Assembly (NCBI GenBank): GCA_016869765.1 | Contig: VGES01000002.1 | Span: 1 to 59,963 of the forward strand | Length of the DNA stretch: 59,963 nt | Direction: 5' to 3' | Origin: Alphaproteobacteria bacterium | Lineage (GTDB): Bacteria > Pseudomonadota > Alphaproteobacteria > SHVP01 | Shown here: positions 1 through 59,963 of the stretch, in pieces | How positions within the stretch are numbered: the first letter of the stretch is position 1 | How the letters are laid out: each line of letters opens with the position of its first letter | The notes under the pieces: generated by a model | The model's input: the letters and a program-made list of their open reading frames with translations, nothing else | Databases searched by the model: none | Told to the model about the DNA's origin: nothing | Program-made: the position numbers and the translations under genes

Positions 1-1
1 C

Positions 2-739
2 TTGCTGTATTCGTTCCTCACATTTACCGGCTACTCCAAGACCGCCGCCGAACGACGCCAGGTCCGCGGCGCCTTTGCGCAGTATTTGTCGCCGGCGCTG
101 GTGGAGCAGCTGGCCGGGGACCCGACGCGGCTCAAGCTCGGCGGCGAGATGAAGAACATGACGTTCCTGTTCTGCGACGTCCGCGGCTTCACCGCCATCT
201 CCGAGACCTTCAAGTCCAACCCGCAGGGGTTGACCAAGCTGATCAACAAGTTCCTGACGCCGATGACCAACCTGATCCTCGAGCGCCAGGGCACGATCGA
301 CAAGTACATGGGCGACTGCATCATGGCGTTCTGGAACGCGCCCCTGGACGACGCCGAGCACGCGCGCCACGCCTGCGCCTCGGCGCTGGCGATGTTCGAG
401 TACCTGCCCAAGCTCAACGACCAGTTGAAGAGCGAGGCGGAGGCCGAGCAGCGGGCGTTCCACCCGATCAAGATCGGCATCGGCCTGAACACCGGGGACT
501 GCGTGGTCGGCAACATGGGGTCGGATCGTCGCTTCGACTATTCGGTGCTGGGCGACGCGGTGAACCTGGCCTCGCGGTTGGAGGGCCAGTCGAAGACCTA
601 CGGGATGAACGTGGTGATTGGTCCGGAGACCCGCGCGCAGGCGCCGGAGTTTGCCGCGATCGAGTTGGACCGCCTGGCGGTGAAGGGCAAGAAGGAGGCG
701 GTCACGATCCACGGGCTCCTGGGGCGAGAGCCTCGGTGA
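2..739 (+). CDS. Class III adenylate/guanylate cyclase, C-terminal part (5' truncated by window edge)
   Basis: The frame is open from the first bases of the window, so only the C-terminal 245 residues are present. It is a class III cyclase catalytic domain making cAMP or cGMP. The two metal-binding aspartates lie in FCDVRGFT (Asp59 of the visible part) and KYMGDCIMAFW (Asp105). The transition-state Asn/Arg pair lies in GDAVNLASRLE (184-194). The first ~40 residues, including QYLSPALVEQL, resemble the linker that follows a membrane sensor (often CHASE2) in such proteins; that sensor would be upstream and is not seen. The stop overlaps the GTG start of the next gene by 4 bp (GTGA). The choice of cAMP or cGMP cannot be read safely. 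Confidence 0.93.
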   Translation: MLYSFLTFTGYSKTAAERRQVRGAFAQYLSPALVEQLAGDPTRLKLGGEMKNMTFLFCDVRGFTAISETFKSNPQGLTKLINKFLTPMTNLILERQGTIDKYMGDCIMAFWNAPLDDAEHARHACASALAMFEYLPKLNDQLKSEAEAEQRAFHPIKIGIGLNTGDCVVGNMGSDRRFDYSVLGDAVNLASRLEGQSKTYGMNVVIGPETRAQAPEFAAIELDRLAVKGKKEAVTIHGLLGREPR

Positions 740-1182
740 CGGACACGTCGACGCCGCCAGGGTTCGTCCCGACCGGGGATATCGGCGGCTTCCACGGCCA
801 CATCGGACCCTTTTTCATGTCGAGCGACGGCCCACCGTGGCGCATGGGCCTCCACCTCACCGACTGGCACACCAACCCACACGGCGTGGCCGACGGCGGT
901 CTGCTGATGAGTCTCGCCGATCACCTGATCGGTATGACGATATTTCGTTCGGTCGAAAACGGCACCCAGGCCGTGACGATCAGCCTCAACAGCGACTTCC
1001 TCGGCGCCGGACGCGTCGGCGATTGGATCGAGGGCAGCGCGTTCATCACGCGCAAGACTCGCGAACTGATCTTCGCCCGGGCGGAGATTGCCTGTGCACG
1101 CAATCCGATCCTCGCCGTGAGTGGGGTGTGGAAGATCGTCGCCAGCCGCCAACTGCGCGGTGGGGCGGCAGCCGCAATCTGA
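736..1182 (+). CDS. PaaI-type hotdog-fold acyl-CoA thioesterase
   Basis: 148 residues, starting at a GTG that overlaps the cyclase stop. The hotdog-fold signature HGVADGGLLMSLAD (49-62) is the thioesterase helix segment, followed by the long beta strands around VTISLNSDFLGAGRVGDWIEG. Such proteins hydrolyse acyl- or aryl-CoA thioesters in the cytoplasm. The stop abuts the convergent SCP2-domain gene with no gap. The local context is CoA-ester metabolism (crotonase, thiolase and acyl-CoA dehydrogenases downstream), which fits. The true substrate is not readable. Coupling to a cyclase gene may only reflect gene packing. Confidence 0.85.
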   Translation: MTDTSTPPGFVPTGDIGGFHGHIGPFFMSSDGPPWRMGLHLTDWHTNPHGVADGGLLMSLADHLIGMTIFRSVENGTQAVTISLNSDFLGAGRVGDWIEGSAFITRKTRELIFARAEIACARNPILAVSGVWKIVASRQLRGGAAAAI

Positions 1183-1482
1183 TCAGCCCATCAGCTTCGA
1201 GAGCTTCATGGCGAGCCCCATGTCGCCGTCGACCTTGAGCTTGCCCATCATGAACGCCATGGTGGGATTGAGGTCGCCCTCGACCAGCTTGAGGAAGTTC
1301 TCGAGCGAAATGCGGATGGTGCAGTCGGCATCCTTGTCTTCGTTGCTGACGCTGTTGGGCGTGCTCGCCCCGTCGAGATAGATGACCCCATCATCGCCGA
1401 AATCGAACTTGATGGTGGCGCCGATCCCCGCGTCTTCGCCCACGCGCTGGCGCATTCCTTCGGTGACCTGGGCCAGATCCAT
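1183..1482 (-). CDS. SCP2 sterol-carrier-like lipid-binding protein
   Basis: 99 residues starting MDLAQVTEG, with a good ribosome site (GGAAGGAGAA) just before the ATG at 1482. The pattern fits a single SCP2 domain: an N-terminal helix, a strand with IKFDFGDDGVIYLDG, a DCTIRISLENFLKLVEGDLNPTMAFMMGKLKVDGDM-like stretch read in pieces (ENFLKLVEGDLNPT near 61-74, GKLKVDGDM near 80-88), and a C-terminal KLSKLMG. SCP2 proteins bind acyl-CoA or other lipids in a hydrophobic tunnel and are commonly found beside beta-oxidation genes, as here. The reading frame stays open far upstream, but that is antisense to the crotonase gene and is not believed. Confidence 0.88.
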   Translation of the reverse strand: MDLAQVTEGMRQRVGEDAGIGATIKFDFGDDGVIYLDGASTPNSVSNEDKDADCTIRISLENFLKLVEGDLNPTMAFMMGKLKVDGDMGLAMKLSKLMG

Positions 1483-1563
1483 AGGGTTCTCCTTCCGGTT
1501 CGACGGCTGACACCCTAACATTTCCCTGCGGCCCGGGCACCGGGCCGTTTGCTCGGAGGCACT

Positions 1564-2382
1564 TTGCCGAACCTTCCTGCTTGCCGCTGGCTCGTGCTCG
1601 AACACCGCGGGTTTCGGCTCACCGTCACGCTGAACCGCCCCGAGGCCCGCAACGCCATGAGCATCGCCATGGCCGAGGAGTTGAGCGCCGTTCTGGCCGC
1701 CGTTGCCGAGGATCGTGCGGTCGGCGCGATCGTATTGAACGGCGCCGGCCCGAGTTTCTGCGCCGGCGGCGACCTCAAGGACATGACCGACGCCCTGGCC
1801 GCCCCGCGGCCCGGCGAAGTCGACCGGCTGTTCGCGGTCAACCGACGCTTTGGGGATCTCTTGATCCAGCTCGACCACCAGCCGCAGGCGGTGATCGCCG
1901 CGATCCATGGCGCCGCGCGAGGCGCGGGTTTCGGTCTGGCCTGCGTCGCGGACATCGTGTTGGCGCAGCGCGACGCCAATTTTGCCATGCCGGAGACCGG
2001 GTTCGGGTTGCCGCCGGCGCAGATCCTGCCGTTCGTCACCACCCGCCTCGGCGCGGCGATGGCGCGCCGGTTGGCCTTCACCGGCGCACCGTTGTGGGCG
2101 GAGGAGGCCCACCGCCTCGGCTTCGTGCACACGCTCGTCGAGAATCCCGCGGAACTCGCCAACGCAACCGAAAGCGCCTGCGAGCAGATCAAGGGCCGCT
2201 CGCCCACCGCGGCGGCCCAGACCAAGGCGCTGATCGCGGCGGTTGGAACCACGCCACTGCCCCAGTTGCTGGACGAAGGCGCCCGCCTCGTCGCCGACGG
2301 CGCACGCCACGGCGACGGCGGCGAAGGCTTGGCCGCGTTCTTCGCCAAGCGCCCGCCCACCTGGACCACGCGCCAGGGGTAA
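1564..2382 (+). CDS. Enoyl-CoA hydratase/isomerase family (crotonase) protein
   Basis: About 272 residues. I chose the TTG at 1564 because GGAGG sits 4 bases upstream; an in-frame TTG at 1549 lacks this. The crotonase fold is clear: LNRPEARNAMS (23-33), the oxyanion-hole segment AGPSFCAGGDLKDM (61-74), and PETGFGLPPA (143-152). The glutamate corresponding to crotonase Glu164 is present (Glu144 here). The segment that normally carries Glu144 (GGCEL) reads AGFGLA, so that residue is Gly. A one-glutamate crotonase may be an isomerase, hydrolase or lyase rather than a classic hydratase. The C-terminal helix region is complete. An alpha/beta hydrolase gene follows in the same direction after 33 bases. 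Confidence 0.88.
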   Translation: MPNLPACRWLVLEHRGFRLTVTLNRPEARNAMSIAMAEELSAVLAAVAEDRAVGAIVLNGAGPSFCAGGDLKDMTDALAAPRPGEVDRLFAVNRRFGDLLIQLDHQPQAVIAAIHGAARGAGFGLACVADIVLAQRDANFAMPETGFGLPPAQILPFVTTRLGAAMARRLAFTGAPLWAEEAHRLGFVHTLVENPAELANATESACEQIKGRSPTAAAQTKALIAAVGTTPLPQLLDEGARLVADGARHGDGGEGLAAFFAKRPPTWTTRQG

Positions 2383-2415
2383 ACTCGCTCGCGTCCAGAT
2401 CAAGGGAAGGACCAT

Positions 2416-3261
2416 ATGATCACCATCAAACGCGGCTTTGCCGATATTGCCGAAGGTCAGATGCATTTTCGGCGCGCGGGCGGCGGCGCCAAGCGTCCGT
2501 TCGTCATGCTGCACGGTTCGCCCGAATCTTCGGCAGCCCTGGTTCGCGTGATTCGCGCCATGGCGGCGACCCGCCCGGTCATTGCCTTCGACACCTTGGG
2601 CCAGGGCGACTCGGCGCCGCCCGCCGTCGCCGACCCCGAGATGGGCTACTTCGCGGACGCGGTCATTCGCGCTCTCGATGGTCTGGGCGTCACGAACTAC
2701 GACCTCTACGGATTTCATACCGGCGCGCGCATCGCCACCGAAATCGGTATCGCCGTGCCGCGGCGGGTCGGCAAGATCATCCTCGACGGCATGAGCGACG
2801 GCGTGAACGAAATGTATCGCGAATACGTTCACACCCTCGACAATTCCCACTTGGTCGACCAAGAGGGGTCACAGTTCATCAAGACCTTCAACAAGACGCG
2901 CGACTCGTATCTCTTCTGGCCGCCCTATCGCCGCGATGTCGCCCATTGGCGCGGTCTCGGGCTACCCCATGCGCAGGTCCTGCACGATCGGGTCATGGAC
3001 ACGCTCAAGGCCGTGCGCTTCGGGCACAAGGCGTATCAGGCGGCCATTCTCTATCCGTCGGAGAAGCGCCTGCCGCTGCTCAGGGTGCCGACCATGGCCA
3101 CCTGCGCGCCCAAAGACACGCCCTGGGCCTACCTCGAGGGCGTCGCGCGACTGACCAAGAACAGCGTGAAGAAGCCTTACCCGTTCGAGCGTCCGATGGG
3201 CCAGGCGAGCGACGAAGAGATCACCGCCCTCGCCAGGATGTTCGATGACTTCCTGGGGTGA
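2416..3261 (+). CDS. Alpha/beta-hydrolase-fold protein with GFHTG in place of the nucleophile elbow
   Basis: 281 residues with a clear ribosome site (GGAAGGACC) before ATG. The fold is evident: HGSPESSAAL (33-42, oxyanion loop), FDTLGQGDSAPP (58-69) and the elbow GFHTG (99-103). The catalytic serine position of GxSxG is His101. An acid-position Asp may remain in CAPKDTPW, but no clear C-terminal catalytic histidine is visible in the last 40 residues. The cap segment (KTFNKTRDSYLFWPPYRRD) is clearly related to both halves of the fused double protein encoded at 29443-31155. Either this clade uses other chemistry or it is non-catalytic. The gene ends 4 bases before the convergent acyl-CoA dehydrogenase stop. 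Confidence 0.88.
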   Translation: MITIKRGFADIAEGQMHFRRAGGGAKRPFVMLHGSPESSAALVRVIRAMAATRPVIAFDTLGQGDSAPPAVADPEMGYFADAVIRALDGLGVTNYDLYGFHTGARIATEIGIAVPRRVGKIILDGMSDGVNEMYREYVHTLDNSHLVDQEGSQFIKTFNKTRDSYLFWPPYRRDVAHWRGLGLPHAQVLHDRVMDTLKAVRFGHKAYQAAILYPSEKRLPLLRVPTMATCAPKDTPWAYLEGVARLTKNSVKKPYPFERPMGQASDEEITALARMFDDFLG

Positions 3262-3264
3262 GGA

Positions 3265-5055
3265 TCAGAACGCGGCGTCGTCCATCGCCATCAGCGGCTC
3301 GGCGCCGGCCATGATCTTCGACAGGAGCGACGACGTGTCGGGCAGCATCTTCTCCATGAAGAAGCGCGCGAGGTGCAGCTTGTTCTGGTGGAAGGCCTTG
3401 TCGCCGTCGCCCTCGGCCAGCTTGGCGAGCGACACCTTGGCCATGCGGAGCCACATGTAGCCGACCGCGACCAGGCCGAACAGCTTGAGATAGTCGGAGG
3501 CGCCCGAGCCCGCCTGCATCGGGTCCTTGAGGCCTTGTTCGGCGAGCCACGCCGTCGCCTGCTGCAAGCGGGCAAACGACTTGGCGAGCTGCATCACCAG
3601 GGGTCCCAGCTTGGCGTCGTCGACGTGCTCGTGGATGAACTGATCGACCGGATGGAAGAACTGGCGCAGCAGCCGCCCCATGTGTTGTGGCAGCTTGCGC
3701 CCGACCAGATCGAGCGCCTGAATGCCGCTCGTGCCCTCGTAGAGCTGGGTGATGCGGGCGTCACGGATGATCTGCTCCATCCCATGCTCTTTGATGTAGC
3801 CGTGGCCGCCATAGCACTGGACACCCCAGTTGATCGACTCGTAGCCCATGTCGGTGAGGTAGGCCTTGATGATCGGCGTCATCAACGCGAGCAGGTCTTC
3901 GGCGTCGCGACGCACACTTTCATCCGGGTGACGATCGGCGAGGTCGGCGTGGAGCGCCGTCCACATGGCGAGCGCGCGCGCGCCCTCGTTGAAGGCGCGC
4001 ATGGTGAGCAGCATCTTGCGCACGTCGGGATGCACGATAATCGGATCGGCCGCCTTGTCGGGGTACTTGGTGCCGGTCAGCGATCGGCCCTGGATGCGCT
4101 CTTTGGCGTAATTGGCGGCGTTCTGGTAGGCGAGTTCCGAAAGACCGACGCCCTGCATGCCGACGCCGATCCTCGCCTCGTTCATCATGACGAACATGGC
4201 GCGCATGCCCTTGTGCAGGTCGCCGACGAGATAGCCGGTGGCACTGTCGTAGTTCATGACGCAGGTCGCCGAGCCCTTGAGGCCCATCTTCTTCTCGATC
4301 GAACCGCAGGTCACGCCGTTGCGTTCGCCCGGCGAGCCGTCGGGTTTCAGCATGAACTTGGGCACGATGAACAGGCTGATCCCGCGAATGCCTTCGGGCG
4401 CCCCGGTGACGCGCGCCAGCACCAGGTGCACGATGTTCTCGGCCATGTCGTGCTCGCCGGCCGAAATGAAAATCTTCGTGCCGGTGATCTTGTAGGAGCC
4501 ATCGGGTTGCGGCTCGGCCTTGGTGCGGATGAGCCCCAGGTCGGTGCCGCAGTGCGGCTCGGTCAGGTTCATCGTGCCGCTCCACTCGCCCGTGGCCATC
4601 TTCGGCAGGTAGCGGTCCTTGAGCTCCTTGGAGGCGTTGCGCTTGATCGCCTCGTAGGCGCCGCGCGACAGGCCGGGATAGGTCGCAAAGGAGATGTTGG
4701 AAGAGATCATCATCTCCATGAACGGCAGGCCGACGATGTTGGGCAGCCCCTGCCCGCCATGCTCGGTCTCGCAGGTGAGACCGTTCCAGCCACCGGCCTT
4801 GAAAGCGTCATAGGCTTCCTTGAAGCCCTTGGGCGGCGTCACCTTGCCCTTCTCCCAGTGGCAGCCCTCTTCGTCGCCCGATTGGTTGAGCGGAAAGCAA
4901 ACCTCCTGAGAGAATTTGGCGGCTTCCTCGAAAATCGCATCCGTGAGATCGGGGGTCACGTCCGCGAACCCCGGCACGTTCGAGTAGCGCCCGACCTCGA
5001 GGAAATCGTGCAGCAGGTAGCGCATATCGCGAACGGGGGCCTGATAGATAGGCAT
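3265..5055 (-). CDS. Acyl-CoA dehydrogenase, long form (FadE/DmdC-like)
   Basis: 596 residues starting MPIYQAPVRDMRYLLHDFLE, a start typical of the ~595-residue branch that includes B. subtilis FadE and 3-methylmercaptopropionyl-CoA dehydrogenase DmdC. Flavin and substrate motifs are visible: MNLTEPHCGTDLG (middle domain), YGGHGYIKEHGMEQIIRDARI and LYEGTSGIQALD in the C-terminal helical domain. A further ~120-residue C-terminal domain is typical of this branch. It oxidises acyl-CoA to enoyl-CoA, passing electrons to ETF. It is the last gene of the reverse-strand thiolase - FadN-type - FadE-type run, 12 bases after the FadN-type stop. I cannot tell a DmdC role from general fatty-acid oxidation by sequence; the neighbours favour fatty acids. 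Confidence 0.93.
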   Translation of the reverse strand: MPIYQAPVRDMRYLLHDFLEVGRYSNVPGFADVTPDLTDAIFEEAAKFSQEVCFPLNQSGDEEGCHWEKGKVTPPKGFKEAYDAFKAGGWNGLTCETEHGGQGLPNIVGLPFMEMMISSNISFATYPGLSRGAYEAIKRNASKELKDRYLPKMATGEWSGTMNLTEPHCGTDLGLIRTKAEPQPDGSYKITGTKIFISAGEHDMAENIVHLVLARVTGAPEGIRGISLFIVPKFMLKPDGSPGERNGVTCGSIEKKMGLKGSATCVMNYDSATGYLVGDLHKGMRAMFVMMNEARIGVGMQGVGLSELAYQNAANYAKERIQGRSLTGTKYPDKAADPIIVHPDVRKMLLTMRAFNEGARALAMWTALHADLADRHPDESVRRDAEDLLALMTPIIKAYLTDMGYESINWGVQCYGGHGYIKEHGMEQIIRDARITQLYEGTSGIQALDLVGRKLPQHMGRLLRQFFHPVDQFIHEHVDDAKLGPLVMQLAKSFARLQQATAWLAEQGLKDPMQAGSGASDYLKLFGLVAVGYMWLRMAKVSLAKLAEGDGDKAFHQNKLHLARFFMEKMLPDTSSLLSKIMAGAEPLMAMDDAAF

Positions 5056-5067
5056 GTTGCTTTCTCC

Positions 5068-7404
5068 TCAGTTCCGGAGCGGCTTGCCGGTCTCGAGCAT
5101 GTGTTCGATGCGATCGAGCGTGCGGGGGTTGCGGAACAACCGCGCCATCGCCGCCCGCTCGAGCGCCAACAGGTCTTTCTCTTTCAGCGTCGCCGTAACG
5201 TCGGTCTCGCCGCCCGAGATAATCGTGGCGAGCTCACGCGACACGGTCACGTCGTGCGGCGTCGCCTTGCCCGACTTGGCCAAGTCGCCGACGGCCATTT
5301 CAAGCGCCACCCTGGCCGTGGGACCGGGTAGCACGACCTCCACGTCTTTGGAGGCGGGCTTGTAGCCGGCCGCCAAAGCCAACGCCTTCTTCTTGGCGTC
5401 GGCGAGGTGGCGTTTGCGGTTCATCGAAATGCCGTCCCCGTCGCGCAAGAACAGCAGCGAGCGCGCCTCGTCCGCCGACTTCGACACCTTGGCGAGCCCG
5501 ATGGTCTGGAACGCTTCGGCCACGGGGGGCATCGGCCCGCCCGGACGCTTCGGGTTCTGGACGTGACGCATGATCATTTCCTTGGTGCCACCCCAGCCCG
5601 GAATGAGACCAACCCCGACCTCGACCAGACCCATGTAGAGTTCGGCGTGCGCCTGCACCGCATCGCAGTGCAGATTGACCTCGCAACCGCCGCCGAGCGC
5701 CATGCCGGCGGGGGCGCCGACGACCGGGAATGGCGCGTACTTGAGCGCCAAGTACGCATCCTGGCCTTCCTTGATGTTCTGGTCGAGCACGGGCCACATC
5801 GCCGTGTTGGCTGCGAACAGCCCGAGGCCGATGTTGGCCCCGACCGAGAAGTTGTCGGCATCGTTGCCGATGATCAGCGCCTTGAACCCCTTCTTGTCGA
5901 TCTTCGCCGCCTCACGCACCATCGCGATCGTGTTGGCGTCGATCGAGTTCATCTTGCTGTGGAACTCGAGGCAGGCGACACCATCGCCCACATCCCAGAT
6001 GCTGGCCGAAGAGTTGCCTACGATCGGCTTCTTGCCGCGCTTCTTGTCGGCCAGGCGCCAGGCGTCTTCGGACACGACGATGTCGGCATACTCGCCCTGC
6101 CGCGTCAGGTACTGCTTCTTGGTTCCCTCTTCGCGATAGAACGGCCGACCGTTCGCCTTCTTGACGATCTCGGGCACAGCCATGCCCGACTTCGCCAAGC
6201 GCTCGGCGAAATACGCCGTGCCGAGCTGGTCGATCTGCTCGAACGGACCGTATTTCCAGGCGTAGCCCGCCTTCATCGCCTCGTCGACCTTGAGAATGTC
6301 GTCGGAAATCTCGGGCACCAAGTCGGCCGCATACTTCAGCACGTGCCCCAGCACCTGCCATGCGTATTCCCCACCCTTGTCGGGGAACTCGACCAGGGCC
6401 CGGAGGCCGTTCTTGCCCGCACCGGCGCTCTTCAGGGTCGACTTGACCGAGGGATGGTACTGGCCGGTCTTGAGATCGATCGACTCTTTGATGCGCTCGG
6501 CGCCGTTCTTCTGCAGCCGATAGAACCCGCCCTTGCCCTTCCGCCCGGTGTAACCGTCCTTGATCATCTTGTCGGTAAGCGCGTTGAGCGGATGGTCCTC
6601 CCGGTAGACCGCGTGGAAGGCATCGCTCTTGGGCAACAGACCCTGCATCGAACCGAGGACGTGCGGCTTCAAGTCGATCCCGGTGAGGTCCATCAGCCCG
6701 AAGATGCCGGTCTTGGGGATCCCCATCGGACGCCCAACGATGGCATCGGCGTCCTCGACGGTGAGCCCGAGGTCGACCGCCTTCTGGGTCGCGACCATGC
6801 TCCAGAAAATGCCGATCCGGTTGGCGATGAAGCCCGGCGTGTCCTTGCACGGCACGACCTCCTTGCCGAGTTTGACGTCGGCGAAGGCATCGAGCGCCTT
6901 CAGCACCTCGGGACGCGTCTTGGCGCCGCCCACCAGTTCGAAGAGGCGCATATAGCGTGGCGGATTGAAGAAGTGGGTGATCGCAAAGTCCTGCTGGAAT
7001 GACGCCGGCAAGGGATCGATCAGCTTCTGCAAGGGAATCGTCGAGGTATTCGAGGTGACGATCGAACCCTTTTTGCGAACCGAGTCGACCTTCTTGTAGG
7101 TCGTGTGCTTGACGTCGAGGCGTTCGAGCACGGCCTCGCAGATCCAGTCGCAATCGGCGAGCAGATTGAGGTGATCCTCCATGTTGCCGGGCGTGATCAG
7201 CTTGGCCGTGCGTTCGTGCATCAGCGGCGCCGGGTTGGTCTTGCGCATGCGCTCGATCGCCCCCTCGGCGAGCGCATTCCGGTTGTTGGCCCCGGCCGGC
7301 ACGATGTCGAGCAACACGACCGGGATTCCGGCATTGGCGACGTGGGCAGCGATGCCGCTTCCCATGACGCCGGCACCGAGCACGGCGACCTTTTTGATTT
7401 CCAT
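5068..7404 (-). CDS. 3-hydroxyacyl-CoA dehydrogenase/enoyl-CoA hydratase, FadN type
   Basis: 778 residues from the ATG at 7404, preceded by GGAGG with 6-7 base spacing. The order is dehydrogenase first, hydratase last, which is the FadN layout and the reverse of FadB/FadJ. The Rossmann motif is GAGVMGSGIA (10-19). The dehydrogenase catalytic His is His144 in THFFNPPR. The C-terminal crotonase part has MALGGGCEVNLHCD and VEVGVGLIPGWGGTKE, so both crotonase glutamates are kept. It performs the second and third steps of beta-oxidation. It lies between the thiolase gene (25 bases upstream) and the FadE-type gene. Confidence 0.95.
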   Translation of the reverse strand: MEIKKVAVLGAGVMGSGIAAHVANAGIPVVLLDIVPAGANNRNALAEGAIERMRKTNPAPLMHERTAKLITPGNMEDHLNLLADCDWICEAVLERLDVKHTTYKKVDSVRKKGSIVTSNTSTIPLQKLIDPLPASFQQDFAITHFFNPPRYMRLFELVGGAKTRPEVLKALDAFADVKLGKEVVPCKDTPGFIANRIGIFWSMVATQKAVDLGLTVEDADAIVGRPMGIPKTGIFGLMDLTGIDLKPHVLGSMQGLLPKSDAFHAVYREDHPLNALTDKMIKDGYTGRKGKGGFYRLQKNGAERIKESIDLKTGQYHPSVKSTLKSAGAGKNGLRALVEFPDKGGEYAWQVLGHVLKYAADLVPEISDDILKVDEAMKAGYAWKYGPFEQIDQLGTAYFAERLAKSGMAVPEIVKKANGRPFYREEGTKKQYLTRQGEYADIVVSEDAWRLADKKRGKKPIVGNSSASIWDVGDGVACLEFHSKMNSIDANTIAMVREAAKIDKKGFKALIIGNDADNFSVGANIGLGLFAANTAMWPVLDQNIKEGQDAYLALKYAPFPVVGAPAGMALGGGCEVNLHCDAVQAHAELYMGLVEVGVGLIPGWGGTKEMIMRHVQNPKRPGGPMPPVAEAFQTIGLAKVSKSADEARSLLFLRDGDGISMNRKRHLADAKKKALALAAGYKPASKDVEVVLPGPTARVALEMAVGDLAKSGKATPHDVTVSRELATIISGGETDVTATLKEKDLLALERAAMARLFRNPRTLDRIEHMLETGKPLRN

Positions 7405-7429
7405 GGCTGACCCTCCGCGACCCCGGCGA

Positions 7430-8566
7430 CTAAACCGCCTCGAGGATGGTGGCGATACCCTGCCCGCCGCCAATGCACTGGGTCGAGAGCGCAAACTTCT
7501 TGCCCTCCCGCTTGAGCAGGCTCGCGGCCTTACCGGTGATGCGCGCACCCGTCGCCCCGAGAGGGTGACCAAGCGCGAGCGCGCCGCCATCGAGGTTGGT
7601 CTTGTCGAGCGGGATGCCGGCCTCGGCCATCACGGCCAACGCCTGCGAGGCAAAGGCTTCGTTGAGTTCGATGATGTCGATGTCCTTGATCGACAGCTTG
7701 GCGCGGTCGAGCGCCTTCTTGGTCGCCCCGACGGGGCCCATGCCCATGATGTCGGGCGAGCAACCGAACACCGAAATGCTCTTGAGCTTGGCGAGCGGCT
7801 TCAAGCCGTGCGCCTTGGCGTAATCCTCACTGCAGACCAGCACGGCGGCCGCGCCATCGGTAAGGGGCGACGAGGTACCGGCGGTCACTGTTCCCGTCTT
7901 GTCGAACGCGGGTTCGAGGCCCGCCAGCGCATCAGCCGTGGTGTCCGGCCGGATGCAGCCGTCCTCTTCGACGCGCAAGTTGCCCTGGGTGATGGCGATG
8001 ATCTCGTCCTTGAGCTTGCCGCCGGCGCGCGCCGCGGTCGCTTTCTTGTGGCTCTGGACCGCGAATTCCTCCTGGCGTTTGCGATCGACCTTGTAGCGCT
8101 TGGCGACGTTCTCGGCTGTCTCGCCCATCGCCATGTACACGTCGGGATGCTCCTTGTAGAGAGCCGGATGCGGCGCGGGATTGAAACCCGCCATCGGAAT
8201 GCGCGTCATCGACTCGATGCCGGCACAGATAAAGGCGTGGCCGGCATCCATTTGAATCGCGCCGGCCGCCATATGGATCGCCTGCATCGAGGAGCCGCAG
8301 AAGCGGTTGACCGTGGTTCCAGCGACGTTGATCGGGAGCCCGGCGATAAAGCCGACGATGCGGGCGACGTTGAAGCCCTGCTCGCCCTCGGGGAAGGCAC
8401 AGCCCATGATTACGTCTTCGACGTCCTTGGGCTCGATGCCCGTGCGCTGGACCAAAGCGCGGACCACCTGTCCTGCCATCTCATCGGGGCGGACCTTGGC
8501 CAATTGGCCCTTGCGGGCAAATTGGAAGGGGGAGCGGACGTAGCCGGCGATGACGACGTTCTTCAT
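7430..8566 (-). CDS. Acetyl-CoA acyltransferase (thiolase, FadA-like)
   Basis: 378 residues from the ATG at 8566, with AGAAGGAA 7-8 bases upstream; an in-frame TTG at 8584 is less likely. Thiolase signatures are complete: the acyl-accepting Cys90 in VNRFCGSSMQA, NEAFASQA, GGALALGHPLGATGAR (catalytic His) and the second catalytic Cys in TQCIGGGQG near the C-terminus. It cleaves 3-ketoacyl-CoA to acetyl-CoA plus a shortened acyl-CoA. It is the first gene of the reverse-strand beta-oxidation operon. Only 72 bases separate its start from the stop of the upstream AidB-like gene, so all four may be co-transcribed. Confidence 0.95.
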   Translation of the reverse strand: MKNVVIAGYVRSPFQFARKGQLAKVRPDEMAGQVVRALVQRTGIEPKDVEDVIMGCAFPEGEQGFNVARIVGFIAGLPINVAGTTVNRFCGSSMQAIHMAAGAIQMDAGHAFICAGIESMTRIPMAGFNPAPHPALYKEHPDVYMAMGETAENVAKRYKVDRKRQEEFAVQSHKKATAARAGGKLKDEIIAITQGNLRVEEDGCIRPDTTADALAGLEPAFDKTGTVTAGTSSPLTDGAAAVLVCSEDYAKAHGLKPLAKLKSISVFGCSPDIMGMGPVGATKKALDRAKLSIKDIDIIELNEAFASQALAVMAEAGIPLDKTNLDGGALALGHPLGATGARITGKAASLLKREGKKFALSTQCIGGGQGIATILEAV

Positions 8567-8638
8567 GACGCGTTCCTTCTGCAACCCTGGGTCCCTGCGG
8601 ACCGAAAGGGCAATAGTGCGCCGAAACGTGGCCGCTGG

Positions 8639-10360
8639 CTACCCTGAGCCCAGGATTCCCGGGCGAATCGGTATCTCTACGTATTGGAAAAGTGGCTCGA
8701 AATGCCGGTGCGCCCAATCCGAACCGGGGCCGATTCCGCGGTGGTCGGGGCGAGCCGTTAACCGTTCTTCGATGTAGGCCCTTGCGATCAGCGCCTTGCG
8801 GGCATCGCCCCGGCGCCAGTCGGCCGCCGCCTCCTCGAACAGCAACACGCCGCCGAGCGTGTCGGCCAGGAGCGCCATCAACTTGCGGGCGTGCACCGGG
8901 GCCTGATCCGGGGCACGTCGCACGTAGTCGACCGCCTCGCGGCACTGAGCCGCCGCGCGGCCGAGGGGGGCGGCCAGCGCCCCCAATCCGTCGGGCGCCC
9001 CTCCCAGCACCTGCTGTACCCGGGACTCGAAGGCAGTGAACCCCGGCGCCCGGTTGCCGATCATGCGCAAGACTTCGAGCGCCTGAATATTGGCCGGTCC
9101 CTCCCAGACCGTGAGGACCTGGGCATCGCGCAACAGCCGCGGCGTGACGTAGTCGTACGTATAGGCGTTGCCACCGATCAACTCGATCGCCATGCGCGCC
9201 AGGATGTTGGCGTCGTCGGCCGACTGGTACTTGGCAAGAGCGGTGACCATGCGCAGCCAGGCGCGCTTGCCGTCCTCGGCGTCGAGGTCGGTGACGTGGG
9301 CGGCGTCGAAGGCCGCGGCCGCAGCGAATGCCAGCGCCGCACTGCTCTCCAGGCGCGTCATCATCTTGAGCAATTCGTCGCGCATCATCGGATAGTCGAG
9401 CACCGGGTGGCCGAAGGCGTTGCGGTGCGACAGATAACTCGCCGCCTCGAGAAACGCCCGCCGCGCCAACCCAGCCGACCCGACCGCGTTGTGGATGCGA
9501 CTGAACCCGAGCGCTTCCATCATCAGCTTGAACCCGATCGGGGGAGGCGCCACTTCCTTGGCCCAGGTCGCGGTGAGGTCGATCTCACCGGTCGGAATTC
9601 CCACGGTCCCGAGCTTGCTCTTGAGTCGCCGAATGCGCATCGGATTGGGGCTGCCATCCGCGAGATGGGTGGGCACGAGGTAAAGTCCGAGCCCCTTGGA
9701 GCCTTCGGGGGCGCCTTCCGGTCGAGCCGTCGCCACGGCAAGCCCGCCGTTCGCATTGCTCGTGAACCACTTGAGGCCCGTCAGGCGATGATGATCGTCC
9801 TCACGATGGGCGATCGTCGTGGTCGCGCCGACGTCGCTGCCACCATGCAATTCTGTCGCCCAGGTGCCACCCGAGAGCGCTTTGCCATCGCGCCGCGTCA
9901 ACTGGTGGAGATACGTTTCGCGCACCGCAGCCGGTGCAAACCGATCGAGCACGTAAGCCACTGCACCCGTCATCGTCACTGGGCAATGCAATGCGACGTC
10001 CGCCTCCGACAGCAGGTAACCCATCGCGAACGTCACCACGAACGGCGCGGGATCGGGGCCGTAGTTGAGGCCGATGGCGCCTTTTTCGTAAACCTCGCGC
10101 GCCACCCGATCCCACAGCGGATTGTGGCGAATACGGTTCACGTGCTGACCGTCGCGCGTGTAATTGTCGAGGACGGGCGGTGCGTGTCGATCGGTGTGCT
10201 CCGCCGCTTCGTCGACCTCGCGGGCAACCCAGGCGCCGAAGTCCGTCAAACTCGAATGCCAGCGATCCGCCGCGTCCGGCGCCAGCCGTCGCAACAGCGC
10301 CTGCAGGTTGGTGTCCAGGGTGTAGAAGTTCTGACCACGGGTTTCGCGCTGGTAGACCAT
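8639..10360 (-). CDS. Acyl-CoA dehydrogenase family protein, AidB-like
   Basis: 573 residues from the ATG at 10360, preceded by GGAGGGTTCC. Motifs of the AidB/isovaleryl-type branch are visible: a long N-terminal region ending NYGPDPAPF, TWATELHGGSDVG (flavin region), ARRAFLEAASY, and VWEGPANIQALEVLRM, the C-terminal segment that holds the base region in this family. E. coli AidB is a flavoprotein induced by alkylation stress. Most AidB-like proteins in environmental bacteria are uncharacterised and may be true acyl-CoA dehydrogenases. Its place upstream of a thiolase-FadN-FadE run favours a metabolic role. Confidence 0.9.
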   Translation of the reverse strand: MVYQRETRGQNFYTLDTNLQALLRRLAPDAADRWHSSLTDFGAWVAREVDEAAEHTDRHAPPVLDNYTRDGQHVNRIRHNPLWDRVAREVYEKGAIGLNYGPDPAPFVVTFAMGYLLSEADVALHCPVTMTGAVAYVLDRFAPAAVRETYLHQLTRRDGKALSGGTWATELHGGSDVGATTTIAHREDDHHRLTGLKWFTSNANGGLAVATARPEGAPEGSKGLGLYLVPTHLADGSPNPMRIRRLKSKLGTVGIPTGEIDLTATWAKEVAPPPIGFKLMMEALGFSRIHNAVGSAGLARRAFLEAASYLSHRNAFGHPVLDYPMMRDELLKMMTRLESSAALAFAAAAAFDAAHVTDLDAEDGKRAWLRMVTALAKYQSADDANILARMAIELIGGNAYTYDYVTPRLLRDAQVLTVWEGPANIQALEVLRMIGNRAPGFTAFESRVQQVLGGAPDGLGALAAPLGRAAAQCREAVDYVRRAPDQAPVHARKLMALLADTLGGVLLFEEAAADWRRGDARKALIARAYIEERLTARPDHRGIGPGSDWAHRHFEPLFQYVEIPIRPGILGSG

Positions 10361-10433
10361 GGAACCCTCCGTGAGCGTCGAATCGAGCGTAGGGAAGGCG
10401 TAGAATCCCGTCAAACGCCGCGGGAGGACTGCA

Positions 10434-10766
10434 ATGGCGGACATGATCACGCAATACCGCGACTTCTGGCCGTACTACCTCCGGGAACACCGGGTCCCGG
10501 CCTGCCGCGCGCTTCACTATGTCGGGACGACCATCGCCATCTTTAGCCTCCTGGCGTTGTTGGCGACCGGGAGCTGGTGGTACCTTCTCTCCGCCGTCGT
10601 CGGCGGTTACGCCTTTGCCTGGATCGGTCACTTCTTCGTCGAACACAACCGGCCGGCGACCTTCACCTATCCGCTGTGGTCGCTTGCCAGCGACTTCCGG
10701 ATGTACTTCTTGTTCGTGTCCGGCCGCCTTCGCCCCGAACTGGACCGCGCCTATTCCCAAGGCTAG
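10434..10766 (+). CDS. Mpo1/DUF962-like small membrane protein
   Basis: 110 residues with GGGAGGAC upstream of ATG. It has the DUF962 pattern: an N-terminal [22 protein letters not shown], two hydrophobic segments (about 30-45 and 49-66), then the conserved [16 protein letters not shown], and a final [17 protein letters not shown]. Yeast Mpo1 of this family is an iron-dependent 2-hydroxy fatty-acid dioxygenase, and the His residues in [13 protein letters not shown] match the expected metal ligands. A role in alpha-oxidation of 2-hydroxy acyl chains would fit the fatty-acid genes around it, but this is inference. It starts divergently from the AidB-like gene. Confidence 0.85.
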
Positions 10767-10791
10767 GGTAACGGCGGGAACTGTCTGACTC

Positions 10792-12147
10792 ATGCGCTAT
10801 CAATGGCTTAAGCAGTGGCGCGGCATTCGCGCCGCAGCGATGACGCTGGCGCTGGTGATCGCTGCCACGGGGTTGGCGCGTGCCCAATCGAGCGGCCCCG
10901 AGCTCGATCGCGAATACGACGCCGCCTTCCAGGAGTTGTTCCGCGATCCGGGCAATCTCGACAAGTCGTTCCGTTTCGCCGAATTGGCCGTGCGCAAGGG
11001 CAACTTCGAGGCGGCCATCAGCGCGCTCGAACGTATGCTGCTTATCGATCCCGACCTCCCGCGCGTGCGACTGGAGCTGGGCGTGCTTTATTACCGGCTG
11101 GGCTCCTACGAGATCGCGCGAGGCTATCTGCGGCGCGTCCGCGACACGCCAAACGTGCCACCCGACGTGCGAACCCGGGTCGAAGCGTTTCTGCGCGAGG
11201 TCGACAGCAGGCTGACACGCAGCCAGTTCTCAGGCTCGGCGTCGGTCGGCTACCGCTTCTCGGACAATGCCAATAGCGGACCAAGCAGCACCGGCGTCTT
11301 TGTCTCAGGGGTTCCGGCGGAACTCGATCGCCAGTCCACCAACAAAAGCGACGTCAATTACCTGTCGACCATCCAGGTCAATCACATCTACGACCTGTTG
11401 TCGCAGAACAACGACAAAATCGAGTCGGGCCTCACGGTTTATGGATCGCGCCAGCGCACCCAGCGGCAACTCGATATCCTGTTCGGAGAACTTACGGTGG
11501 GCGTTCGTCACCCGTACTGGCAGAGTTGGTTCGACGGCGCTTCGATCAAGCCTTTTGTGCTGTTGAACTCGGTGTTCCTCGGCGATTCGTACTACCAGAC
11601 CGGCTGGGGCCTCGGTGTCGAAACCACGTTGCCTTGGACGGATCGCATCGCTTCGACGTTCATCCTCGATGTCAAACGGGAAGAGTTCACCAGCGACTCC
11701 GAGCGGCCCAACGCGGCTGGCCAAACCGGGTACGAAAGCGCCCTGCGCATTCGATCGAGTTGGACGATCCTCGACAATCTCCAGCTCAGCAACCGGCTGG
11801 AAGTGATCAATCAAACCGCAATCGAGGACTTCAACGCCTACACCGAATACCTGTTCGGACTCGGCGTGACGCGCCTGATCGACTGGAAGCCGTTCACCGA
11901 AGATCCTCTGGCCCTGGCGTGGAACGGCTCGCGCTCGCTCAGCCAGTATCACGACGTGAACACGTCGGTCGATGCGAACCGCCTGCGCACGGATCGCCAG
12001 TGGCAGAACGGCCTGTCGGCCGTGTTGCCCCTCACGGACAGCATCGGGATGATCACCTCGCTCCAGCGCACGTCCACCGGCAGCAACATCAACAACTTCC
12101 GGAACCGCGCGTCGTCCGCGACGATCACGTTTTCCTATCGGTTCTAG
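10792..12147 (+). CDS. Secreted TPR protein with predicted outer-membrane beta-barrel (Slam-like architecture)
   Basis: 451 residues. An N-terminal signal peptide ends near LARAQSSG (about residue 32). About 120 residues of tetratricopeptide-like helices follow (for example FRFAELAVRKGNFEAAISAL, RVRLELGVLYYRLGSYEIARG). From about residue 145 the protein alternates amphipathic strands (SGSASVGYRFSDNANSG, KIESGLTVYGSR, LLNSVFLGDSYYQTGWG) and ends in RASSATITFSYRF, a typical barrel C-terminus with final Phe. This TPR-plus-barrel plan is that of surface lipoprotein assembly modifiers (DUF560), but a lipoprotein client is not seen nearby. It may equally be a generic porin-like protein. The 3' end overlaps the decayed amidohydrolase on the other strand. 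Confidence 0.8.
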   Translation: MRYQWLKQWRGIRAAAMTLALVIAATGLARAQSSGPELDREYDAAFQELFRDPGNLDKSFRFAELAVRKGNFEAAISALERMLLIDPDLPRVRLELGVLYYRLGSYEIARGYLRRVRDTPNVPPDVRTRVEAFLREVDSRLTRSQFSGSASVGYRFSDNANSGPSSTGVFVSGVPAELDRQSTNKSDVNYLSTIQVNHIYDLLSQNNDKIESGLTVYGSRQRTQRQLDILFGELTVGVRHPYWQSWFDGASIKPFVLLNSVFLGDSYYQTGWGLGVETTLPWTDRIASTFILDVKREEFTSDSERPNAAGQTGYESALRIRSSWTILDNLQLSNRLEVINQTAIEDFNAYTEYLFGLGVTRLIDWKPFTEDPLALAWNGSRSLSQYHDVNTSVDANRLRTDRQWQNGLSAVLPLTDSIGMITSLQRTSTGSNINNFRNRASSATITFSYRF

Positions 12148-12398
12148 CGGCCTCGAGCCAATTGTGTGGCCAGAGCTCAAGCAGCCGTTTGGCGTTGAGC
12201 GAAAGCGCTCGTTTCATGACCACGACGCTCGTGATCCCCGCCTCATCCATTTCACCGAGAAAAACGATCGAGCGAGCCCTCCAGGAACGCCTGGGAGAGC
12301 TGCCCTGGCGCCGAACCGCGGCGCCCGGCAGCGACGAAATCGCGATCGAAATATCGGAGAAACCGCGCGGTCGGCGGTCGCCCGCGGAGGTCGATCAC
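12125..12398 (-). pseudogene. Decayed amidohydrolase (metal-dependent hydrolase family) remnant
   Basis: No intact gene fills this gap, but the reverse strand reads as an amidohydrolase start beginning at a GTG 4 bases after the DctP stop: VIDLRGRPPTARFLRYF, then QAFLEGSLDRF. At a run of five T bases (about 12255-12260) the frame shifts by one. Reading continues in the next frame as LGEMDEAGITSVVVM, a conserved segment near the N-terminus of this family (compare MDEAGIEHSLLI in the intact gene at 35593-36492). Directly after this comes ALSLNAKRLLELW, which resembles the C-terminal NAxRLL end of such enzymes, so an internal deletion is likely too. The stop lies inside the 3' end of the barrel gene. 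The assignment rests on motif recognition only. Confidence 0.55.
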
Positions 12399-12402
12399 AA
12401 GC

Positions 12403-13431
12403 TCACGACATCGCTTGAAGTTCACGAACCAGGGACTGGTCGAACTTCGCGCCGGACCACACCTGTTGGCCCTTGTCGCGCCACTTGGCGAGTTCGGCCG
12501 GGCTCGGGGTATGGATCTGAACGCCCTTGCCCTGCAGCTCGCGCGTGAAACGGGCTTCGAGCTCGCGATCCTGCGGGTTGGCGATCTCGGCCGCATCTTG
12601 GGCGGCCGCCATGAACGCCTTCTGGATCGCCTCCGGCATGGCATTGAACGTTGCCGCATTCATGACCTGAAGCTGGGTCGCGAAGTTGGCCTGCACGTGC
12701 GTCCCATGCTTGAGGACCTCGAAGAACTTGAAGTTGAAGTTCCAGATCGGTTGAACATAGAAGCCGTCGATCACGCCTTGTTGGATACCGACATAGGCCT
12801 CATTGAAGGGGATGACCGTCGGATTGCCGCCCCAGGCCCGGATCAAGCTCTGCTCGATGGCCGAAGCCGTCGTGCGGAACTTCAAACCGCGCACATCGTC
12901 GGGACTGGCGAGCGGGCGCTGTCGATTCCACAGAATCCGGAATCCGCCGGCCCCGACGGGCGGTAGCATCCGGACCTTGACCTTGCTTTCGACCTGGGTT
13001 GCCAAACAGCGAAACAGGTCCGAGTTGTAGAACCGCAACGCCATATCCCAACTCGACAGGACGTAGGGCAAGTCGAGAAATTCGTACGTGTCGGTCCAGA
13101 ACGACAACTGCGACGACGAAAAACTGGTGATGTCGATGAAGCCGGTCTGCACGCCCTCGGCCTGGGACTCGAGGCTGCCCAGCGTTTGCGCCGGATGAAT
13201 CTGCATCTCGATCTGGACGTCGTACTTCTCGCGCAGGATCTTGGGAATGAGCGCAATCGAATTGTAGGACGGATCGCCTTCCTTGCCGTTGAGGCCAGCG
13301 ACGATGGGCTTCAACAATCGCTTGGCCTGCTGCGATCGCACGATCGCGGGAAACCCGGCGACGACGACGGCCGTCCCGACAGCGGTCGCCATAAGGCGAC
13401 GACGAGAAATTGCTGAACGCGTATTGGTCAT
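12403..13431 (-). CDS. TRAP transporter substrate-binding protein, DctP family
   Basis: 342 residues. The N-terminus SRRRLMATAVGTAVVVAGFP carries a twin-arginine-like motif and hydrophobic core, then cleavage near IVRSQQA. The mature protein shows DctP features: LPYVLSSWDMALRFY, GGFRILWNRQRPL, a LKFRTTASAIEQSLIRAWGG segment (read in parts) with the substrate-carboxylate Arg, and VIPFNEAYVGIQQGVIDG. These proteins bind organic acids in the periplasm for DctQM permeases. No DctQ or DctM gene is in the window, so it is an orphan. A decayed amidohydrolase begins 4 bases after its stop, suggesting the two once formed a catabolic unit. Confidence 0.9.
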   Translation of the reverse strand: MTNTRSAISRRRLMATAVGTAVVVAGFPAIVRSQQAKRLLKPIVAGLNGKEGDPSYNSIALIPKILREKYDVQIEMQIHPAQTLGSLESQAEGVQTGFIDITSFSSSQLSFWTDTYEFLDLPYVLSSWDMALRFYNSDLFRCLATQVESKVKVRMLPPVGAGGFRILWNRQRPLASPDDVRGLKFRTTASAIEQSLIRAWGGNPTVIPFNEAYVGIQQGVIDGFYVQPIWNFNFKFFEVLKHGTHVQANFATQLQVMNAATFNAMPEAIQKAFMAAAQDAAEIANPQDRELEARFTRELQGKGVQIHTPSPAELAKWRDKGQQVWSGAKFDQSLVRELQAMS

Positions 13432-13465
13432 GGTCCCTCCGGCCGTTGGCAGCGTCGAGAGGATT

Positions 13466-14104
13466 CTAGCGCTTCAGGCGAAGTTTGAAGGCTAGCGATG
13501 GGCGCAAGACGATGCGGTCATACCATGCGGTCAGCGCATGACGGTTGGCACGCCACGAGAATGACTCGTCGCCGGGGAACAACCGCAAATCTTTGATCGG
13601 GTTGCGCGTATCGAGGTAGCTGATGCCGCCGGCCATACAGACGTGGCCAATGTGAAACGGCTCCCCCACGAATCGTGACACTTCGCCCGCCATTTCATCG
13701 AGGGCGCCGAGGACCTTGCGCCGCTCACGTTCGAGATAGTCGAGATGCCACTCGGCGCGTGGCCGACGACCCTCGACCCGCATCAGCGCGGTGGCATCGA
13801 ACATCGCATCGCCGAGCACCATCAGGCGGAGCGCCCGCCAGCGCTCGCGGCCTTGTGGAAACAGGCGAGCGCCCGACGATAGCGAGTCGAGGTACTCGCA
13901 CACCTGAAGGCCGCCATAGAGCGGGCTGCCGTCGTCGAGGATCAGCATCGGCGATTTGCCGAGCGGCGAATATTTCCAGATCTGGGTCTCGGACCCGAAG
14001 GGGTCGAGCGCGACGAAGTCCAAGCGGTCGATCACGCCGGCTTCGTGGGCCGTCACCAACACCTTGTGAATGTAGCTGTCGTCGGGATTGAAGATGAGTT
14101 TCAT
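13466..14104 (-). CDS. Glutathione S-transferase family protein
   Basis: 212 residues with a GST layout: a thioredoxin-like N-terminal domain (MKLIFNPDDSYIHKVLVTAHE), the cis-Pro/substrate segment YSPLGKSPMLILDDG with the glutathione gamma-Glu contact region (GGLQVCEYLD), and an all-helical C-terminal domain. The N-terminal catalytic region is PDDSYIHKV, so Ser14-Tyr15 could serve as the thiolate-stabilising residue. Substrate is unknown. It ends 34 bases before the DctP gene start on the same strand and is divergent from sat, with a 260-base spacer. Confidence 0.85.
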   Translation of the reverse strand: MKLIFNPDDSYIHKVLVTAHEAGVIDRLDFVALDPFGSETQIWKYSPLGKSPMLILDDGSPLYGGLQVCEYLDSLSSGARLFPQGRERWRALRLMVLGDAMFDATALMRVEGRRPRAEWHLDYLERERRKVLGALDEMAGEVSRFVGEPFHIGHVCMAGGISYLDTRNPIKDLRLFPGDESFSWRANRHALTAWYDRIVLRPSLAFKLRLKR

Positions 14105-14227
14105 GTGATCGAGCTTAGATCACATCGGTGACCTGATCCCATCGCGACGGAGGCTTGTGCATTCCGCGGCCAGAATTGCGCTACACGCTCGGTTTGGCTA
14201 TGTTCGGCATCGCTGAAGGTGACGCCG

Positions 14228-14246
14228 CCGGTCCGATCAGGACCGG
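14228..14246. other. Perfect 7-bp hairpin in the 260-base spacer upstream of sat
   Basis: CCGGTCC (14228-14234) and GGACCGG (14240-14246) form a 7-bp stem with a 5-base loop, followed by TTTC. It lies between the divergent GST and sat genes, about 120 bases before the sat start. It could be an attenuator in the sat leader or an operator palindrome. I see no match to a riboswitch I know. The rest of the spacer (14105-14364) shows no gene. Confidence 0.3.
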
Positions 14247-14364
14247 TTTCGGCCAACCCAAGGAACGGGTCGAATCCTCGTTCGGGTCGAGTTCTCAATC
14301 GGGCAAGTTCTCATCGGCGGGCAGCCCCCCGCTAGAGCCGATTGTACGGAGCAGGGAAGCTGGG

Positions 14365-15537
14365 ATGTCGACACTGGTTCGACCGCACGGCGCTGAATCT
14401 CTCAAGCCTTTGCTGCTGCCACAGCGAGAACGGGTGGAGGAGTTGCGGCGAGCAAAGCATTTGAAGACCGTGCCGCTTTCCAGCCGCGAGGTCTCCGACT
14501 TGTTCATGTTGGGCATGGGCGCTTACACGCCGCTCGAGGGGTTCATGGGCGAAGCGGACTGGCGTGGCTGTTGCGAGACGATGACGCTGCCCAATGGCCT
14601 TTTTTGGCCGATCCCCATTACGCTTTCCTGCGCTCAGGACCTGGCTGACGGAATCCGCATCGGCGATGAGGTGGCGCTCGCCGACGGCGAGACTGGTGAA
14701 CTGCTCGCGGTTCTGACGGTCGAGGAGAAGTACGTCATCGATCGCATGTTCGAATGCACGCAGGTCTTTCGCACCACCGACCCCGCGCACCCTGGCGTCG
14801 AAAAGGTGATGCATCAGGGCCCGGTGAATCTCGGCGGCCCGGTGCGGGCGCTGTCGGAAGGTCATTTCCCTCAGACCTATGCCGGGCTCTACTACCGACC
14901 GGCGGAAACGCGCGCGATGTTCCTGGAACGTGGCTGGTCGAAAGTTGCCGCCTTCCAGACTCGCAACCCGATGCACCGCAGCCACGAACACTTGGCGAAA
15001 ATCGCCATCGAAATATGCGATGGGTTGTTGATCCACCAAGTTGTGGGCGCGCTCAAACCGGGCGACATCCCGGCCAAGGTCCGGATCAAGGCGATCGACG
15101 AACTGGTGCGCGGCTATTTCGTCCCCGGCACCGTCGTCCAAGCCGCCTACCCGATCGAGATGCGCTACGCCGGGCCGCGCGAGGCCCTGCTGCATGCCGT
15201 GTTCCGCCAGAACTTCGGCTGCTCACATCTCGTCGTCGGACGCGATCACGCCGGGGTCGGCAACTACTACGGCCCCTTCGACGCTCACCACATCTTCGAC
15301 ACGCTACCGCCGGGAAGTCTGCAAACCGAACCGCTGAAAATCGACGTCACCTTTTATTGCTACCAATGCAACGGCATGGCGACCGCCAGAACCTGCCCTC
15401 ACGACGATACCGACCGACTGGCGATTTCCGGTACCAGACTGCGGGAGATGTTCGCCAAGCATGAGACGATCCCTGCCGAATACAGCCGACCGGAAGTGCT
15501 CGCGGTGCTACAAGACTACTATGATGGCCTGCCGTGA
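14365..15537 (+). CDS. sat: Sulfate adenylyltransferase (ATP sulfurylase), dissimilatory-type Sat
   Basis: 390 residues from the ATG at 14365, preceded by AGGGAAG. The frame is open further upstream, but homologues begin near MSTLVRPHG. Catalytic motifs are intact: [11 protein letters not shown] from Gln198 (ATP-binding QxRNPxHxxH) and GRDHAGVG from Gly292. A Cys cluster [18 protein letters not shown] near the C-terminus matches the zinc site of Sat enzymes of this homo-oligomeric type. It converts APS plus pyrophosphate to ATP plus sulfate in the oxidative direction. The three genes that follow encode AprM, AprB and AprA, so sulfite oxidation through APS is the likely job rather than assimilation. 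Confidence 0.96.
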
Positions 15538-15620
15538 GGGTGCGGACGATCACAAGACAATGTATTTCTAGGCGGCCGGTTCTCATGTCGGCGATGACTC
15601 GCTCACTTCGGGGTAATTAG

Positions 15621-16406
15621 ATGTTGTCCACCAATCCCTTCGCCACGCTTTCGGCGTCCATACCGTCCAGCGTCATGCAGGCGTACGTCGTCGTCATGAT
15701 CGTGCTTGTCGCGGGTGGCACGCTGTTCGACATCATCCACAAGAAGAGCGCCAGGTATTTTTTCGCTAACTGGCGAAATGCCAAGAAAAAGGGGACCCAG
15801 CAACTCAGCGGTGCGCAGACCGCGTCGCTGGCGATCCAGACCGCGGTTGTCGAAGGCCTGACGTCCGCCGAATTCTGCAACCTACGGCGCAGAATCGCGC
15901 ACCTCCTGACGATGTATGGCTTCATCGCCTACGTCGGGGCGAGCGTCGTCATGGTGTTCTGGTACCCAACGCCTGCCATCACCGCTCCTGCGATCTTGCC
16001 TCTCCTGTGGCACATCGGGGCACTCATGATTTGCATTGGTGGCTACTGGTTCTGGTTTTTCATTCGCGTCGACGTCGCGGCCGAAGGAAACTCGCCGTTT
16101 CGCGTCGTCCGCGCCGACCTCTTCATACTTTCCCTGCTCGCGACCGCAACGCTCGCCCTCGTCTGGGCTTATCTCCAGGCGGCGGGCAGTTCGTGGACCG
16201 ACGTGTTGCTGGGCTTGTACGTGATCGCGACGACAGTGCTATTTGGCTCCGTTCCGTGGTCAAAATTCGCGCACATGTTCTTCAAGCCCGCCGCGGCTTT
16301 CCAGAAGCGGATGGAGCAGGCCAACGGTTCGCGGAGCAATCTGCCGTCCCCGGCGGATAAACCCGAGATCCTCGGCAGCGCTCGCCGGATGCCGCGACAC
16401 TATTGA
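15621..16406 (+). CDS. aprM: Adenylylsulfate reductase-associated membrane protein AprM
   Basis: 261 residues with GGGGT upstream of ATG. At least five hydrophobic segments are visible: about 22-38, 92-112, 120-146 (IGALMICIGGYWFWFFI), 165-187 and 196-212. A basic loop (HKKSARYFFANWRNAKKKG) follows the first, and the tail is hydrophilic. Position between sat and aprBA and this topology match AprM of sulfur oxidisers, which is thought to take the electrons from AprBA into the quinone pool in place of QmoABC. It contains His residues in membrane segments (HLLTMYGF, LLWHIGAL) that could bind haem. The symbol is assigned mostly on context. Confidence 0.85.
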   Translation: MLSTNPFATLSASIPSSVMQAYVVVMIVLVAGGTLFDIIHKKSARYFFANWRNAKKKGTQQLSGAQTASLAIQTAVVEGLTSAEFCNLRRRIAHLLTMYGFIAYVGASVVMVFWYPTPAITAPAILPLLWHIGALMICIGGYWFWFFIRVDVAAEGNSPFRVVRADLFILSLLATATLALVWAYLQAAGSSWTDVLLGLYVIATTVLFGSVPWSKFAHMFFKPAAAFQKRMEQANGSRSNLPSPADKPEILGSARRMPRHY

Positions 16407-16455
16407 TTTGGCTCAAACGACCTTCGATTCCCGCTACGAGAGGTAACGAAAAATC

Positions 16456-16917
16456 ATGCCGACATTTGTGTACATGACTCGGTGCGACGGGTGCGGACAC
16501 TGCGTCGATATTTGCCCATCTGACATCATGCATATCGATACCACCTATCGCCGCGCCTATAACATCGAGCCAAACATGTGCTGGGAGTGCTACTCCTGTG
16601 TGAAGGCGTGTCCACAAAACGCAATCGACGCCCGTGGCTATGCCGACTTCGCGCCCCTGGGCCACAGCGTTCGCGCGTTGCGGGAAGAAGCCAAGGGCAC
16701 CATCTCTTGGAAGATCAAGTTCCGTGACGGACGCGAGAAGAACTTCGTCTCGCCGATCCGGACCACCCCGTGGGGCTCCATCAAGTCACCGGCCGAATAC
16801 GCGGCGCCGAACAGTGAAGCCTTCAAGGCGCAGGAACTCGCGCACGAACCCGAGGCGCTCAAGATCGAGCGGTTGCCGGCGCTGACTCCGGGAAAACTCA
16901 AACAGGGGTTGATCTGA
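16456..16917 (+). CDS. aprB: Adenylylsulfate reductase beta subunit, two [4Fe-4S] clusters
   Basis: 153 residues with GAGGT upstream. Eight cysteines form two ferredoxin-type clusters: Cys10, 13, 16 and 20, and Cys42, 45, 48 and 52 (TRCDGCGHCVDICPSD and MCWECYSCVKACPQN). The C-terminal tail (from about 80) is the extended arm that wraps around AprA in known structures. It carries electrons between the FAD of AprA and the membrane partner. Its TGA overlaps the AprA ATG by one base, giving tight translational coupling. Confidence 0.97.
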   Translation: MPTFVYMTRCDGCGHCVDICPSDIMHIDTTYRRAYNIEPNMCWECYSCVKACPQNAIDARGYADFAPLGHSVRALREEAKGTISWKIKFRDGREKNFVSPIRTTPWGSIKSPAEYAAPNSEAFKAQELAHEPEALKIERLPALTPGKLKQGLI

Positions 16918-18761
16918 TGGGCCTTTTCAACCGCCGGAAGACGGTCTTCGTCGATTCAGACATCCTCGTCATCGGGGGCGGCATGTCCGGGTGCGGCGCC
17001 ACGTACGAATCCCGATATTGGGGACGCGACCTAAAGATCGTGTGCGTCGAGAAGGCAAACATCGAGCGCAGCGGAGCGGTCGCCCAGGGCCTGTATGCCA
17101 TCAACTGCTATATGGGCATGCAGTGGAACGAAAATCAGCCCGAAGACCATGTCCGGTACGCGCGCAACGACCTCATGGGGCTGGTGCGCGAGGATCTCGG
17201 TTACGACATCGCCCGGCACGTCGACTCCACCGTGCACAAATTCGAGGAGTGGGGCTTGCCGATGATGCGCGACCCTAAGACCGGGCGTTATCAGCGCGAG
17301 GGCAAGTGGCAGATCATGATCCACGGCGAGAGCTACAAGCCCATCGTCGCCGAGGCCGCGCGTAAGGCTGCCACCGAAGTGTACAACCGCATCATGGTCA
17401 CCCATCTTTTGATGGATAAGACCAAGGCCAATCGGGTCGCCGGCGCGGTCGGGTTCAACGTCCGTAACGGCAACTTCTACGTGTTCCGAGCCAAGGCCGT
17501 GATCGTCTGCGCCGGCGGTGCCTCGCATATCTTCAAGCCGCGCGCGGTCGGTGAGGGCATGGGGCGCACCTGGTATGCGCCGTGGAGCAGCGCCTCGGCC
17601 TATGCCTTGCCGATCTTGGCCGGCGCCAAGATGACGCAGATGGAGAACCGCATCGTTCTCACGCGCTTCAAGGACGGGTACGGCCCAGTCGGCGCTTACT
17701 TCCTCCACCTCAAGACCTACACCCAGAACGCCTACGGCGAGGACTACGAACCCAAGTGGTATGAGTCGCTCAAGGCGATCGTCGGCGATTACGTCGATCG
17801 TCATCCCGTGCCGACCTGCCTGCGCAACCATGCCCTCTTGGAAGAAGTCAAGGCTGGTCGCGGTCCTATTCGGATGGTGACCAAGGAGGCCTTCCAGGAC
17901 CCCCACAAAGAGACCGTGGGCTGGGAGAATTTCCTCGGCATGACCATCGGCCAGGCGGTGGTGTGGGCCTCACAGAACATCGATCCCAAGCACGTCAATC
18001 CCGAACTGACCACGTCCGAGCCATACGTAATGGGTTCGCACGCGACCTGTTCAGGCGCCTGGGCGAGCGGACCCTCCGACTACGCCCCTGCGGAATACCA
18101 GTGGGGCTACAACCGAATGATGACGGTCGCCGGTCTGTTCGGCGCGGGCGACACCATCGGCGGCACCGCGCACAAATTCTCCTCCGGTTCCTTCACCGAG
18201 GGCCGCATCGCTGGCAAGGCGGCGGTCAATTATGTCAACGACCTTGGTCGCGAACAGCCGCAGGTCAGCGAGACCGAATACGAAGACCTTCGCAAACTCG
18301 TCTTCCAGCCGCTCGAGACCTACGAGGTCGGCCGCAACGAGATCGTGGCGGGCACCGTATCACCAAGCTACATCCTGCCGATCCATGGCCTGCAACGGCT
18401 CGAGAAAATCATGGACGAGTACGTCGGTGGGATCAGCGCTCATTACACGACCAACGAACCCTTGCTAACCCGCGGGCTCGAACTTCTCGGGATGCTGAAA
18501 GAAGACCTCGCCTTTCTCGGCGCCGAGGACCTGCATCAACTTCAGCGCGCGTGGGAGCTGCATCATCGTGTGCTCGCGTCGGAGGCCGTAACTCATCACA
18601 CGATGTTCCGCACCGAAACGCGCTGGCCCGGATACTACTATCGCGCCGATCATGCCAAGCTGGACGATGCCAACTGGCATTGCTTCACGCTGTCCCGCTA
18701 CGACCTGCAATCCGGGAAGTGGGAAATGGAGAAAGCCCCGGTCTATCACATTATCGATTGA
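16917..18761 (+). CDS. aprA: Adenylylsulfate reductase alpha subunit (FAD)
   Basis: 614 residues, full length for AprA. It opens with the FAD Rossmann motif VIGGGMSGCGATYESRYWG (from about 18). Typical AprA segments follow: IERSGAVAQGLYAINCYMG, VAGAVGFNVRNGNFYVF, AVIVCAGGASHIFKPRA, MENRIVLTRFKDGYGPVGAYF (active-site Arg region), SHATCSGAWASGP, and AGDTIGGTAHKFSSGSFTEGRIAGKAA. It interconverts AMP plus sulfite and APS in the cytoplasm. Together with upstream Sat this yields ATP by substrate-level phosphorylation. No dsr, qmo or sox gene lies in the window, so the sulfite source is unknown. Lineage (SAR11-like or purple-sulfur-like) needs a tree. Confidence 0.97.
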   Translation: MGLFNRRKTVFVDSDILVIGGGMSGCGATYESRYWGRDLKIVCVEKANIERSGAVAQGLYAINCYMGMQWNENQPEDHVRYARNDLMGLVREDLGYDIARHVDSTVHKFEEWGLPMMRDPKTGRYQREGKWQIMIHGESYKPIVAEAARKAATEVYNRIMVTHLLMDKTKANRVAGAVGFNVRNGNFYVFRAKAVIVCAGGASHIFKPRAVGEGMGRTWYAPWSSASAYALPILAGAKMTQMENRIVLTRFKDGYGPVGAYFLHLKTYTQNAYGEDYEPKWYESLKAIVGDYVDRHPVPTCLRNHALLEEVKAGRGPIRMVTKEAFQDPHKETVGWENFLGMTIGQAVVWASQNIDPKHVNPELTTSEPYVMGSHATCSGAWASGPSDYAPAEYQWGYNRMMTVAGLFGAGDTIGGTAHKFSSGSFTEGRIAGKAAVNYVNDLGREQPQVSETEYEDLRKLVFQPLETYEVGRNEIVAGTVSPSYILPIHGLQRLEKIMDEYVGGISAHYTTNEPLLTRGLELLGMLKEDLAFLGAEDLHQLQRAWELHHRVLASEAVTHHTMFRTETRWPGYYYRADHAKLDDANWHCFTLSRYDLQSGKWEMEKAPVYHIID

Positions 18762-18817
18762 TCGGAGGCTCGGGGCAGGACCATTGTCGCGCCAGGATGG
18801 CCGAGTCGTCGGATCAA

Positions 18818-19582
18818 ATGTTCATTGCCCAGATCAGCGACACCCACATCCTGGCGCCGGACTCGGATCATCCCGCCGCTCAACGGCGGGCCGACAACCT
18901 GCGGCGCTGCGTTGCGGACATCAACCGCCAGCGCCCCGATGCGGTAATCTTCACCGGCGATACGGTGCAGTTCGGCCAGCCGGAGGAGTACGATCATCTG
19001 CGCGCGCTGCTGACGCCGCTGGACGCACCGCTCTACCTCACGCCAGGCAACCGCGATGACAAGGACGCCTTGCGAGCGGCGTTCGGTGACCAACCGTACC
19101 TGCCCAGAAACGGCGATCTCCTCCACTACACGGTAGAGGGACATGCCCTGCGCTTGGTCGCGATCGACTCGACGCTTCGAGGCGAGCGCAAGGGCGTCTT
19201 CTGCCGGATACGCCAGAACTGGCTCGACGCGGCCCTTAAAGACCGCCCGGATCGACCGACGTTGCTATTCATCCACCATCCACCGTTCGATATTGACGAT
19301 CACTATGTCGGCGGCTACCGGCAGCCCGAAGATGCGGCTGCGCTCGCCGAGGTCGTCCACCGCCATCCGCAAGTCGTGCGGCTGCTGTGCGGCCACGTCC
19401 ACACATTGACCGAACGCCCATGGGCCGGGACCCGGGCAAGTGTCATGCCGAGCATCGCCGTCGATGTCCGGCGGGACGACGGTGGCACCGAGGCAGGCGA
19501 TCAGCCGGTCTACATGTGGCACCGCCTGTCGCAAAAGGGCGACCTCGTCAGCCAGTCAAGGACGGTGGACGCGACCCAATAG
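18818..19582 (+). CDS. Calcineurin-type metallophosphoesterase (cyclic-nucleotide phosphodiesterase-like)
   Basis: 254 residues from the ATG at 18818 (MFIAQISDTHI), the usual start of this family; another ATG at 18797 is possible. All metal motifs are present: ISDTHI, FTGDTVQFG, TPGNRDD, FIHHPPF and LCGHVHT. The GNRD form of GNHD is common in class III cAMP phosphodiesterases (CpdA/Icc type). It would hydrolyse cyclic nucleotides or other phosphodiesters. It follows aprA by 56 bases in the same direction, but a link to sulfur metabolism is not established. Confidence 0.88.
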   Translation: MFIAQISDTHILAPDSDHPAAQRRADNLRRCVADINRQRPDAVIFTGDTVQFGQPEEYDHLRALLTPLDAPLYLTPGNRDDKDALRAAFGDQPYLPRNGDLLHYTVEGHALRLVAIDSTLRGERKGVFCRIRQNWLDAALKDRPDRPTLLFIHHPPFDIDDHYVGGYRQPEDAAALAEVVHRHPQVVRLLCGHVHTLTERPWAGTRASVMPSIAVDVRRDDGGTEAGDQPVYMWHRLSQKGDLVSQSRTVDATQ

Positions 19583-19785
19583 GGCGGGATTGACCGCGGC
19601 ATTCGTCATGCTCGTTTCGCGCGGACGCCCGGCTCGTAGCTGGGCGGCGAGTGCCCCCGGCGAAAACAAGTGCGACGCAGGTGGCGCTTCCGTTGGTCCT
19701 GCGCAAGTAGCATAATCGCGCCTGCCTCTTCAGGCCTACCGGGTGTCGCGACCGTCCCTGCGGCGTCGGGTCCCGTGGTTGCGCA

Positions 19786-20700
19786 ATGCAGATTTACCTG
19801 CCCATCGCCGAAATCTCGATCAACGTGCTGTTGATCCTTGGTCTCGGTGGGGGTGTTGGTTTTCTCTCGGGGATGTTCGGCGTCGGAGGCGGCTTCATGA
19901 TGACGCCACTGCTGATCTTCATCGGCGTGCCACCGGCGGTCGCCGTCGCCTCCGAGGCCGCCCAGATCGTCGCCTCGTCGGTATCCGGGGTCCTCGCCCA
20001 CTGGCGACGCAAGAACGTCGATTTCAAGATGGGCTTGGTCCTAACGGTCGGGGGCTTTGCCGGATCGACGGTGGGCGCGTTCCTGTTCAAATACCTGCGC
20101 CAGATCGGGCAGGTCGATCTGGTCATCGCCGTTTCCTTCGTGGTCCTCCTCGGCATCGTCGGTGGACTGATGCTGCAGGAGAGCCTGCGGACGCTGTTCC
20201 GCAAAGCGCAGCAGACGCAGCGTCGCAAGGCCCACACGCACTATTGGGCCCATCGCCTGCCCTTCAAGATGCGGTTCCACCGCTCCAAGCTCTACACGAG
20301 CATCCTGCCCCCGATCGCGATCGGGTTCTTCATCGGCATTCTCGCCGCGATCATGGGTGTGGGTGGCGGCTTCATCATGGTTCCGGCGATGATCTACCTG
20401 CTCGGGATGCCGACGGCCGTCGTGGTCGGCACCTCGCTGTTCCAGATCATCTTCGTCACGGCCAACGTCACCGTCATGCATTCGATCAACACACAGACGG
20501 TCGATATCGTACTCGCGCTTCTGCTGGTGGCGGGCGGCGTGATCGGCGCCCAGCTCGGTGTTCGCGTCGGGGCCCGTCTGCGCGGCGAACAGTTGCGCGC
20601 ACTTCTCGCGGTGATCGTCCTGGCGGTCGGCGTCAAGGTTGCGCTCGATCTCATCCTGCAGCCGACCGATGTGTTCTCGATCGCTCCGGTCGTCCACTAA
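19786..20700 (+). CDS. TauE/SafE-family membrane transporter, probable sulfite or organosulfonate exporter
   Basis: 304 residues, about eight membrane segments in two repeated halves. Each half carries the family's glycine motif: GMFGVGGGFMMTPLL (about 29-43) and IMGVGGGFIMVPAM (about 188-201). A basic cytoplasmic loop (RKAQQTQRRKAHTHYWAHR) joins them. TauE/SafE proteins move sulfite, sulfoacetate or related anions. The next gene (TIGR02186-type) is its usual alphaproteobacterial partner, and sat-apr genes are upstream, so sulfite relief is a sensible guess. A 203-base spacer separates it from the phosphodiesterase gene. Confidence 0.9.
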   Translation: MQIYLPIAEISINVLLILGLGGGVGFLSGMFGVGGGFMMTPLLIFIGVPPAVAVASEAAQIVASSVSGVLAHWRRKNVDFKMGLVLTVGGFAGSTVGAFLFKYLRQIGQVDLVIAVSFVVLLGIVGGLMLQESLRTLFRKAQQTQRRKAHTHYWAHRLPFKMRFHRSKLYTSILPPIAIGFFIGILAAIMGVGGGFIMVPAMIYLLGMPTAVVVGTSLFQIIFVTANVTVMHSINTQTVDIVLALLLVAGGVIGAQLGVRVGARLRGEQLRALLAVIVLAVGVKVALDLILQPTDVFSIAPVVH

Positions 20701-20702
20701 CC

Positions 20703-21455
20703 ATGTCGCGCCTGGCCGCCCTATTCGTCCTTTCGCTGCTGGCCCTGGTGCCGGGGCTGGGACATGGCCAGGCATTGGTCACCGACCTCTCGGAGCACGT
20801 CGTCACCGTCAATTCGAGTTTCACCGGCACTGAACTGCTGCTGTTTGGCATGACCGATGGGCCGGGCGACATCGTGGTGGTCGTCCAGGGCCCCCGCGAG
20901 GACGTCGTCGTTCGGCGCAAGGAAAATGTCGGTGGACTCATCTGGATCAACCGGCGCGCGGTCGGGTTCGAACGGGTCCCCGGTTACTACGTGGTCGCGA
21001 GCAGCCGCCAACTCACGTCGATCACCACCTTGGCGGCGCGCGCGCAACATCGGATGGGAGCGGACTACCTCGATTTTTCGCTCGCTGCCTCGACGCGCCG
21101 AATCGCCGGAGCCGAATTGACCGCGTTTCGCCAAGCGGTCGTGCGCAACAAGCGCGCGGCGGAGCTCTACTACGAGGCCGAGGAGAGCGTCCAATTCGTT
21201 GGTGAACGATTGTTCCGGACCAAGCTCACGATCCCGGCCCACGCGCCCGACGGCAACTACACCGTCAACACGTATCTGCTGCGCAACCAGCAAGTCGTCG
21301 CCCAACAGTCGACGCCGCTTTCGATCGTGAAGTCGGGGTTCGAACAAACGGTGTTCTCACTCGCCCACGAACAACCGGCGATTTACGGACTGGCCGCCGT
21401 GCTGATTTCCGTGTTCGCCGGGTGGGCCGCCGCAGCCATCTTCCGCAAGAGTTAG
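20703..21455 (+). CDS. TIGR02186-type periplasmic/membrane protein, TauE partner
   Basis: 250 residues starting 2 bases after the TauE/SafE stop. A signal peptide covers about residues 1-22 (LAALFVLSLLALVPGLGHGQA), then a periplasmic domain with FTGTELLLFG, DIVVVVQGPREDVVVRRKE and VPGYYVVASSR, and a C-terminal membrane anchor at about 225-246 before IFRKS. This matches the uncharacterised alphaproteobacterial TIGR02186 family that travels with TauE/SafE genes. It is probably an accessory, acting on the periplasmic face of the exporter. Its biochemical role is not known. Confidence 0.85.
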   Translation: MSRLAALFVLSLLALVPGLGHGQALVTDLSEHVVTVNSSFTGTELLLFGMTDGPGDIVVVVQGPREDVVVRRKENVGGLIWINRRAVGFERVPGYYVVASSRQLTSITTLAARAQHRMGADYLDFSLAASTRRIAGAELTAFRQAVVRNKRAAELYYEAEESVQFVGERLFRTKLTIPAHAPDGNYTVNTYLLRNQQVVAQQSTPLSIVKSGFEQTVFSLAHEQPAIYGLAAVLISVFAGWAAAAIFRKS

Positions 21456-21485
21456 CCCGCGCCGGCCAAGTGCCGCGGTCCGTGG

Positions 21486-21707
21486 CTATCGCCGCCGAAT
21501 CACGAACGTGAACACGCCTTCGGCATGCGTTTGCGAGACCAGCGTGTCGCCGGTCGTTTCACAGAAGGCCTGAAAATCCTTGACGGCGCTGGGATCCGTG
21601 GCGAGTACCATCAACGTCATGCCGGGCTCGATCGTCTTCAGGGCCTTCTTGGCCCGGAGCACGGGAAGCGGACACTTCAGCCCCGTGACGTCCAGTACCT
21701 CGCTCAT
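21486..21707 (-). CDS. tusA: TusA-type sulfur carrier protein
   Basis: 73 residues with the TusA signature KCPLPVLRAKKAL; the sulfur-carrying cysteine is Cys12 in CPxP. The ATG overlaps the stop of the upstream tlpA-like gene (ATGA), so the two are translationally coupled. TusA carries persulfide sulfur for tRNA thiolation, molybdenum cofactor work or, in sulfur oxidisers, for oxidation pathways. Here it lies beside the sat-apr block and at the end of a thiol-redox operon, so a role in oxidative sulfur metabolism is possible but inferred. Confidence 0.92.
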   Translation of the reverse strand: MSEVLDVTGLKCPLPVLRAKKALKTIEPGMTLMVLATDPSAVKDFQAFCETTGDTLVSQTHAEGVFTFVIRRR

Positions 21708-22276
21708 GCGGCGCGCCGGAGATAGTAGCGGATCAGCGCCACCGCCTCGTCGCTGTCCCACTCGGCTCCGCCCTCCAGGCGACCGATCTCACGACCGCGA
21801 CGATCGATCAGAAAACTGGTCGGCATGACGCTGACCCCCATCGCACGGGACACCGCACTCCGTGGATCGAGGTACAGCGACAGGCGATCGAGCGCCAAAC
21901 GCTGGACGTAGGGTTCGGCCGCGTAGCGACCACCCGTGTCGACGTTGATGGCGACGACTTGAAGGCCCTCAGCGGCAAGCTTTGCCTGCAGCCGGTTCAT
22001 CGACGGCAATTCGCGCACGCAGGGCGCGCACCACGTGGCCCAGAAATTGACCAACAGAACTTTGCCGGCGAAATCGACAATCCGAACGTCGTTGCCGTCG
22101 ATGTCTCTCCAGGCGAGGTCGGGGGTGGCCCGCAGTGTCCGGGTGGCGGCGAAGTGTTGAACCTGACCTTCGAGGACCGGTTGTTCGCCGAGGCGTTCCA
22201 GCACGTCGGGACGCACCAACACGAACGCCGCGATGATCGCGATCAAACCGGCCAGTCCGAGAAACGCCTGTCGCAC
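21704..22276 (-). CDS. TlpA/ResA-type membrane-anchored thioredoxin
   Basis: 190 residues. One N-terminal membrane segment (about 4-21) anchors it, with the thioredoxin domain in the periplasm. The active site is WCAPC (82-86) in NFWATWCAPCVREL. The cis-Pro segment is VMPTSFLIDRRG. It would reduce periplasmic disulfides using electrons from the DsbD-type protein encoded 8 bases upstream, and the overlapping downstream gene is tusA. In sulfur oxidisers similar pairs (SoxV/SoxW-like) keep carrier thiols reduced; that link is inference. The tlpA and resA names are both in use for this family, so I give no symbol. Confidence 0.92.
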   Translation of the reverse strand: MRQAFLGLAGLIAIIAAFVLVRPDVLERLGEQPVLEGQVQHFAATRTLRATPDLAWRDIDGNDVRIVDFAGKVLLVNFWATWCAPCVRELPSMNRLQAKLAAEGLQVVAINVDTGGRYAAEPYVQRLALDRLSLYLDPRSAVSRAMGVSVMPTSFLIDRRGREIGRLEGGAEWDSDEAVALIRYYLRRAA

Positions 22277-22284
22277 CGCAGACC

Positions 22285-24414
22285 CTATTGGCGAGCCGCC
22301 AGCGCGGCGCCGCCGGCCTGCCGGATCGCCGCGACGACGACGTCCTCGCGAAGCAGTTCCGGCAGGGCGATCCCACCTGGCGCCTGACGACCATACACCG
22401 CGTTGAACGGAATTCCGAAGCGCCGAAAACCTTCGAGATAACGCGCGATCCGCTCGTCGGGACGCGTCCAGTCGGCTCGCATGGCCACCACCCGAGCGTC
22501 AGCCAGGATCTCGGCCACGGCGCCTCGGTTAAGCACGAGTTCCTTGTTTACCTTGCAGGTCACACACCAATCGGCCGTGACATCGACGAAGACGATCCGC
22601 CCCTCGGCAACATGCCCGGCGATGGAACCCGGATCGAACGCGACCCAGCGGGCGTCCGGGATCGTCAACGCCGTCTCCGCCTTGTGAATAGCCGGCGCGA
22701 CGATCGTCACCACCGCAAGCGACATCGCGGCCAGAGTCAACCACCGCCGCCGCGGTGCCGCAGCCCGGTGCCGCCAAGCCAACAGGAGGAGTGTTGCCGA
22801 CAGCAGGACAGCGAGAACGACGGCCGCGAGCGTACTGACCTGGACGGCGAGCACCGACACCAACCAAACAACGGTTGCGACGAGGGCAACGGCCATCACC
22901 TGGCGGACCACCAGCATCCACCGGCCCGGTCGGGGAAACCACTCGACGATCCGCGGAACCAGCGCGACCGCGATGTAGGGCGCCGCCATGCCGAGGCCCA
23001 TGGCGGCAAACATGGCGACGATCTCCCAAGGCCCGCGCGACAAGGCAAAACCGACCGCCGTCCCCACGAAGGGAGCCGAACACGGCGTGGCCAGGATCGT
23101 GGCAAACATGCCGGTCAGGAACGATGTGCCCAAACGATGATCGGTGGTCGGCCGACCGACCGCCCCAGCGAGCGCGGCGGGCAGACGAATTTCGAACCAG
23201 CCGAGCAGCGTCGCGGCAAAGAACGTAATAACAAGCGCCATCGCGGCGATGAACAACGGCTGCTGGAATTGAAATCCCCAGCCGATCGCGACCCCGGCGG
23301 CACGAACGCCGGCGAGGACGGCGGCGAGTAGCAGGAAGGTCGCGACGATACCGCCCGCTGAAGCCAAGAACCCGATTCGAGTGGCCCGCCGCGAGTTCCC
23401 GGCATGGTCGACGACCGCCAGGACTTTCACTGCGAGTACCGGCAGTACGCACGGCATGACGTTGAGGATCAATCCGCCGAGCAGTGCGATCAGAACCATC
23501 GCCAGGAGCGATCCGTCGACCGCAGCGTCGATGGCCCCGGGAACGGGGACCGTCGCTACTTCGCGCGCACGATCACCATCGACCAGGGTCAGCGTCAGCG
23601 GCTTTCCGACCAGGCTGACGTTCGTCGACGCCAGAACGGACGCCGCGACGGGAACATCGACGACCGCCCCGCGCCCGTCACCGGTCAATCGGGTGGCCGG
23701 CGTGGAGAAGACAAACTCCCTGGGGCCTTCGACCAACACGTCGGGGGCCCGCAACGGTTCGTCCGAGCGCATCGCCACGCGCAGCCACTCGCCCTTGGGC
23801 GTGACCACGATCTCCGCCCGCTCGAGTGTCAGGCCAAGATGGGTGTCGCTCTGCGGTACCCGTGACTGAAAGCGATTGAGCAACGTCGCGTATGGCGACA
23901 AAGTGGCGTGGCCCGCCGGAAGGTCGAGGGCGAGATTGACCGTGTGCGGGACGCAGACCTCGTTGCAGGTGAGAAAACGTGCCTCACCCCTGACCTTTAC
24001 GCCCTGGTCCTGGCGCTCGACCAGGGCGTGGATCGGCAGCACGACCTCGTCTTTGTAACCGTACGTCTCGACCCCGAGCAATCTGAAGCGCCGGGGGAGC
24101 GGCCATTGCAGATCTCCCGCGCGCAAGTTGTCCGACCCGGTCCAGTCGACGGTCGTGGGGTAGCCGGCTTCGCCCGGTGAACGCCAGTAGATCTCCCAGC
24201 CCGGGGCGATCACGTAGTGCAGACCAAGAAGAAGACGGTCGCCCGCCGCGGCCGCCGTCGCAGAAACGAGGCGGACGCGACCTTGGCCATAGTCGACCCA
24301 CGAACCCGCCCCTTGGGCGTCCGCCGCTCGGGTGTTCACCGTCGCGATCATCGCCAACACCAAGGCGACGAGCGCCACCCACTTCGGCCAGGCTCTGGGT
24401 GCTCGCGTCAACAT
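22285..24414 (-). CDS. dsbD: Protein-disulfide reductase DsbD family (ScsB-like)
   Basis: 709 residues from the ATG at 24414. A signal peptide is followed by a periplasmic domain of about 270 residues with a Cys pair in FLTCNEVCVPH. The membrane domain holds the two redox cysteines in MPCVLPVLAVK and ATPCSAPFVGTAVG. A C-terminal thioredoxin domain has ADWCVTCKVNKELVL. It moves electrons from cytoplasmic thioredoxin to periplasmic thiol proteins. The N-terminal domain is larger than in classic DsbD, closer to ScsB-type proteins. It heads the dsbD-tlpA-tusA operon on the reverse strand. Confidence 0.92.
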   Translation of the reverse strand: MLTRAPRAWPKWVALVALVLAMIATVNTRAADAQGAGSWVDYGQGRVRLVSATAAAAGDRLLLGLHYVIAPGWEIYWRSPGEAGYPTTVDWTGSDNLRAGDLQWPLPRRFRLLGVETYGYKDEVVLPIHALVERQDQGVKVRGEARFLTCNEVCVPHTVNLALDLPAGHATLSPYATLLNRFQSRVPQSDTHLGLTLERAEIVVTPKGEWLRVAMRSDEPLRAPDVLVEGPREFVFSTPATRLTGDGRGAVVDVPVAASVLASTNVSLVGKPLTLTLVDGDRAREVATVPVPGAIDAAVDGSLLAMVLIALLGGLILNVMPCVLPVLAVKVLAVVDHAGNSRRATRIGFLASAGGIVATFLLLAAVLAGVRAAGVAIGWGFQFQQPLFIAAMALVITFFAATLLGWFEIRLPAALAGAVGRPTTDHRLGTSFLTGMFATILATPCSAPFVGTAVGFALSRGPWEIVAMFAAMGLGMAAPYIAVALVPRIVEWFPRPGRWMLVVRQVMAVALVATVVWLVSVLAVQVSTLAAVVLAVLLSATLLLLAWRHRAAAPRRRWLTLAAMSLAVVTIVAPAIHKAETALTIPDARWVAFDPGSIAGHVAEGRIVFVDVTADWCVTCKVNKELVLNRGAVAEILADARVVAMRADWTRPDERIARYLEGFRRFGIPFNAVYGRQAPGGIALPELLREDVVVAAIRQAGGAALAARQ

Positions 24415-24470
24415 AGGGGCATCATAGAGTCGTGGCGGCACGCGAAAAGGCGGCGCATTGGCGCGACCGG

Positions 24471-26084
24471 TCACAAAGCCGTGGTGGTCAGGGCTTCCCC
24501 CGCCAGAACCTTCGCCGACGCCTCCTCATCGACCAGGGTCGCGGCCATGAACGCGCGGGCATAACGCTGGGGGATCTCCGCCTTCACGAACAATGCGAAC
24601 AACTCTGGGTCGAGATGCCCGGTCTCGCTCATTTGCTTCATGATTGCCAGAGCTTCGGACAGCCTCTTGGCCTTCTTGTAGGGGCGGTCTGGAGCTGTCA
24701 GCGCCTCGAAGACGTCGGCGATCGCCATCATCCGAGCGGGAACCGACATTTCCGACGCCACGAGACCTCGCGGATATCCCTTACCGTCCATGCGCTCGTG
24801 ATGGCCACCGGCGTATTCCGGCACCCGTTTGAGGTCCTTGGGGAACGGGAGCTGGCCGAGCATATCGATGGTGGCGACGATGTGATCGCGTATCACGTCG
24901 CGCTCATGAGTCAGCAGCGTGCCCCGCGCGATCGACAGGTTGTCGAGCTCGTCCGCACTCAGGAACGAACGTTCCTGTCCCGCCCAGTCGCGCCAGCGGC
25001 GTTCGGCGATCGGCCGAAGCTTGGCGATTTCAGCATCCGGGACGCGCTCCTGGCCCAGATTCATCCGTTCGAGAAAACGGCGTTCCTCGTCCAGCGCCGC
25101 CAGCCGGCGGTCCTGTTCCGCCTGGTCGATTTCCCCCCGCAGCCGCGCAATCTCGACGTCCCGTTTGAGCACCTCGAAGCGCGTGCGGACGGTCTCGATT
25201 CGATCGTAGATCGTCTCGAGCTTAGTCGCTTTGTCGACGACGTATTCCGGCGTCGTGACCTTGCCACAGTCGTGCAACCACGCCGCGATGTGGAGTTCGT
25301 AGCGCTCCTCCTCGGTCATCGTGAACGTTGCGAAGGGGCCCTCACGGTCGGCGATCGCCGCCTCGACAATCATCTCGGTGATGAGCGGCACACGCTGACA
25401 ATGTGCGCCGGTGTAGGGCGACTCGGCGTCGATCGCCTTGGCGATGACGCGGATAAACGCTTCCATGAGCTGGCGTTGGGCGTCCAGCAGCAGGCGGTTG
25501 TCGAGGGCGATGGCCGCCTGCGACGCAAGCGCCTCGATCAAGGGGATCGTGCCGGGATCGAATGGACCTGGGCGCCCCCGAGCGTCGAGTGCGTTGATGA
25601 GCTGCAACACCCCGATCACGTGGGCCTGGGAGTTCTTGAGGGGAATCGTGAGAAACGAGATCGAACGGTAGCCGTTCTGGGCATCGAAGGATCGGGTACC
25701 ACTGAAGTCGAACTCCTCCGACACATAGGCATCGACGATGTTGACCGTATCGCCGCTCAAGGCGGCATGGGTGGCGACGTTGCGATGGTTCTCTCGGCCA
25801 CCATGATAGAGTGCCAGTGGTTCGGCTGTCGGCGCGCGACCGGTCGTGCCGCCCAGGGCGACGCCAAGCGACTCCGTGCGCATCAGGGCAAAGGACAGGC
25901 GATCATCCTCGCCGCGAAGGTAGAGCGTGCCGCCGTCGGCACGACTGAACTTCATCGCCTCGAGCAGGATGCGTTCCATCAAACGTTGATGGTTGCGCTC
26001 GGCCGACAGCGCGATGCCGATCTCGATCAGTTTTTGCAGCATCGTTTCGCGGTCGACGACCCGCGAACGATCGGAAGCCCTCAT
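24471..26084 (-). CDS. GAF and HD-GYP domain signalling protein
   Basis: 537 residues from the ATG at 26084. Residues ~20-200 form a GAF domain (LMRTESLGVALGGTTG, FDFSGTRSFDAQNGYRSISF). The HD-GYP domain starts near 205; the metal site is HDCGK (271-275) and HHE with DGKGYP (428-438). These enzymes usually hydrolyse cyclic-di-GMP. Between the HD and HHE parts lies an extra charged, probably coiled-coil stretch of about 100 residues (286-390, for example EIARLRGEIDQAEQDRRLAA), far longer than usual. No kinase or receiver domain is present. The gene stands alone, 56 bases from the divergently packed dsbD start side. Confidence 0.9.
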   Translation of the reverse strand: MRASDRSRVVDRETMLQKLIEIGIALSAERNHQRLMERILLEAMKFSRADGGTLYLRGEDDRLSFALMRTESLGVALGGTTGRAPTAEPLALYHGGRENHRNVATHAALSGDTVNIVDAYVSEEFDFSGTRSFDAQNGYRSISFLTIPLKNSQAHVIGVLQLINALDARGRPGPFDPGTIPLIEALASQAAIALDNRLLLDAQRQLMEAFIRVIAKAIDAESPYTGAHCQRVPLITEMIVEAAIADREGPFATFTMTEEERYELHIAAWLHDCGKVTTPEYVVDKATKLETIYDRIETVRTRFEVLKRDVEIARLRGEIDQAEQDRRLAALDEERRFLERMNLGQERVPDAEIAKLRPIAERRWRDWAGQERSFLSADELDNLSIARGTLLTHERDVIRDHIVATIDMLGQLPFPKDLKRVPEYAGGHHERMDGKGYPRGLVASEMSVPARMMAIADVFEALTAPDRPYKKAKRLSEALAIMKQMSETGHLDPELFALFVKAEIPQRYARAFMAATLVDEEASAKVLAGEALTTTAL

Positions 26085-26151
26085 TACATCCACCCCGGGG
26101 GACGAGGGGCGTAATCCTAGAGAGCCGACCCCTGTGGATAAAGTCGCGCGA

Positions 26152-26373
26152 TCAGACGACGATGTTAACGAATCGGCCCATACCCCCACGGCGGGGGCGG
26201 GTTTCTTCCGGGGTGATCTGTTGGGCGACCGGCGGAGCGGCCTTGGCCGCCTGGCGTTGCTGCTGCAGAGACGCGATGGCCAGCGAAAGCCCCTCTTTGG
26301 ACTTGGCGACCGGCGGTTGCCCCGCCTGTTTCATGGCCGCCTTGACGAGACTTAGCGCCGAAACGTCGCTCAT
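26152..26373 (-). CDS. Small uncharacterised protein, 73 residues
   Basis: I do not recognise this protein. It starts with MSDVSALSLVKAAMKQAG and has a good ribosome site (GAGGTGG, about 7 bases upstream). It is Gln/Ala-rich in the middle (IASLQQQRQAAKAAPPVAQQ) and ends with an Arg/Gly turn RPRRGGMGRFVNIVV. No signal peptide or membrane segment is seen. It sits 67 bases upstream of the HD-GYP gene on the same strand and could be co-transcribed with it. Real-gene support comes from the ribosome site and a plausible helical N-terminus. Confidence 0.6.
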   Translation of the reverse strand: MSDVSALSLVKAAMKQAGQPPVAKSKEGLSLAIASLQQQRQAAKAAPPVAQQITPEETRPRRGGMGRFVNIVV

Positions 26374-26453
26374 CCTGGACCCACCTCGATGCTCACCGGA
26401 GCATCCCGAGGGTCAAATAGCCCGAGCCCGGTTAAAGATCGGTAAAGCGGCGA

Positions 26454-27704
26454 CTAGCGTGCCTCCTGGCTCGGCTTGACGTCGTCGACCCGCGAATAGA
26501 TCAGGACGGATATCAACAGGATGAGAGCCGTCATGGCGAACATGGCCCGATACGCATCGACCGGCGGGGGACCACCCACCGGTGTGAATGCATCGATCAC
26601 GACTCCGCTCAACCATTGAAACGCGGCCGCTCCGAGGAAGACCGACATGTTGTTGGTCGTCATCCCTCGGCCAACGAGATGCGCGGGGAAGATCGCACGA
26701 CCGTGCGTCGTGATCATGGTGGAGTAACTGGTGAACGCGCCGAGCAGTGTGAAAAGGACGACCACCTGCCACACGCTCGGCGACGGCAATGCCGCCAAGA
26801 TCACCATCGTCGCCATCGAGGCGATGCTGCCGAACACGATCAACCCTTTGCGCGTGTCGAACACCCGGTCGAGCCGTCCATAGGCGAGGTGCCCGATGAT
26901 CATCCCGACGGTCATCACGAGTAGGACGTTGCCGCTTTGCACCGGCGTCAGGCCGTGGATACCGGTCAGGTAGGGCGCGCCCCACAGGCCGGCGATCGTC
27001 AGGGCGCTCGGGTAGGCCACCGCGTTGGCCGCTACGATATACGGCAGGCGCCGATTGCGCAGGACCTCCTTGAGACCGCGAAACGCATCCCCCCAAGTCT
27101 CGCGCTGTCGCCCATGATACGCGTGCCCCGGCGGCGCATCGCGCACCACGATGTAGGCCATCAGCAGGCCAGCGAGCGTGATGACAGCCATCAGAGCGAA
27201 AGCGCCGCGCCAGCCGAACAGCGCCGAAGCCGTTGCCAGGGGCGTCGTCGCCAGCACCGCCCCGACCGTACCGGTGGCGACGAACACCGACGTGACCGCG
27301 GCAAACCGATCGCCCGGGAACCAGCGTGACGCGACGACCAAGGATCCCATAAGCACGCCACCCGTTCCGATCCCCATCAACGCACGGCCGATCGTGAGGC
27401 CGATCGCACTCGACGCGGCGTAGAACACCGCCGCCCCGGCAACCGCCAACAGCATGGTGAGGGGCACCGTGATCCGCGGACCCCAGCGATCGAGCAACAC
27501 CCCGATCGGCAACTGCGCGGCCGCGAACCCGAAGAAAAAGGCGCTGTTCAAAGCCCCCATTGCCTCGGCCGACAACGCAAGCTCTCGCATCAGGTCGGGC
27601 GCGATCACACCAGTCGAAACTCGGTAGAAATGGCCGATGATGTAACAAAAGCCAAGCGCGGCCACGAGCGGCCCCGCCGCGCGGAACGTCGACGCGGTGG
27701 TCAT
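26454..27704 (-). CDS. MFS transporter
   Basis: 416 residues with about twelve membrane segments. The loop between segments 2 and 3 carries GVLLDRWGPRITVP, the MFS motif A, and segment 4-5 has GRALMGIGTGGVLMGSLVVASRWFPGDR in pieces. The middle loop (RQRETWGDAFRGLKEVLRNRRLP) separates the two halves. It resembles the anion/aromatic acid type of the family. It is the last gene of the long reverse-strand catabolic run, 15 bases after the FAD-linked oxidase, so it probably imports the substrate or exports a product of that pathway. Confidence 0.9.
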   Translation of the reverse strand: MTTASTFRAAGPLVAALGFCYIIGHFYRVSTGVIAPDLMRELALSAEAMGALNSAFFFGFAAAQLPIGVLLDRWGPRITVPLTMLLAVAGAAVFYAASSAIGLTIGRALMGIGTGGVLMGSLVVASRWFPGDRFAAVTSVFVATGTVGAVLATTPLATASALFGWRGAFALMAVITLAGLLMAYIVVRDAPPGHAYHGRQRETWGDAFRGLKEVLRNRRLPYIVAANAVAYPSALTIAGLWGAPYLTGIHGLTPVQSGNVLLVMTVGMIIGHLAYGRLDRVFDTRKGLIVFGSIASMATMVILAALPSPSVWQVVVLFTLLGAFTSYSTMITTHGRAIFPAHLVGRGMTTNNMSVFLGAAAFQWLSGVVIDAFTPVGGPPPVDAYRAMFAMTALILLISVLIYSRVDDVKPSQEAR

Positions 27705-27719
27705 CGTTCGATCGCCAGA

Positions 27720-29318
27720 CTAGGAGCGCAAGAGGCCGAGGGAACCGGGATTCAGCATGCCGGCCGGATCGACATGGCGCTTGATCGCCTCAAGCAACCG
27801 GTAGGTCTCGGGATCGCGTCCCTCACGATAGAGGTAGGACTTGCCAATCTGGAAATGGGCACATCCCAGCTCCATGAACAGCTTGGCCAGACCCCGACGC
27901 ATTTCGTCGACCGCACGCGTCGCCGCCTCGTTCTTGGGAAACACCTTGAGCTTCGCCAAGTACGCCGGGTCGAGCTGGCGGTCGTGATAGAGATGGCGCT
28001 CGTCTTCCCAGAAGAACACGGGCTCGACCAGGAACGTCTGATACGAGACGGTGGCCAGAAGATAGCCCCATTCGATGCGATGGCGGTCGAGGGTGTCCTG
28101 CTGACGGTCGAAGAAGTCGTGAACCGCCTTGAGCAACGCCGGCCCGCGCGAGTGCGGCACCATCGCGTGAATCGGGATCCAACGTTGACCCTCGGGACCC
28201 AGCATGCTGTTGGGCGCCACGAACGGCGTCGCCCGCATGATCTTGGGAAGCGACGCCTCGATCTCGCGCCCCTCGCGCCCGGCAATGGCCTTCACGGCCG
28301 CCATTGCGCTCTGCGCCGTCGCCTCGTCGCGGCCATCGACGACGATGTGCATCGAATAGTCGACGCCTTCGAACATCCGACGGCCGTGAAACGCCACCTT
28401 GGCGGCTTCCTTGACGCCGTCGAGCATGGAACGTCCGGATCGGGCGACGCTGGCCAAGCGCTGAAAATCCTTGAGCAAGCCCTCACGCTTCAGCCGTTGC
28501 CCCTGCAAGTACGGGTCGAAACCAAAACACTCGCTCGCCAGGCCCTGACGCGAAATTTCGCTCATCGCGTTGGCGATCTGGTCGTAGGTCTCATAGGCGA
28601 ACGACGCGAACAGCGACACGGCCGGATACGGAATCAGGCGCAGCGTCGCCCGCACCTTGAACCCTAGGGCCCCGGTATCGGCAAGGAAAATGCCGGTCAA
28701 GTCCGGGCCGTAGGTGCGGAAAAACGGCGATGGGTTGTAGGGCGTCGCGGCCGATCCGGTCTTGATGACCCGCCCATCGGCCAACACCACCTCGAGACCG
28801 AGACAGCTTTCGACCGCCGTGCCGTGCAAGCCCGACCCGAAGAAGATCGAGTTCTGCGACAGAGCGCCGCCCACGACCGAGCGCAGCCCCGACAGCGGGC
28901 CAAAATAGGGCGTGCGCACGCCCTTGGCTTTCAGCGCGGTGTAGAGCGACTCCCACGTCGCCCCGCACTCGACGGTGACGTACATGTCCTCGGTGTTGAT
29001 CTCGATGATACGATCGAGACGACGCATGTCGACGACGATCGAGTTCCGACGTACCGGCAAATAGCCGTCCGTGTAGGACAGCCCGCCGCCTCGCGGAATG
29101 ACCACGTACCCTGCCGCCGTCGCCGTCCGCACCGACTCCGACAGCTCGTCCCTTGACCCGGGTTGCAGCACACATTCGACCAGGTGATCGGCCGGGCGAT
29201 AGACGTCGCTCGAGAAGAACCGCCGGTCCTCGGGACCATCGAGGACATGGTCGTTGCCGACGATCTGGCGAAGCCGTTCGACGATCGATGGTGCGTGGCG
29301 TGTCGCCGCGTCGGTCAT
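27720..29318 (-). CDS. FAD-linked oxidase (GlcD/vanillyl-alcohol oxidase superfamily)
   Basis: 532 residues. The FAD-binding PCMH domain spans about 1-225, with VIPRGGGLSYTDGYLP, YVTVECGATWESLY, TPYFGPLSGLRSVVGGALSQNS and GIFLADTGALGFKVRATLRL. The rest is a cap domain with the C-terminal VDPAGMLNPGSLGLL, typical of D-2-hydroxyacid dehydrogenases and 4-cresol/vanillyl-alcohol-type oxidases. It would oxidise a hydroxy acid or a phenolic side chain. The gene lies between the fused alpha/beta hydrolase gene (124 bases upstream) and the MFS gene (15 bases downstream). The substrate is not readable. Confidence 0.88.
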   Translation of the reverse strand: MTDAATRHAPSIVERLRQIVGNDHVLDGPEDRRFFSSDVYRPADHLVECVLQPGSRDELSESVRTATAAGYVVIPRGGGLSYTDGYLPVRRNSIVVDMRRLDRIIEINTEDMYVTVECGATWESLYTALKAKGVRTPYFGPLSGLRSVVGGALSQNSIFFGSGLHGTAVESCLGLEVVLADGRVIKTGSAATPYNPSPFFRTYGPDLTGIFLADTGALGFKVRATLRLIPYPAVSLFASFAYETYDQIANAMSEISRQGLASECFGFDPYLQGQRLKREGLLKDFQRLASVARSGRSMLDGVKEAAKVAFHGRRMFEGVDYSMHIVVDGRDEATAQSAMAAVKAIAGREGREIEASLPKIMRATPFVAPNSMLGPEGQRWIPIHAMVPHSRGPALLKAVHDFFDRQQDTLDRHRIEWGYLLATVSYQTFLVEPVFFWEDERHLYHDRQLDPAYLAKLKVFPKNEAATRAVDEMRRGLAKLFMELGCAHFQIGKSYLYREGRDPETYRLLEAIKRHVDPAGMLNPGSLGLLRS

Positions 29319-29442
29319 GAAGAACCCCTATCGCAGGTGAGAGCGGAATGATTGCACGCGTCCCCGCGCCTCACAAGTTGGCGGCGACGGCCGCTTTCGC
29401 GGCCTGGCGACGACTTGCGATCGGGCGGTCTGCCCGCGAAAC

Positions 29443-31155
29443 TCAGCCTCGCAACAGTCGAAGCAGCCGGGCGGGTGTGGGGGCCGAGGATACGATCCGG
29501 GCTCGCGGGTTGATCTTGACGATCCCACGCCAACGGTCGGTCATGGGCGAGGTCGGCTCACCGAGGACGACGAACGCCCGCGTCAGACCTCGGAGATCGG
29601 GTTCGGGCCGGTAGCGGACCGCGGCTTGGAATGCTTCGCCATAGCTGCGATAGGCCTTCAACACCTCGAGCAACCGAGCTTGGAGTTCCTCCGGTCGCAG
29701 GGTCAGGTCGACGCGCCGGATGGCCATCCGCGTTCGGCGATACCACGGCCAATAGGCATGTTGGTCTCGCAGCATCAGCCACGTGCGATAAAGATGGCCG
29801 CCATCCCACGTCGGTTCGATCGGCGGCGTGTAGGCGTGGGTGAACTCGCGCCGTTCCTCCTTCGTCCACCGTGGCAGGTCCTCGAGCACGAGGCCCGCGA
29901 CCCGTTCGCCATGGCGCGCAGTCAGCCGCAACGCGATCGCCGCGCCCACGCCGACACCATAGACATCGACGATCGGCCAGCCGCCGTGGTCGAGCACGTC
30001 GCGGACCGCGCCAACGTAGACATCGAGCGATCGGCGCCCGGCCCGCAACGGATCGGAGTCCCCGCAGCCCGGGAAATCCGGGGCAACCACCGGCCGCCGT
30101 TGACCCAAGCCATTGATCAACGGCGCAAGGGCTTGGGAGGATCCAGGGACATCGTGGAGCAGCAGAATGGGACGCCCGGACCGAACCATGAGGCGCCTGA
30201 CCAACACCTGGCCCCGGGGCCGACGGTCGACGAACGTCCGGGTCACACGACGCGGAATATCTCGGGGTTCGTGGTCCGGTGGCGAATCGCCCGAGGCATA
30301 GCCGCGCAGGGCCTTCACCAAGGTCCGACGATAGACGTCCATATCGCGGCCGAGCTTCTTGATCCGTTGGCCGGCCGCGAGGCGCGGCAGCATGTCGAGG
30401 CAGTGAAAGAGCATGCTGTCCGCGCGCGCCATGAACAGTGCCGGAACGCGCAATGTCTCGACGGCCGCCTTGGCGGGATAACGAAACGCCGCCTCGACCA
30501 CCGTCCTCAGGTTGTCGCCGGCCCGGAAGTTGTCGAGCACCCCCTCGTGCATCGTGCTCGGCGAGGGCATGTCGATGTCACGACGGTTGGCGCCGCGACG
30601 GCGATACCAAGGGAACCAGAAAATATGGTCGCGAACGTGCGACCACGTTGTGGTGAGGTGCGCGCCATCCCAGGTCGCACGAAACGGCATGAGGTAATAG
30701 GCGTCGTCACCGTCATCCGATTTGGCCACGTGGGTGATATCGGCCACTTCCCGCGGCGTGAATAGAGGCAGGCTGTCGAGCACCACGCCGAGGACGCGCT
30801 CGGGAAAACGGCAAGCCAGTTCGAGGGCGATGCAAGCCCCGGTCTTGGTCCCGAACAACGCGAAACGGCCGATCCCCAGAGCATCCAGCGTCTCGACCAG
30901 CGCGGCGGCAAATTCGCCAATCCGGGGACGGCGTTGTAGCAAGGGATCGGAATCGCCGCAGCCCGGCGTATCGAAGGCGAAAACGGTTGCATGGGGTGCC
31001 AACAGCCTCATCAGGGGCACGAGGCCCGCCGAGGACTGCGGCGACTGATGCACCAGCACGACCGGTGGGCCGCTGCCCGTGCGGCGATAGTGGACCGCGC
31101 GATCGCCGACGTGGACGTAGCGACGCCGGATCACGTCGCCACCCGGCGCCGCCAT
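29443..31155 (-). CDS. Fused double alpha/beta-hydrolase-fold protein, both nucleophiles absent
   Basis: 570 residues in two homologous halves. Half 1 (about 10-285) has VLVHQSPQSSAGL, FDTPGCGDSDPL and elbow GTKTG (102-106), so the Ser position is Lys104. Half 2 (about 315-570) has LLLHDVPGSSQAL, DFPGCGDSDPL and elbow GVGVG (400-404), so the Ser position is Gly402. Both halves share WDGxHL...TW...RD...WPWYRR in the cap. The single-domain gene at 2416-3261 belongs to the same clade. Neither half shows a clear catalytic His. The ATG abuts the methyltransferase TAG with no gap (TAGATG). Binding, scaffold or unusual catalysis are all possible. Confidence 0.88.
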   Translation of the reverse strand: MAAPGGDVIRRRYVHVGDRAVHYRRTGSGPPVVLVHQSPQSSAGLVPLMRLLAPHATVFAFDTPGCGDSDPLLQRRPRIGEFAAALVETLDALGIGRFALFGTKTGACIALELACRFPERVLGVVLDSLPLFTPREVADITHVAKSDDGDDAYYLMPFRATWDGAHLTTTWSHVRDHIFWFPWYRRRGANRRDIDMPSPSTMHEGVLDNFRAGDNLRTVVEAAFRYPAKAAVETLRVPALFMARADSMLFHCLDMLPRLAAGQRIKKLGRDMDVYRRTLVKALRGYASGDSPPDHEPRDIPRRVTRTFVDRRPRGQVLVRRLMVRSGRPILLLHDVPGSSQALAPLINGLGQRRPVVAPDFPGCGDSDPLRAGRRSLDVYVGAVRDVLDHGGWPIVDVYGVGVGAAIALRLTARHGERVAGLVLEDLPRWTKEERREFTHAYTPPIEPTWDGGHLYRTWLMLRDQHAYWPWYRRTRMAIRRVDLTLRPEELQARLLEVLKAYRSYGEAFQAAVRYRPEPDLRGLTRAFVVLGEPTSPMTDRWRGIVKINPRARIVSSAPTPARLLRLLRG

Positions 31156-32286
31156 CTACTTCTGAGCCGCGATCGTCACCCAGCCTCCTCCGCTCGATGC
31201 GGCGATGTAGCCCCCCTTCGCCCTGCTGGCCGCGGTGACGCGGATTCCCTTGGCCGAAAATCCGGCCCCGGTCATGACAGCCTTCGGATCGAGCGAACGC
31301 ATCTGCGCCCAGCACGGTTCGTTGTTGGCATACGTGTCCCAGTCGGCGTCGAAAGCCTCGTACGGCGTCATCCCGGCAAACAACGTGATGTCCTGGTGCA
31401 CGCAGACCCCACCAGGGGCCAGCAGTCGATGACACTCCTTCATGATGCGTGTGACCGCCTTGCGCGAAACCTCATGCAGGAAAATATGGGACACGATCAA
31501 ATCGAAGTGACCGTCCGGGTAATCGGTCGCCTCGGCGTTGGCCTGGCGAAAATGAATCGCGGCGCCGAGGGCTTCGGCCCGGGCATGGGCGTAACGCAAC
31601 AGCGGTGCGGAGACGTCGATGGCATGGACCTCGGCATCCGGAAACGCCCGACAATAGGGTAGCGTCGAGGTGCCGACCGTGCATCCGATGTCGAGGATCC
31701 GCCGCGGCTTGAGCTTGGGATAGAACTGCCGGACCACGACGCTCAGTTGCTGGCCCATGCTGTCGTTGTAGGGGCCGAGCTTGCCCCCGGTGTACCAGTG
31801 AACCCCGAAATCGAAGATCGCGCCGGCGGCGACGTCGTCCTCGGTCCGCTCCGTGGCGTAGCCTCCGGGCATGCAATGCACGTCGGCCGCAGCAATGTAG
31901 CGCGGCGGCACCACCCGGGAATCGAGCGTCAAGGTTCCCTTCTTCCGCCCACGGCCGACGCGGGCCCGATCGATCAGGACCGGCAGATCGCGTTCGACCG
32001 GGTCGACAGCGGCATCCCACAACATCTCTTGGCTGGTGCGCTGCAGGGCCGCCCAGGTCTGGTAGACGGGTTCGGCCAACATGAGCTTGCGAACCTCATG
32101 CCGGTCGCGCGGCGGACGTTTGTTGGCCCGCCGAAATCTTGGCGCCGCCAATCGTTCGTAGGCGAGTTGGTTGCCAGGACGAAGATCGCGGGTGAGGTGC
32201 CCCTTGAGATCTCGCACGAACTCGCAGCGCGCCAACTCGTCGTGATCGGCGTGCGGCATCATTGTGTGTTCGAACGGTCCAGCCAT
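31156..32286 (-). CDS. SAM-dependent methyltransferase with long conserved N-terminal region
   Basis: 376 residues. Class I methyltransferase motif I is DIGCTVGTS (199-207), then VHAIDVSAPLLRYAHARAEALG (motif II/acidic residue), QANAEATDYPDGHFDLIVSH and LHEVS. Ahead of it are about 190 residues that are not part of the methyltransferase fold, with DRHEVRKLM and YQTWAALQRTSQEM (about 61-87) and IAAADVHCMPGGY. A clear paralogue with the same layout is encoded at 54352-55515. The gene is packed between the GFA-fold gene (18 bases) and the fused hydrolase (0 bases). The methyl acceptor is unknown. Confidence 0.88.
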   Translation of the reverse strand: MAGPFEHTMMPHADHDELARCEFVRDLKGHLTRDLRPGNQLAYERLAAPRFRRANKRPPRDRHEVRKLMLAEPVYQTWAALQRTSQEMLWDAAVDPVERDLPVLIDRARVGRGRKKGTLTLDSRVVPPRYIAAADVHCMPGGYATERTEDDVAAGAIFDFGVHWYTGGKLGPYNDSMGQQLSVVVRQFYPKLKPRRILDIGCTVGTSTLPYCRAFPDAEVHAIDVSAPLLRYAHARAEALGAAIHFRQANAEATDYPDGHFDLIVSHIFLHEVSRKAVTRIMKECHRLLAPGGVCVHQDITLFAGMTPYEAFDADWDTYANNEPCWAQMRSLDPKAVMTGAGFSAKGIRVTAASRAKGGYIAASSGGGWVTIAAQK

Positions 32287-32304
32287 ATCGTCCCTCGCTT
32301 CGAT

Positions 32305-32733
32305 TTATGGTAGCGGCGGACCCTCGGCCGCGGTGGTCGCAAACTTGAGCCCGTCGCCCAGGTGAACCCACGGCAGTTTGTCCCGCACGTAAACGTGCGC
32401 CCGCGGCACCAGCGTCGCGGGATCATCGAACGTCCCGACCAGGATATGCACCTCGTCCTTCCAGCGGTCGCTGACGAAAGTCAGGGACGTACCGCACCGG
32501 GCGCAAAACGTGCGGAATGTGCGCGGCGACGATTCGTGGACGGTCGGCGCTGCACCGAGCCACGAAAATCGCTCCGATCGAAAGCCAGTCCAGGTCGAGA
32601 ACGCCGCGCCGGTCGAACGCCGGCAGTCATTGCAATGACAATGGGCCACCCATTTGGGCTTGCCCGTCGTTCGAAAACGATGCGCGCCGCAGCGGCATCC
32701 CCCCTCGCGAACCGTGTCGTCCGCGGCATCCAT
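32305..32733 (-). CDS. GFA/CENP-V-fold zinc protein (S-hydroxymethylglutathione-adduct type)
   Basis: 142 residues from the ATG at 32733, one base after the AMP-ligase stop; a GTG 30 bases upstream inside the ligase gene is less likely. The zinc cysteines are GGCRCGAHRF, HCHCNDCRRSTGAAF and FCARCGTSL, the standard GFA-domain ligand set. Gfa-type proteins bind glutathione adducts, but most members have no known substrate. The motif order and length match the family. It is embedded in the catabolic run, so it may act on a thiol or aldehyde intermediate. Confidence 0.9.
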   Translation of the reverse strand: MDAADDTVREGGCRCGAHRFRTTGKPKWVAHCHCNDCRRSTGAAFSTWTGFRSERFSWLGAAPTVHESSPRTFRTFCARCGTSLTFVSDRWKDEVHILVGTFDDPATLVPRAHVYVRDKLPWVHLGDGLKFATTAAEGPPLP

Positions 32734-32734
32734 C

Positions 32735-34303
32735 TCAGAGTTTGCCCACTTTGGCGCGATCACGAAGTTCGCGCTTGAGGATCTTGCCTGCCGCGTTGCG
32801 CGGCAACGCGTCGATAAAAATGAATTCCTTCGGCACTTTGAACTTGGCGAGTTGCTCTTTGCAGTAGTTTTCCAGGCCGTCGGCGGCGATGGTCTCTCCA
32901 GGCCGCCGCACGACGACCGCCTTCACCGCTTCGCCCCACTCCGGATCGGGAACGCCGATGACGGCCACTTCGGCAACGGCCGGGTGGTGCTGCAGAATTT
33001 CTTCGATCTCGCGCGGGAAGACGTTGACCCCGCCGGTGATCACCATGTCCTTCTTGCGATCGACGATATAGAGGTAACCCTCCTCGTCGAGTTTGCCCAT
33101 GTCGCCGACCGTAAGCCAGCCCTCGGCGGTATAGGCCTCGGCAGTGGCCTTCTCGTTCCGCCAATAAGCATTGAAACCGAGGGGCGAACGCGTGAACAAC
33201 TCGCCCACCTCGTTCGGGCCGGCCGCTTGGCCATCCTCGCGCAGAATCTTGATTTCGACCCCCGGGTACGGGAGCCCGACGCACTGTTCCTTGCGGAGCT
33301 GATCCTGGGGCCGCAGGTTCGTGCACAGGCCGCCCTCGGTGGACCCGTAGGTCTCGTGCAGCAACCCCCCGCCGAAGTGCCCGACGATCTGCTCCTTGGT
33401 CGCCTGCAGCAGGGGCGCCGCGTTCGAGATCATCGTCTTGAGGCTCTTGGTCGAGTACCTGGACAGCGCCTTGGGGCCGAGAGCGAAGATGCGGTGGAAA
33501 TAGGTCGGCACGAAGAAGCAATTCGTGAGCTTCATCTCATCGATCTTGCGCAGCAGCAACTCGGGATCGAAGCGCGGGAGAATTTCGCAGAAGCCACCGA
33601 AGAAGATCGGGGCCATGGCGAACACGTAGCCGGCGCCGTGGTAGAGCGGCGCGGTGGCGAGCGCGCGGTCATCGGGCGAATAGCAGCCGAATTCCGATCC
33701 CATGGTGTAGAACGCCAGGACGCGCGAGCGGTGCGACAGGAGGCAGCCCTTCGGATTGCCCGTCGTGCCCGAGGTGTAGGGAATGCAGAAGACGTCCCAC
33801 TCCTCGAGCGGCGTCGTCGGCATGATCGGCTTGGCCCGCATCAGCCAGTCTTCGTAGTCCTTGCCGATGACGATGATGCGTTCGACGGTCGCGAACTTGA
33901 TCGACCGCGCCTTCTCTTCCTGGCTTTCGTGAACGAACAGGACCTTGGCTTGGGAGTCGTTGCAGATGTACTCGGCCTCGCGCGCCGTCACCCCTGGCGG
34001 CACCATGGCCGGAGCGGCGCCGATCGAGGACAGTCCCGCCACGATCTCCAGGAACTCCATGATGTTGGGCGCCCACAGCGCAGCGTGGTCGCCTTTCTTC
34101 AGGCGCAGATCGTGCAGCGCCCCCGTCGAAACCCGGTCGAAGCGATCGACGATCTGGGCGTAGGTGAACTTGCGATTTTCCTGCGCCAACGCAACTTTGT
34201 TGGGCGTGCGTGCCTTGGCCGTGCGGACCCCGTCCGCAATCAGCATCGAACGGTAGCTGGGTGGACGGCCGGGGAGCGGCAGCGTCGGCCGTTCAAACGA
34301 CAT
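32735..34303 (-). CDS. Class I acyl/aryl-CoA ligase (AMP-forming)
   Basis: 522 residues. The adenylate-forming motifs are complete: YTSGTTGNPKGCLLSHRS (P-loop), the YGSTEGG aromatic/substrate motif, GWLTVGDMGKLDEEGYLYIVDRKKDMV in pieces (A7-A8) and LPRNAAGKILKRELR with the catalytic lysine (A10). It activates a carboxylic acid to its CoA thioester. Ligases of this length include fatty-acid and aryl-acid enzymes; the substrate cannot be read. It begins 11 bases inside the end of the upstream cysteine hydrolase gene and its stop sits one base from the GFA gene, so it is in the same operon. Confidence 0.92.
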   Translation of the reverse strand: MSFERPTLPLPGRPPSYRSMLIADGVRTAKARTPNKVALAQENRKFTYAQIVDRFDRVSTGALHDLRLKKGDHAALWAPNIMEFLEIVAGLSSIGAAPAMVPPGVTAREAEYICNDSQAKVLFVHESQEEKARSIKFATVERIIVIGKDYEDWLMRAKPIMPTTPLEEWDVFCIPYTSGTTGNPKGCLLSHRSRVLAFYTMGSEFGCYSPDDRALATAPLYHGAGYVFAMAPIFFGGFCEILPRFDPELLLRKIDEMKLTNCFFVPTYFHRIFALGPKALSRYSTKSLKTMISNAAPLLQATKEQIVGHFGGGLLHETYGSTEGGLCTNLRPQDQLRKEQCVGLPYPGVEIKILREDGQAAGPNEVGELFTRSPLGFNAYWRNEKATAEAYTAEGWLTVGDMGKLDEEGYLYIVDRKKDMVITGGVNVFPREIEEILQHHPAVAEVAVIGVPDPEWGEAVKAVVVRRPGETIAADGLENYCKEQLAKFKVPKEFIFIDALPRNAAGKILKRELRDRAKVGKL

Positions 34304-34928
34304 TGCTGAGTTCCACCTTCCAGGAATCGAGCACTTCGCTCACCGTCATCAACTGCGCGAAGAAATTGCCCATGGTCTTGAGCGAAATCTGGTAGCGGTC
34401 ATCCTCGACCTCGGCGATGGCATCCGAGACGACATAGGTGCGAAAGTCCCGTTGACTCGCGTCGCGTACCGTCGTTTCGACGCACATGTTGGCGGTCACC
34501 CCGCAGACAACGAGGTTCTCGACCTGCATCGCTCGCAGGATGGCGTCGAGCTGGGTCGAGTAGAACGCGCTCGGGCGATTCTTTTCGATCACGGTCTCGT
34601 CGGCGTAGGGCTTGAAACCCTCGGCCAGGTCCGCGTCCCAAGTGCCCTTGGCGCAGAGCCTCACGTCCTTCAGGCCCGGCATGATCTCGTTGACGATGAC
34701 GCCGCCATCCTTGAAGTCGGATTGGTAGACGTATTGGGTGAAAATCACGGGCACCCCGGCCTTGCGAGCCCCTGCGATCAACCGCAGCGAGCCGGGGATC
34801 GCCTCGCGCAGGCGCTGATAGGGAAAACCGAGCTTCGCCATCGCGCCCTGCGGCTCGAGGAAGCTGTTTTGCATGTCGACGACGAGAAGCGCCGCATCTT
34901 TGCGCACGAGCGGGGCGAGTGAGGCCAT
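34293..34928 (-). CDS. Isochorismatase-like cysteine hydrolase (copy 2)
   Basis: 211 residues from the ATG at 34928. The catalytic triad of the isochorismatase-like fold is intact: Asp18 in VVDMQNSF, Lys116 in IEKNRPSAF, Cys149 in GVTANMCVETT. Members hydrolyse amides such as ureidoacrylate, N-carbamoyl acids or nicotinamide. It is closely related to the protein encoded just upstream (34939-35568); both share QRDxRTxVVxDA and GTWDAxxA. The next gene, the CoA ligase, overlaps its end by 11 bases. An acid released here would be a fitting ligase substrate. Confidence 0.92.
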   Translation of the reverse strand: MASLAPLVRKDAALLVVDMQNSFLEPQGAMAKLGFPYQRLREAIPGSLRLIAGARKAGVPVIFTQYVYQSDFKDGGVIVNEIMPGLKDVRLCAKGTWDADLAEGFKPYADETVIEKNRPSAFYSTQLDAILRAMQVENLVVCGVTANMCVETTVRDASQRDFRTYVVSDAIAEVEDDRYQISLKTMGNFFAQLMTVSEVLDSWKVELSNVV

Positions 34929-34938
34929 AGGATCCTCC

Positions 34939-35568
34939 CTAGGCGGCTGATTTTGCCGGAACGCCCCAGGCCGCGAGGACCTCATCGACCGTCATAACTC
35001 GGGCGAACAGGTATTCCATGGCCTTGAGCGCCACGTCGTGACGGAACGCCTCGACCTCGCCGACCGCGTCGCGGACGACGAACGTACGGTAGTCGCGCTG
35101 CGACGCATCGCGCACGGTGGTCTCGACACAGATATTCGTGGTCACGCCGCAGACCACGAGATTGAGGATGCGCTGGGCCCGCAGGTAGGACTCCAGTCGG
35201 GTGGCGTAGAACGAACTCGGGCGGTTCTTGTCGATCACGACTTCGCCGGCGAGCGGTGCGACCTCGGGGGCGATCTCGGCGTCCCAGGTACCGGCGGCAC
35301 ACAGGCCGACATCACGCAGCATCGGGCTCTGCTCGCGCACGCGGATGCCGCCATCGCGATAGTCGGTCTCGTACACGTAGCGGGTATGAAAGATCGGCAA
35401 CTGCGCCGCCCGAGCGCCGGCGAGAAGGCGCGCGACCCCCGGAGTCGCGGCCGCGAGGCGGGCCCAGTCCCGCCCCAGGCGCGCGATCGAGCCCTTGGGC
35501 GAGAGGAACCCGTTCTGCATGTCGACCACCAGGAGCGCGGTACGGTCGCGCCCCAATGCCATCACCAT
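34939..35568 (-). CDS. Isochorismatase-like cysteine hydrolase (copy 1)
   Basis: 209 residues. The triad is intact: Asp16 in VVDMQNGF, Lys114 in IDKNRPSSF, Cys147 in GVTTNICVETT. It is a tandem paralogue of the next gene, separated by 10 bases, and matches it in motif spacing. Two intact copies suggest either a hetero-oligomer or two related amide substrates. It follows the amidohydrolase gene by 24 bases. The RYVYETDYRDGGIRV loop with Tyr residues is similar in both copies and probably shapes the pocket. Confidence 0.92.
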   Translation of the reverse strand: MVMALGRDRTALLVVDMQNGFLSPKGSIARLGRDWARLAAATPGVARLLAGARAAQLPIFHTRYVYETDYRDGGIRVREQSPMLRDVGLCAAGTWDAEIAPEVAPLAGEVVIDKNRPSSFYATRLESYLRAQRILNLVVCGVTTNICVETTVRDASQRDYRTFVVRDAVGEVEAFRHDVALKAMEYLFARVMTVDEVLAAWGVPAKSAA

Positions 35569-35592
35569 GGTTCCCCTCCCCTGGTCACGCGT

Positions 35593-36492
35593 TTAGCGCT
35601 TGCGGCGCTTGGTCAGACGCTTGTTATACATCGAGCTGCCCGGGATCGCGAAGATGCCGAGCGCGTTGTCGCGCATGATCTTGCGATAGGAGTCCGGCCG
35701 GAAGTTGAGGTCCTCGACTTCCTTGACCGCGCGGATCGGATCGATCACCGGCCAGTCGGTGCCGAACAGGAACTTGTGCGAGCCGTAGGTGTTGGCGTAG
35801 TGCACCATCTGCTTGGGCCAGTGCTTGGGGGCATAAGCATCGCCGCCGATGTAGATGTGCTCGTGTTTCCAGGCCATCGAGATCATCTCGTCGGTCCAGG
35901 GAACGCCCAGGTGGATGCCGAGGAGGCGCAGCTCGGGATAGAGAATGGCGACGCGATCGAGTGTGATCGGCTTGGCCACGGACGGCAGTCGGCGTGAGCG
36001 CGAATAGATCAAATTGTGCCCGACCTGCATCATGATCGAAACGTTGAGCTCGATGCACTTGGCATAGATCGGAAACACGTACGGGTGATCGGGCGGCAGG
36101 TCGAACCAGTGCGGGTAGTAGTGCGCGCCGACGAAGCCGAGTTCCTTGACCGCAAATTCGAGTTCCCGGAGCTGCTGCATGCCGAGCGTCGGGTCGACGC
36201 CGGCCAAGCCGGAGAACCGATCCGGGTATTTCTTGCAGATCTGAGCAACCCGCTCGTAGGGGATGTGGAACGACCCTTGGACGCGCATGTCGCCGCAGCG
36301 GGCGGCGATCAACAGTGAGTGCTCGATCCCAGCTTCGTCCATCATCTTCAGGTACTCCGGAATGGTGGTGCCGCGGCGCATGCGCGGCTCCATGCGCACC
36401 TGCTTCTTGAAATGATCGTCGATGCCGGTCTGGCCCAACTTGACTTCGAGCGGCGTGTAGAGATTACAGACGATATCGATGATCCCGACCAC
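35593..36492 (-). CDS. Amidohydrolase (metal-dependent hydrolase of the amidohydrolase_2/ACMSD type)
   Basis: 299 residues from a GTG at 36492, which has GAGGAAA 6 bases upstream; the frame remains open above but lacks a better site. The fold is that of ACMSD-type decarboxylases and hydrolases: MDEAGIEHSLLIAA, FSGLAGVDPTLGM, GFVGAHYYPHWFD, LRLLGIHLGVPW and KFLFGTDWPV. The usual N-terminal HxH pair is replaced by CNLYT, as in a branch of this family with altered metal sites, while His in IHLG and Asp in GTDW are kept. It leads the nine-gene reverse-strand catabolic run and starts divergently from the UbiD-type gene. Decarboxylase or hydrolase activity cannot be told apart here. Confidence 0.9.
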   Translation of the reverse strand: MVGIIDIVCNLYTPLEVKLGQTGIDDHFKKQVRMEPRMRRGTTIPEYLKMMDEAGIEHSLLIAARCGDMRVQGSFHIPYERVAQICKKYPDRFSGLAGVDPTLGMQQLRELEFAVKELGFVGAHYYPHWFDLPPDHPYVFPIYAKCIELNVSIMMQVGHNLIYSRSRRLPSVAKPITLDRVAILYPELRLLGIHLGVPWTDEMISMAWKHEHIYIGGDAYAPKHWPKQMVHYANTYGSHKFLFGTDWPVIDPIRAVKEVEDLNFRPDSYRKIMRDNALGIFAIPGSSMYNKRLTKRRKR

Positions 36493-36586
36493 GGAAATTT
36501 CCTCTTGGTTGTTGGCTTGGGCGGCAGGCGCCGGTAGAGGGGGCGAATCTATCGGCTGACCCGCCGCGAGGCAACGGAGCCGGCGG

Positions 36587-36614
36587 TTGCCCGGGCGGCC
36601 GCATGTGCGACAAT
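36587..36614 (+). promoter_or_regulatory. Possible sigma-70-like promoter for the UbiD operon
   Basis: TTGCCC (36587-36592) and GACAAT (36609-36614) are separated by 16 bases and lie about 45 bases before the ubiD-type ATG. The match is only moderate, and GC-rich regions yield such pairs by chance. The 166-base region (36493-36658) must hold promoters for both divergent gene sets, so it is the place to look for a shared regulator site. Confidence 0.28.
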
Positions 36615-36658
36615 GCGCAGCACACGACGTTTCGCAACACACACTTGTCCGGACCGCG

Positions 36659-38071
36659 ATGCCCGACCTCCGCCAGTTCCTAACCGAAGCCAAGGGCCAG
36701 ACGCTGCGGCCGGAGCGGCCTTTGTCCGTCGTCCAGGAAATCACGGCACTGCAGCAGGAACTCGATGCCCGCGGTGCCTACCCGGTGATCTACGTCGAGC
36801 AGGCGAAACTGCCGGATGGCGGCGCGGCCAGCATGCCGATCGTCTGCAACTTGACCGCGAGCCGCGAACTGACCGCGCGAGCGCTGGGGGTTGCCGATCA
36901 CCGGGACTTTGCCGCGGCCTACGCGACGCGCACGGCCAAAGCAATCCCTCCCGTGGTCGTCACGCGTCACGACGCGCCCGTGCAGGAGATCGTCGAACAG
37001 GGTGACCGAGCCAGCCTCTTCGCGCTTCCCGTTCTTACCCAACACGTGATGGACCCGGGGCCCTATCTGACGGCGGCGCACGCCACCACCTACGACCCCG
37101 ACACGGGGATCGACAACACGGCGATCCAACGCTGCTGGGTCAAGGGCCCGCGGCGGATGTCCTACTACCCCTACCCCGCCTCGCACAACACGCGGAACGT
37201 GCGGAAATTCTGGGCCCGGGGCGAGCCGTGTCCGGTCGTGTTCTGGATCGGCCACCACCCGACCGTGCTCATGGGCTCGCAGGCCAAGCTGAAGTATCCC
37301 GAAAGCCACTGGGCCGCGGCCGGCGGCCTGCTCGGAGAACCGATCCGCCTGGTCCCCTCGGTCACCTTCGGCGAACTGCTGGTCCCGGCCGACGCCGAGA
37401 TCGTCATCGAGGGTTACGCGCCGGCCAACCGCTGGGAGCCGGACGGCCCCTTCGGCGAGTACACCGGCTACATGGGACCGCAGGTCGCCGCACCGATGTG
37501 CGAGATCACCTGCATCACGCGGCGGCGCAACGCGATCTATCACGACTACGGCTCGGGCCACGCCGACATGCTGGTCCCCGACAACATGGTGATGGAGGGC
37601 AAGGTCTACGGCATGGTGCGACCGGTGGCGCCTTCGTTGCAGCGCATCCATGTGCCAGTCTCGGGCCGCCGTTTCCACGGCTACATGCAGTTCAAGAACC
37701 CGGCGATCGGCGAGGCCCGTGATGCGCTGACCACCGCGCTCGGCTATCGCCGCTTGAAGGCCGTGTTCGCGGTCGACGACGACATCGACGTCTTCTCCGA
37801 TGCCGAGATGATGTGGGCCCTGGCGACCCGCGTGCAATGGGACCGCGATGCGATCGTCGTGAGCGGCCTTTCGGGTTCGCTGATGGACCCCTCGTTGCCG
37901 CGCGGTGCGCGCACGGTGCAGAAGATCGGCATCGACGCAACCCTCGCCCCCGCCGAGGTGCCGGGCGCCCCTCGTCCCGTCCCGCCACGCAACCGCGTCT
38001 CGGACGCGGCGCTTGCGACGGCACGCGAACTTCTTGCCCAGTCCGACGGCGCGGGATGGCCCAACCTATGA
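36659..38071 (+). CDS. UbiD-family decarboxylase (prFMN-dependent)
   Basis: 470 residues from the ATG at 36659. UbiD features are clear: the central strand region QRCWVKGPRRMSYYPYPASHN, WAAAGGLLGEPIRLVP, and the acid motif DGPFGEYTGYMG (262-273). The two acidic residues of the ExxxxE/D catalytic pair are Asp262 and Glu267. It decarboxylates, or carboxylates, an aromatic or unsaturated acid using prenylated FMN. No ubiX flavin prenyltransferase is in the window. Its stop overlaps the zinc-ribbon mini-protein start (ATGA). Divergence from the ubiquinone-type UbiD and the context argue for a catabolic role. Confidence 0.92.
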   Translation: MPDLRQFLTEAKGQTLRPERPLSVVQEITALQQELDARGAYPVIYVEQAKLPDGGAASMPIVCNLTASRELTARALGVADHRDFAAAYATRTAKAIPPVVVTRHDAPVQEIVEQGDRASLFALPVLTQHVMDPGPYLTAAHATTYDPDTGIDNTAIQRCWVKGPRRMSYYPYPASHNTRNVRKFWARGEPCPVVFWIGHHPTVLMGSQAKLKYPESHWAAAGGLLGEPIRLVPSVTFGELLVPADAEIVIEGYAPANRWEPDGPFGEYTGYMGPQVAAPMCEITCITRRRNAIYHDYGSGHADMLVPDNMVMEGKVYGMVRPVAPSLQRIHVPVSGRRFHGYMQFKNPAIGEARDALTTALGYRRLKAVFAVDDDIDVFSDAEMMWALATRVQWDRDAIVVSGLSGSLMDPSLPRGARTVQKIGIDATLAPAEVPGAPRPVPPRNRVSDAALATARELLAQSDGAGWPNL

Positions 38072-38274
38072 CCACCGGCAATCGCACACCGCTCCGCCCT
38101 CACACCGCCCCCGGCGAAAAACGCGGCAACACGACCTGGGTGTCCTGCCCATCGTGCAAGGAGTGGTTCCACACCACCGAAGACCTGATTGCGCGCGGCA
38201 CCATCGCGCTGCATTGCCCCCATTGCCACCACGAGTTCCTGCCCGAAAAGTCCCCGCGCCTGATCGTAGCCTGA
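38068..38274 (+). CDS. 68-residue zinc-ribbon protein coupled to UbiD
   Basis: The ATG overlaps the UbiD stop by 4 bases (ATGA), so it is translated with it. Two CxxC knuckles (SCPSC near 27-31 and HCPHCHHEF near 50-58) make a zinc ribbon; the rest is polar with no membrane segment. In several hydroxybenzoate decarboxylases the UbiD-type C subunit comes with a small D subunit of 60-80 residues that also carries paired CxxC motifs (BsdD/YclD type). This protein may be the equivalent, although it is not obviously homologous over its full length. It lies 2 bases before the next gene. Confidence 0.85.
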   Translation: MTTGNRTPLRPHTAPGEKRGNTTWVSCPSCKEWFHTTEDLIARGTIALHCPHCHHEFLPEKSPRLIVA

Positions 38275-38276
38275 CC

Positions 38277-39047
38277 ATGCGGCGCTTTCTCGTTCTCGTG
38301 CTGCTGCCACAGGAACCCTCGGTCATCGAACGGCGCGCCCGGCAGCGACACCTCGTTCCTGACCATTGGGGGATCGAACTCCACTACCGCGGCGTGCAAG
38401 CGGCCCCCGCCACGAACCTGTGCCCGGCCGATTTCGCCCTGGCGGAGATCGCGCTGTTCGAAGCCGGATTCACCGCCCAGGAAGAAGGGTTCGACGCGGT
38501 GCTGGTCGACTCGATGAGCGACACTGCGGTCGATGCCCTGCGTTCGGTCCTCGATATCCCGGTCGTGGGACCTGGCCGCGCCGCGTTCCTGACCGCGCTC
38601 ATGCTGGGCGAACGCGTCTCCGTGCTCGCCATGTGGTCCCATTGGGCGGTGCTCTATACGCGAACCCTCGGCGCAATGGGCCTCCTGTCCCGCCTCGCCT
38701 CGGTGCGTTCGATCGAGGAAGCGCCCGACACCCGCCACCTGCTCGCCGGCAAGGAGGCCGAGATCTTCCCCAAACTGCTCGAGGCCGGCCGGCTGGCGAT
38801 CGAAGAGGACGGCGCCGACGTGATCTGCCTGGGTTCGACGACGCTCTACCAAGCGCACGCCTACCTGGCGGAGAGACTGCCCGTCCCGGTCATCAACCCC
38901 GCGCCTCTCTCCTACCTGGTGGCAGACATCATGTTCGCGTTGTCGCTGCGTCCGAGCCGCCGGGCGCACCCCAAGCCGCTGCTGGATCAGCAGGCCATGG
39001 TCCGTGCGATGATGACGGCGGCGGCCCGCCAAGAAGGAACACGCTAG
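38277..39047 (+). CDS. Asp/Glu/hydantoin racemase-fold protein, both catalytic cysteines replaced (copy A)
   Basis: 256 residues. The two-domain racemase fold is recognisable from FEAGFTAQEEGFDAVLVDSMSD, LDIPVVGPGRAAF and ICLGSTTLYQAHAYL. In true racemases the first segment carries the first catalytic Cys; here it is Ser79 (DSMSD). The second Cys, normally in xLGCxxM, is Ser187 (LGSTT). Thus neither acid/base cysteine is present. The sequence aligns without gaps with copy B over the first ~190 residues. It is the third gene of the UbiD operon. It may catalyse something other than racemisation or be a binding protein. Confidence 0.88.
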   Translation: MRRFLVLVLLPQEPSVIERRARQRHLVPDHWGIELHYRGVQAAPATNLCPADFALAEIALFEAGFTAQEEGFDAVLVDSMSDTAVDALRSVLDIPVVGPGRAAFLTALMLGERVSVLAMWSHWAVLYTRTLGAMGLLSRLASVRSIEEAPDTRHLLAGKEAEIFPKLLEAGRLAIEEDGADVICLGSTTLYQAHAYLAERLPVPVINPAPLSYLVADIMFALSLRPSRRAHPKPLLDQQAMVRAMMTAAARQEGTR

Positions 39048-39836
39048 ATGCCCAAGATCCTCGTCCTCGTCCCGTTTCCGATGGCGGCCGACCAGCTCGC
39101 GCTGCGCCAGGCCCAGAGCAAGGCCGTGCCGCTCGAACCCGGCACGACGCTGCACTACCGGCCGGTGAAGGCGGCGCCACGCACCTACGTGTCGCAGCAG
39201 GACTATGTGCTGGCCGACCTGTCGCTGTTCGAAGCCGGGCTCTCGGCCCAGGCCGACGGTTTCGATGCGGTCATCATCGACACGGTGAGCGATTCGGGCG
39301 TCAACGCGCTGCGCTCGATGCTCGACATTCCGGTCGTCGGGCCGGGCCGCGCCATGTTCTTGAACGCGCTCATGCTGGGTGACCGGTTCTCGATCCTCGC
39401 CATGTGGAAACACTGGTCGGGCCTCTACAAGAAGACCCTCACCGAACTCGGGCTCATGGAGCGACTCGCCTCGGTGCGCTCGATCGACATCGTGCCCGAC
39501 AACCGCAATCTCCTGGGCGGCAAGGAGGAAGACGTGTTCCCCAAACTGCTCGAAGCCGGCAAGCGCGCTATCGAAGAAGACGGAGCCGACGTGCTGCTGT
39601 TGGGTTCGACCACCATGCACCAGGCGCACGGCTATCTCGCCGAGCGCCTACCGGTGCCCGTCATCAACCCGGGGCCGCTCTCCTACAAGATGGCGGAGAC
39701 CGCGATCGCGCTCCGCCTCAGCCACAGCCGCGCCGGCTACCCCAAACCGATGGTCGAGAAATCGGCCATGGTCCGGGCGATGATGGATGGCGCCGCCGCG
39801 GCCGAACGCGGCCGACCCGTCGAGAAGCTGAGCTAG
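39048..39836 (+). CDS. Asp/Glu/hydantoin racemase-fold protein, cysteine-free (copy B)
   Basis: 262 residues, starting directly after the copy A stop (TAGATG). The positions of the two catalytic cysteines are Thr79 (DTVSD) and Ser187 (LGSTTMHQ). The whole predicted protein has no cysteine at all, so classical two-cysteine racemase chemistry is excluded. Shared blocks with copies A and C are FEAGxxA, GxDAV, SDxxxxxLRS, IPxVxPGRA, GSTT and PVINPxPL. The tail differs between copies. Confidence 0.88.
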   Translation: MPKILVLVPFPMAADQLALRQAQSKAVPLEPGTTLHYRPVKAAPRTYVSQQDYVLADLSLFEAGLSAQADGFDAVIIDTVSDSGVNALRSMLDIPVVGPGRAMFLNALMLGDRFSILAMWKHWSGLYKKTLTELGLMERLASVRSIDIVPDNRNLLGGKEEDVFPKLLEAGKRAIEEDGADVLLLGSTTMHQAHGYLAERLPVPVINPGPLSYKMAETAIALRLSHSRAGYPKPMVEKSAMVRAMMDGAAAAERGRPVEKLS

Positions 39837-39845
39837 GAGCGCACC

Positions 39846-40616
39846 TTGGCCAAGAAAAAAGCGCTGGTGATCGTCCCCTTCGCCCTCGATGCCGCGGGGG
39901 TCGCCAACCGCAAGCTCCAGACCAGGGCGGTCAAGCTCGGCCCCGACATCGAATTCGATTTCAAGCCGGTGACGGCGGGACCGACCAGTTTCATGAGCGC
40001 GCACGACTGGATGCTCATGGACCTCGCGATCTTCGAAGCCGGTCTCGAAGCGGAGAAAGACGGCTACGACGCGGTGGTGATCGATACCATGAGCGATTCC
40101 GGCATGGCGCCGCTCCGTTCGATGCTCAAGATCCCGATCGTCTCGCCCGGACGCGCCTCCATGATGTTCGCGCTATTGCTCGGCAACAAGTTCGCCGTGT
40201 TGGCACAGTGGGAACCCTCGGTGCTCAGGATCAAGAAGGCCGTGCACGAATACGGCCTGTCGAACCAGTGCGCCGCCGTCGAACACTTCGACACGCCACC
40301 CGACTTCGCCAACCTCTTGTCCGGAAAAGAAGACAAGGTGTTTCCGAAGATGAAGGCCGCGGCCGAGCGCGCCATGGCCAAGGGCGCCGAGGTGATCTGC
40401 CTCGGTTCGACCACCATGCACCAGGCGGCCGAGTACCTCGCGGGCGCGTTGCCGATCCCGGTGATCAATCCGGGGCCGCTCACCTACAAACTGGTCGAAG
40501 CATGGCTCGCCCTCAAGCTCAGCCATAGCCGGAAGGCCTACCCCGCGCCGCTCGTGCCCAAGATCGAGATGGTCCACGCCATGCTCGCCGCCGCGGCCAA
40601 AGCGGAGAAAAAGTAA
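39846..40616 (+). CDS. Asp/Glu/hydantoin racemase-fold protein, catalytic cysteines replaced (copy C)
   Basis: 256 residues from a TTG with AGGAGCGCACC upstream, which sets the start 9 bases after the copy B stop. The catalytic positions are Thr81 (DTMSD) and Ser188 (LGSTTMHQ). It is the most divergent copy (for example QWEPSVLRIKKAVHEYG in place of MWKHWSGLYKKTLTELG). Three such genes in a row suggest a hetero-oligomer or stepwise use on related substrates. It is the last gene of the forward UbiD operon; the vapC gene ends 10 bases later on the other strand. Confidence 0.88.
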   Translation: MAKKKALVIVPFALDAAGVANRKLQTRAVKLGPDIEFDFKPVTAGPTSFMSAHDWMLMDLAIFEAGLEAEKDGYDAVVIDTMSDSGMAPLRSMLKIPIVSPGRASMMFALLLGNKFAVLAQWEPSVLRIKKAVHEYGLSNQCAAVEHFDTPPDFANLLSGKEDKVFPKMKAAAERAMAKGAEVICLGSTTMHQAAEYLAGALPIPVINPGPLTYKLVEAWLALKLSHSRKAYPAPLVPKIEMVHAMLAAAAKAEKK

Positions 40617-40625
40617 CACACCGTT

Positions 40626-41060
40626 TCAGCCGACCAGCGGGTTGAACGTCGGCAAACGGGGGAACCGGCTGAAGTCGCGATCCGCCGTCCATAGCGTTCG
40701 CACACCATGTTGCAGACAGATCGCCGCCACGCGCGCGTCGTGCACAGCCGGGCCAGCGAGGCGACTTTTCGACAACAGCGCGCGCAAGGTCGCCCAATGA
40801 TCGGCCGTTTCGCCGAGAAGCATCAGCGACGGCGATTCGAGCCATGCCGCCACCTGCTCCAAGGCGTCCGCCATCGACGTTGGTGGCGCATAGATGCGTG
40901 GATGCGTCACGACGGCGACGAACTCGTGGATACAAGGCCAGGGGATGGCCCACGTCGGCGCCCCCTCGGCAAGCTCACGCACATTGGTCGCGGCACGATC
41001 GTGAAAGTCCGAGTCTTCGCGATGTGCGTAAACCAGGATGTTGGTGTCGACGGCGATCAC
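40626..41060 (-). CDS. vapC: PIN-domain ribonuclease toxin, VapC type
   Basis: 144 residues from a GTG at 41060 that overlaps the antitoxin stop (GTGA). The PIN-domain acids are Asp5 (VDTNILVYAH), Glu46 (HEFVAVV), Asp108 (HDARVAA) and Asp127/129 (TADRDFSRF). VapC toxins cleave tRNA or rRNA. The late start codon and overlap are typical of toxin-antitoxin pairs. It is unrelated to the flanking metabolic genes and marks the boundary between two catabolic sets. Confidence 0.92.
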   Translation of the reverse strand: MIAVDTNILVYAHREDSDFHDRAATNVRELAEGAPTWAIPWPCIHEFVAVVTHPRIYAPPTSMADALEQVAAWLESPSLMLLGETADHWATLRALLSKSRLAGPAVHDARVAAICLQHGVRTLWTADRDFSRFPRLPTFNPLVG

Positions 41061-41311
41061 CCGCCGCGCCCTTCGTAGATCATTTCGCGGACTTGAGCCC
41101 ACGTGCCCTCGGCGACACCGGGTTGCAGGCCATCGCCTTTGACGCTTGCCCGACGCAGTCTGAACGGCTCGCCTGCCCGTGCTTCCGACACGACGCGGTT
41201 CAGGCCCCGCTCGACGATCGTACGCAGCGTTACCCCTTCACGCTCGGCCAGCTTGCGCGCTTGCCGCAAGAGAGGATCGGAAATCTCGATTGTCGTCTTA
41301 ATGGTGGCCAT
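41057..41311 (-). CDS. vapB: VapB-type antitoxin
   Basis: 84 residues from the ATG at 41311. The N-terminal half (MATIKTTIEISDPLLRQARKLAEREG) is a ribbon-helix-helix-like DNA-binding domain; the C-terminal half (RLRRASVKGDGLQPGVAEGTW) is the usual toxin-masking tail. It probably represses its own operon. An A/T-rich stretch with repeated ATATGGGT/ACCCATAT (about 41313-41345) lies just upstream and could be the operator. Confidence 0.88.
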   Translation of the reverse strand: MATIKTTIEISDPLLRQARKLAEREGVTLRTIVERGLNRVVSEARAGEPFRLRRASVKGDGLQPGVAEGTWAQVREMIYEGRGG

Positions 41312-41312
41312 C

Positions 41313-41346
41313 CATATGGGTGGATTGATATGGCTACCCATATATC
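41313..41346. promoter_or_regulatory. Probable VapB operator: ATATGGGTGG / TACCCATATAT inverted repeat
   Basis: CCATATGGGT (41312-41321) and ACCCATATAT (41336-41345) form an inverted repeat immediately upstream of the vapB start. Ribbon-helix-helix antitoxins often bind such repeats. The position, symmetry and unusual A/T content in a GC-rich region support this; binding is inferred. Confidence 0.45.
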
Positions 41347-41871
41347 AGGGCTCAGACGCGCCAATCAAGAAGGACCGCGGCGGGAAACATGGAGCGACGC
41401 TCGCTTCAACGGCTCTAGGCACGGCCCGGGACCCTTTCCGCGCTGCGGGCAGGTCCAAAACCCCATGGTTGGCCGGCCCGGCTCGCCGCCGCGGCCGTGA
41501 GCGAGAAGAAGTAGAAGTAAGGAGCTAACGCGGGCAGGCCCCTAGCCCCGCCCGGCGTGGTTGATCGGCGTGCCAAACGTATCCGCCAGCGGCCATGTGC
41601 CTCGGTGACCGACGGATTCGACCTAAGGGGCCGATGTTCAACAAATAGTAGCGTGGGGTGTGGGGGCAAGGGACTTGAACCCTTGCGAGCGCTGCGTCCA
41701 CCAGCTTCCACCAGCCCCCCCGTCGCGCCGGAGCGCCGGGTCCCTCCCCTCCCCTCCCGCGCAATGGTGCGCGTTGAAGAGCGAGCCAAAGCAAGCGGGT
41801 TAGGGGCCCAGAATCGCGTGGTCGATTGGTTCGGCGCGTGGCAAATTGAACCGACAATCGCTGGAGGACCC
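41346..41871. other. 526-base intergenic region with tRNA-like remnant and imperfect inverted repeat
   Basis: No convincing gene is present between vapB and the TenA/PqqC-fold gene. It contains a tRNA-Leu-like remnant (41658-41720, reverse). It is bracketed by GGCCCCTAGCCC (41537-41548) and GGGTTAGGGGCC (41797-41808), which pair in 11 of 12 positions. Long open frames here are GC-driven. It could be the scar of an element inserted at a tRNA gene, but no integrase or direct repeat was found. Confidence 0.4.
41658..41720 (-). pseudogene. tRNA-Leu-like remnant lacking the anticodon arm
   Basis: Read on the reverse strand from 41720, GGGGGGC is followed by TGGTGGAAGCTGGTGGACGC, which fits a class II tRNA-Leu D-arm (positions 8-25). 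AAGGG-TTCAAGT-CCCTT then forms a perfect T-arm and GCCCCCA closes the acceptor with six of seven pairs. Between D-arm and T-arm only about nine bases (AGCGCTCGC) remain in place of the anticodon and long variable arms. The length is about 60 bases against about 85. It therefore cannot act as a normal tRNA. Chance resemblance is not excluded. Confidence 0.45.
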
Positions 41872-42591
41872 ATGACCGACACCCTCATTGCCAAGGCCGA
41901 CTTCTGGAAGCGGCTGCAGGCCGCCCGCACGCCCGCGCACTCGGGCGGCCACCCATTCTCGAACGCGTGGAAAAAGGGTGAATTGACCCGCGCCCACCTC
42001 GGGTTCTGGGCGATGCAGCAGTACTACTACATCGAGGAAGTGACCCAGATGTTCGCAGCGCTGTTCATGCGCTTGCCCGACCTCGATGCGCGGCTCCACA
42101 TGCTGGAGAATCTCAACGGCGAGGAAGTGCCCGAGCGCCATCCCGATCTGTTGTTGCGCTTTGCCAACGCCTGCGGGTTCTCGACCGAGCGGGTCAAGAA
42201 CGCCTACATCGCGGGCGAGGTCCTGCCCTCGACGATGGCGATGCGGTCCTGGACTTATGAACTCGCGATGATCCGTCCGCTGTCGGATGCGGCAGCCGGG
42301 ATCATGGTCGCGCTCGAGGGCCAGACCCCGACGATCTACCCGCATTACATCGAGGCTGGGCGCAAGATGGGCTTCAGCGACCACGATCTCGCATTCTTCC
42401 ACGTTCACGTCACCGCCGACGAGGGCCACGAGGAGCACGGCCTCGAGATCTGCGCGCGCTACGCGACGACGCGGGCGCTGCAGGAGCGCGCCATCGCGAC
42501 GGTGACCGCCTCGGCCCGCATGCGCTATCGCATGCTGGACGGCGTCCACGACGCGACCCTCGGCGCCGGCCGCAAACAAGCCGCCGAATAG
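41872..42591 (+). CDS. TenA/PqqC-fold iron-containing redox enzyme-like protein
   Basis: 239 residues from the ATG at 41872 with GGAGGACC upstream. The all-helical haem-oxygenase-like fold is suggested by HPFSNAWKKGELTRAHLGFWAMQQYYYIEE, LEGQTPTIYP and HVTADEGHEEHG, all read in parts. The metal-ligand type His/Glu set includes Glu in YYYIEE and His/Glu in TADEGHEEHG. Relatives include PqqC, CADD-like p-aminobenzoate oxygenases and other di-iron oxidases. The downstream SDR gene begins 1 base after its stop, then a DOPA-dioxygenase-like gene, so a small oxidative pathway is likely. Substrate is unknown. Confidence 0.82.
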   Translation: MTDTLIAKADFWKRLQAARTPAHSGGHPFSNAWKKGELTRAHLGFWAMQQYYYIEEVTQMFAALFMRLPDLDARLHMLENLNGEEVPERHPDLLLRFANACGFSTERVKNAYIAGEVLPSTMAMRSWTYELAMIRPLSDAAAGIMVALEGQTPTIYPHYIEAGRKMGFSDHDLAFFHVHVTADEGHEEHGLEICARYATTRALQERAIATVTASARMRYRMLDGVHDATLGAGRKQAAE

Positions 42592-42592
42592 C

Positions 42593-43336
42593 GTGAAGCT
42601 GCTCGACGGCGCCGGCCGGGTCGCCCTGGTCACCGGCGCGGCGGGTGGAATCGGGCGTGCGCTGGTCAAGGGCCTGCGCGAAGCGGGCGCCAGGGTCACG
42701 GCCCTCGATCTGTCGGAGCCCGCGCTGACCGCCGTCTACGGCCGCGACGAACACGTAAGCACGATCGCCGGCAGTGCGGCCTCCGAAGGCGACGTCAAAA
42801 GCGCCGTGGCGGCGACCCTCGACACGTTCGGGCGGATCGATTTTGCGATCAATCTCGCCGGCATGGTCGGCGCCGGCCGGCTCGCCGAGACGAGCCTCGC
42901 CGACTGGCAACGCCTGATCGACATCAATCTGACGTCGGCGTTCCTGCTGTGCCGCGAGTGCCATCGCGCGCTCAAGGCCAGTAAGGGGGCCGTGGTGCTG
43001 ATCTCCTCCACGAATGGTCTCAATGGCGGCTCGTTTTTGTCGGGTGCCGCGTACGCGGTCGCCAAGGCCGGCATCATCAACTTGACGCGTTACCTCGCCA
43101 AGGAATGGGCTGGCGACGGCATCCGCGTCAATTGCCTCGCGCCTGGACCGGTCGCGACACCGATGCTCGATCGCCTCAAGGCGGACGAACACGCCGCCCT
43201 CAAGCGCGCGATCCCGATCGGTCGCTATGCCACCGCGGAGGAATGCGCGGCGCAGATCCTGTTCTTCTGTTCGACGCACGCCGGGTCGACCACCGGGACG
43301 GTGGCCAACATCTCGGGCGGCCTGGTGCTCGATTGA
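42593..43336 (+). CDS. Short-chain dehydrogenase/reductase
   Basis: 247 residues from a GTG at 42593, overlapping nothing but starting one base after the previous stop. The cofactor motif is TGAAGGIGRA (14-23), followed by ALDLSEP (Asp favours NAD). NLAGMVG is the NNAG equivalent, and the catalytic set is SST and YAVAK. The C-terminal IGRYATAEECAAQILFF is typical of 3-oxoacyl-ACP-reductase-like SDRs. It probably oxidises an alcohol made by the upstream oxygenase-like protein or reduces a ketone; this is inferred from its place. Confidence 0.9.
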   Translation: MKLLDGAGRVALVTGAAGGIGRALVKGLREAGARVTALDLSEPALTAVYGRDEHVSTIAGSAASEGDVKSAVAATLDTFGRIDFAINLAGMVGAGRLAETSLADWQRLIDINLTSAFLLCRECHRALKASKGAVVLISSTNGLNGGSFLSGAAYAVAKAGIINLTRYLAKEWAGDGIRVNCLAPGPVATPMLDRLKADEHAALKRAIPIGRYATAEECAAQILFFCSTHAGSTTGTVANISGGLVLD

Positions 43337-43338
43337 AC

Positions 43339-43698
43339 GTGCCCCCGATCACCGGCTACCACGCGCACATCTACTACGACGCGGCGAGCCGCGAGACCGC
43401 CGCCATGGTTCGTGCCGAGGTCGAACGCACGTTCGTCGTGCGCATGGGCCGCTGGCGGGACGAACCCGTCGGCCCTCATCCGCAGCCGATGTACCAGGTG
43501 GCCTTCGAGCCCGCTGTGTTCGCCGAGATCGTACCGTGGCTGATGCTGAACCGCCGCGGTCTCACCGTTCTCGTCCACCCCGAAACCGGGGATGACGTGG
43601 CCGACCACGAGGTTCATCCCCTGTGGTTGGGCGAGAAGCTCACGCTCGACATCGAGATGCTGAGGCGCTTCATCGCCAAGGAGCGCGGCGAGTCCTGA
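43339..43698 (+). CDS. DOPA 4,5-dioxygenase-like small extradiol-type protein
   Basis: About 119 residues. I favour the GTG at 43339, which gives the family start MPPITGYHAHIYYD; a TTG at 43333 overlaps the SDR stop. His-rich blocks match the family: YHAHIYYD near the N-terminus, GPHPQPMYQVAF in the middle, and VLVHPETGDDVADHEVHPLWLGE at the end, read in parts. Fungal homologues cleave DOPA extradiol-fashion; bacterial ones are largely untested. With the upstream SDR and TenA-fold protein it forms a three-gene unit that may handle an aromatic or amine compound. Confidence 0.85.
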   Translation: MPPITGYHAHIYYDAASRETAAMVRAEVERTFVVRMGRWRDEPVGPHPQPMYQVAFEPAVFAEIVPWLMLNRRGLTVLVHPETGDDVADHEVHPLWLGEKLTLDIEMLRRFIAKERGES

Positions 43699-43717
43699 CC
43701 GAGGGACGGGCCGCGGG

Positions 43718-44713
43718 CTACGCCCCGAGGGGCGTGTGACAGCGCACCGTGGCCGCGCCGATCGACCGTGCCGCGGGCGCTTCTGTCCGGCAGCGATCTT
43801 TCGCCACGTCGCAACGCGGGTGAAAATGACAACCCTGAGGGCGATCGATTGGGCTCGGGATCTCGCCCTGGACCGGCGTACGCACGCGCCCGGTCATCGC
43901 CAGGTCAGGGACGGCATCGAGCAGCATCCGCGTGTAGGGATGCCGCGGCGCCGAGAACAGCTCGTGCGTCGTCGCCACCTCGACCAGCCGGCCGAGGTAG
44001 AGCACACCCACCTCGCTCGCCATATGACGGACAACGGCGAGGTTGTGCGAGATGAACAGATAGGTGAGCCCGAACTGCTCCTGCAGGTCGCGCATGAGGT
44101 TGAGAATCTGCGCCTGCACCGAAACGTCGAGCGCCGAGGTCGGTTCGTCGCACACCAGGAACTGGGGGTTGCCGGCGAGGGCCCGGGCGATTGCGACGCG
44201 CTGACGCTGCCCCCCTGAGAACTCGTGCGGATACTTGAGCCCGTCACGCGGATCGAGACGGACGAGGGCGAGCAACTCGCCCACCCGGTGCTGTACCGCC
44301 GCCGTGTCGCCCAGAAGCCCGAAGGCGCGGATCGGCTCGGCGATGATGTCGGCGACCCGCATGCGCGGGTTGAGGCTGGCGTAGGGGTCCTGGAAGATCA
44401 TCTGGAACCGTCGACGGATTTGGCGCATCTCGGACGGGTTCTTGATCCGCGCGATGTCGGCGCCGTCGAAGCGGATCGTTCCGGCGCTGGGGGCAATCAA
44501 GCCGACGATGATGCGGGCGATCGTCGATTTGCCCGAACCCGATTCGCCCACGAGCGCGAACGTTCGCCCCGCCGGAATGGCAAACGAGACGTCATCGACC
44601 GCATGCAGGAACTGCTGACGATGTCCTTCGATGACCCGGTTGAGCCACGGCTTGGACACGTCGAACACGCGCCGGAGTCCTTCGACTTCGAGCAGGGCGC
44701 GACCGTCGCTCAC
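43718..44713 (-). CDS. Peptide/nickel-type ABC transporter ATPase (DppF/OppF-like)
   Basis: 331 residues. Walker A is GESGSGKST, the signature is SGGQRQRVAIARAL, and Walker B is LVCDEPTSALD. The C-terminal oligopeptide-type Cys motif (CHFHPRCDVAKDRC) is present, which in this family may bind an iron-sulfur cluster. It overlaps the upstream DppD-like gene by 4 bases (ATGA). It is the last gene of a five-gene transporter operon: binding protein, B, C, D, F. Confidence 0.95.
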   Translation of the reverse strand: MSDGRALLEVEGLRRVFDVSKPWLNRVIEGHRQQFLHAVDDVSFAIPAGRTFALVGESGSGKSTIARIIVGLIAPSAGTIRFDGADIARIKNPSEMRQIRRRFQMIFQDPYASLNPRMRVADIIAEPIRAFGLLGDTAAVQHRVGELLALVRLDPRDGLKYPHEFSGGQRQRVAIARALAGNPQFLVCDEPTSALDVSVQAQILNLMRDLQEQFGLTYLFISHNLAVVRHMASEVGVLYLGRLVEVATTHELFSAPRHPYTRMLLDAVPDLAMTGRVRTPVQGEIPSPIDRPQGCHFHPRCDVAKDRCRTEAPAARSIGAATVRCHTPLGA

Positions 44714-45720
44714 CGCGCCACCACCGCCTGAAGATCCGATCGCCGCAATTGCTCGTCGTCGAGCCAGCAGGCGACCTCACTCGAACCAACGACCCGGGCG
44801 CTCGGCCGCTCGCGGCGGCACCGGTCGAGGACGGACGCGCAGCGCGGATTGAACGCGCAGCCCGAGGGGATGGCGTTGAGCCTGGGCATGGCGCCCGGTA
44901 TCTGCGTCAAACGGTCGGCCTCCGCGGCAGGATCGGGGATCGAGCCCATGAGCCCACGCGTGTAAGGATGGCGCGGCGCCTTGACGACATCGCGCACCGG
45001 CCCGATTTCGACGATACGCCCGGCGTACATCACGGCGACCCGGTGGGCCAGTTCGGCGATCACGCCCATGTCGTGCGTGATCAGGATGATCGCCATGTTC
45101 TTCTCGCGGCACAGGCGCTTCAGCACCGCGATCACCTGCGCCTGAACCGAGACATCGAGAGCCGTGGTCGGTTCGTCGGCGATCACCAGTTCCGGTTCGG
45201 CGGCGAGCGCCAGGGCGATGATCACGCGCTGTCGCATGCCGCCGGAGAATTCGTGCGGATAGGAGTCGATTCGTCGCTCGGCCGCCGGGATTCCGACCTC
45301 GACCAGGAGATCCACGGCGCGCTGGCGTGCCTGGGCCGGAGACAACGGCAGGTGGGTCTGGATGGTCTCGACCAACTGCTGACCGACGGTATAGAGCGGA
45401 TTGAGAGAGGTCAGCGGATCCTGGAACACCATGCCGATGCGTCCGCCACGCACACGGCGCATCGCCCCGCGATCGAGTTGGTCGATTCGCTCCCCCTTGA
45501 GACGAACCTCGCCGCCGGCGATCCGTCCCGGCGGTTCCAGGAGGCCGATCACGGCCGCTCCGGTGATCGATTTCCCGGCCCCCGATTCGCCCACCAACCC
45601 CAGAACCTCGCCTTGCCGGAGTTCGAAGGACACGCCATCGACGGCACGCAGCACGAGGCCGCGCCGCGTCGGAAACTCGACCACCAAGTCCTTGACCGAC
45701 AGGAGCGGTGCCTCGGCCAT
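44710..45720 (-). CDS. Peptide/nickel-type ABC transporter ATPase (DppD/OppD-like)
   Basis: 336 residues from the ATG at 45720, 2 bases after the DppC-type stop; a TTG 6 bases upstream is also in frame. Walker A is GESGAGKSITG, the signature is SGGMRQRVIIALAL, and Walker B is VIADEPTTALD. The C-terminal Cys motif is GCAFNPRCASVLDRC. It pairs with the DppF-type ATPase to drive import. Substrate is not defined by the ATPase. Confidence 0.95.
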   Translation of the reverse strand: MAEAPLLSVKDLVVEFPTRRGLVLRAVDGVSFELRQGEVLGLVGESGAGKSITGAAVIGLLEPPGRIAGGEVRLKGERIDQLDRGAMRRVRGGRIGMVFQDPLTSLNPLYTVGQQLVETIQTHLPLSPAQARQRAVDLLVEVGIPAAERRIDSYPHEFSGGMRQRVIIALALAAEPELVIADEPTTALDVSVQAQVIAVLKRLCREKNMAIILITHDMGVIAELAHRVAVMYAGRIVEIGPVRDVVKAPRHPYTRGLMGSIPDPAAEADRLTQIPGAMPRLNAIPSGCAFNPRCASVLDRCRRERPSARVVGSSEVACWLDDEQLRRSDLQAVVAR

Positions 45721-45722
45721 CG

Positions 45723-46688
45723 TCAACGCAACTTCGGATTCAGTACATCACGCAGCCAGTCGCCGAGCAGGTTCACGGCAAGCGCCAGTGCAAGCAGGGT
45801 CACCGCGGGGAACAGCAAGATCCACCACTCCCCGGATACGATGTACTCCTGACCGACCCGAATCAGAGTGCCGAGCGAGGGTTGCGTCGGCGGCACGCCG
45901 ACGCCGAGAAACGATAACGTTGCCTCGGCGATGATGGCGAGCGCGAGCCCGAGAGTCGCGATCACGAGCACGGGACCCAGAACGTTGGGCAGCACGTGGC
46001 GCATCATGATGATCGCCGGATGCAATCCGATGACGCGCGCCGCCTGGACATATTCCTTGTTGCGCTCGACCATGGTGACGCCGCGCACGGTGCGGGCATA
46101 TTGCGGCCACTCGGCGAGGCCGATCGCCAGGATCAGGACCGGCACGGCGAGTTCGTTCTGGCTCCCTGGCGGGATCAACGTGCGGGTGAACCCGAAGATC
46201 ATCAGCGCGACGAGGAGCGATTCGAACGTGAGCTGGATATCGGCCGTGCGCATGATGACCGAATCGAGCCAACCGCCCCGGTATCCCGCGATCAGCCCCA
46301 GCGTGACACCGAGCACCATCGAGAATGCGACCGCGGCAAAGCCGACGAACAGGGAGACCCGCGAGCCATAGAGAATGGTCGAGAACACATCGCGCCCCTG
46401 ATCATCCGTCCCGAGCAGGAACGTCTTGCCCGTGAACATGTTTGGCGTGAGAGGCGCAGTCTTGCCTTCCATCAGGTTGAGGCTGCCGGGATCGAACGGA
46501 TTCTGCGGCGCGATCCACGGCCCGAAGATCGCCCCGAACAGGAGCAGCAACACGATGACGGCGGCGACGATCGTGACCGGCGAGTGCCGAAACGAATAGG
46601 CGATATCCGAGTCCCAGGCGGCCGCGATCCGTTCGCGGAGCGAGGGCCGCGTGCGTACCGGCGCCGGTGCGGCCGAGGTTTCAGTCAT
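45723..46688 (-). CDS. Peptide-type ABC transporter permease (DppC-like)
   Basis: 321 residues from the ATG at 46688, which overlaps the DppB-type stop (ATGA). It has a DppC-type cytoplasmic N-terminus, then a first membrane segment (VTIVAAVIVLLLLFGAIFG) and the periplasmic FLLGTDDQGRDVFSTILYGSR loop, read in parts. The coupling motif is EYVQAARVIGLHPAIIMMRHVLPN (EAA-type). About six membrane segments. The reading frame remains open upstream, but that is antisense-like translation inside dppB and is not part of the gene. Confidence 0.93.
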   Translation of the reverse strand: MTETSAAPAPVRTRPSLRERIAAAWDSDIAYSFRHSPVTIVAAVIVLLLLFGAIFGPWIAPQNPFDPGSLNLMEGKTAPLTPNMFTGKTFLLGTDDQGRDVFSTILYGSRVSLFVGFAAVAFSMVLGVTLGLIAGYRGGWLDSVIMRTADIQLTFESLLVALMIFGFTRTLIPPGSQNELAVPVLILAIGLAEWPQYARTVRGVTMVERNKEYVQAARVIGLHPAIIMMRHVLPNVLGPVLVIATLGLALAIIAEATLSFLGVGVPPTQPSLGTLIRVGQEYIVSGEWWILLFPAVTLLALALAVNLLGDWLRDVLNPKLR

Positions 46689-47668
46689 GAACGGGCCGTC
46701 GCGTGATCGGTGCGCAGCCGCGGATCGACTCGGTAGTACGCAAGGTCGACCACGAGGTTGACGACGACGAAGAACGCGGCGACAAGGACGAGATAACTCG
46801 CCATCATTGGGACATCGACGGCCTGCACCGAGGCCACGAACAAGAAGCCGACACCCGGCCACTGGAACACGGTCTCCGTGATGATGGCGAAGGCCACGAG
46901 AGAGCCGAGGCGAATGCCCATCAGCGTGATCACCGGAATCAGCGTGTTCTTGAGCGCGTGGCCATAGTGGATGGCGCGATCGTGCAGGCCGCGCGCCCGG
47001 GCGAACTTGATGTAGTCGGTGCGCAGGACCTCGAGCATTTCCGAGCGCACCAGGCGCATGATCAAGGTCATCTGGAACAATCCGAGGGTGATCGTCGGCA
47101 GGACCAGCGAACGCAGGCCACTTTGCGTCAAGAAGCCGCTCTTCCAGCCACCCACATCGACGACTTGGCCTCGCCCGAAGCTGGGCAGCCAGTTGAGTTC
47201 GACCGAAAACAAGAAGATCAACCCGATACCGATCAGGAAGGTGGGCAGCGAAACGCCGATGAGGGACAACGTCATGGCCGCATGCGAGAGCGCGCCGTCG
47301 CGATGCAAGGCGGTATAGACGCCTGCCCCGATCCCGAACACGAGGGCGAACATCGCCGCACACAGGGCCAATTCGAGCGTGGCCGGCAGGCGCTCTTGAA
47401 TCAGGTCCATCACGGGCCGGCCGACGCGGTAGGAAATTCCAAAGTCACCGTTCAGCGCATTGCCGACAAACCGTGCGAACTGGACCGGGAACGGTCGATC
47501 GATCCCCAGGCGCTCGGCCATCGCCGCACGGTCGGCCGCAGTCGCCTCCTGGCCAACCATGATCGAAACCGGGTCGCCTACGAAACGAAACATCGAAAAC
47601 GCGACGAACCCCACGACCAACATGACGAGGACGGCCTGGGCGATGCGGCGAATGAGGAAAGCGATCAT
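46685..47668 (-). CDS. Peptide-type ABC transporter permease (DppB-like)
   Basis: 327 residues with six membrane segments. It starts MIAFLIRRIAQAVLVMLVVG, typical of DppB. The EAA-type coupling loop is DYIKFARARGLHDRAIHYGHALKN. Conserved GDFGISYRVGRPV and LPTITLGLFQM are present. Its gene is separated from the binding-protein gene by 72 bases that hold a GC hairpin (47689-47720). Confidence 0.94.
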   Translation of the reverse strand: MIAFLIRRIAQAVLVMLVVGFVAFSMFRFVGDPVSIMVGQEATAADRAAMAERLGIDRPFPVQFARFVGNALNGDFGISYRVGRPVMDLIQERLPATLELALCAAMFALVFGIGAGVYTALHRDGALSHAAMTLSLIGVSLPTFLIGIGLIFLFSVELNWLPSFGRGQVVDVGGWKSGFLTQSGLRSLVLPTITLGLFQMTLIMRLVRSEMLEVLRTDYIKFARARGLHDRAIHYGHALKNTLIPVITLMGIRLGSLVAFAIITETVFQWPGVGFLFVASVQAVDVPMMASYLVLVAAFFVVVNLVVDLAYYRVDPRLRTDHATARS

Positions 47669-47683
47669 CGCGTCATTCTGACA

Positions 47684-47729
47684 TGACAGCGCCCCGCCCG
47701 GGCAACGCCGGACGGGGCGCCAAATGTCA
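47684..47729 (-). terminator. GC-rich hairpin between binding-protein and permease genes
   Basis: GCGCCCCG (47689-47696) pairs perfectly with CGGGGCGC (47713-47720), and flanking TGACA / TGTCA extend the symmetry. There is no strong T-run on either side, so it is more likely an mRNA-stabilising or partial-termination hairpin that keeps the binding protein in excess over the permeases, as is common in such operons. Confidence 0.5.
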
Positions 47730-47740
47730 CACTGCGGAGA

Positions 47741-49315
47741 TCAGTTGATGTACTTCACGAACAACTGGTTCTCGTCTTGCACCCGGACGTTGAAGCGATT
47801 CTTCATGCCCCAAGCCAGGGTCTGGTTGTGCAGCGGGATGTAGAGCGCTTCGTCCTTGGCCCACTTGAGGACCTCGGCAATCGTCGCATCGCGCTTCTTG
47901 AAATCGACCTCCGCCGTGAGCGACTTGATCTTGTCGTCCATGTCCTTGTTCTTGACCCGGGTCGCATTCCAGCCACCGCGCGAACCCTCACGCGAGTGGT
48001 AGAGGAACGACAGCACGTACTCCGCGTCGTAGGTGGGAACGCCCCAACCGAGCAACCAGAAGTCGACCTCGTCCTTCTGGATTTCCGGCGAATGCTGCGC
48101 CATCGGCCGCGCCGCCAGGTTCACCTTGACGCCGATCTGGCCGAGGAAGCCGACGACCGCCTGACAGATCTTCTCGTCGTTGACGTAGCGGTTGTTCGGG
48201 CAGTGCAACGTGATGCCGAAACCGTTCGGGTAGCCTGCCTGGGTCATCAGCGCCTTGGCCGCGTTGATGTCCCACGTCGGAATCGCGTCGAGGTCCTTGG
48301 TGTAGCCATGCACGGTCGGCGGCACGAGCGTCCCCGAGGGGATGGACTGGCCCGCCATCACGACGGTCTTGATCGCCTCGCGGTTGATCGCCATTTCCAT
48401 CGCCTTACGCACGCGCTTGTCGCCAAGCGGGTTCTTGCCCTGGACGTCGTCCCACTTGATGTCGGCGTCGCCGGCATTGAGGCCGAGGAAGATCGAACGA
48501 TTCTCGAGCCCGAGATTGACCCGCAAACCGCTGGTCTGGGACACCCGCGTGATGTCCTGCACCGGCATGTCCTGGACGAAGTCGAGCTCCCCCGACAGGA
48601 GCGCAGCGATACGCGTGCCAGCCGCGGTGATCGGCGTGTAGACGATCTCGGTTACCTTTAGCGGAAACTGGCCTTTGCCCCAGTAGTTCGGGTTGGCGCG
48701 CATTACGGTCCGAACGTCGGCTTCGCGGGTGACCAACGCATAGGGACCGGTCCCGTTCGTGTTGCGGACGGCGAAGTTCTCTTCCTTGTTCTTGAAGTCT
48801 TGCGCCTTGACGACGTTGTTCGCCTCCGCCCACTCCTTGTCCATCATGAACAGGTTCGTCAGGTTGTTGACGAGCAGCGGGTTCGGGCCTTCGGTGGTCA
48901 TGCGCACGGTCAGGTCGTCGACCTTGGTGACATTGACGACCGACGTCAGGAGACCGCGCAGGTCCGAGGTCTCACCCTTTGCCCGATTGATCGAGAAAAT
49001 CACGTCATCGGCGGTGAACGCGTTGCCGTTGTGGAACTTGACGTTCGGGCGAAGCTTGAACTCCCACACGTTCTTGTCGGACGTGATCGACCAGGACGTC
49101 GCCAGCGCCGGCACGATCTTCGATTCCTGGTCGCGGTGGACCAGCGGCTCGTAAATCTGGTGCAACACGCCGAAGTTCTGGCCCGAGTTCTGGGCGTGCG
49201 GATCGAGCGTCGTGGCGTCCTGACCACGGGCCCATCGGAACGTTTCGGCCTGGGCCGAGACTGCAAAACAAATGGCAAGCGCGGTCGCGCCCGCCAACGG
49301 AGCGATTTTCCTCAT
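47741..49315 (-). CDS. Extracellular solute-binding protein, family 5 (peptide/nickel type)
   Basis: 524 residues from the ATG at 49315 with GGGAGG upstream. A signal peptide covers about 1-24 (cleavage near VSAQA-ETF). Family 5 features are FRWARGQDATTLDPHA, LATSWSITSDKNVWEFKLR, FHNGNAFTADDVIFSINRAK and, near the end, LPLHNQ-like YIPLHNQTLAWGMKN. It binds peptides or another compound in the periplasm for the DppBCDF-like proteins encoded downstream. The ligand is not readable. The region 49316-49501 upstream holds its promoter and no gene. Confidence 0.94.
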   Translation of the reverse strand: MRKIAPLAGATALAICFAVSAQAETFRWARGQDATTLDPHAQNSGQNFGVLHQIYEPLVHRDQESKIVPALATSWSITSDKNVWEFKLRPNVKFHNGNAFTADDVIFSINRAKGETSDLRGLLTSVVNVTKVDDLTVRMTTEGPNPLLVNNLTNLFMMDKEWAEANNVVKAQDFKNKEENFAVRNTNGTGPYALVTREADVRTVMRANPNYWGKGQFPLKVTEIVYTPITAAGTRIAALLSGELDFVQDMPVQDITRVSQTSGLRVNLGLENRSIFLGLNAGDADIKWDDVQGKNPLGDKRVRKAMEMAINREAIKTVVMAGQSIPSGTLVPPTVHGYTKDLDAIPTWDINAAKALMTQAGYPNGFGITLHCPNNRYVNDEKICQAVVGFLGQIGVKVNLAARPMAQHSPEIQKDEVDFWLLGWGVPTYDAEYVLSFLYHSREGSRGGWNATRVKNKDMDDKIKSLTAEVDFKKRDATIAEVLKWAKDEALYIPLHNQTLAWGMKNRFNVRVQDENQLFVKYIN

Positions 49316-49443
49316 TGAGAGAGCCTCCCTGTTGGGGCCACGCCCAAGTATTCGGACGCAGCGATTAGGCAAAGTTTAGGATTGGCTCAGTGGGGCGTCA
49401 AAACTCGACGCCGTGAGATTCCCGCGGCGCTTCCGGGCGGCCA

Positions 49444-49474
49444 CCTACGGTTCATGCTCCGTTCTGTCCGTAGG
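49444..49474. other. Inverted repeat CCTACGG / CCGTAGG
   Basis: Two perfect 7-base arms (49444-49450 and 49468-49474) with a 17-base spacer lie between the SDR stop at 49502 and the binding-protein start. It could end transcription of the SDR gene or be an operator. There is no T-run, so I cannot decide. Confidence 0.25.
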
Positions 49475-49501
49475 AACCCGTACGTGTCCCTGAACGGACC
49501 A

Positions 49502-50248
49502 TCACAGCATCACATCGCCACCGTTCGGGCTCACGGTCTGTCCGACCATGTGATCGGCTTCGTCGGAGGCGAGGTACACGTACGCCGGCACGATCTGATC
49601 GACACGGGCCAGCCGACCCTTGGGGATGGTGCGCCGAATCGCGTCCCAGCGTTCGGGTTTGACCATCGGCGTCACCGTGGCGCCGGGCGCAACGCAGTTG
49701 GCGTTGACGTTCCTTTCGCCGATCTCTCGCGAGAGCGAACGGGTGAAGGCGAGTATGCCGGCCTTGGCAGCGCAATAGTGCGAGCCACCGGCCGAACCGG
49801 CGTAGCCCAGTTGAGAGGCGGTGGAGATGATCTTGCCGTAGTTGCGCGCGTACATGTGCGGCAGGACGTAATGCGTACATAGAAACACGCTGCGCAGATT
49901 GATGCGGATCATCTCGTCCCACTGCGCCACCGACATGTCCTCGACCAATGCGCGGGTCGAAATACCTGCGTTGTTCACCAGAACGTCGATGCGATCAAAC
50001 CTCTTGAGCACGGCCTTCACCATCCGACGGACGGCCGCGTCGTCGGAAACGTCGGCCTCGACGAGAAGTGCCCGCCGGCCCGCCCTGCGCACGGCGGACG
50101 CAATCGCATTGGCGTCGGCGCGCTGGGCGCGGGTCGGGTAGTTGATGACCACATCCGCGCCTTCCTTGGCGTATGCGATCGCAACACCAGCGCCGATGCC
50201 GGATGAGGCGCCGGTAATCAGGGCGATTTTGTTCTCGAGCTTTTTCAT
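49502..50248 (-). CDS. Short-chain dehydrogenase/reductase
   Basis: 248 residues from the ATG at 50248 (MKKLENKIALITG), with AAGGGGAA upstream. The cofactor motif is TGASSGIG (12-19). NYPTRAQRAD after the second strand suggests NADP (Arg residues in place of Asp). NNAG and the catalytic set S-T-A-S and YCAAK are present. The C-terminus ends GQTVSPNGGDVML. It resembles glucose/3-oxoacyl reductase-like SDRs. It stands alone between the transporter operon and the ZnuA-like gene. The 295-base region upstream (50249-50543) has no confident gene. Confidence 0.9.
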   Translation of the reverse strand: MKKLENKIALITGASSGIGAGVAIAYAKEGADVVINYPTRAQRADANAIASAVRRAGRRALLVEADVSDDAAVRRMVKAVLKRFDRIDVLVNNAGISTRALVEDMSVAQWDEMIRINLRSVFLCTHYVLPHMYARNYGKIISTASQLGYAGSAGGSHYCAAKAGILAFTRSLSREIGERNVNANCVAPGATVTPMVKPERWDAIRRTIPKGRLARVDQIVPAYVYLASDEADHMVGQTVSPNGGDVML

Positions 50249-50543
50249 GTCCAAGCGTTCCCCTTGCGACGGACCGGTGGGTACCCTAGCACCCGGTGCC
50301 GCGCGAAAGGAGCTACGACCAAGTAGCAACGATTTCACCGCGGACGAACCTCCGATGAGCGCAGGGCCGATCCCGGTCAGGAGTTCTTCAGTGTCACGGC
50401 GCTGGACATTGGTGAACGAACCGCGGTCACACACCTCGGTGAGTTCGCCTACGGCCGCTACGACCTGACGGACAACGCAACGGGATGACCGTCGAGGCGT
50501 CGTCGGCCGCAGTTCTGCGGGTTCGATAAGCCCGACACCCGAT

Positions 50544-51494
50544 TCAATTGGCTTTCATGGCCTCGATGAGAGTCACCGCATTGTGGCGCATCATCTGCTC
50601 GAAGGTTCCAGCCGGGCCACCAGGTGCGGACAACGCGTCGGAATACAGCTTGCCGCCAACGACCGCACCCGCATCGCGCGCGAGTTGCTGCAGCAGACGA
50701 GGATCCCCGAGGTTCTCGAGGAAAATCGCCTTGGTGCCTTCACGCTTGATCTGCGTGATCAACGCAGCCATCGCCCGCGCGGAGGGCTGAGCCTCGGAGG
50801 AAACGCCCGAAGCGGCCGAAAACGTTACGCCATAGGCCGTTCCAAAGTATGCAAACGCATCGTGCGACGTGATCGCCCGGCGCTTTTCCGGAACGATTAT
50901 CGCCATGCCTTGACGAATCTCGGCGTCGAGGGATCGAAGGCGTTCGCTGTAGCGCGTGGCATTGCCACGAAAGATATCGGCGTCCGCTGGCGCGATCTTC
51001 GCTAGTCCCTCCGCGATGTTGCCCACATACAGGAGAACATTGCGAACATCCTGCCAGGCGTGGGGATCGGGCACCGGGCGCCCTGTCCGGCGCTGCTGCC
51101 GCTCGGCCTCGCCGTGCCCATGGGCATGCCGGCGCTCGGCCGCGAGCGGGGTCACGCCAGTCGTCGCCGTAACCACCGGCCCCTTGTAGCCCGAGGACCT
51201 GACCAGGCGGTCGATCCAGCCCTCGAAACCGAGACCATTGGCGACGACCAGTTTGGCGGATGCCAGCGCCCGCCCGTCGGCAGGTGTGGGTTGGTAGCCG
51301 TGCATATCCATGTCGGGCCCGAGCAGCGACCGGACTTCGACGCGTTCGCCACCGACCTCGCGAACCAAATCGGCCAGAATGCTGAACGTCGCGACGACGG
51401 GAATACGCTCCTGGGCGAGCGGCACCGACGGACTGGCAAGGACGAAAATCAGCGCCAACACTACGGCGCGGACACCGACAGGACGACCAATCAT
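50544..51494 (-). CDS. Zinc/manganese ABC transporter substrate-binding protein, ZnuA-like
   Basis: 316 residues with a signal peptide (cleavage near VPLA-QERIP). Metal ligands of cluster 9 proteins are visible: His in DMDMHGYQP, His in PDPHAWQDV, His in TSHDAFAYFG, and an acid in the late ENLGDPRLLQQLA segment. A short His-rich loop (RRHAHGHGEAE) is typical of zinc-type members. No znuB or znuC gene is in the window, so the permease and ATPase are encoded elsewhere or absent. A Zur-like palindrome lies 9 bases before the start codon, pointing to zinc-dependent control. Confidence 0.92.
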   Translation of the reverse strand: MIGRPVGVRAVVLALIFVLASPSVPLAQERIPVVATFSILADLVREVGGERVEVRSLLGPDMDMHGYQPTPADGRALASAKLVVANGLGFEGWIDRLVRSSGYKGPVVTATTGVTPLAAERRHAHGHGEAERQQRRTGRPVPDPHAWQDVRNVLLYVGNIAEGLAKIAPADADIFRGNATRYSERLRSLDAEIRQGMAIIVPEKRRAITSHDAFAYFGTAYGVTFSAASGVSSEAQPSARAMAALITQIKREGTKAIFLENLGDPRLLQQLARDAGAVVGGKLYSDALSAPGGPAGTFEQMMRHNAVTLIEAMKAN

Positions 51495-51503
51495 GACCCA
51501 CCA

Positions 51504-51526
51504 GATATGTTATAATATCTCATATT
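51504..51526. promoter_or_regulatory. Zur-like operator upstream of the ZnuA-like gene
   Basis: The 23-base A/T-rich sequence starting GATATGTTATAATAT at 51504 resembles the alphaproteobacterial Zur box (GAAATGTTATAnTATAACATTTC): I count 16-17 of 23 identical positions. GATAT...ATATC gives inner symmetry. It is directly upstream of the start codon on the reverse strand, in a GC-rich genome where such A/T-rich palindromes are rare. A second half-site-like CATATTATA follows. Confidence 0.6.
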
Positions 51527-51572
51527 ATAGGGCTGTTGGTGTGGCGTCGAGGGCCGGCGCTTAGGCAAACAG

Positions 51573-51600
51573 GGGGGCCGCGCCGAGCGGCGCGGCCCCC
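51573..51600 (-). terminator. Strong rho-independent-like hairpin after the peptide-binding-protein gene
   Basis: GGGGGCCGCGCC (51573-51584) and GGCGCGGCCCCC (51589-51600) form a perfect 12-bp stem with a 4-base loop. On the reverse strand it is followed by CCTGTTTG, a weak T-run. It lies 15 bases after the true (frame-restored) stop at 51615 of the binding-protein gene, which supports that position as the original gene end. Confidence 0.75.
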
Positions 51601-51648
51601 TGGTCGAAGCGTGGCTACTCGCTCAGGTCGAACCAGCGCACGATGTTG

Positions 51649-53334
51649 TCAGCGTGCCAAGTCATCCCTTTGATCTTGTCCGAGAAGGCCCACTGGGTTT
51701 TCCACATGACAATAGGAAGCAAAGTTGATGTCCTGGGCGAGGATGTTCTGGGCCTCGGCCAGCAACGCGTTGCGCTTGGTGTTGTCGGCTTCGGTCAGTG
51801 CAGACTTGAACAGCTCGTCGACCTTGGCGCTCTCGTAGTTGGCCATGTTGTTGAGGCCGCCGCCCTTGGCCGACACGTGATAGAGCAGCAGCGCATAGGC
51901 CGCATCGACACCGATCGGTTTCTCGTCATCGACCAGGGCAAACGGAAGGTCCTTTTTGACCAGTTTCCGGTCGCCGAACTGGGTCTGCGGGATCGGGTTG
52001 AGTTCGATCGGGAATCCCGCTCCACGCAGTGCCGTTCGCATCATCGTCGCGATTGGACCCAGCGTTGCCTCTCGTTCCGCGGGATAGGTGATCTGGAACG
52101 CCTCACGGAAGGCTTCGAGGCCACGACCGTCAGGATAACCAGCCTCGGCCAACAACGCCTTGGCACGATTGATGTCGGTGCCGTATTGCGTGGGTGAAGC
52201 GTGGAACCCCGGATAGGACTCCGGAATCTGCCCCTTCCACTTCGACGCCTGGCCGAAGTAGCCGTCCTTGATGATCTGGTCGTAGGGAATCGCATGGGCG
52301 ATCGCCTGCCGCACTTTGACGTTGTCGAACGGCTTGGACTTGAAATTGAGCACGGCAAACAGGTTTTCGTTGCCGAGCACGCCCGCGACTTTGACGCCTC
52401 GGATGTTGCGCAGCGAATCGAACTCCTTGGGATTGACGCGCTCGATCAGTCCCGCCTGCCCGGTCCGCAGGATCGCGACCCGGTTCGAGGACTGCGGCAC
52501 TTTGCGCAAGATGACCCGGTCGAAATGCGGCTTACCGCGGTAGTAGTCGGGATTCGCCCGGACGACGAACTCTTGGTCTTTCTGCCAGCGCTCCAGGCAG
52601 TAGGGCCCGAACGAGGGCGCGTTGACGTTGTTGTTGTAGTTGTGGCTCCACGGGTCGTCGGCCGTGGCATGCTTCTCCATGATCTCTTTGTCGTAGATGT
52701 AGAGACCGAAGATCGTCAGCACCGGCAACAGCAGCTTGTTCGAAGCCGACTGCCGGATCTGCACGGTGTAATCGTCGATCTTACGCACCTCACTGCCGAG
52801 CTTGCGGGCTTCGGCCAGCTTGCGCTGGCGATCGCGCTCCTTCTCAGCGTCGTTGGCGCCCTCGCCGGTGATCCCGACTCCGAGTTGGGCCACCGTGAAG
52901 CCGTCGATCGAGGCGACGTTCGACAGGAACCAGGCGATCGGCGCCGCGCCCGAGACCGTCTTGCCGCGCGCGAACGTGTAGACGACGTCATCGGCGTTGA
53001 ACGTGGCGCCGTCACAACCCTTTACCCCGCGGCGCAGATTGAACGTCCACGTCCGCGTCGCCGCGTCGTAACTCCACGACTGGGCGAGGCGCCCCTCGAA
53101 CTTGTCGAAGTCGTGGATACGCACGCCTTCGTCGTTGGTGCCCTTGACTGAGTAATAGACCAGTGGTTCGAGCAGATTGTCCGGACCGGTTTCGGTCGCC
53201 TGCAGCGCGATCGACGGTCCGTCGATGTCGAGACCGGCGGGTACGTCTTCCGCCAACACCAATAGATCGGCCGCTTGCGCGGATCCGATCGTCAGGCCCG
53301 CGGCGACAATCGCCGGGGCAAGAAACCTATTCAT
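51649..53334 (-). CDS. Extracellular solute-binding protein, family 5, with a C-terminal frameshift
   Basis: 561 residues as read, with a signal peptide (cleavage near GSAQA-ADL). Family 5 segments: FNLRRGVKGCDGATFNADDVVYTFARGK in parts, NYNNNVNAPSFGPYCLERW, VRQAIAHAIPYDQIIKDGY and YPDGRGLEAFREAF. Near 51711-51714 an extra base shifts the frame after AQDINFAS. The called frame ends in an unusual ...GQDQRDDLAR at 51649. Restored, it would read on as IVMWKTQWAFSDKIKGMTW...WFDLSE to a TAG at 51615, a normal ending. It is orphan: no permease genes adjoin it. It may be a recent mutation, a sequencing or assembly error, or a tolerated change. Confidence 0.85.
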   Translation of the reverse strand: MNRFLAPAIVAAGLTIGSAQAADLLVLAEDVPAGLDIDGPSIALQATETGPDNLLEPLVYYSVKGTNDEGVRIHDFDKFEGRLAQSWSYDAATRTWTFNLRRGVKGCDGATFNADDVVYTFARGKTVSGAAPIAWFLSNVASIDGFTVAQLGVGITGEGANDAEKERDRQRKLAEARKLGSEVRKIDDYTVQIRQSASNKLLLPVLTIFGLYIYDKEIMEKHATADDPWSHNYNNNVNAPSFGPYCLERWQKDQEFVVRANPDYYRGKPHFDRVILRKVPQSSNRVAILRTGQAGLIERVNPKEFDSLRNIRGVKVAGVLGNENLFAVLNFKSKPFDNVKVRQAIAHAIPYDQIIKDGYFGQASKWKGQIPESYPGFHASPTQYGTDINRAKALLAEAGYPDGRGLEAFREAFQITYPAEREATLGPIATMMRTALRGAGFPIELNPIPQTQFGDRKLVKKDLPFALVDDEKPIGVDAAYALLLYHVSAKGGGLNNMANYESAKVDELFKSALTEADNTKRNALLAEAQNILAQDINFASYCHVENPVGLLGQDQRDDLAR

Positions 53335-53424
53335 GAAATCCTCCCAGAAAGTTGTGTCAGCCGCTCAAGCTAGAGAGCGGCTTGTCCCCCTGCAAGGAAT
53401 TCTAATGCGGGCCCCTCGGCGCCG

Positions 53425-54330
53425 CTAGCTGCGGGCAGCGAGTTCGATCAACTCTCCGGCACCGCCCACACACATCGCAACCTTTCGACCGTCGTAGGGC
53501 GGCTCGCCGATCACCATCGGCGGTTGCAGGAACGATAGCTTGAGGTCGTCCATGCGCGGAACTTCGAACGTGACCGTGGCCACGCCACCCGGCAGATCGC
53601 CTGCCTGGCGGGGTCGGACCTTGGCCACGTTGGGGTGTTCGTCGAGCTGGATCTTGGCGACGACCTCCTGGCCACCGGTCAAGAGCAGCGTGCACATCCG
53701 ACGCTGCTCAGCGGTCGGAATCCCCAGCGCCTTGGTCATGAGCGGCTGAGCCGTCTTGACGTCGATGCCGATGCCGACCGCAAAATTGTCTTCGTAGAAC
53801 CGGCGCGCCTTGTCGTAGTCGGCCGCCCCCAACACCATGATGAATATGCGATCGACATCGCCCATGACGTGACGGCAACGGAAGCGCTGCACCTCGTCGC
53901 GGTGGGTGAGGTAGAGAACCTCGCCCGCTCGCCCCACCGCCTGCATGGCGCGCACCCCTTTGACCACACCGAGGTCGTGTGGTTCGCCGATCTCGCGGAA
54001 CGGCGTTCCCTTGAGGCGCCGCGACGTGGCATCCGCGTCGCGAACCAGGATCTCCATCGACGTCCAGCCGTAGGTCGAGAACGGCGCCGGCGCCTGATCC
54101 CCTTGCACGATTCGAATCCAGCCCGGCTCGGCACTGCGGGGCCGCATCAGCACCATCGGCCGCCCGGCCACGGCCGGCGCGCCCCATAGCTGGGCCAACT
54201 CGCGCGGGACTGGCCGACGGTCGACGACGATCTGATCCAAATGGGCGACGTAGTCGCGCGCCGAGGCCTCCGGGTCGGGCGACATGAATGTCGCCGCCAG
54301 GATGGGTCCAAAGGGTGGTTTGCCGGGCAC
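53425..54330 (-). CDS. VOC-fold (glyoxalase/dioxygenase superfamily) protein, copy 1
   Basis: 301 residues made of paired VOC modules. Blocks shared with the two forward VOC genes downstream are YGWTSMEI, IGEPHDLG, AMQAVGRAGEVLYLTH, DRIFIMVLGAADYDKARRFYEDNF (read in parts), LPGGVATVTFEV and GELIELA. The usual His/Glu metal set of VOC enzymes is not obvious at the expected strand starts (GPILAATFMSPD), so metal binding is uncertain. It follows the methyltransferase gene by 21 bases in the same operon. Confidence 0.85.
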   Translation of the reverse strand: MPGKPPFGPILAATFMSPDPEASARDYVAHLDQIVVDRRPVPRELAQLWGAPAVAGRPMVLMRPRSAEPGWIRIVQGDQAPAPFSTYGWTSMEILVRDADATSRRLKGTPFREIGEPHDLGVVKGVRAMQAVGRAGEVLYLTHRDEVQRFRCRHVMGDVDRIFIMVLGAADYDKARRFYEDNFAVGIGIDVKTAQPLMTKALGIPTAEQRRMCTLLLTGGQEVVAKIQLDEHPNVAKVRPRQAGDLPGGVATVTFEVPRMDDLKLSFLQPPMVIGEPPYDGRKVAMCVGGAGELIELAARS

Positions 54331-54351
54331 GATGCCTCCGTCTTCCTCGCG

Positions 54352-55515
54352 CTATTTCCGCGCGCCGACCAGGAACCAGGCCCCGGCGCCGCCGAAGTCG
54401 CCGCCCTGGAAGAGTTTCGTCCGACCCCTGGCGAGATCGACCACCGCCGACGTCTGAACCTTGGCGAAGAACGAGTCGGGCTTGAAGCCAACCTCGCGGC
54501 AGATGCCCTTGAGGTCGAGATCCTTGAGCGGGCCCCAGAACGGCTCGTTGTTGTTGTAGGTGTCCCAATCGAGAATGAACTGGTCGTAGGCATCCATCCC
54601 GGCATAAAGCGGAGTCTCGCAATGAACCATGAGACCACCCGGCTTCAGGATGCGCCGGCATTCCTGGAAAATGTTGCGGAGCGCTGCGTGCGCCGTCTCA
54701 TGCAACAGGATGTGCGACACCACGAGATCGAATGTGTCGTCCGGGTAGTCGGTTCGCTCGGCGTTCTGCTGGCTGAAATGCACGGTCTTCCCCATCGCCT
54801 GGGCGCGGGCGTGGGCGTAACGCACCATCGGGGCCGCGATGTCGAGGGCATGCACCTCGGCTCCGGGGAAGGCATCGACATATGGCAACGTCGAGTGGCC
54901 GACGGCGCACCCCATATCGAGGATTTTTTTCGGCTTCCAACCGGGCGCCGTCTGTTTGACGTAGGACAGCAGCGTCGCCCCCATGTCTTCGTTGTAGGCG
55001 CCCATGCGCCCCATCGAGTAGAGGAAGACACCCGGATCGTAGACCGCCCCCGGCAGCACGTCGCCAGCGATGAGTTCGCTGTGGTAACCGCCCGGAATGA
55101 TGTGGATGTCCACGGCGCTGACGTAGCGCGGCATTTTTAGCGTCGGGTCGACCCGCAAGGTTCCCTTGCCGCCCCGGCCAAGCTTTGCCGCGCGATCCGC
55201 CAGCGTGTCGATCTGACGGAACGCGATTTCGGTCTGTGAGTCCTGCTTCAGCTCCTGCGACGTGCGCTGCAGGGAACTCCACATCTGATAGGCCGGATCG
55301 CGCACCATGCCACGCCGCACGTCGTGGCGGTCCTTGGGCGTCCGCCCCAGAGCGCGGCGCAGTTCGGGTTCGACGCGCTGGCGGTAGACGGTCTTGAGAT
55401 GCGGCGAAACCTGACGCGCCAGATGCAGCTTCATCGTTTGCACGAACATCTGGCGCGATGACTCGTCGTGCGTATTGTGCGGCAGCATCGGGTGCTGCCC
55501 TTGTCCCTTCATCAT
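54352..55515 (-). CDS. SAM-dependent methyltransferase with long conserved N-terminal region (paralogue of 31156-32286)
   Basis: 387 residues from the ATG at 55515 with GAGGACGCC before it. Motif I is LDMGCAVGHS (about 199-208), then VHALDIAAPMVRYAHARAQAMG and QNAERTDYPDDTFDLVVSH. The N-terminal ~195 residues carry DRHDVRRGM and YQMWSSLQRTSQEL, matching the 31-kb paralogue nearly residue for residue in these blocks. Also shared is DWDTYxNNEPxW near the C-terminus. It is followed by a VOC-fold gene. The frame is open upstream but crosses the terminator at 55589, so the start at 55515 is preferred. Confidence 0.88.
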   Translation of the reverse strand: MMKGQGQHPMLPHNTHDESSRQMFVQTMKLHLARQVSPHLKTVYRQRVEPELRRALGRTPKDRHDVRRGMVRDPAYQMWSSLQRTSQELKQDSQTEIAFRQIDTLADRAAKLGRGGKGTLRVDPTLKMPRYVSAVDIHIIPGGYHSELIAGDVLPGAVYDPGVFLYSMGRMGAYNEDMGATLLSYVKQTAPGWKPKKILDMGCAVGHSTLPYVDAFPGAEVHALDIAAPMVRYAHARAQAMGKTVHFSQQNAERTDYPDDTFDLVVSHILLHETAHAALRNIFQECRRILKPGGLMVHCETPLYAGMDAYDQFILDWDTYNNNEPFWGPLKDLDLKGICREVGFKPDSFFAKVQTSAVVDLARGRTKLFQGGDFGGAGAWFLVGARK

Positions 55516-55588
55516 GGCGTCCTCGCTAGGTCGAGGCGCAACAATGACAAGGCCGGGCACAGCCGACAAGGGCAGGTCCGGAAAAAAA

Positions 55589-55606
55589 GGGGCGGTGACC
55601 CGCCCC
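55589..55606 (-). terminator. Rho-independent terminator of the dienelactone-hydrolase-like gene
   Basis: On the reverse strand GGGGCGG-GTCA-CCGCCCC is followed directly by seven T bases (the A-run at 55582-55588). It lies 28 bases after the stop at 55634. It is the clearest terminator in the window, and separates the aldolase/hydrolase unit from the methyltransferase/VOC unit. Confidence 0.88.
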
Positions 55607-55633
55607 TTCTTTCTACTCTCGCGGTTCAGACGT

Positions 55634-56518
55634 TCAGGCGCCTTGGCCCGCGCGCAGGGTCGCGGCAAAGAAGTCCGTCGTGCGCTTCCACGCGAGCTCG
55701 GACGCCTCCTTGTTGTAGCGATCGGCCGAGGTGTCGTTGTGGAACGCATGGTTCACGTTCGCGTACATGTGCAACGTGTACTTGACGCCAGCCTTCTTGA
55801 GGGCATCTTCGTAGCCGGGAATTCCGGCGTTGATGCGCTCATCGAGCCCGGCGTAGTGCAGCATCATCTGCGCCTTGATTTTGGCCACGTCCTCGGCTTT
55901 GGGCACCGGCCCGTAGAACGGCGCGCCCGCCATGAGATCGGGCGAATTCACCGCGATCTGGTTGACCATGCCACCGCCCCAGCAGAAGCCGACGGCGCCA
56001 ACGCGCCCGTTGGTCTGGGCGTTGCCCTTCAGGTAGGCGACGGCGGCCACCCCGTCCTCGATCGCGAGCGGGAAATTGATCTTGGCGAACCCGTCACGGG
56101 CGGCGTCCGCATCACCTGGCGTGCCGCCCATTTGCGACAAGAAGTCGACCGCCAACGCATGGAACCCAGCGACGGCGGCACGGCGGGCGACGTCCTCGAT
56201 ATGGGCATTGAGCCCGCGATTCTCGTGGACGACGACGACCGCCGGCAAGCGCGAGGCATTGCCCTTCGGCCGTACCTCGTAGGCCTTCACCGCGCCGGAC
56301 TTCCCGGGATACGTGATGCGCTTGCCTTCGATGCGCGCATCGCCTTCGGCGATCATCGCGGCCTTGGCGTAGTTGGCGCCGAGCAACGGCACCATCGCGG
56401 CCGCCGCCGCCGTGCCGCCGGCCAGCAGCGCCAGCCGCTCCATGAAGGCGCGGCGGTCGATCGAGCCATGCGTGAACGAATCGTAGAGCATGATGATGTC
56501 TTGACGTATTTTCGTCAT
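55634..56518 (-). CDS. Dienelactone-hydrolase family protein with Tat-like signal
   Basis: 294 residues from the ATG at 56518; another ATG 18 bases upstream is possible. The N-terminus has a twin-arginine-like IDRRAFMERLALLAGG and a hydrophobic core ending NYAKA, so it is probably exported. The catalytic triad is Cys in GFCWGGG, Asp in YAGLDERI and His in NHAFHND, the usual dienelactone hydrolase set. The family cleaves dienelactones or related esters. It is preceded by the class II aldolase gene (79 bases) and followed by a strong terminator. Substrate is unknown. Confidence 0.92.
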   Translation of the reverse strand: MTKIRQDIIMLYDSFTHGSIDRRAFMERLALLAGGTAAAAAMVPLLGANYAKAAMIAEGDARIEGKRITYPGKSGAVKAYEVRPKGNASRLPAVVVVHENRGLNAHIEDVARRAAVAGFHALAVDFLSQMGGTPGDADAARDGFAKINFPLAIEDGVAAVAYLKGNAQTNGRVGAVGFCWGGGMVNQIAVNSPDLMAGAPFYGPVPKAEDVAKIKAQMMLHYAGLDERINAGIPGYEDALKKAGVKYTLHMYANVNHAFHNDTSADRYNKEASELAWKRTTDFFAATLRAGQGA

Positions 56519-56597
56519 CGGTCTGATCCCCAACATTGAACAATGATCCGGCGGGGAGCCTGCCGTGAAACCAGCCCGGGCGCCAATCACAGGCGCG

Positions 56598-57383
56598 CTA
56601 GATGGCGTACGGGACCCCTTGGCGGTCGAGCAGGCGACGTATCGCGGGCCACTCGGTTTCCCCCCGCGGGCGGCCAAAGTTGGCGAACTGCTGGGCCGTC
56701 TTCTCGCAAACGTCGGGGGGCGGCAGATGCAGGGGACGTCCCGTCCCGAGGACCAATAGCTGAGACCGGCAGGCCTGTTCGAGGTCGTCCATCGTGGTGA
56801 ACGTCTCGCCCACCGAACGGCCCGCCACGACGACACCATGGTTGCGCAGGAACATCGCCTTGTGGTTGCCGAGACCACGGGCGATTTTGGCGCACTCTTC
56901 GTCCGGCGATTGCGTCGCGAACCCGTCGTAGTTGTAATAACCGACCCGGTTGTAGAACTGCAGGGAGTGCTGGCTGACCGGCAGCAATCCCTCGGCCAAC
57001 GCCGATATCGCAACCCCGGCCGGGGTATGGTGATGAATGACGCATTGCACGTCGCCGCGGGAGCGCAACACGGCACTGTGGATCACGAATCCGGCGGGGT
57101 TGACGTCATAAGGATTGTCGGGGTCCTGCTTGCGTCCAGCGCGATCGATGCGCACCAGATTCGACGCCGTCACCTCGTCGAACAGGAGCCCGACCGGGTT
57201 GAGCAGGAAATCCCCGTTCGAACCCGGCACACGCGCCGAAATGTGCGTATTGATCCGGTCGGTCATCCCCTGCAAATGCATGAGGCGATAACACGCCGCC
57301 AGATCACAACGGACCGCCCATTCTTCAGGGCTCACCTTGCCCTTGAGGCTGAAGTTCCGGATTTCCACACCGTGTTCGATCAT
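56598..57383 (-). CDS. Class II aldolase/adducin-domain protein
   Basis: 261 residues from the ATG at 57383 with GGGGGC upstream. The zinc-site histidines are in VIHHHTPAG and FLRNHGVVV, and the N-terminal HISARVPG is the phosphate/substrate loop. Family members include fuculose-phosphate aldolase, ribulose-phosphate epimerase and decarboxylating types. The distance between motifs and the length agree with non-sugar members found beside aromatic-acid genes. The 123-base gap to the divergent VOC gene should hold both promoters. Confidence 0.9.
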   Translation of the reverse strand: MIEHGVEIRNFSLKGKVSPEEWAVRCDLAACYRLMHLQGMTDRINTHISARVPGSNGDFLLNPVGLLFDEVTASNLVRIDRAGRKQDPDNPYDVNPAGFVIHSAVLRSRGDVQCVIHHHTPAGVAISALAEGLLPVSQHSLQFYNRVGYYNYDGFATQSPDEECAKIARGLGNHKAMFLRNHGVVVAGRSVGETFTTMDDLEQACRSQLLVLGTGRPLHLPPPDVCEKTAQQFANFGRPRGETEWPAIRRLLDRQGVPYAI

Positions 57384-57506
57384 GCGCCCCCGTTCGACCG
57401 TCGCGGTCCCTCTCCTAGCACAGAATCTGCGCGATCGCGTTTTCCTCGTGGCGGGCAGCCGACTATGCTCTGCGTCGACACGCACGCGCGTCCAGAGGGA
57501 GGAACC

Positions 57507-58433
57507 ATGGCTAAGGCGGCACTCGGACCGATCATCGGGGCTACTATCACCTCAGCGGACGTCGACAAAGCGTCGGCACCCTACGCCAAGGACCTCGCGT
57601 ACAAAGTGCTCGACCGCGGGACGATCGGCGCCCATCAAGCGACGGTCTGGGCCTGCCCGGCCCAGGCCGGGGCCCGGTTCCTGGTGATGGGACCGGCCAG
57701 CGGGGAACGCCAATTCATTCGTTTCGTCGAAGTGCCGCCGGTCCCCGGGTATCGCGCCATGACCACCTATGGTTGGCACTCGCTCGAAATCACGGTCGAG
57801 GACGTCGATGCCATTCCGCCGAAACTCAAGGGCAGTCAGTTCAAGATCATCGGTGACCCACACGACCTCGGGGTTGGTTCCAACGCCTCGGCCCCGAAAG
57901 GCTCGCTGATCCGCGCCATGCAAGTCGTCGGCTTGGCCGAAGACGTGCTCTACCTGACGCAGATCCCGACCGATGGCCGGCGCCCCCACCTGCCGAACGC
58001 CAAGACGTTCATCGACCGGATTTTTATCGTGCCGCTCGGCTCGCCGAACATGGATCGCACGCGCGACTGGTACATCGAGAAGTTCGCCAACGTCGAAAAG
58101 GGCGTCGAGGCGCGTGGCTTTGCCCTCAAGCTGCTCAACGATGCCTTGGGCGTCCCAGCCGACACCAAGACCTCGATCTGCACGGTGAAGTTCCCCGGTC
58201 AGACGCTGATCGAGATCGACGATTATCCGCCGGCGGCCAAACCGCGGCCGCGCCACGTCAATTCACTGCCGCCCGGGATCGCCACGATCTCGTTTGCCGT
58301 CGACTCGCTCGACCGCGTCGGTCTGCCGTTCGTGGCCCCACCGCGCGTCGTGGCGGAAGGGCCGCACCGCGGCAAGCGGGTGGGTGTCGTCGTCGGATCG
58401 GCCACGGAACTCCTCGAACTGGTCCAGGAATAG
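57507..58433 (+). CDS. VOC-fold protein, copy 2
   Basis: 308 residues from the ATG at 57507 with GGGAGGAACC upstream. Shared blocks with copy 1: YGWHSLEI, IGDPHDLGVG, AMQVVGLAEDVLYLTQ, DRIFIVPLGSPNMDRTRDWY in parts, LPPGIATISFAVDS and TELLELV. It looks like two fused VOC modules. The expected N-terminal metal His is not seen (GPIIGATITSAD). It begins a two-gene forward unit with copy 3, 12 bases before it. Confidence 0.86.
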   Translation: MAKAALGPIIGATITSADVDKASAPYAKDLAYKVLDRGTIGAHQATVWACPAQAGARFLVMGPASGERQFIRFVEVPPVPGYRAMTTYGWHSLEITVEDVDAIPPKLKGSQFKIIGDPHDLGVGSNASAPKGSLIRAMQVVGLAEDVLYLTQIPTDGRRPHLPNAKTFIDRIFIVPLGSPNMDRTRDWYIEKFANVEKGVEARGFALKLLNDALGVPADTKTSICTVKFPGQTLIEIDDYPPAAKPRPRHVNSLPPGIATISFAVDSLDRVGLPFVAPPRVVAEGPHRGKRVGVVVGSATELLELVQE

Positions 58434-58445
58434 TCCACGACCGCC

Positions 58446-59336
58446 ATGAGCAACCTTGGGCGGTTGCTGGGCGCGACCATCTCGGTTCCGGACCTGGCGG
58501 GCGCGGTCGCAGCCTACGAACGAAGCCTCGGCTTCGTGCTTCGCGGCGAGGGCGTGATCCCCGATGCGCTGGCGCATGCCTACGCAGCCCCCGCCGCCGC
58601 TGGCAGCCGCTATGCGATCGTCGGGGCCGCAAGCGACACCGATGTCGTGTTGCGCCTCGTCGGCGGGCCGCAACCCCCCTCGTTTGCACCGTTACGCGTT
58701 AGCGGCTGGTCCAGCCTCGTGCTGCCCGTCCAGGCCGTCGACGAATTGGCGAAAAGTCTGGTCGACACGGCATTCGCTGCCCTCGACCGTGTTCGCGAAA
58801 CGACGATCGCTGGCGTCAATGGGCGCGTCCTGCACGTTCGCGGGCCTGGAAACGAGGTGCTGTCCTCCATCGAGACTAAGCCCGGGGGACCATTGCCAAC
58901 GCCGCGAGCCCGCATCGATTCCGTATTCGCCGCAAGTATCGCGTGTCCGGAGCTCGATCGCGCCACCGAGTTCTGCGAGAACAAGCTGCTTCTCGACGTT
59001 GCTCCGGTCACACCCATGACCCTGTGGGCGGTAAACGATGCGTTCGGCTTCGACGGCCCGACGCGCCACGAGGTTCGGCTGATCTCGCTGCCCGGGTCGA
59101 CCATGATCGAACTACAACAGTTTCCGGAAAGCGTCGTGCGGCGACCCGCCGTGCCGCGGCATTTGCCGCCGGGCATCGCGTTGGTTAGCTTTGCGGCGAC
59201 TTCCACGCTCGATGACGTCCCGGTCTACTCGTTGACCGGACAACAACGGATCGACGAAGCCCCCTATGGCGGTCGCACCCAGATGACGTTCTACGGTGCC
59301 GCCAACGAGATGATCGAATTGATCGAGGGCGCCTAA
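58446..59336 (+). CDS. VOC-fold protein, copy 3
   Basis: 296 residues starting MSNLGRLLGATISVPDL. Weaker but clear kinship with copies 1 and 2: SGWSSLVLPVQAVDEL, IDSVFAASIACPELDRATEF, LPPGIALVSFAA and NEMIELIEGA. The N-terminal module keeps the VOC pattern AVAAYERSLGFVLRGEG. Metal ligands are again not evident. Its stop overlaps the convergent E1/transketolase-type gene's stop by 4 bases. Confidence 0.84.
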   Translation: MSNLGRLLGATISVPDLAGAVAAYERSLGFVLRGEGVIPDALAHAYAAPAAAGSRYAIVGAASDTDVVLRLVGGPQPPSFAPLRVSGWSSLVLPVQAVDELAKSLVDTAFAALDRVRETTIAGVNGRVLHVRGPGNEVLSSIETKPGGPLPTPRARIDSVFAASIACPELDRATEFCENKLLLDVAPVTPMTLWAVNDAFGFDGPTRHEVRLISLPGSTMIELQQFPESVVRRPAVPRHLPPGIALVSFAATSTLDDVPVYSLTGQQRIDEAPYGGRTQMTFYGAANEMIELIEGA

Positions 59337-59962
59337 GCGACCGCGCGAAGCCCACCCATCACGAGGCACGCCGCGGCACAGGCATCGACGATCGCTTCGC
59401 TGTCGATTCCGTAGGTCCGGTAGAGGTCGGGGATATCACCCGACTGTCCGAAGTGGTCGACCCCGAGCGGAAACACGCGCTGACCGCGCACCGACCCGAG
59501 CCACGACAAAGTCGCCGGCGCTCCATCGAGCACCGTGACCAGCGACGCGTCGCGGGCCAGCGGCGCCAGCAGAGTTTCGACGTGGGACCGTCCCGCCTCG
59601 GAACGCGTCGCACGCCAACCGGCGTGTACAAGATCGGGCGACGGCACAGCCAGGAGCCCCGCCCCCGGGATGTCTTCGAGAATCTGGCGGTGGGCGTCCA
59701 CCGCTTCGGGCGCCACGGCCCCCGAATAGACGATGGCCAGGGACGCACCCGACGCCGGCGGAACCTGCCAGTAGGCGCCCTTCAAGACATCCCCCTCGAT
59801 CATCGAGAAATCGCGCTCGGGCTGTTCGATCGTCCGAGTCGAGAGGCGCAAGTACACCGACCCACCGTCCTCATCCTGCATGTGGGCAAATCCCCACCTC
59901 ATGATCGCGGCAAGTTCATCGACATAGGCGGGATCGAACGAGGTCAGCTTGTCCTGCGCCAT
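59333..59962 (-). CDS. Pyruvate dehydrogenase E1/transketolase-type protein, C-terminal part (cut by window edge)
   Basis: The last ~209 residues of a larger protein; the visible Met at 59962 is probably internal because the frame reaches the window end. It has the C-terminal fold of homodimeric E1/transketolase-like enzymes, with VFPLGVDHFGQSGDIPDLYRTYGID and the PFAD-like SLAIVYSGAVAPEA and LLAVPSPDLVHAGW segments read in parts. Full members use thiamine diphosphate to decarboxylate a 2-oxo acid. The N-terminal thiamine-binding domains are outside the window, so the exact enzyme is not fixed. Confidence 0.82.
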   Translation of the reverse strand: MAQDKLTSFDPAYVDELAAIMRWGFAHMQDEDGGSVYLRLSTRTIEQPERDFSMIEGDVLKGAYWQVPPASGASLAIVYSGAVAPEAVDAHRQILEDIPGAGLLAVPSPDLVHAGWRATRSEAGRSHVETLLAPLARDASLVTVLDGAPATLSWLGSVRGQRVFPLGVDHFGQSGDIPDLYRTYGIDSEAIVDACAAACLVMGGLRAVA

Positions 59963-59963
59963 C

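Follow-up and report, generated by a model that had tools for sequence, protein, structure and literature searches.

A possible two-module catabolic locus transcribed away from a shared 166-base region in an alphaproteobacterium

Organization of the locus

The window (the whole 59,963-nucleotide stretch of alphaproteobacterial DNA that was analysed) carries two sets of genes transcribed away from each other. The first-pass annotation listed nine reverse and five forward genes diverging from a 166-base region. All 14 genes are present where it placed them, the families it gave are confirmed, and the region between the two sets is exactly 166 bases long (36493-36658). The tight packing it described is also found: adjacent genes either overlap or leave 0-24 bases between them, the sole wide gap being the 124 bases from the FAD oxidase to the fused hydrolase. 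The forward set does not end at 40616 as proposed. Two genes, encoding a dimetal oxygenase and an SDR oxidoreductase, trail the racemase-fold genes in relatives and had been overlooked. A PIN-domain toxin-like pair, encoded on the opposite strand, splits them from the racemase-fold genes in the window. The features are as follows.

26454-27704, reverse: MFS transporter (Pfam MFS_1, 5e-44); accessory
27720-29318, reverse: FAD_binding_4 oxidase/dehydrogenase, a relative of VAO/4-cresol dehydrogenase and D-lactate dehydrogenase; core
29443-31155, reverse: fused double alpha/beta hydrolase (double Abhydrolase); accessory at this locus
31156-32286, reverse: SAM methyltransferase that has an N-terminal part of its own; accessory at this locus
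32305-32763, reverse: GFA-family small zinc protein (Pfam GFA, 1e-25); window only
32735-34303, reverse: AMP-forming acyl-CoA ligase (AMP-binding; Pfam, 6e-74); core
34293-34928, reverse: isochorismatase-fold amide/ureide hydrolase 2, Asp-Lys-Cys triad intact; core
34939-35568, reverse: isochorismatase-fold amide/ureide hydrolase 1, triad intact, nearest to biuret hydrolase and then RutB; core
35593-36492, reverse: Amidohydro_2 protein, HxH metal motif missing (nearly all relatives have DxVxN); core
36546-36574, reverse: putative sigma70-like promoter of the reverse operon, TTGCCT-N17-TAGATT (intergenic alignment)
36587-36614, forward: putative sigma70-like promoter of the forward operon, TTGCCC-N16-GACAAT (intergenic alignment)
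36659-38071, forward: UbiD-family prFMN decarboxylase, retaining the Arg and both Glu; core
38068-38274, forward: 68-aa zinc ribbon, KRGNTxWVxCPxC...HCPxCHxEF, overlapping the UbiD stop; core
38277-39047, forward: racemase-fold protein 1 (Asp_Glu_race), without catalytic Cys, a window-only fast-evolving duplicate of protein 2
39048-39836, forward: racemase-fold protein 2 (Asp_Glu_race), its two catalytic Cys replaced by Thr and Ser
39846-40616, forward: racemase-fold protein 3 (Asp_Glu_race), likewise with Thr and Ser in place of the Cys, a partner of protein 2 in the family
41872-42591, forward: heme-oxygenase-like dimetal oxygenase related to CADD and PqqC, all six candidate metal ligands aligned; forward-arm core
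42593-43336, forward: SDR oxidoreductase; forward-arm core

Nor do the 14 genes form a single set. When relatives are compared, five of them (racemase-fold gene 1, GFA, methyltransferase, fused hydrolase, and MFS) lie outside the conserved core at this locus. The GFA gene has no match at the locus in relatives, and the MFS gene is found there in the window and three relatives (G002, G003, and G008; 56-60%). The fused hydrolase gene, though accessory here, is often found beside the amidohydrolase gene elsewhere, and the methyltransferase gene elsewhere is a recurrent partner of racemase-fold or amidohydrolase genes. The FAD oxidase gene is present in all relatives that have the reverse arm.

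A consensus promoter scan of the intergenic region gave no match, and the two putative promoters were instead read off a cross-genome alignment of this region. The reverse element occurs once in the window and has a near-identical counterpart with the same spacing in G003, G006, and G008; elements similar to the forward one are found in G002, G003, G006, and G008. No conserved palindromic operator was found in the intergenic region, no regulator was recognised inside the cluster, and no Rfam riboswitch or RNA was found in the window.

Distribution of the two gene sets

The bacterial family to which the window belongs consists mostly of marine bacteria. The UbiD gene is present in all 10 family genomes examined. 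In all nine genomes where both flanks are visible, including that of the window, it lies head to head with the amidohydrolase gene; the layout is therefore not due to chance. A search for this UbiD in a 398-genome sample of the phylum found it only in the window's own genome, and a sample of the class added one further carrier (G209), which belongs to an unrelated family.

Outside the family the two sets occur independently. In G209, UbiD, zinc ribbon, CADD-like dimetal oxygenase, and SDR genes form a run that stands alone, with the dimetal oxygenase gene following the zinc ribbon gene. The amidohydrolase and CoA ligase pair is widespread in proteobacteria: leaving aside the family locus with UbiD, 73 loci were compared, and in 64 of them the CoA ligase gene is directly downstream of the amidohydrolase gene. 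The pair is also encoded in the cultured Flavimaribacter sediminis and Aquibium carbonis. In G146, G295, and further alpha- and gammaproteobacteria, genes for an isochorismatase, hydrolase, oxidase, methyltransferase, or racemase-fold protein are repeatedly found next to the amidohydrolase gene or grouped with one another. The racemase-fold pair also exists at loci without UbiD or amidohydrolase, adjoining TRAP transporter or hydantoinase-like genes. Two modules are therefore indicated rather than one obligatory pathway. The neighbourhood comparison that the first-pass annotation suggested as a check on its single catabolic pathway thus supports that proposal throughout the family and not beyond it.

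Enzymes of the reverse module

Both isochorismatase-fold hydrolases have the motifs VVDMQN, KNRPS, and CVETTVRDA, which contain the Asp-Lys-Cys triad. They share this triad with biuret hydrolase and RutB, their best sequence matches. Unlike those enzymes, they exist here as two tandem paralogues, and hydrolase 1 scores far below both NCBIfam equivalog cut-offs (119 bits against 370 for biuret hydrolase and 106 against 378 for RutB). No cluster member that was scanned exceeds the cut-off of any NCBIfam equivalog.

In the amidohydrolase, the HxH (or ExH) motif at strand 1 is absent. It is replaced by DxVxN, in which Asp and Asn are invariant in 89 of 89 sequences and the Val between them is found in 87 of 89. 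The AlphaFold model has the TIM-barrel fold of PF04909. Its best structural match is the uncharacterised 3IRS (Z 29.9), followed by PF04909 decarboxylases and their relatives (Z about 20-23). While gamma-resorcylate and 5-carboxyvanillate decarboxylases, ACMSD, and LigJ share the TIM-barrel fold, the protein described here has DxVxN in place of DxHxH and is paired with a CoA ligase. His123, His127, His193, Asp217, and Asp245 are also invariant. The amidohydrolase-related dinuclear oxygenases AibH2, PtmU3, and SfbO have a dinuclear site of three carboxylates and three His; 8FUL and 8SM6 are among the structural matches, in a comparison of models made at the level of fold only.

The two halves of the fused hydrolase are 37.5% identical and exist as two separate genes in G146. 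At the nucleophile positions they have GTKTG and GVGVG, neither with Ser; relatives have GRHTG, GTHTG, or GHHTG.

Enzymes of the forward module

The motifs IQR, EIVIEG/EIVVEG, and PFGEY are invariant among the UbiD proteins of the family, so that the Arg and two Glu of the prFMN site are kept. A UbiX flavin prenyltransferase is encoded on contig C25 (TIGR00421, 251 bits, above cut-off). By far the best solved relative of the UbiD protein is 6H6V (7e-61, compared with 5e-32 for the next protein), which is PtHmfF (PMC8988006). Like HmfF, the furan-2,5-dicarboxylate decarboxylase, it has the active-site Arg and two Glu and a UbiX in the genome, and the similarity extends over nearly the whole chain. 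It is reported that an active-site His sets the furan specificity of HmfF (PMC7976604). The corresponding position, as inferred by counting residues in an alignment to one PtHmfF fragment, is Met in all UbiD proteins of the family. Also unlike HmfF, the UbiD gene here is invariably followed by the zinc ribbon gene and is linked to dimetal oxygenase and SDR genes.

The zinc ribbon gene is found beside every UbiD gene of the family and in G209. It was considered as a VdcD-type subunit, which was rejected as no such profile matched. In the dimetal oxygenase, six ligand positions (E/H/E/H/D/H), which we take to be those of CADD, all align with 9PJ4 and are conserved in relatives. These residues and the fold family are shared with the CADD p-aminobenzoate synthase and PqqC. 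Unlike these, the oxygenase is encoded in an operon with UbiD, and its score against the CADD model of NCBIfam (TIGR04305) is 88.5 bits, below the cut-off of 200.

All three racemase-fold proteins lack both catalytic Cys, as the first-pass annotation had noticed. In the main clade, the two residues are replaced by Thr/Ser and Ser, and Cys-bearing outgroups align correctly at these positions. The AlphaFold model of protein 2 (pLDDT 92.5) has the fold of the Asp/Glu/hydantoin racemase superfamily, its best match being KpAllR (3QVJ; E 1.5e-17, TM 0.80/0.85). The catalytic residues of KpAllR are Cys79 and Cys184 (PMC12661438). Thus the predicted fold is that of allantoin/hydantoin racemases, while the substitution of both Cys throughout the clade and the occurrence in the family of two adjacent paralogues set these proteins apart.

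Possible function of the locus

We estimate a probability of about one half that this is a two-module catabolic locus transcribed away from the shared 166-base region. Its function is probably the aerobic catabolism of a small unsaturated or (hetero)aromatic acid or amide. The catabolic direction is favoured because importers adjoin both modules in several lineages: a dipeptide-type ABC transporter with its binding protein, a branched-chain ABC transporter, a TonB receptor, and TRAP transporters.

In the reverse module, the two isochorismatase-fold hydrolases would cut an amide or ureide C-N bond, and the resulting acid would be converted to a CoA thioester. The metal-motif-less amidohydrolase, the flavin oxidase, and, in some lineages, the Ser-less double hydrolase may process the CoA-activated acid. 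In the forward module, UbiD would use prFMN and a zinc ribbon dedicated to it to decarboxylate an acid that is alpha,beta-unsaturated or (hetero)aromatic, releasing CO2, and the dimetal oxygenase and SDR would oxidise the product. Racemase-fold proteins 2 and 3 may bind an intermediate as a pair, probably with isomerase, lyase, or decarboxylase activity instead of that of a two-cysteine racemase. Of the earlier proposal of amide hydrolysis, decarboxylation, CoA activation, and oxidation of one compound class, each reaction is backed by intact residues or by family membership. A single shared substrate is not established, because the modules are separate outside the family.

It is possible, though we consider it rather unlikely, that the two arms are functionally independent catabolic operons whose shared intergenic region reflects descent and a frozen gene order. 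Each module is found alone elsewhere, and one genome with the UbiD-bearing locus has a second amidohydrolase-CoA ligase-hydrolase-oxidase locus without UbiD. Within-family synteny is also weaker evidence than it appears, because the neighbouring DsbD gene, with no obvious relation to the cluster, keeps the same order. Against independence, in G006 the racemase-fold genes have been relocated and the UbiD-zinc ribbon genes are still back to back with the amidohydrolase operon, and the head-to-head arrangement spans low- and high-GC genera whose sequences have otherwise diverged. A small-metabolite biosynthetic cluster, in which the decarboxylase, dimetal oxygenase, CoA ligase, methyltransferase, and an exporter-type MFS would act together, is very doubtful. 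Members of the dimetal oxygenase superfamily are known chiefly for their part in making natural products (PMC13108848), and PMC5481532 reports a caboxamycin cluster, naming an amidohydrolase and an AMP-dependent synthetase. The importers and solute-binding proteins mentioned above speak against biosynthesis, as does the conservation of the amidohydrolase-CoA ligase pair across two classes, which is unlike a typical biosynthetic cluster.

Two known pathways share parts with the locus, and both were rejected on residues. Superfamilies of the nic/pic clusters for pyridine carboxylates, namely Amidohydro_2, alpha/beta hydrolase, isochorismatase, racemase fold, and MFS, are found together at this locus as well. 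The locus might then encode a decarboxylase, a deformylase (alpha/beta hydrolase), a maleamate amidase (isochorismatase fold), and a maleate isomerase (racemase fold). Maleate isomerases of the NicE/PicG type need two Cys (Cys mutants are named in PDB titles), which the racemase-fold proteins lack; the alpha/beta hydrolase has no Ser; the isochorismatases are nearest to biuret hydrolase and RutB; and the nic/pic pathway has no place for UbiD or the CoA ligase, which are extra here together with the dimetal oxygenase. This makes such a pathway highly improbable. A Hmf-like route is improbable as well; in it, UbiD would remove CO2 from a furan (or pyrrole) dicarboxylate, leaving a monoacid for activation by the CoA ligase, whose gene lies on the other side of the intergenic region. 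While PtHmfF is the closest solved relative, the His-to-Met change is found in every UbiD of the family, and the cluster has no gene of a molybdenum-hydroxylase family such as HmfABC. The first-pass annotation knew of no named pathway with this gene set, and literature searches found no paper describing it.

The two-module reading may be extended, tentatively, to an undescribed aerobic route by which marine and freshwater Proteobacteria would break down an abundant natural compound. Such a route would use a heteromeric pair of Cys-less racemase-fold proteins, the metal-motif-less amidohydrolase, and the Ser-less double hydrolase for non-canonical chemistry coupled to the UbiD/dimetal-oxygenase module. 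The amidohydrolase of the CoA-ligase pair keeps 62-83% identity in alpha- and gammaproteobacteria, of which many are MAGs from the sea or fresh water, suggesting that its substrate is common. The operon of UbiD, zinc ribbon, and dimetal oxygenase is a compact, testable unit. By name, the Cys-less, DxVxN, and Ser-less proteins would be annotated as racemase, amidohydrolase, and hydrolase, labels that their residues make doubtful. The loss of hallmark residues in these three enzyme groups is the most surprising feature of the locus; those of UbiD, the isochorismatases, and the dimetal oxygenase are intact.

Gene organization of the divergent locus

The first-pass annotation tentatively assigned fourteen divergent genes (26454-40616) to one undescribed catabolic pathway. 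Gene calls and Pfam scans recover all fourteen, together with the 166-base gap between the two arms:

26454-36492, - strand: reverse arm; MFS, FAD_binding_4 oxidase, fused alpha/beta hydrolase, methyltransferase, GFA, CoA ligase, two isochorismatase-fold hydrolases and an Amidohydro_2 (PF04909) protein (amidohydrolase)
36493-36658: divergent gap
36659-40616, + strand: forward arm; UbiD, zinc ribbon (68 aa) and racemase-fold 1-3
40626-41341, - strand: PIN-domain gene and small upstream partner (VapBC-like pair)
41872-42591, + strand: dimetal-oxygenase-like gene
42593-43336, + strand: SDR

The forward set does not end at 40616. It was closed there because the opposite-strand PIN-domain pair splits the racemase genes from the oxygenase and SDR genes, which continue the conserved unit in relatives. 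In low-GC relatives racemase-fold 3 and the oxygenase gene are only about 70 bases apart. Within the arms, genes overlap or lie 0-24 bases apart; the one wider gap, of 124 bases, separates the FAD oxidase from the fused hydrolase. The UbiD stop codon and the start codon of the zinc ribbon overlap in ATGA, and racemase-fold gene 1 is immediately followed by gene 2. Candidate promoters, chosen by eye from a cross-genome intergenic alignment, are TTGCCT-N17-TAGATT (reverse) and TTGCCC-N16-GACAAT (forward). Each occurs once in the window, and both are kept with small changes in the window's genome and in three from another genus. Elsewhere in the window (15621-18761), a ferredoxin-like protein gene is directly followed by a large FAD flavoprotein gene, a pair which we take to resemble adenylylsulfate reductase AprBA.

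Conservation within the family

The family of the window's genome (f1) was sampled by this genome and nine others from five further genera, several of them marine MAGs. UbiD is present in all ten (64-75% identity to the window UbiD). It stands head to head with the amidohydrolase, at a spacing of about 135-212 bases, wherever both sides are visible; the G001 contig ends at that point. The common reverse core consists of the FAD oxidase, CoA ligase, one to three isochorismatase-fold hydrolases and the amidohydrolase. The forward core runs from UbiD through the zinc ribbon and racemase-fold 2 and 3 to the dimetal-oxygenase-like gene and SDR, the last two sometimes set off by an insertion. MFS, fused hydrolase, methyltransferase, GFA and racemase-fold 1 vary in presence; the tree places racemase-fold 1 on a long branch as sister to racemase-fold 2, with modest branch support.

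The DsbD gene adjoining the FAD oxidase also keeps its order in most relatives. Local gene order therefore changes slowly, and co-linearity alone is weak evidence of linkage. More telling is another f1 genome, G006, in which racemase-fold 2-3, oxygenase and SDR are relocated (C2:26-31 kb) and UbiD and zinc ribbon still stand head to head with the amidohydrolase operon (C1:183-191 kb).

Two modules outside the family

Outside f1 this UbiD clade is found once, in a genome of another family (G209), as UbiD-zinc ribbon-dimetal oxygenase-SDR with neither amidohydrolase nor racemase-fold gene alongside; a phylum sample of 398 genomes holds no further member. The amidohydrolase scan of 84,980 species genomes gave 80 loci, of which 73 are other than the UbiD-bearing f1 locus (three are second copies in f1 genomes). 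CoA ligase is directly downstream in 64 of the 73. The FAD oxidase comes next in 13, the fused hydrolase is nearby in nine, and isochorismatase (at least 45%), methyltransferase and racemase-fold genes occur in three, three and one, respectively. Since the arms occur separately outside f1, they are two modules, joined in f1.

The proposal of one pathway thus stands in part: the arms stay head to head across the testable f1 genomes, including G006, but occur apart elsewhere (G209 and the 73 loci). We give a joint catabolic locus a probability of about 0.5; that the arms are two independent operons, as their separate occurrence would allow, seems less likely given G006. Importers adjoin the modules, which favours a catabolic direction. 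The second amidohydrolase locus of the window's genome has a dipeptide-type ABC system and the matching solute-binding protein alongside, and a dipeptide-type permease and ATPase set (family read from sequence) adjoins the G209 UbiD. A branched-chain-type ABC system is found at locus L065, a TonB receptor at an Erythrobacter locus, and a TRAP binding protein beside a second racemase-fold pair. There is little to recommend a biosynthetic, nic/pic-like or Hmf-like locus. The closest solved structure to UbiD is 6H6V, which is PtHmfF (PMC8988006), but the His tied to the furan specificity of HmfF (PMC7976604) is Met here.

Kept and lost family residues

UbiD keeps its Arg and both Glu, and UbiX is encoded in the window's genome. 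Asp-Lys-Cys is kept in both isochorismatase-fold proteins, and all six aligned ligands in the dimetal-oxygenase-like protein.

In the amidohydrolase, DxVxN replaces DxHxH: 89 of 89 relatives have the Asp and Asn, and 87 the Val. His123, His193, Asp217 and Asp245 are invariant. Its predicted fold most resembles uncharacterised 3IRS, followed by gamma-resorcylate-type decarboxylases, from which it differs in this motif. Cofactor-free, mononuclear and dinuclear oxygenase types are all known in PF04909 (PMC10811679), so more than one chemistry is possible. The fused hydrolase lacks Ser at either nucleophile elbow; its relatives mostly have His at the first.

The racemase-fold clade is indeed Cys-less, as first read: alignment places Thr (or Ser) at the position of the catalytic Cys79 of KpAllR and Ser at that of its Cys184 (PMC12661438), although allantoin racemase is nearest in predicted fold. 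EcL-DER, with a Thr/Cys pair, has quasi-unidirectional activity (PMC12661438); our literature search found no description of racemase-fold proteins that have lost both Cys. Lone Cys-less genes adjoin hydantoinase A/B-like and amidase-like genes, as judged by sequence, at four loci (L031, L032, L039, L040), suggesting that the clade may have a wider role in the breakdown of nitrogen compounds. The second racemase-fold pair (2b and 3b) is found in the window's genome (L036 12-19 kb; G000:C2 72-79 kb) and relatives (L034, L035, L037, L038), with an FAD_binding_2 flavoprotein, the TRAP binding protein and, in most cases, a methyltransferase paralogue.

Proposed pathway

The isochorismatase-fold pair may hydrolyse an amide or ureide, CoA activation would follow, and the amidohydrolase and flavin oxidase would then act. 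UbiD, with the zinc ribbon as dedicated partner, would carry out prFMN decarboxylation. The dimetal oxygenase and SDR would oxidise the product, and the racemase-fold pair may act on an intermediate. We infer both this order and one substrate common to both modules. The literature search turned up no described pathway with this gene set, but every part belongs to a known superfamily. The main interest lies in the enzymes missing hallmark residues and in the widespread amidohydrolase-CoA ligase core.

Other amidohydrolase loci

In Gammaproteobacteria the pair often has further companions: a DUF4437 cupin comes before it, and a DsbA-like protein and then a type II DMSO-reductase-family subunit (TIGR03479-like, under cut-off) come after it, as at L061, L064, L069 and about 27 other loci. 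Genome G146 encodes the fused hydrolase as two separate genes side by side; FAD oxidase, racemase-fold and methyltransferase genes belong to the same run, and amidohydrolase-isochorismatase-CoA ligase lies about 20 kb away. Between the racemase-fold and methyltransferase genes of G146 lies a 222-aa protein (L149 12766-13434, - strand) with no Pfam match. An Erythrobacter stretch (L075 5.9-18.5 kb) contains a TonB receptor, a second Amidohydro_2, an FeS_assembly_P protein, the amidohydrolase-CoA ligase pair, MFS, alpha/beta hydrolase, isochorismatase and a luciferase-like monooxygenase.

Follow-up and report, generated by a model that had tools for sequence, protein, structure and literature searches.

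Racemase-fold proteins with serine or threonine in place of both catalytic cysteines form a widespread family encoded in bacterial degradation operons

Introduction

Known members of the Asp/Glu racemase superfamily need at least one cysteine, as is illustrated by arylmalonate decarboxylase (AMDase), in which Cys188 is the only proton donor (PMC4996985), and by OpaE, whose C90S/C199S double mutant is left with at most 0.3% of its activity (PMC12661438). Maleate isomerase employs two cysteines, one of them as a covalent succinyl-cysteine (PDB 2XED, title). Threonine at one site has been found compatible with racemase activity in Ecl-DER, and in an enzyme of another fold, trans-3-hydroxyproline epimerase, a cysteine-to-threonine change gives a dehydratase (PMC8142540). 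Members with one cysteine replaced are thus described, and none with both gone was found in the literature searched.

The window analyzed here, a stretch of 59,963 nucleotides from an alphaproteobacterium (contig VGES01000002.1), contains three open frames lying almost end to end on one strand, at positions 38277-40616. An earlier note, made from the sequence alone, had described their products as racemase-fold proteins without either catalytic cysteine, selected for a new function, possibly as Ser/Thr-based lyases, isomerases or ligand binders, in concert with a neighboring UbiD-type protein. They belong to a widespread enzyme family of degradation operons, called RAC in the following, and are no local accident, since at least 130 related sequences, from many bacteria, have retained the replacement.

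The Three Genes and Their Cysteine Sites

Copy A (RAC1a; 38277..39047, plus strand, 256 aa) and copy B (RAC1b; 39048..39836, plus strand, 262 aa) are followed by copy C (RAC2; 39846..40616, plus strand, 256 aa), which begins with a TTG start preceded by TAGGAG. All three match PF01177 (Asp/Glu/hydantoin racemase) with 98-109 bits, well above the cut-off of 31, which places them in the superfamily. Alignment with the Klebsiella allantoin racemase (3QVJ/3QVK) pairs T79 of copy B with Cys79 and S187 with Cys184 of 3QVJ, and the residues previously assigned to the two sites in A, B and C (Ser79, Thr79 and Thr81 at the first, Ser187, Ser187 and Ser188 at the second) proved correct in every number. 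Copy B indeed has no cysteine anywhere; A has Cys49 and Cys184, and C has Cys142 and Cys185. Another cysteine close by, at positions 76, 140, 174 or 184, where cysteine is frequent, can be dismissed as a catalytic requirement, since these positions are variable and copy B lacks cysteine altogether.

Among 80 aligned members, position 187 is serine throughout and position 79 is threonine in 77 and serine in three, and with residues so nearly uniform the presence of Ser/Thr at both sites is not due to chance. Two RAC paralogues (L151:4590-5810 and L153:5286-6341) carry alanine at position 79 (DATSDSA) and keep GSTT, so that the hydroxyl at this site is not indispensable everywhere. A separate PF01177 group without either cysteine (AAFGDPG ... 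GAPLAGL; loci L110, L142, L181, L183, L184 and L187) suggests, from its sequences, another independent cysteine loss.

The genome from which the window comes contains ten PF01177 genes, six of them of the RAC type: besides A, B and C there are two more in tandem on the same contig, 33 kb further downstream (C2:73410-75037), and one by itself on contig 15. The copy on contig 78 is a classical Cys/Cys protein (ACFGDPG...LGCAGM), and that on contig 25 (L012:1-786) combines threonine with cysteine (NTVGDYG...LGCTCM).

Extent and History of the Family

RAC was defined by D[S/T]xSD together with GST[T/S], a family-profile score of at least 263 bits and membership of a clade free of cysteine-bearing sequences, and A, B and C all fall within this definition. 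Scanning 84,980 genomes with sequence patterns gave 288 relatives, 80 of which were examined, and the uniformity of this set is biased because the patterns contain the replaced residues. An artifact of the scan is ruled out by pattern-free profile searches, made in 60 related genomes, in 241 that sample the class and in 299 that sample the phylum, which show the same bimodal scores: among the matches examined, all those with at least 263 bits have D[T/S]xSD (Ala79 in two) and GST[T/S], and the rest reach at most 190 bits. In total, at least 130 distinct members were examined, every one with serine at the second site and threonine or serine at the first (alanine in the two paralogues mentioned). 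The family was present in 10 of 10 sampled genomes of the window's taxonomic family and in about 5% of the class sample (profile search, 241 genomes), and its hosts include Alpha- and Betaproteobacteria, Acidimicrobiia and others. Database names given to these proteins, such as "aspartate/glutamate racemase" or even "hydrogenase expression protein HupH", are very unlikely to be right since both cysteines are missing. No activity or ligand for any RAC member was found in the literature searched.

In a maximum-likelihood tree, the hydroxyl-type sequences stand apart from all cysteine-bearing homologues (SH-aLRT 97). Conservation of DxxSD and GSTT as a clade, which the earlier note had proposed to examine, is supported by this tree, by the gap in profile scores and by a tree built without both motif regions, and the free intermixing of cysteine-bearing homologues that it had named as fatal to its reading is not seen, as none lies inside the clade. 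The motif columns do not drive the result: the grouping persists after their removal, except for the degenerate partners described below, and the five residue classes then need four changes, the minimum possible. About half of the motif-free bootstrap trees place the degenerate partners within the family, as would be predicted for decayed RAC2.

The L012-type Thr/Cys clade adjoins RAC on the tree and Cys/Cys enzymes lie further out, which suggests a stepwise loss, of the first-site cysteine to threonine and of the second-site one to serine, with the Thr/Cys clade as a possible evolutionary intermediate. Copy A sits on a long branch and arose from B by a lineage-specific duplication. The three linked copies had been offered as parallel evidence for selection, and this part of the argument does not hold: A, B and C are paralogues, A duplicates B and their ancestor was already changed, so that there was one ancient change and not three independent events. 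The best explanation is a single origin of RAC on the hydantoin/allantoin-racemase side of the superfamily.

Conservation, Selection and Predicted Fold

R20, Q23, D52, D78, S81, D82, R89, S187 and T188 are invariant in all 80 aligned members, H191 is found in 79 (copy A has tyrosine instead), and T189, N207 and Y213 are nearly invariant. For closely related genes compared within RAC1 or within RAC2, omega mostly lies at 0.03-0.09; a single, very close pair gives 0.29. This strong conservation supports the proposal of a selected function, and recent pseudogenization of A-C is ruled out by the open frames, the low omega and the invariant residues, only copy A being somewhat divergent.

The AF2 model of copy B (pLDDT 94, pTM 0.91) has the two-domain racemase fold, and structural comparison by Foldseek ranks allantoin racemase first (TM 0.79-0.85; 0.79/0.84 against 3QVJ), followed by OpaE, hydantoin racemase, AMDase (about 0.6) and maleate isomerase. 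According to the AF2 secondary structure, the conserved residues would sit at helix starts and in the loops that follow strands 1-3, 6 and 7, where the active sites of the superfamily are. The invariant residues, the low omega and the predicted fold together bear the signature of what would be a working enzyme family and not of decay.

The Tandem Partner

Two types can be separated, RAC1, with A, B and 48 of 48 tested single copies, and RAC2, with C. At least two adjacent family genes, with RAC2 or its degenerate form as the partner, occur in 31 of 99 arrays. The degenerate second gene following RAC1 (L082:10778-11473, L090:10777-11457, L166:14771-15427, L167:12787-13527 and L169:14774-15463) was found in Rhizobium/Neorhizobium, Microvirga, Bosea, Stappia, Roseovarius, Tistrella and Variovorax relatives. 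Its product lacks R20/Q23, the DTxS residues, the GKE segment and GSTTMH, so that the pocket loops bearing T79 and S187 are gone, and it keeps the racemase fold in the predicted structure (pLDDT 91). In nine of nine cases it scores higher with the RAC2 than with the RAC1 profile, and an omega of 0.18-0.26 indicates evolution faster than that of RAC1 and RAC2 but still constrained.

From sequence and model, the degenerate protein looks like a pseudoenzyme subunit, and RAC2 is a paralogous partner of RAC1, probably serving as its second subunit. Gene adjacency and the degenerate-partner pattern point to a putative RAC1-RAC2 heteromer, the simplest reading being that RAC1 would be active and RAC2 structural or regulatory. 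Such a heteromer is not obligatory, since some two thirds of the arrays contain RAC1 by itself. The loss of the whole pocket in RAC2-derived partners, like that of both known catalytic residues, would also agree with the idea that RAC is a non-catalytic ligand-binding protein, chaperone or regulator in which the racemase fold acts as a binding module. This we consider improbable in view of some nine polar loop residues that are invariant across phyla in both RAC1 and RAC2, the low omega of RAC1 and the position of RAC as an ordinary enzyme-like cistron of catabolic operons.

Operon Context

On the minus strand, the window operon encodes an AMP-forming acyl-CoA ligase (32735..34303), two isochorismatase-family cysteine hydrolases (hydrolase 2 at 34293..34985 and hydrolase 1 at 34939..35568, the latter nearest to BiuH/RutB, below the cut-off) and an amidohydrolase of family 2 (PF04909; 35593..36744, its true start probably downstream of the ORF start). 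On the plus strand, there follow a UbiD-family decarboxylase (36659..38071), the sole PF01977 protein of the genome, a zinc-ribbon-like protein of 68 aa (38068..38274; a weak match below the Pfam cut-off) overlapping the UbiD stop, RAC1 and RAC2, a TenA/heme-oxygenase-fold iron-containing redox enzyme (PF14518; 41863..42591) that belongs to the conserved operon type, a short-chain dehydrogenase (SDR; 42593..43336), also a conserved neighbor, and an ORF with a DOPA 4,5-dioxygenase domain in residues 85-184 (43105..43698), with homologues in L018, L019 and L023. The order from the ligase to the dioxygenase-like gene is kept, whole or largely, in six other loci (L018, L019, L020, L021, L023 and L041). 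The proposed link with UbiD is real in operons of the window type and only local, since UbiD lies near 6 of 80 fetched relatives and most operons lack it, which rules it out as a general partner. Just downstream of copy C, a putative PIN-domain (VapC-type) protein is encoded on the minus strand (40626-41102). Single genes with two tandem alpha/beta-hydrolase domains (window 29443-31155 and L013:541-2187) each lie near a RAC locus of the window genome, and related methyltransferases with an unusually long N-terminus (window 31156-32286 and L011:15145-16395) each lie near a RAC array.

Across 80 loci, the neighbors of RAC include isochorismatase-type hydrolases (35), MmgE/PrpD (34), PEP-mutase/methylisocitrate-lyase-type proteins (27), SnoaL (27), fumarate-reductase-like flavoproteins (25), hydantoinase/lactamase A (18) and B (16), aconitase/DmdB-type subunits (15 and 10) and dihydropyrimidinase (7). 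A cluster in which a tautomerase-like N-terminus is fused to a SnoaL-like domain (for example L025:7657-8322) occurs near RAC in 18 loci. Annotated plasmids show the same neighbor sets, with PuuE-type allantoinases in addition in Variovorax. The 4-Mb window genome contains 17 isochorismatase-family genes, several as tandem pairs, so the background of this neighbor is not negligible. The common theme would be opening of a cyclic amide, imide or ureide ring, amide or carbamoyl hydrolysis and subsequent processing of short dicarboxylates; the neighbors vary with the operon type, so more than one substrate may be involved. No description of these operon types was found in the literature searched.

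A racemase for cyclic ureides would fit the many operons with hydantoinase A/B, dihydropyrimidinase or PuuE-type allantoinase beside isochorismatase-type hydrolases, and allantoin racemase is the closest fold; RAC would then still be a racemase or epimerase, with hydroxyl or carboxylate residues replacing the thiols, as the threonine of Ecl-DER would permit at one site. We regard this as unlikely, given the cysteine requirement of known members, the nearly dead double serine mutant of OpaE and the classical Cys/Cys racemases that share loci with RAC1 in three cases (L028, L033 and L085), from which it appears that RAC probably carries out another reaction. A cis-trans or double-bond isomerase of substituted maleates or maleamates, acting after an isochorismatase-type amidase, would suit the 35 loci with such genes, the fumarate-reductase-like, aconitase/DmdB-type and PEP-mutase/methylisocitrate-lyase neighbors and the fold match with maleate isomerase, but the succinyl-cysteine nucleophile of that enzyme is absent from RAC, and we give this alternative a low probability.

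Possible Function

The explanation that we favor, with roughly balanced confidence in it as a whole, is that RAC is a cysteine-independent subfamily under purifying selection whose members serve as subunits in catabolism, RAC1 as the catalytic one and RAC2 as its partner, with lyase chemistry. The loss of both cysteines, the clade and its conservation, the fold, the tandem partner and the operon contexts are read directly from the data; the heteromer, lyase chemistry and the substrate class are what we infer. A lyase is favored because known members need cysteine, because Cys/Cys racemases share RAC1 loci and because a cysteine-to-threonine dehydratase provides a precedent. In such a lyase, the pocket between the two domains would bind a carboxylate-bearing ring-opened intermediate, and hydroxyls of the loops D78-T79-x-S81-D82 and G186-S187-T188-T189, each at a helix N-terminus, would stabilize an enediolate-like intermediate. 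D78, D82 or H191 may act as acid/base, judging from their position at strand-to-helix loops in the model, and the substrate would undergo elimination/hydration or decarboxylation and not two-thiol racemization.

More tentatively, and with less than even confidence, RAC may represent an undescribed, widespread class of cofactor-free lyases that use a Ser/Thr hydroxyl pair for the cysteine dyad, often with an active and a degenerate sister subunit, and that are central to uncharacterized pathways for breaking down N-heterocyclic (cyclic imide- or ureide-like) or aromatic compounds. The RAC operons point to widespread degradation pathways, and the natural series from Cys/Cys through Thr/Cys and Thr/Ser to the pocket-less partner offers a direct test of how the reaction type changes within one fold.

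Comparison with Known Systems

Allantoin/hydantoin racemases (KpAllR, 3QVJ/3QVK; PfAllR, 5LFD) resemble RAC in fold, at about 25% identity, and in the same two active-site loops, but their two catalytic cysteines (Cys79 and Cys184 in KpAllR) are Thr/Ser and Ser in RAC (T79/S187), and D78, S81, H191, R20 and Q23, invariant in RAC, are absent from them. AMDase shares the superfamily fold (TM about 0.6) and cofactor-free chemistry, its first site is likewise not cysteine (Gly74, in LMGTSLS) and its S76 corresponds to S81; RAC, however, has neither Cys188 nor the motifs MGTSLS and SCGGL, showing DTVSDS and GSTTM instead. In nicotinate degradation, maleamate amidase is followed by maleate isomerase. 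The latter, a cis-trans isomerase, is similar to RAC in fold (TM about 0.6) and in an operon logic downstream of an amidase, but its two catalytic cysteines, the covalent nucleophile included, are absent from RAC, which has hydroxyl residues at both sites. Ecl-DER, other Cys/Thr racemases and the L012 protein have threonine at the first site as RAC does, but keep the second cysteine where RAC has serine. Trans-3-hydroxy-L-proline dehydratase of the proline racemase superfamily offers an analogy only, its fold and family being unrelated to RAC. By the tests made here, A, B and C are members of the Asp/Glu racemase superfamily, but they are not allantoin/hydantoin racemases, AMDases or maleate isomerases.
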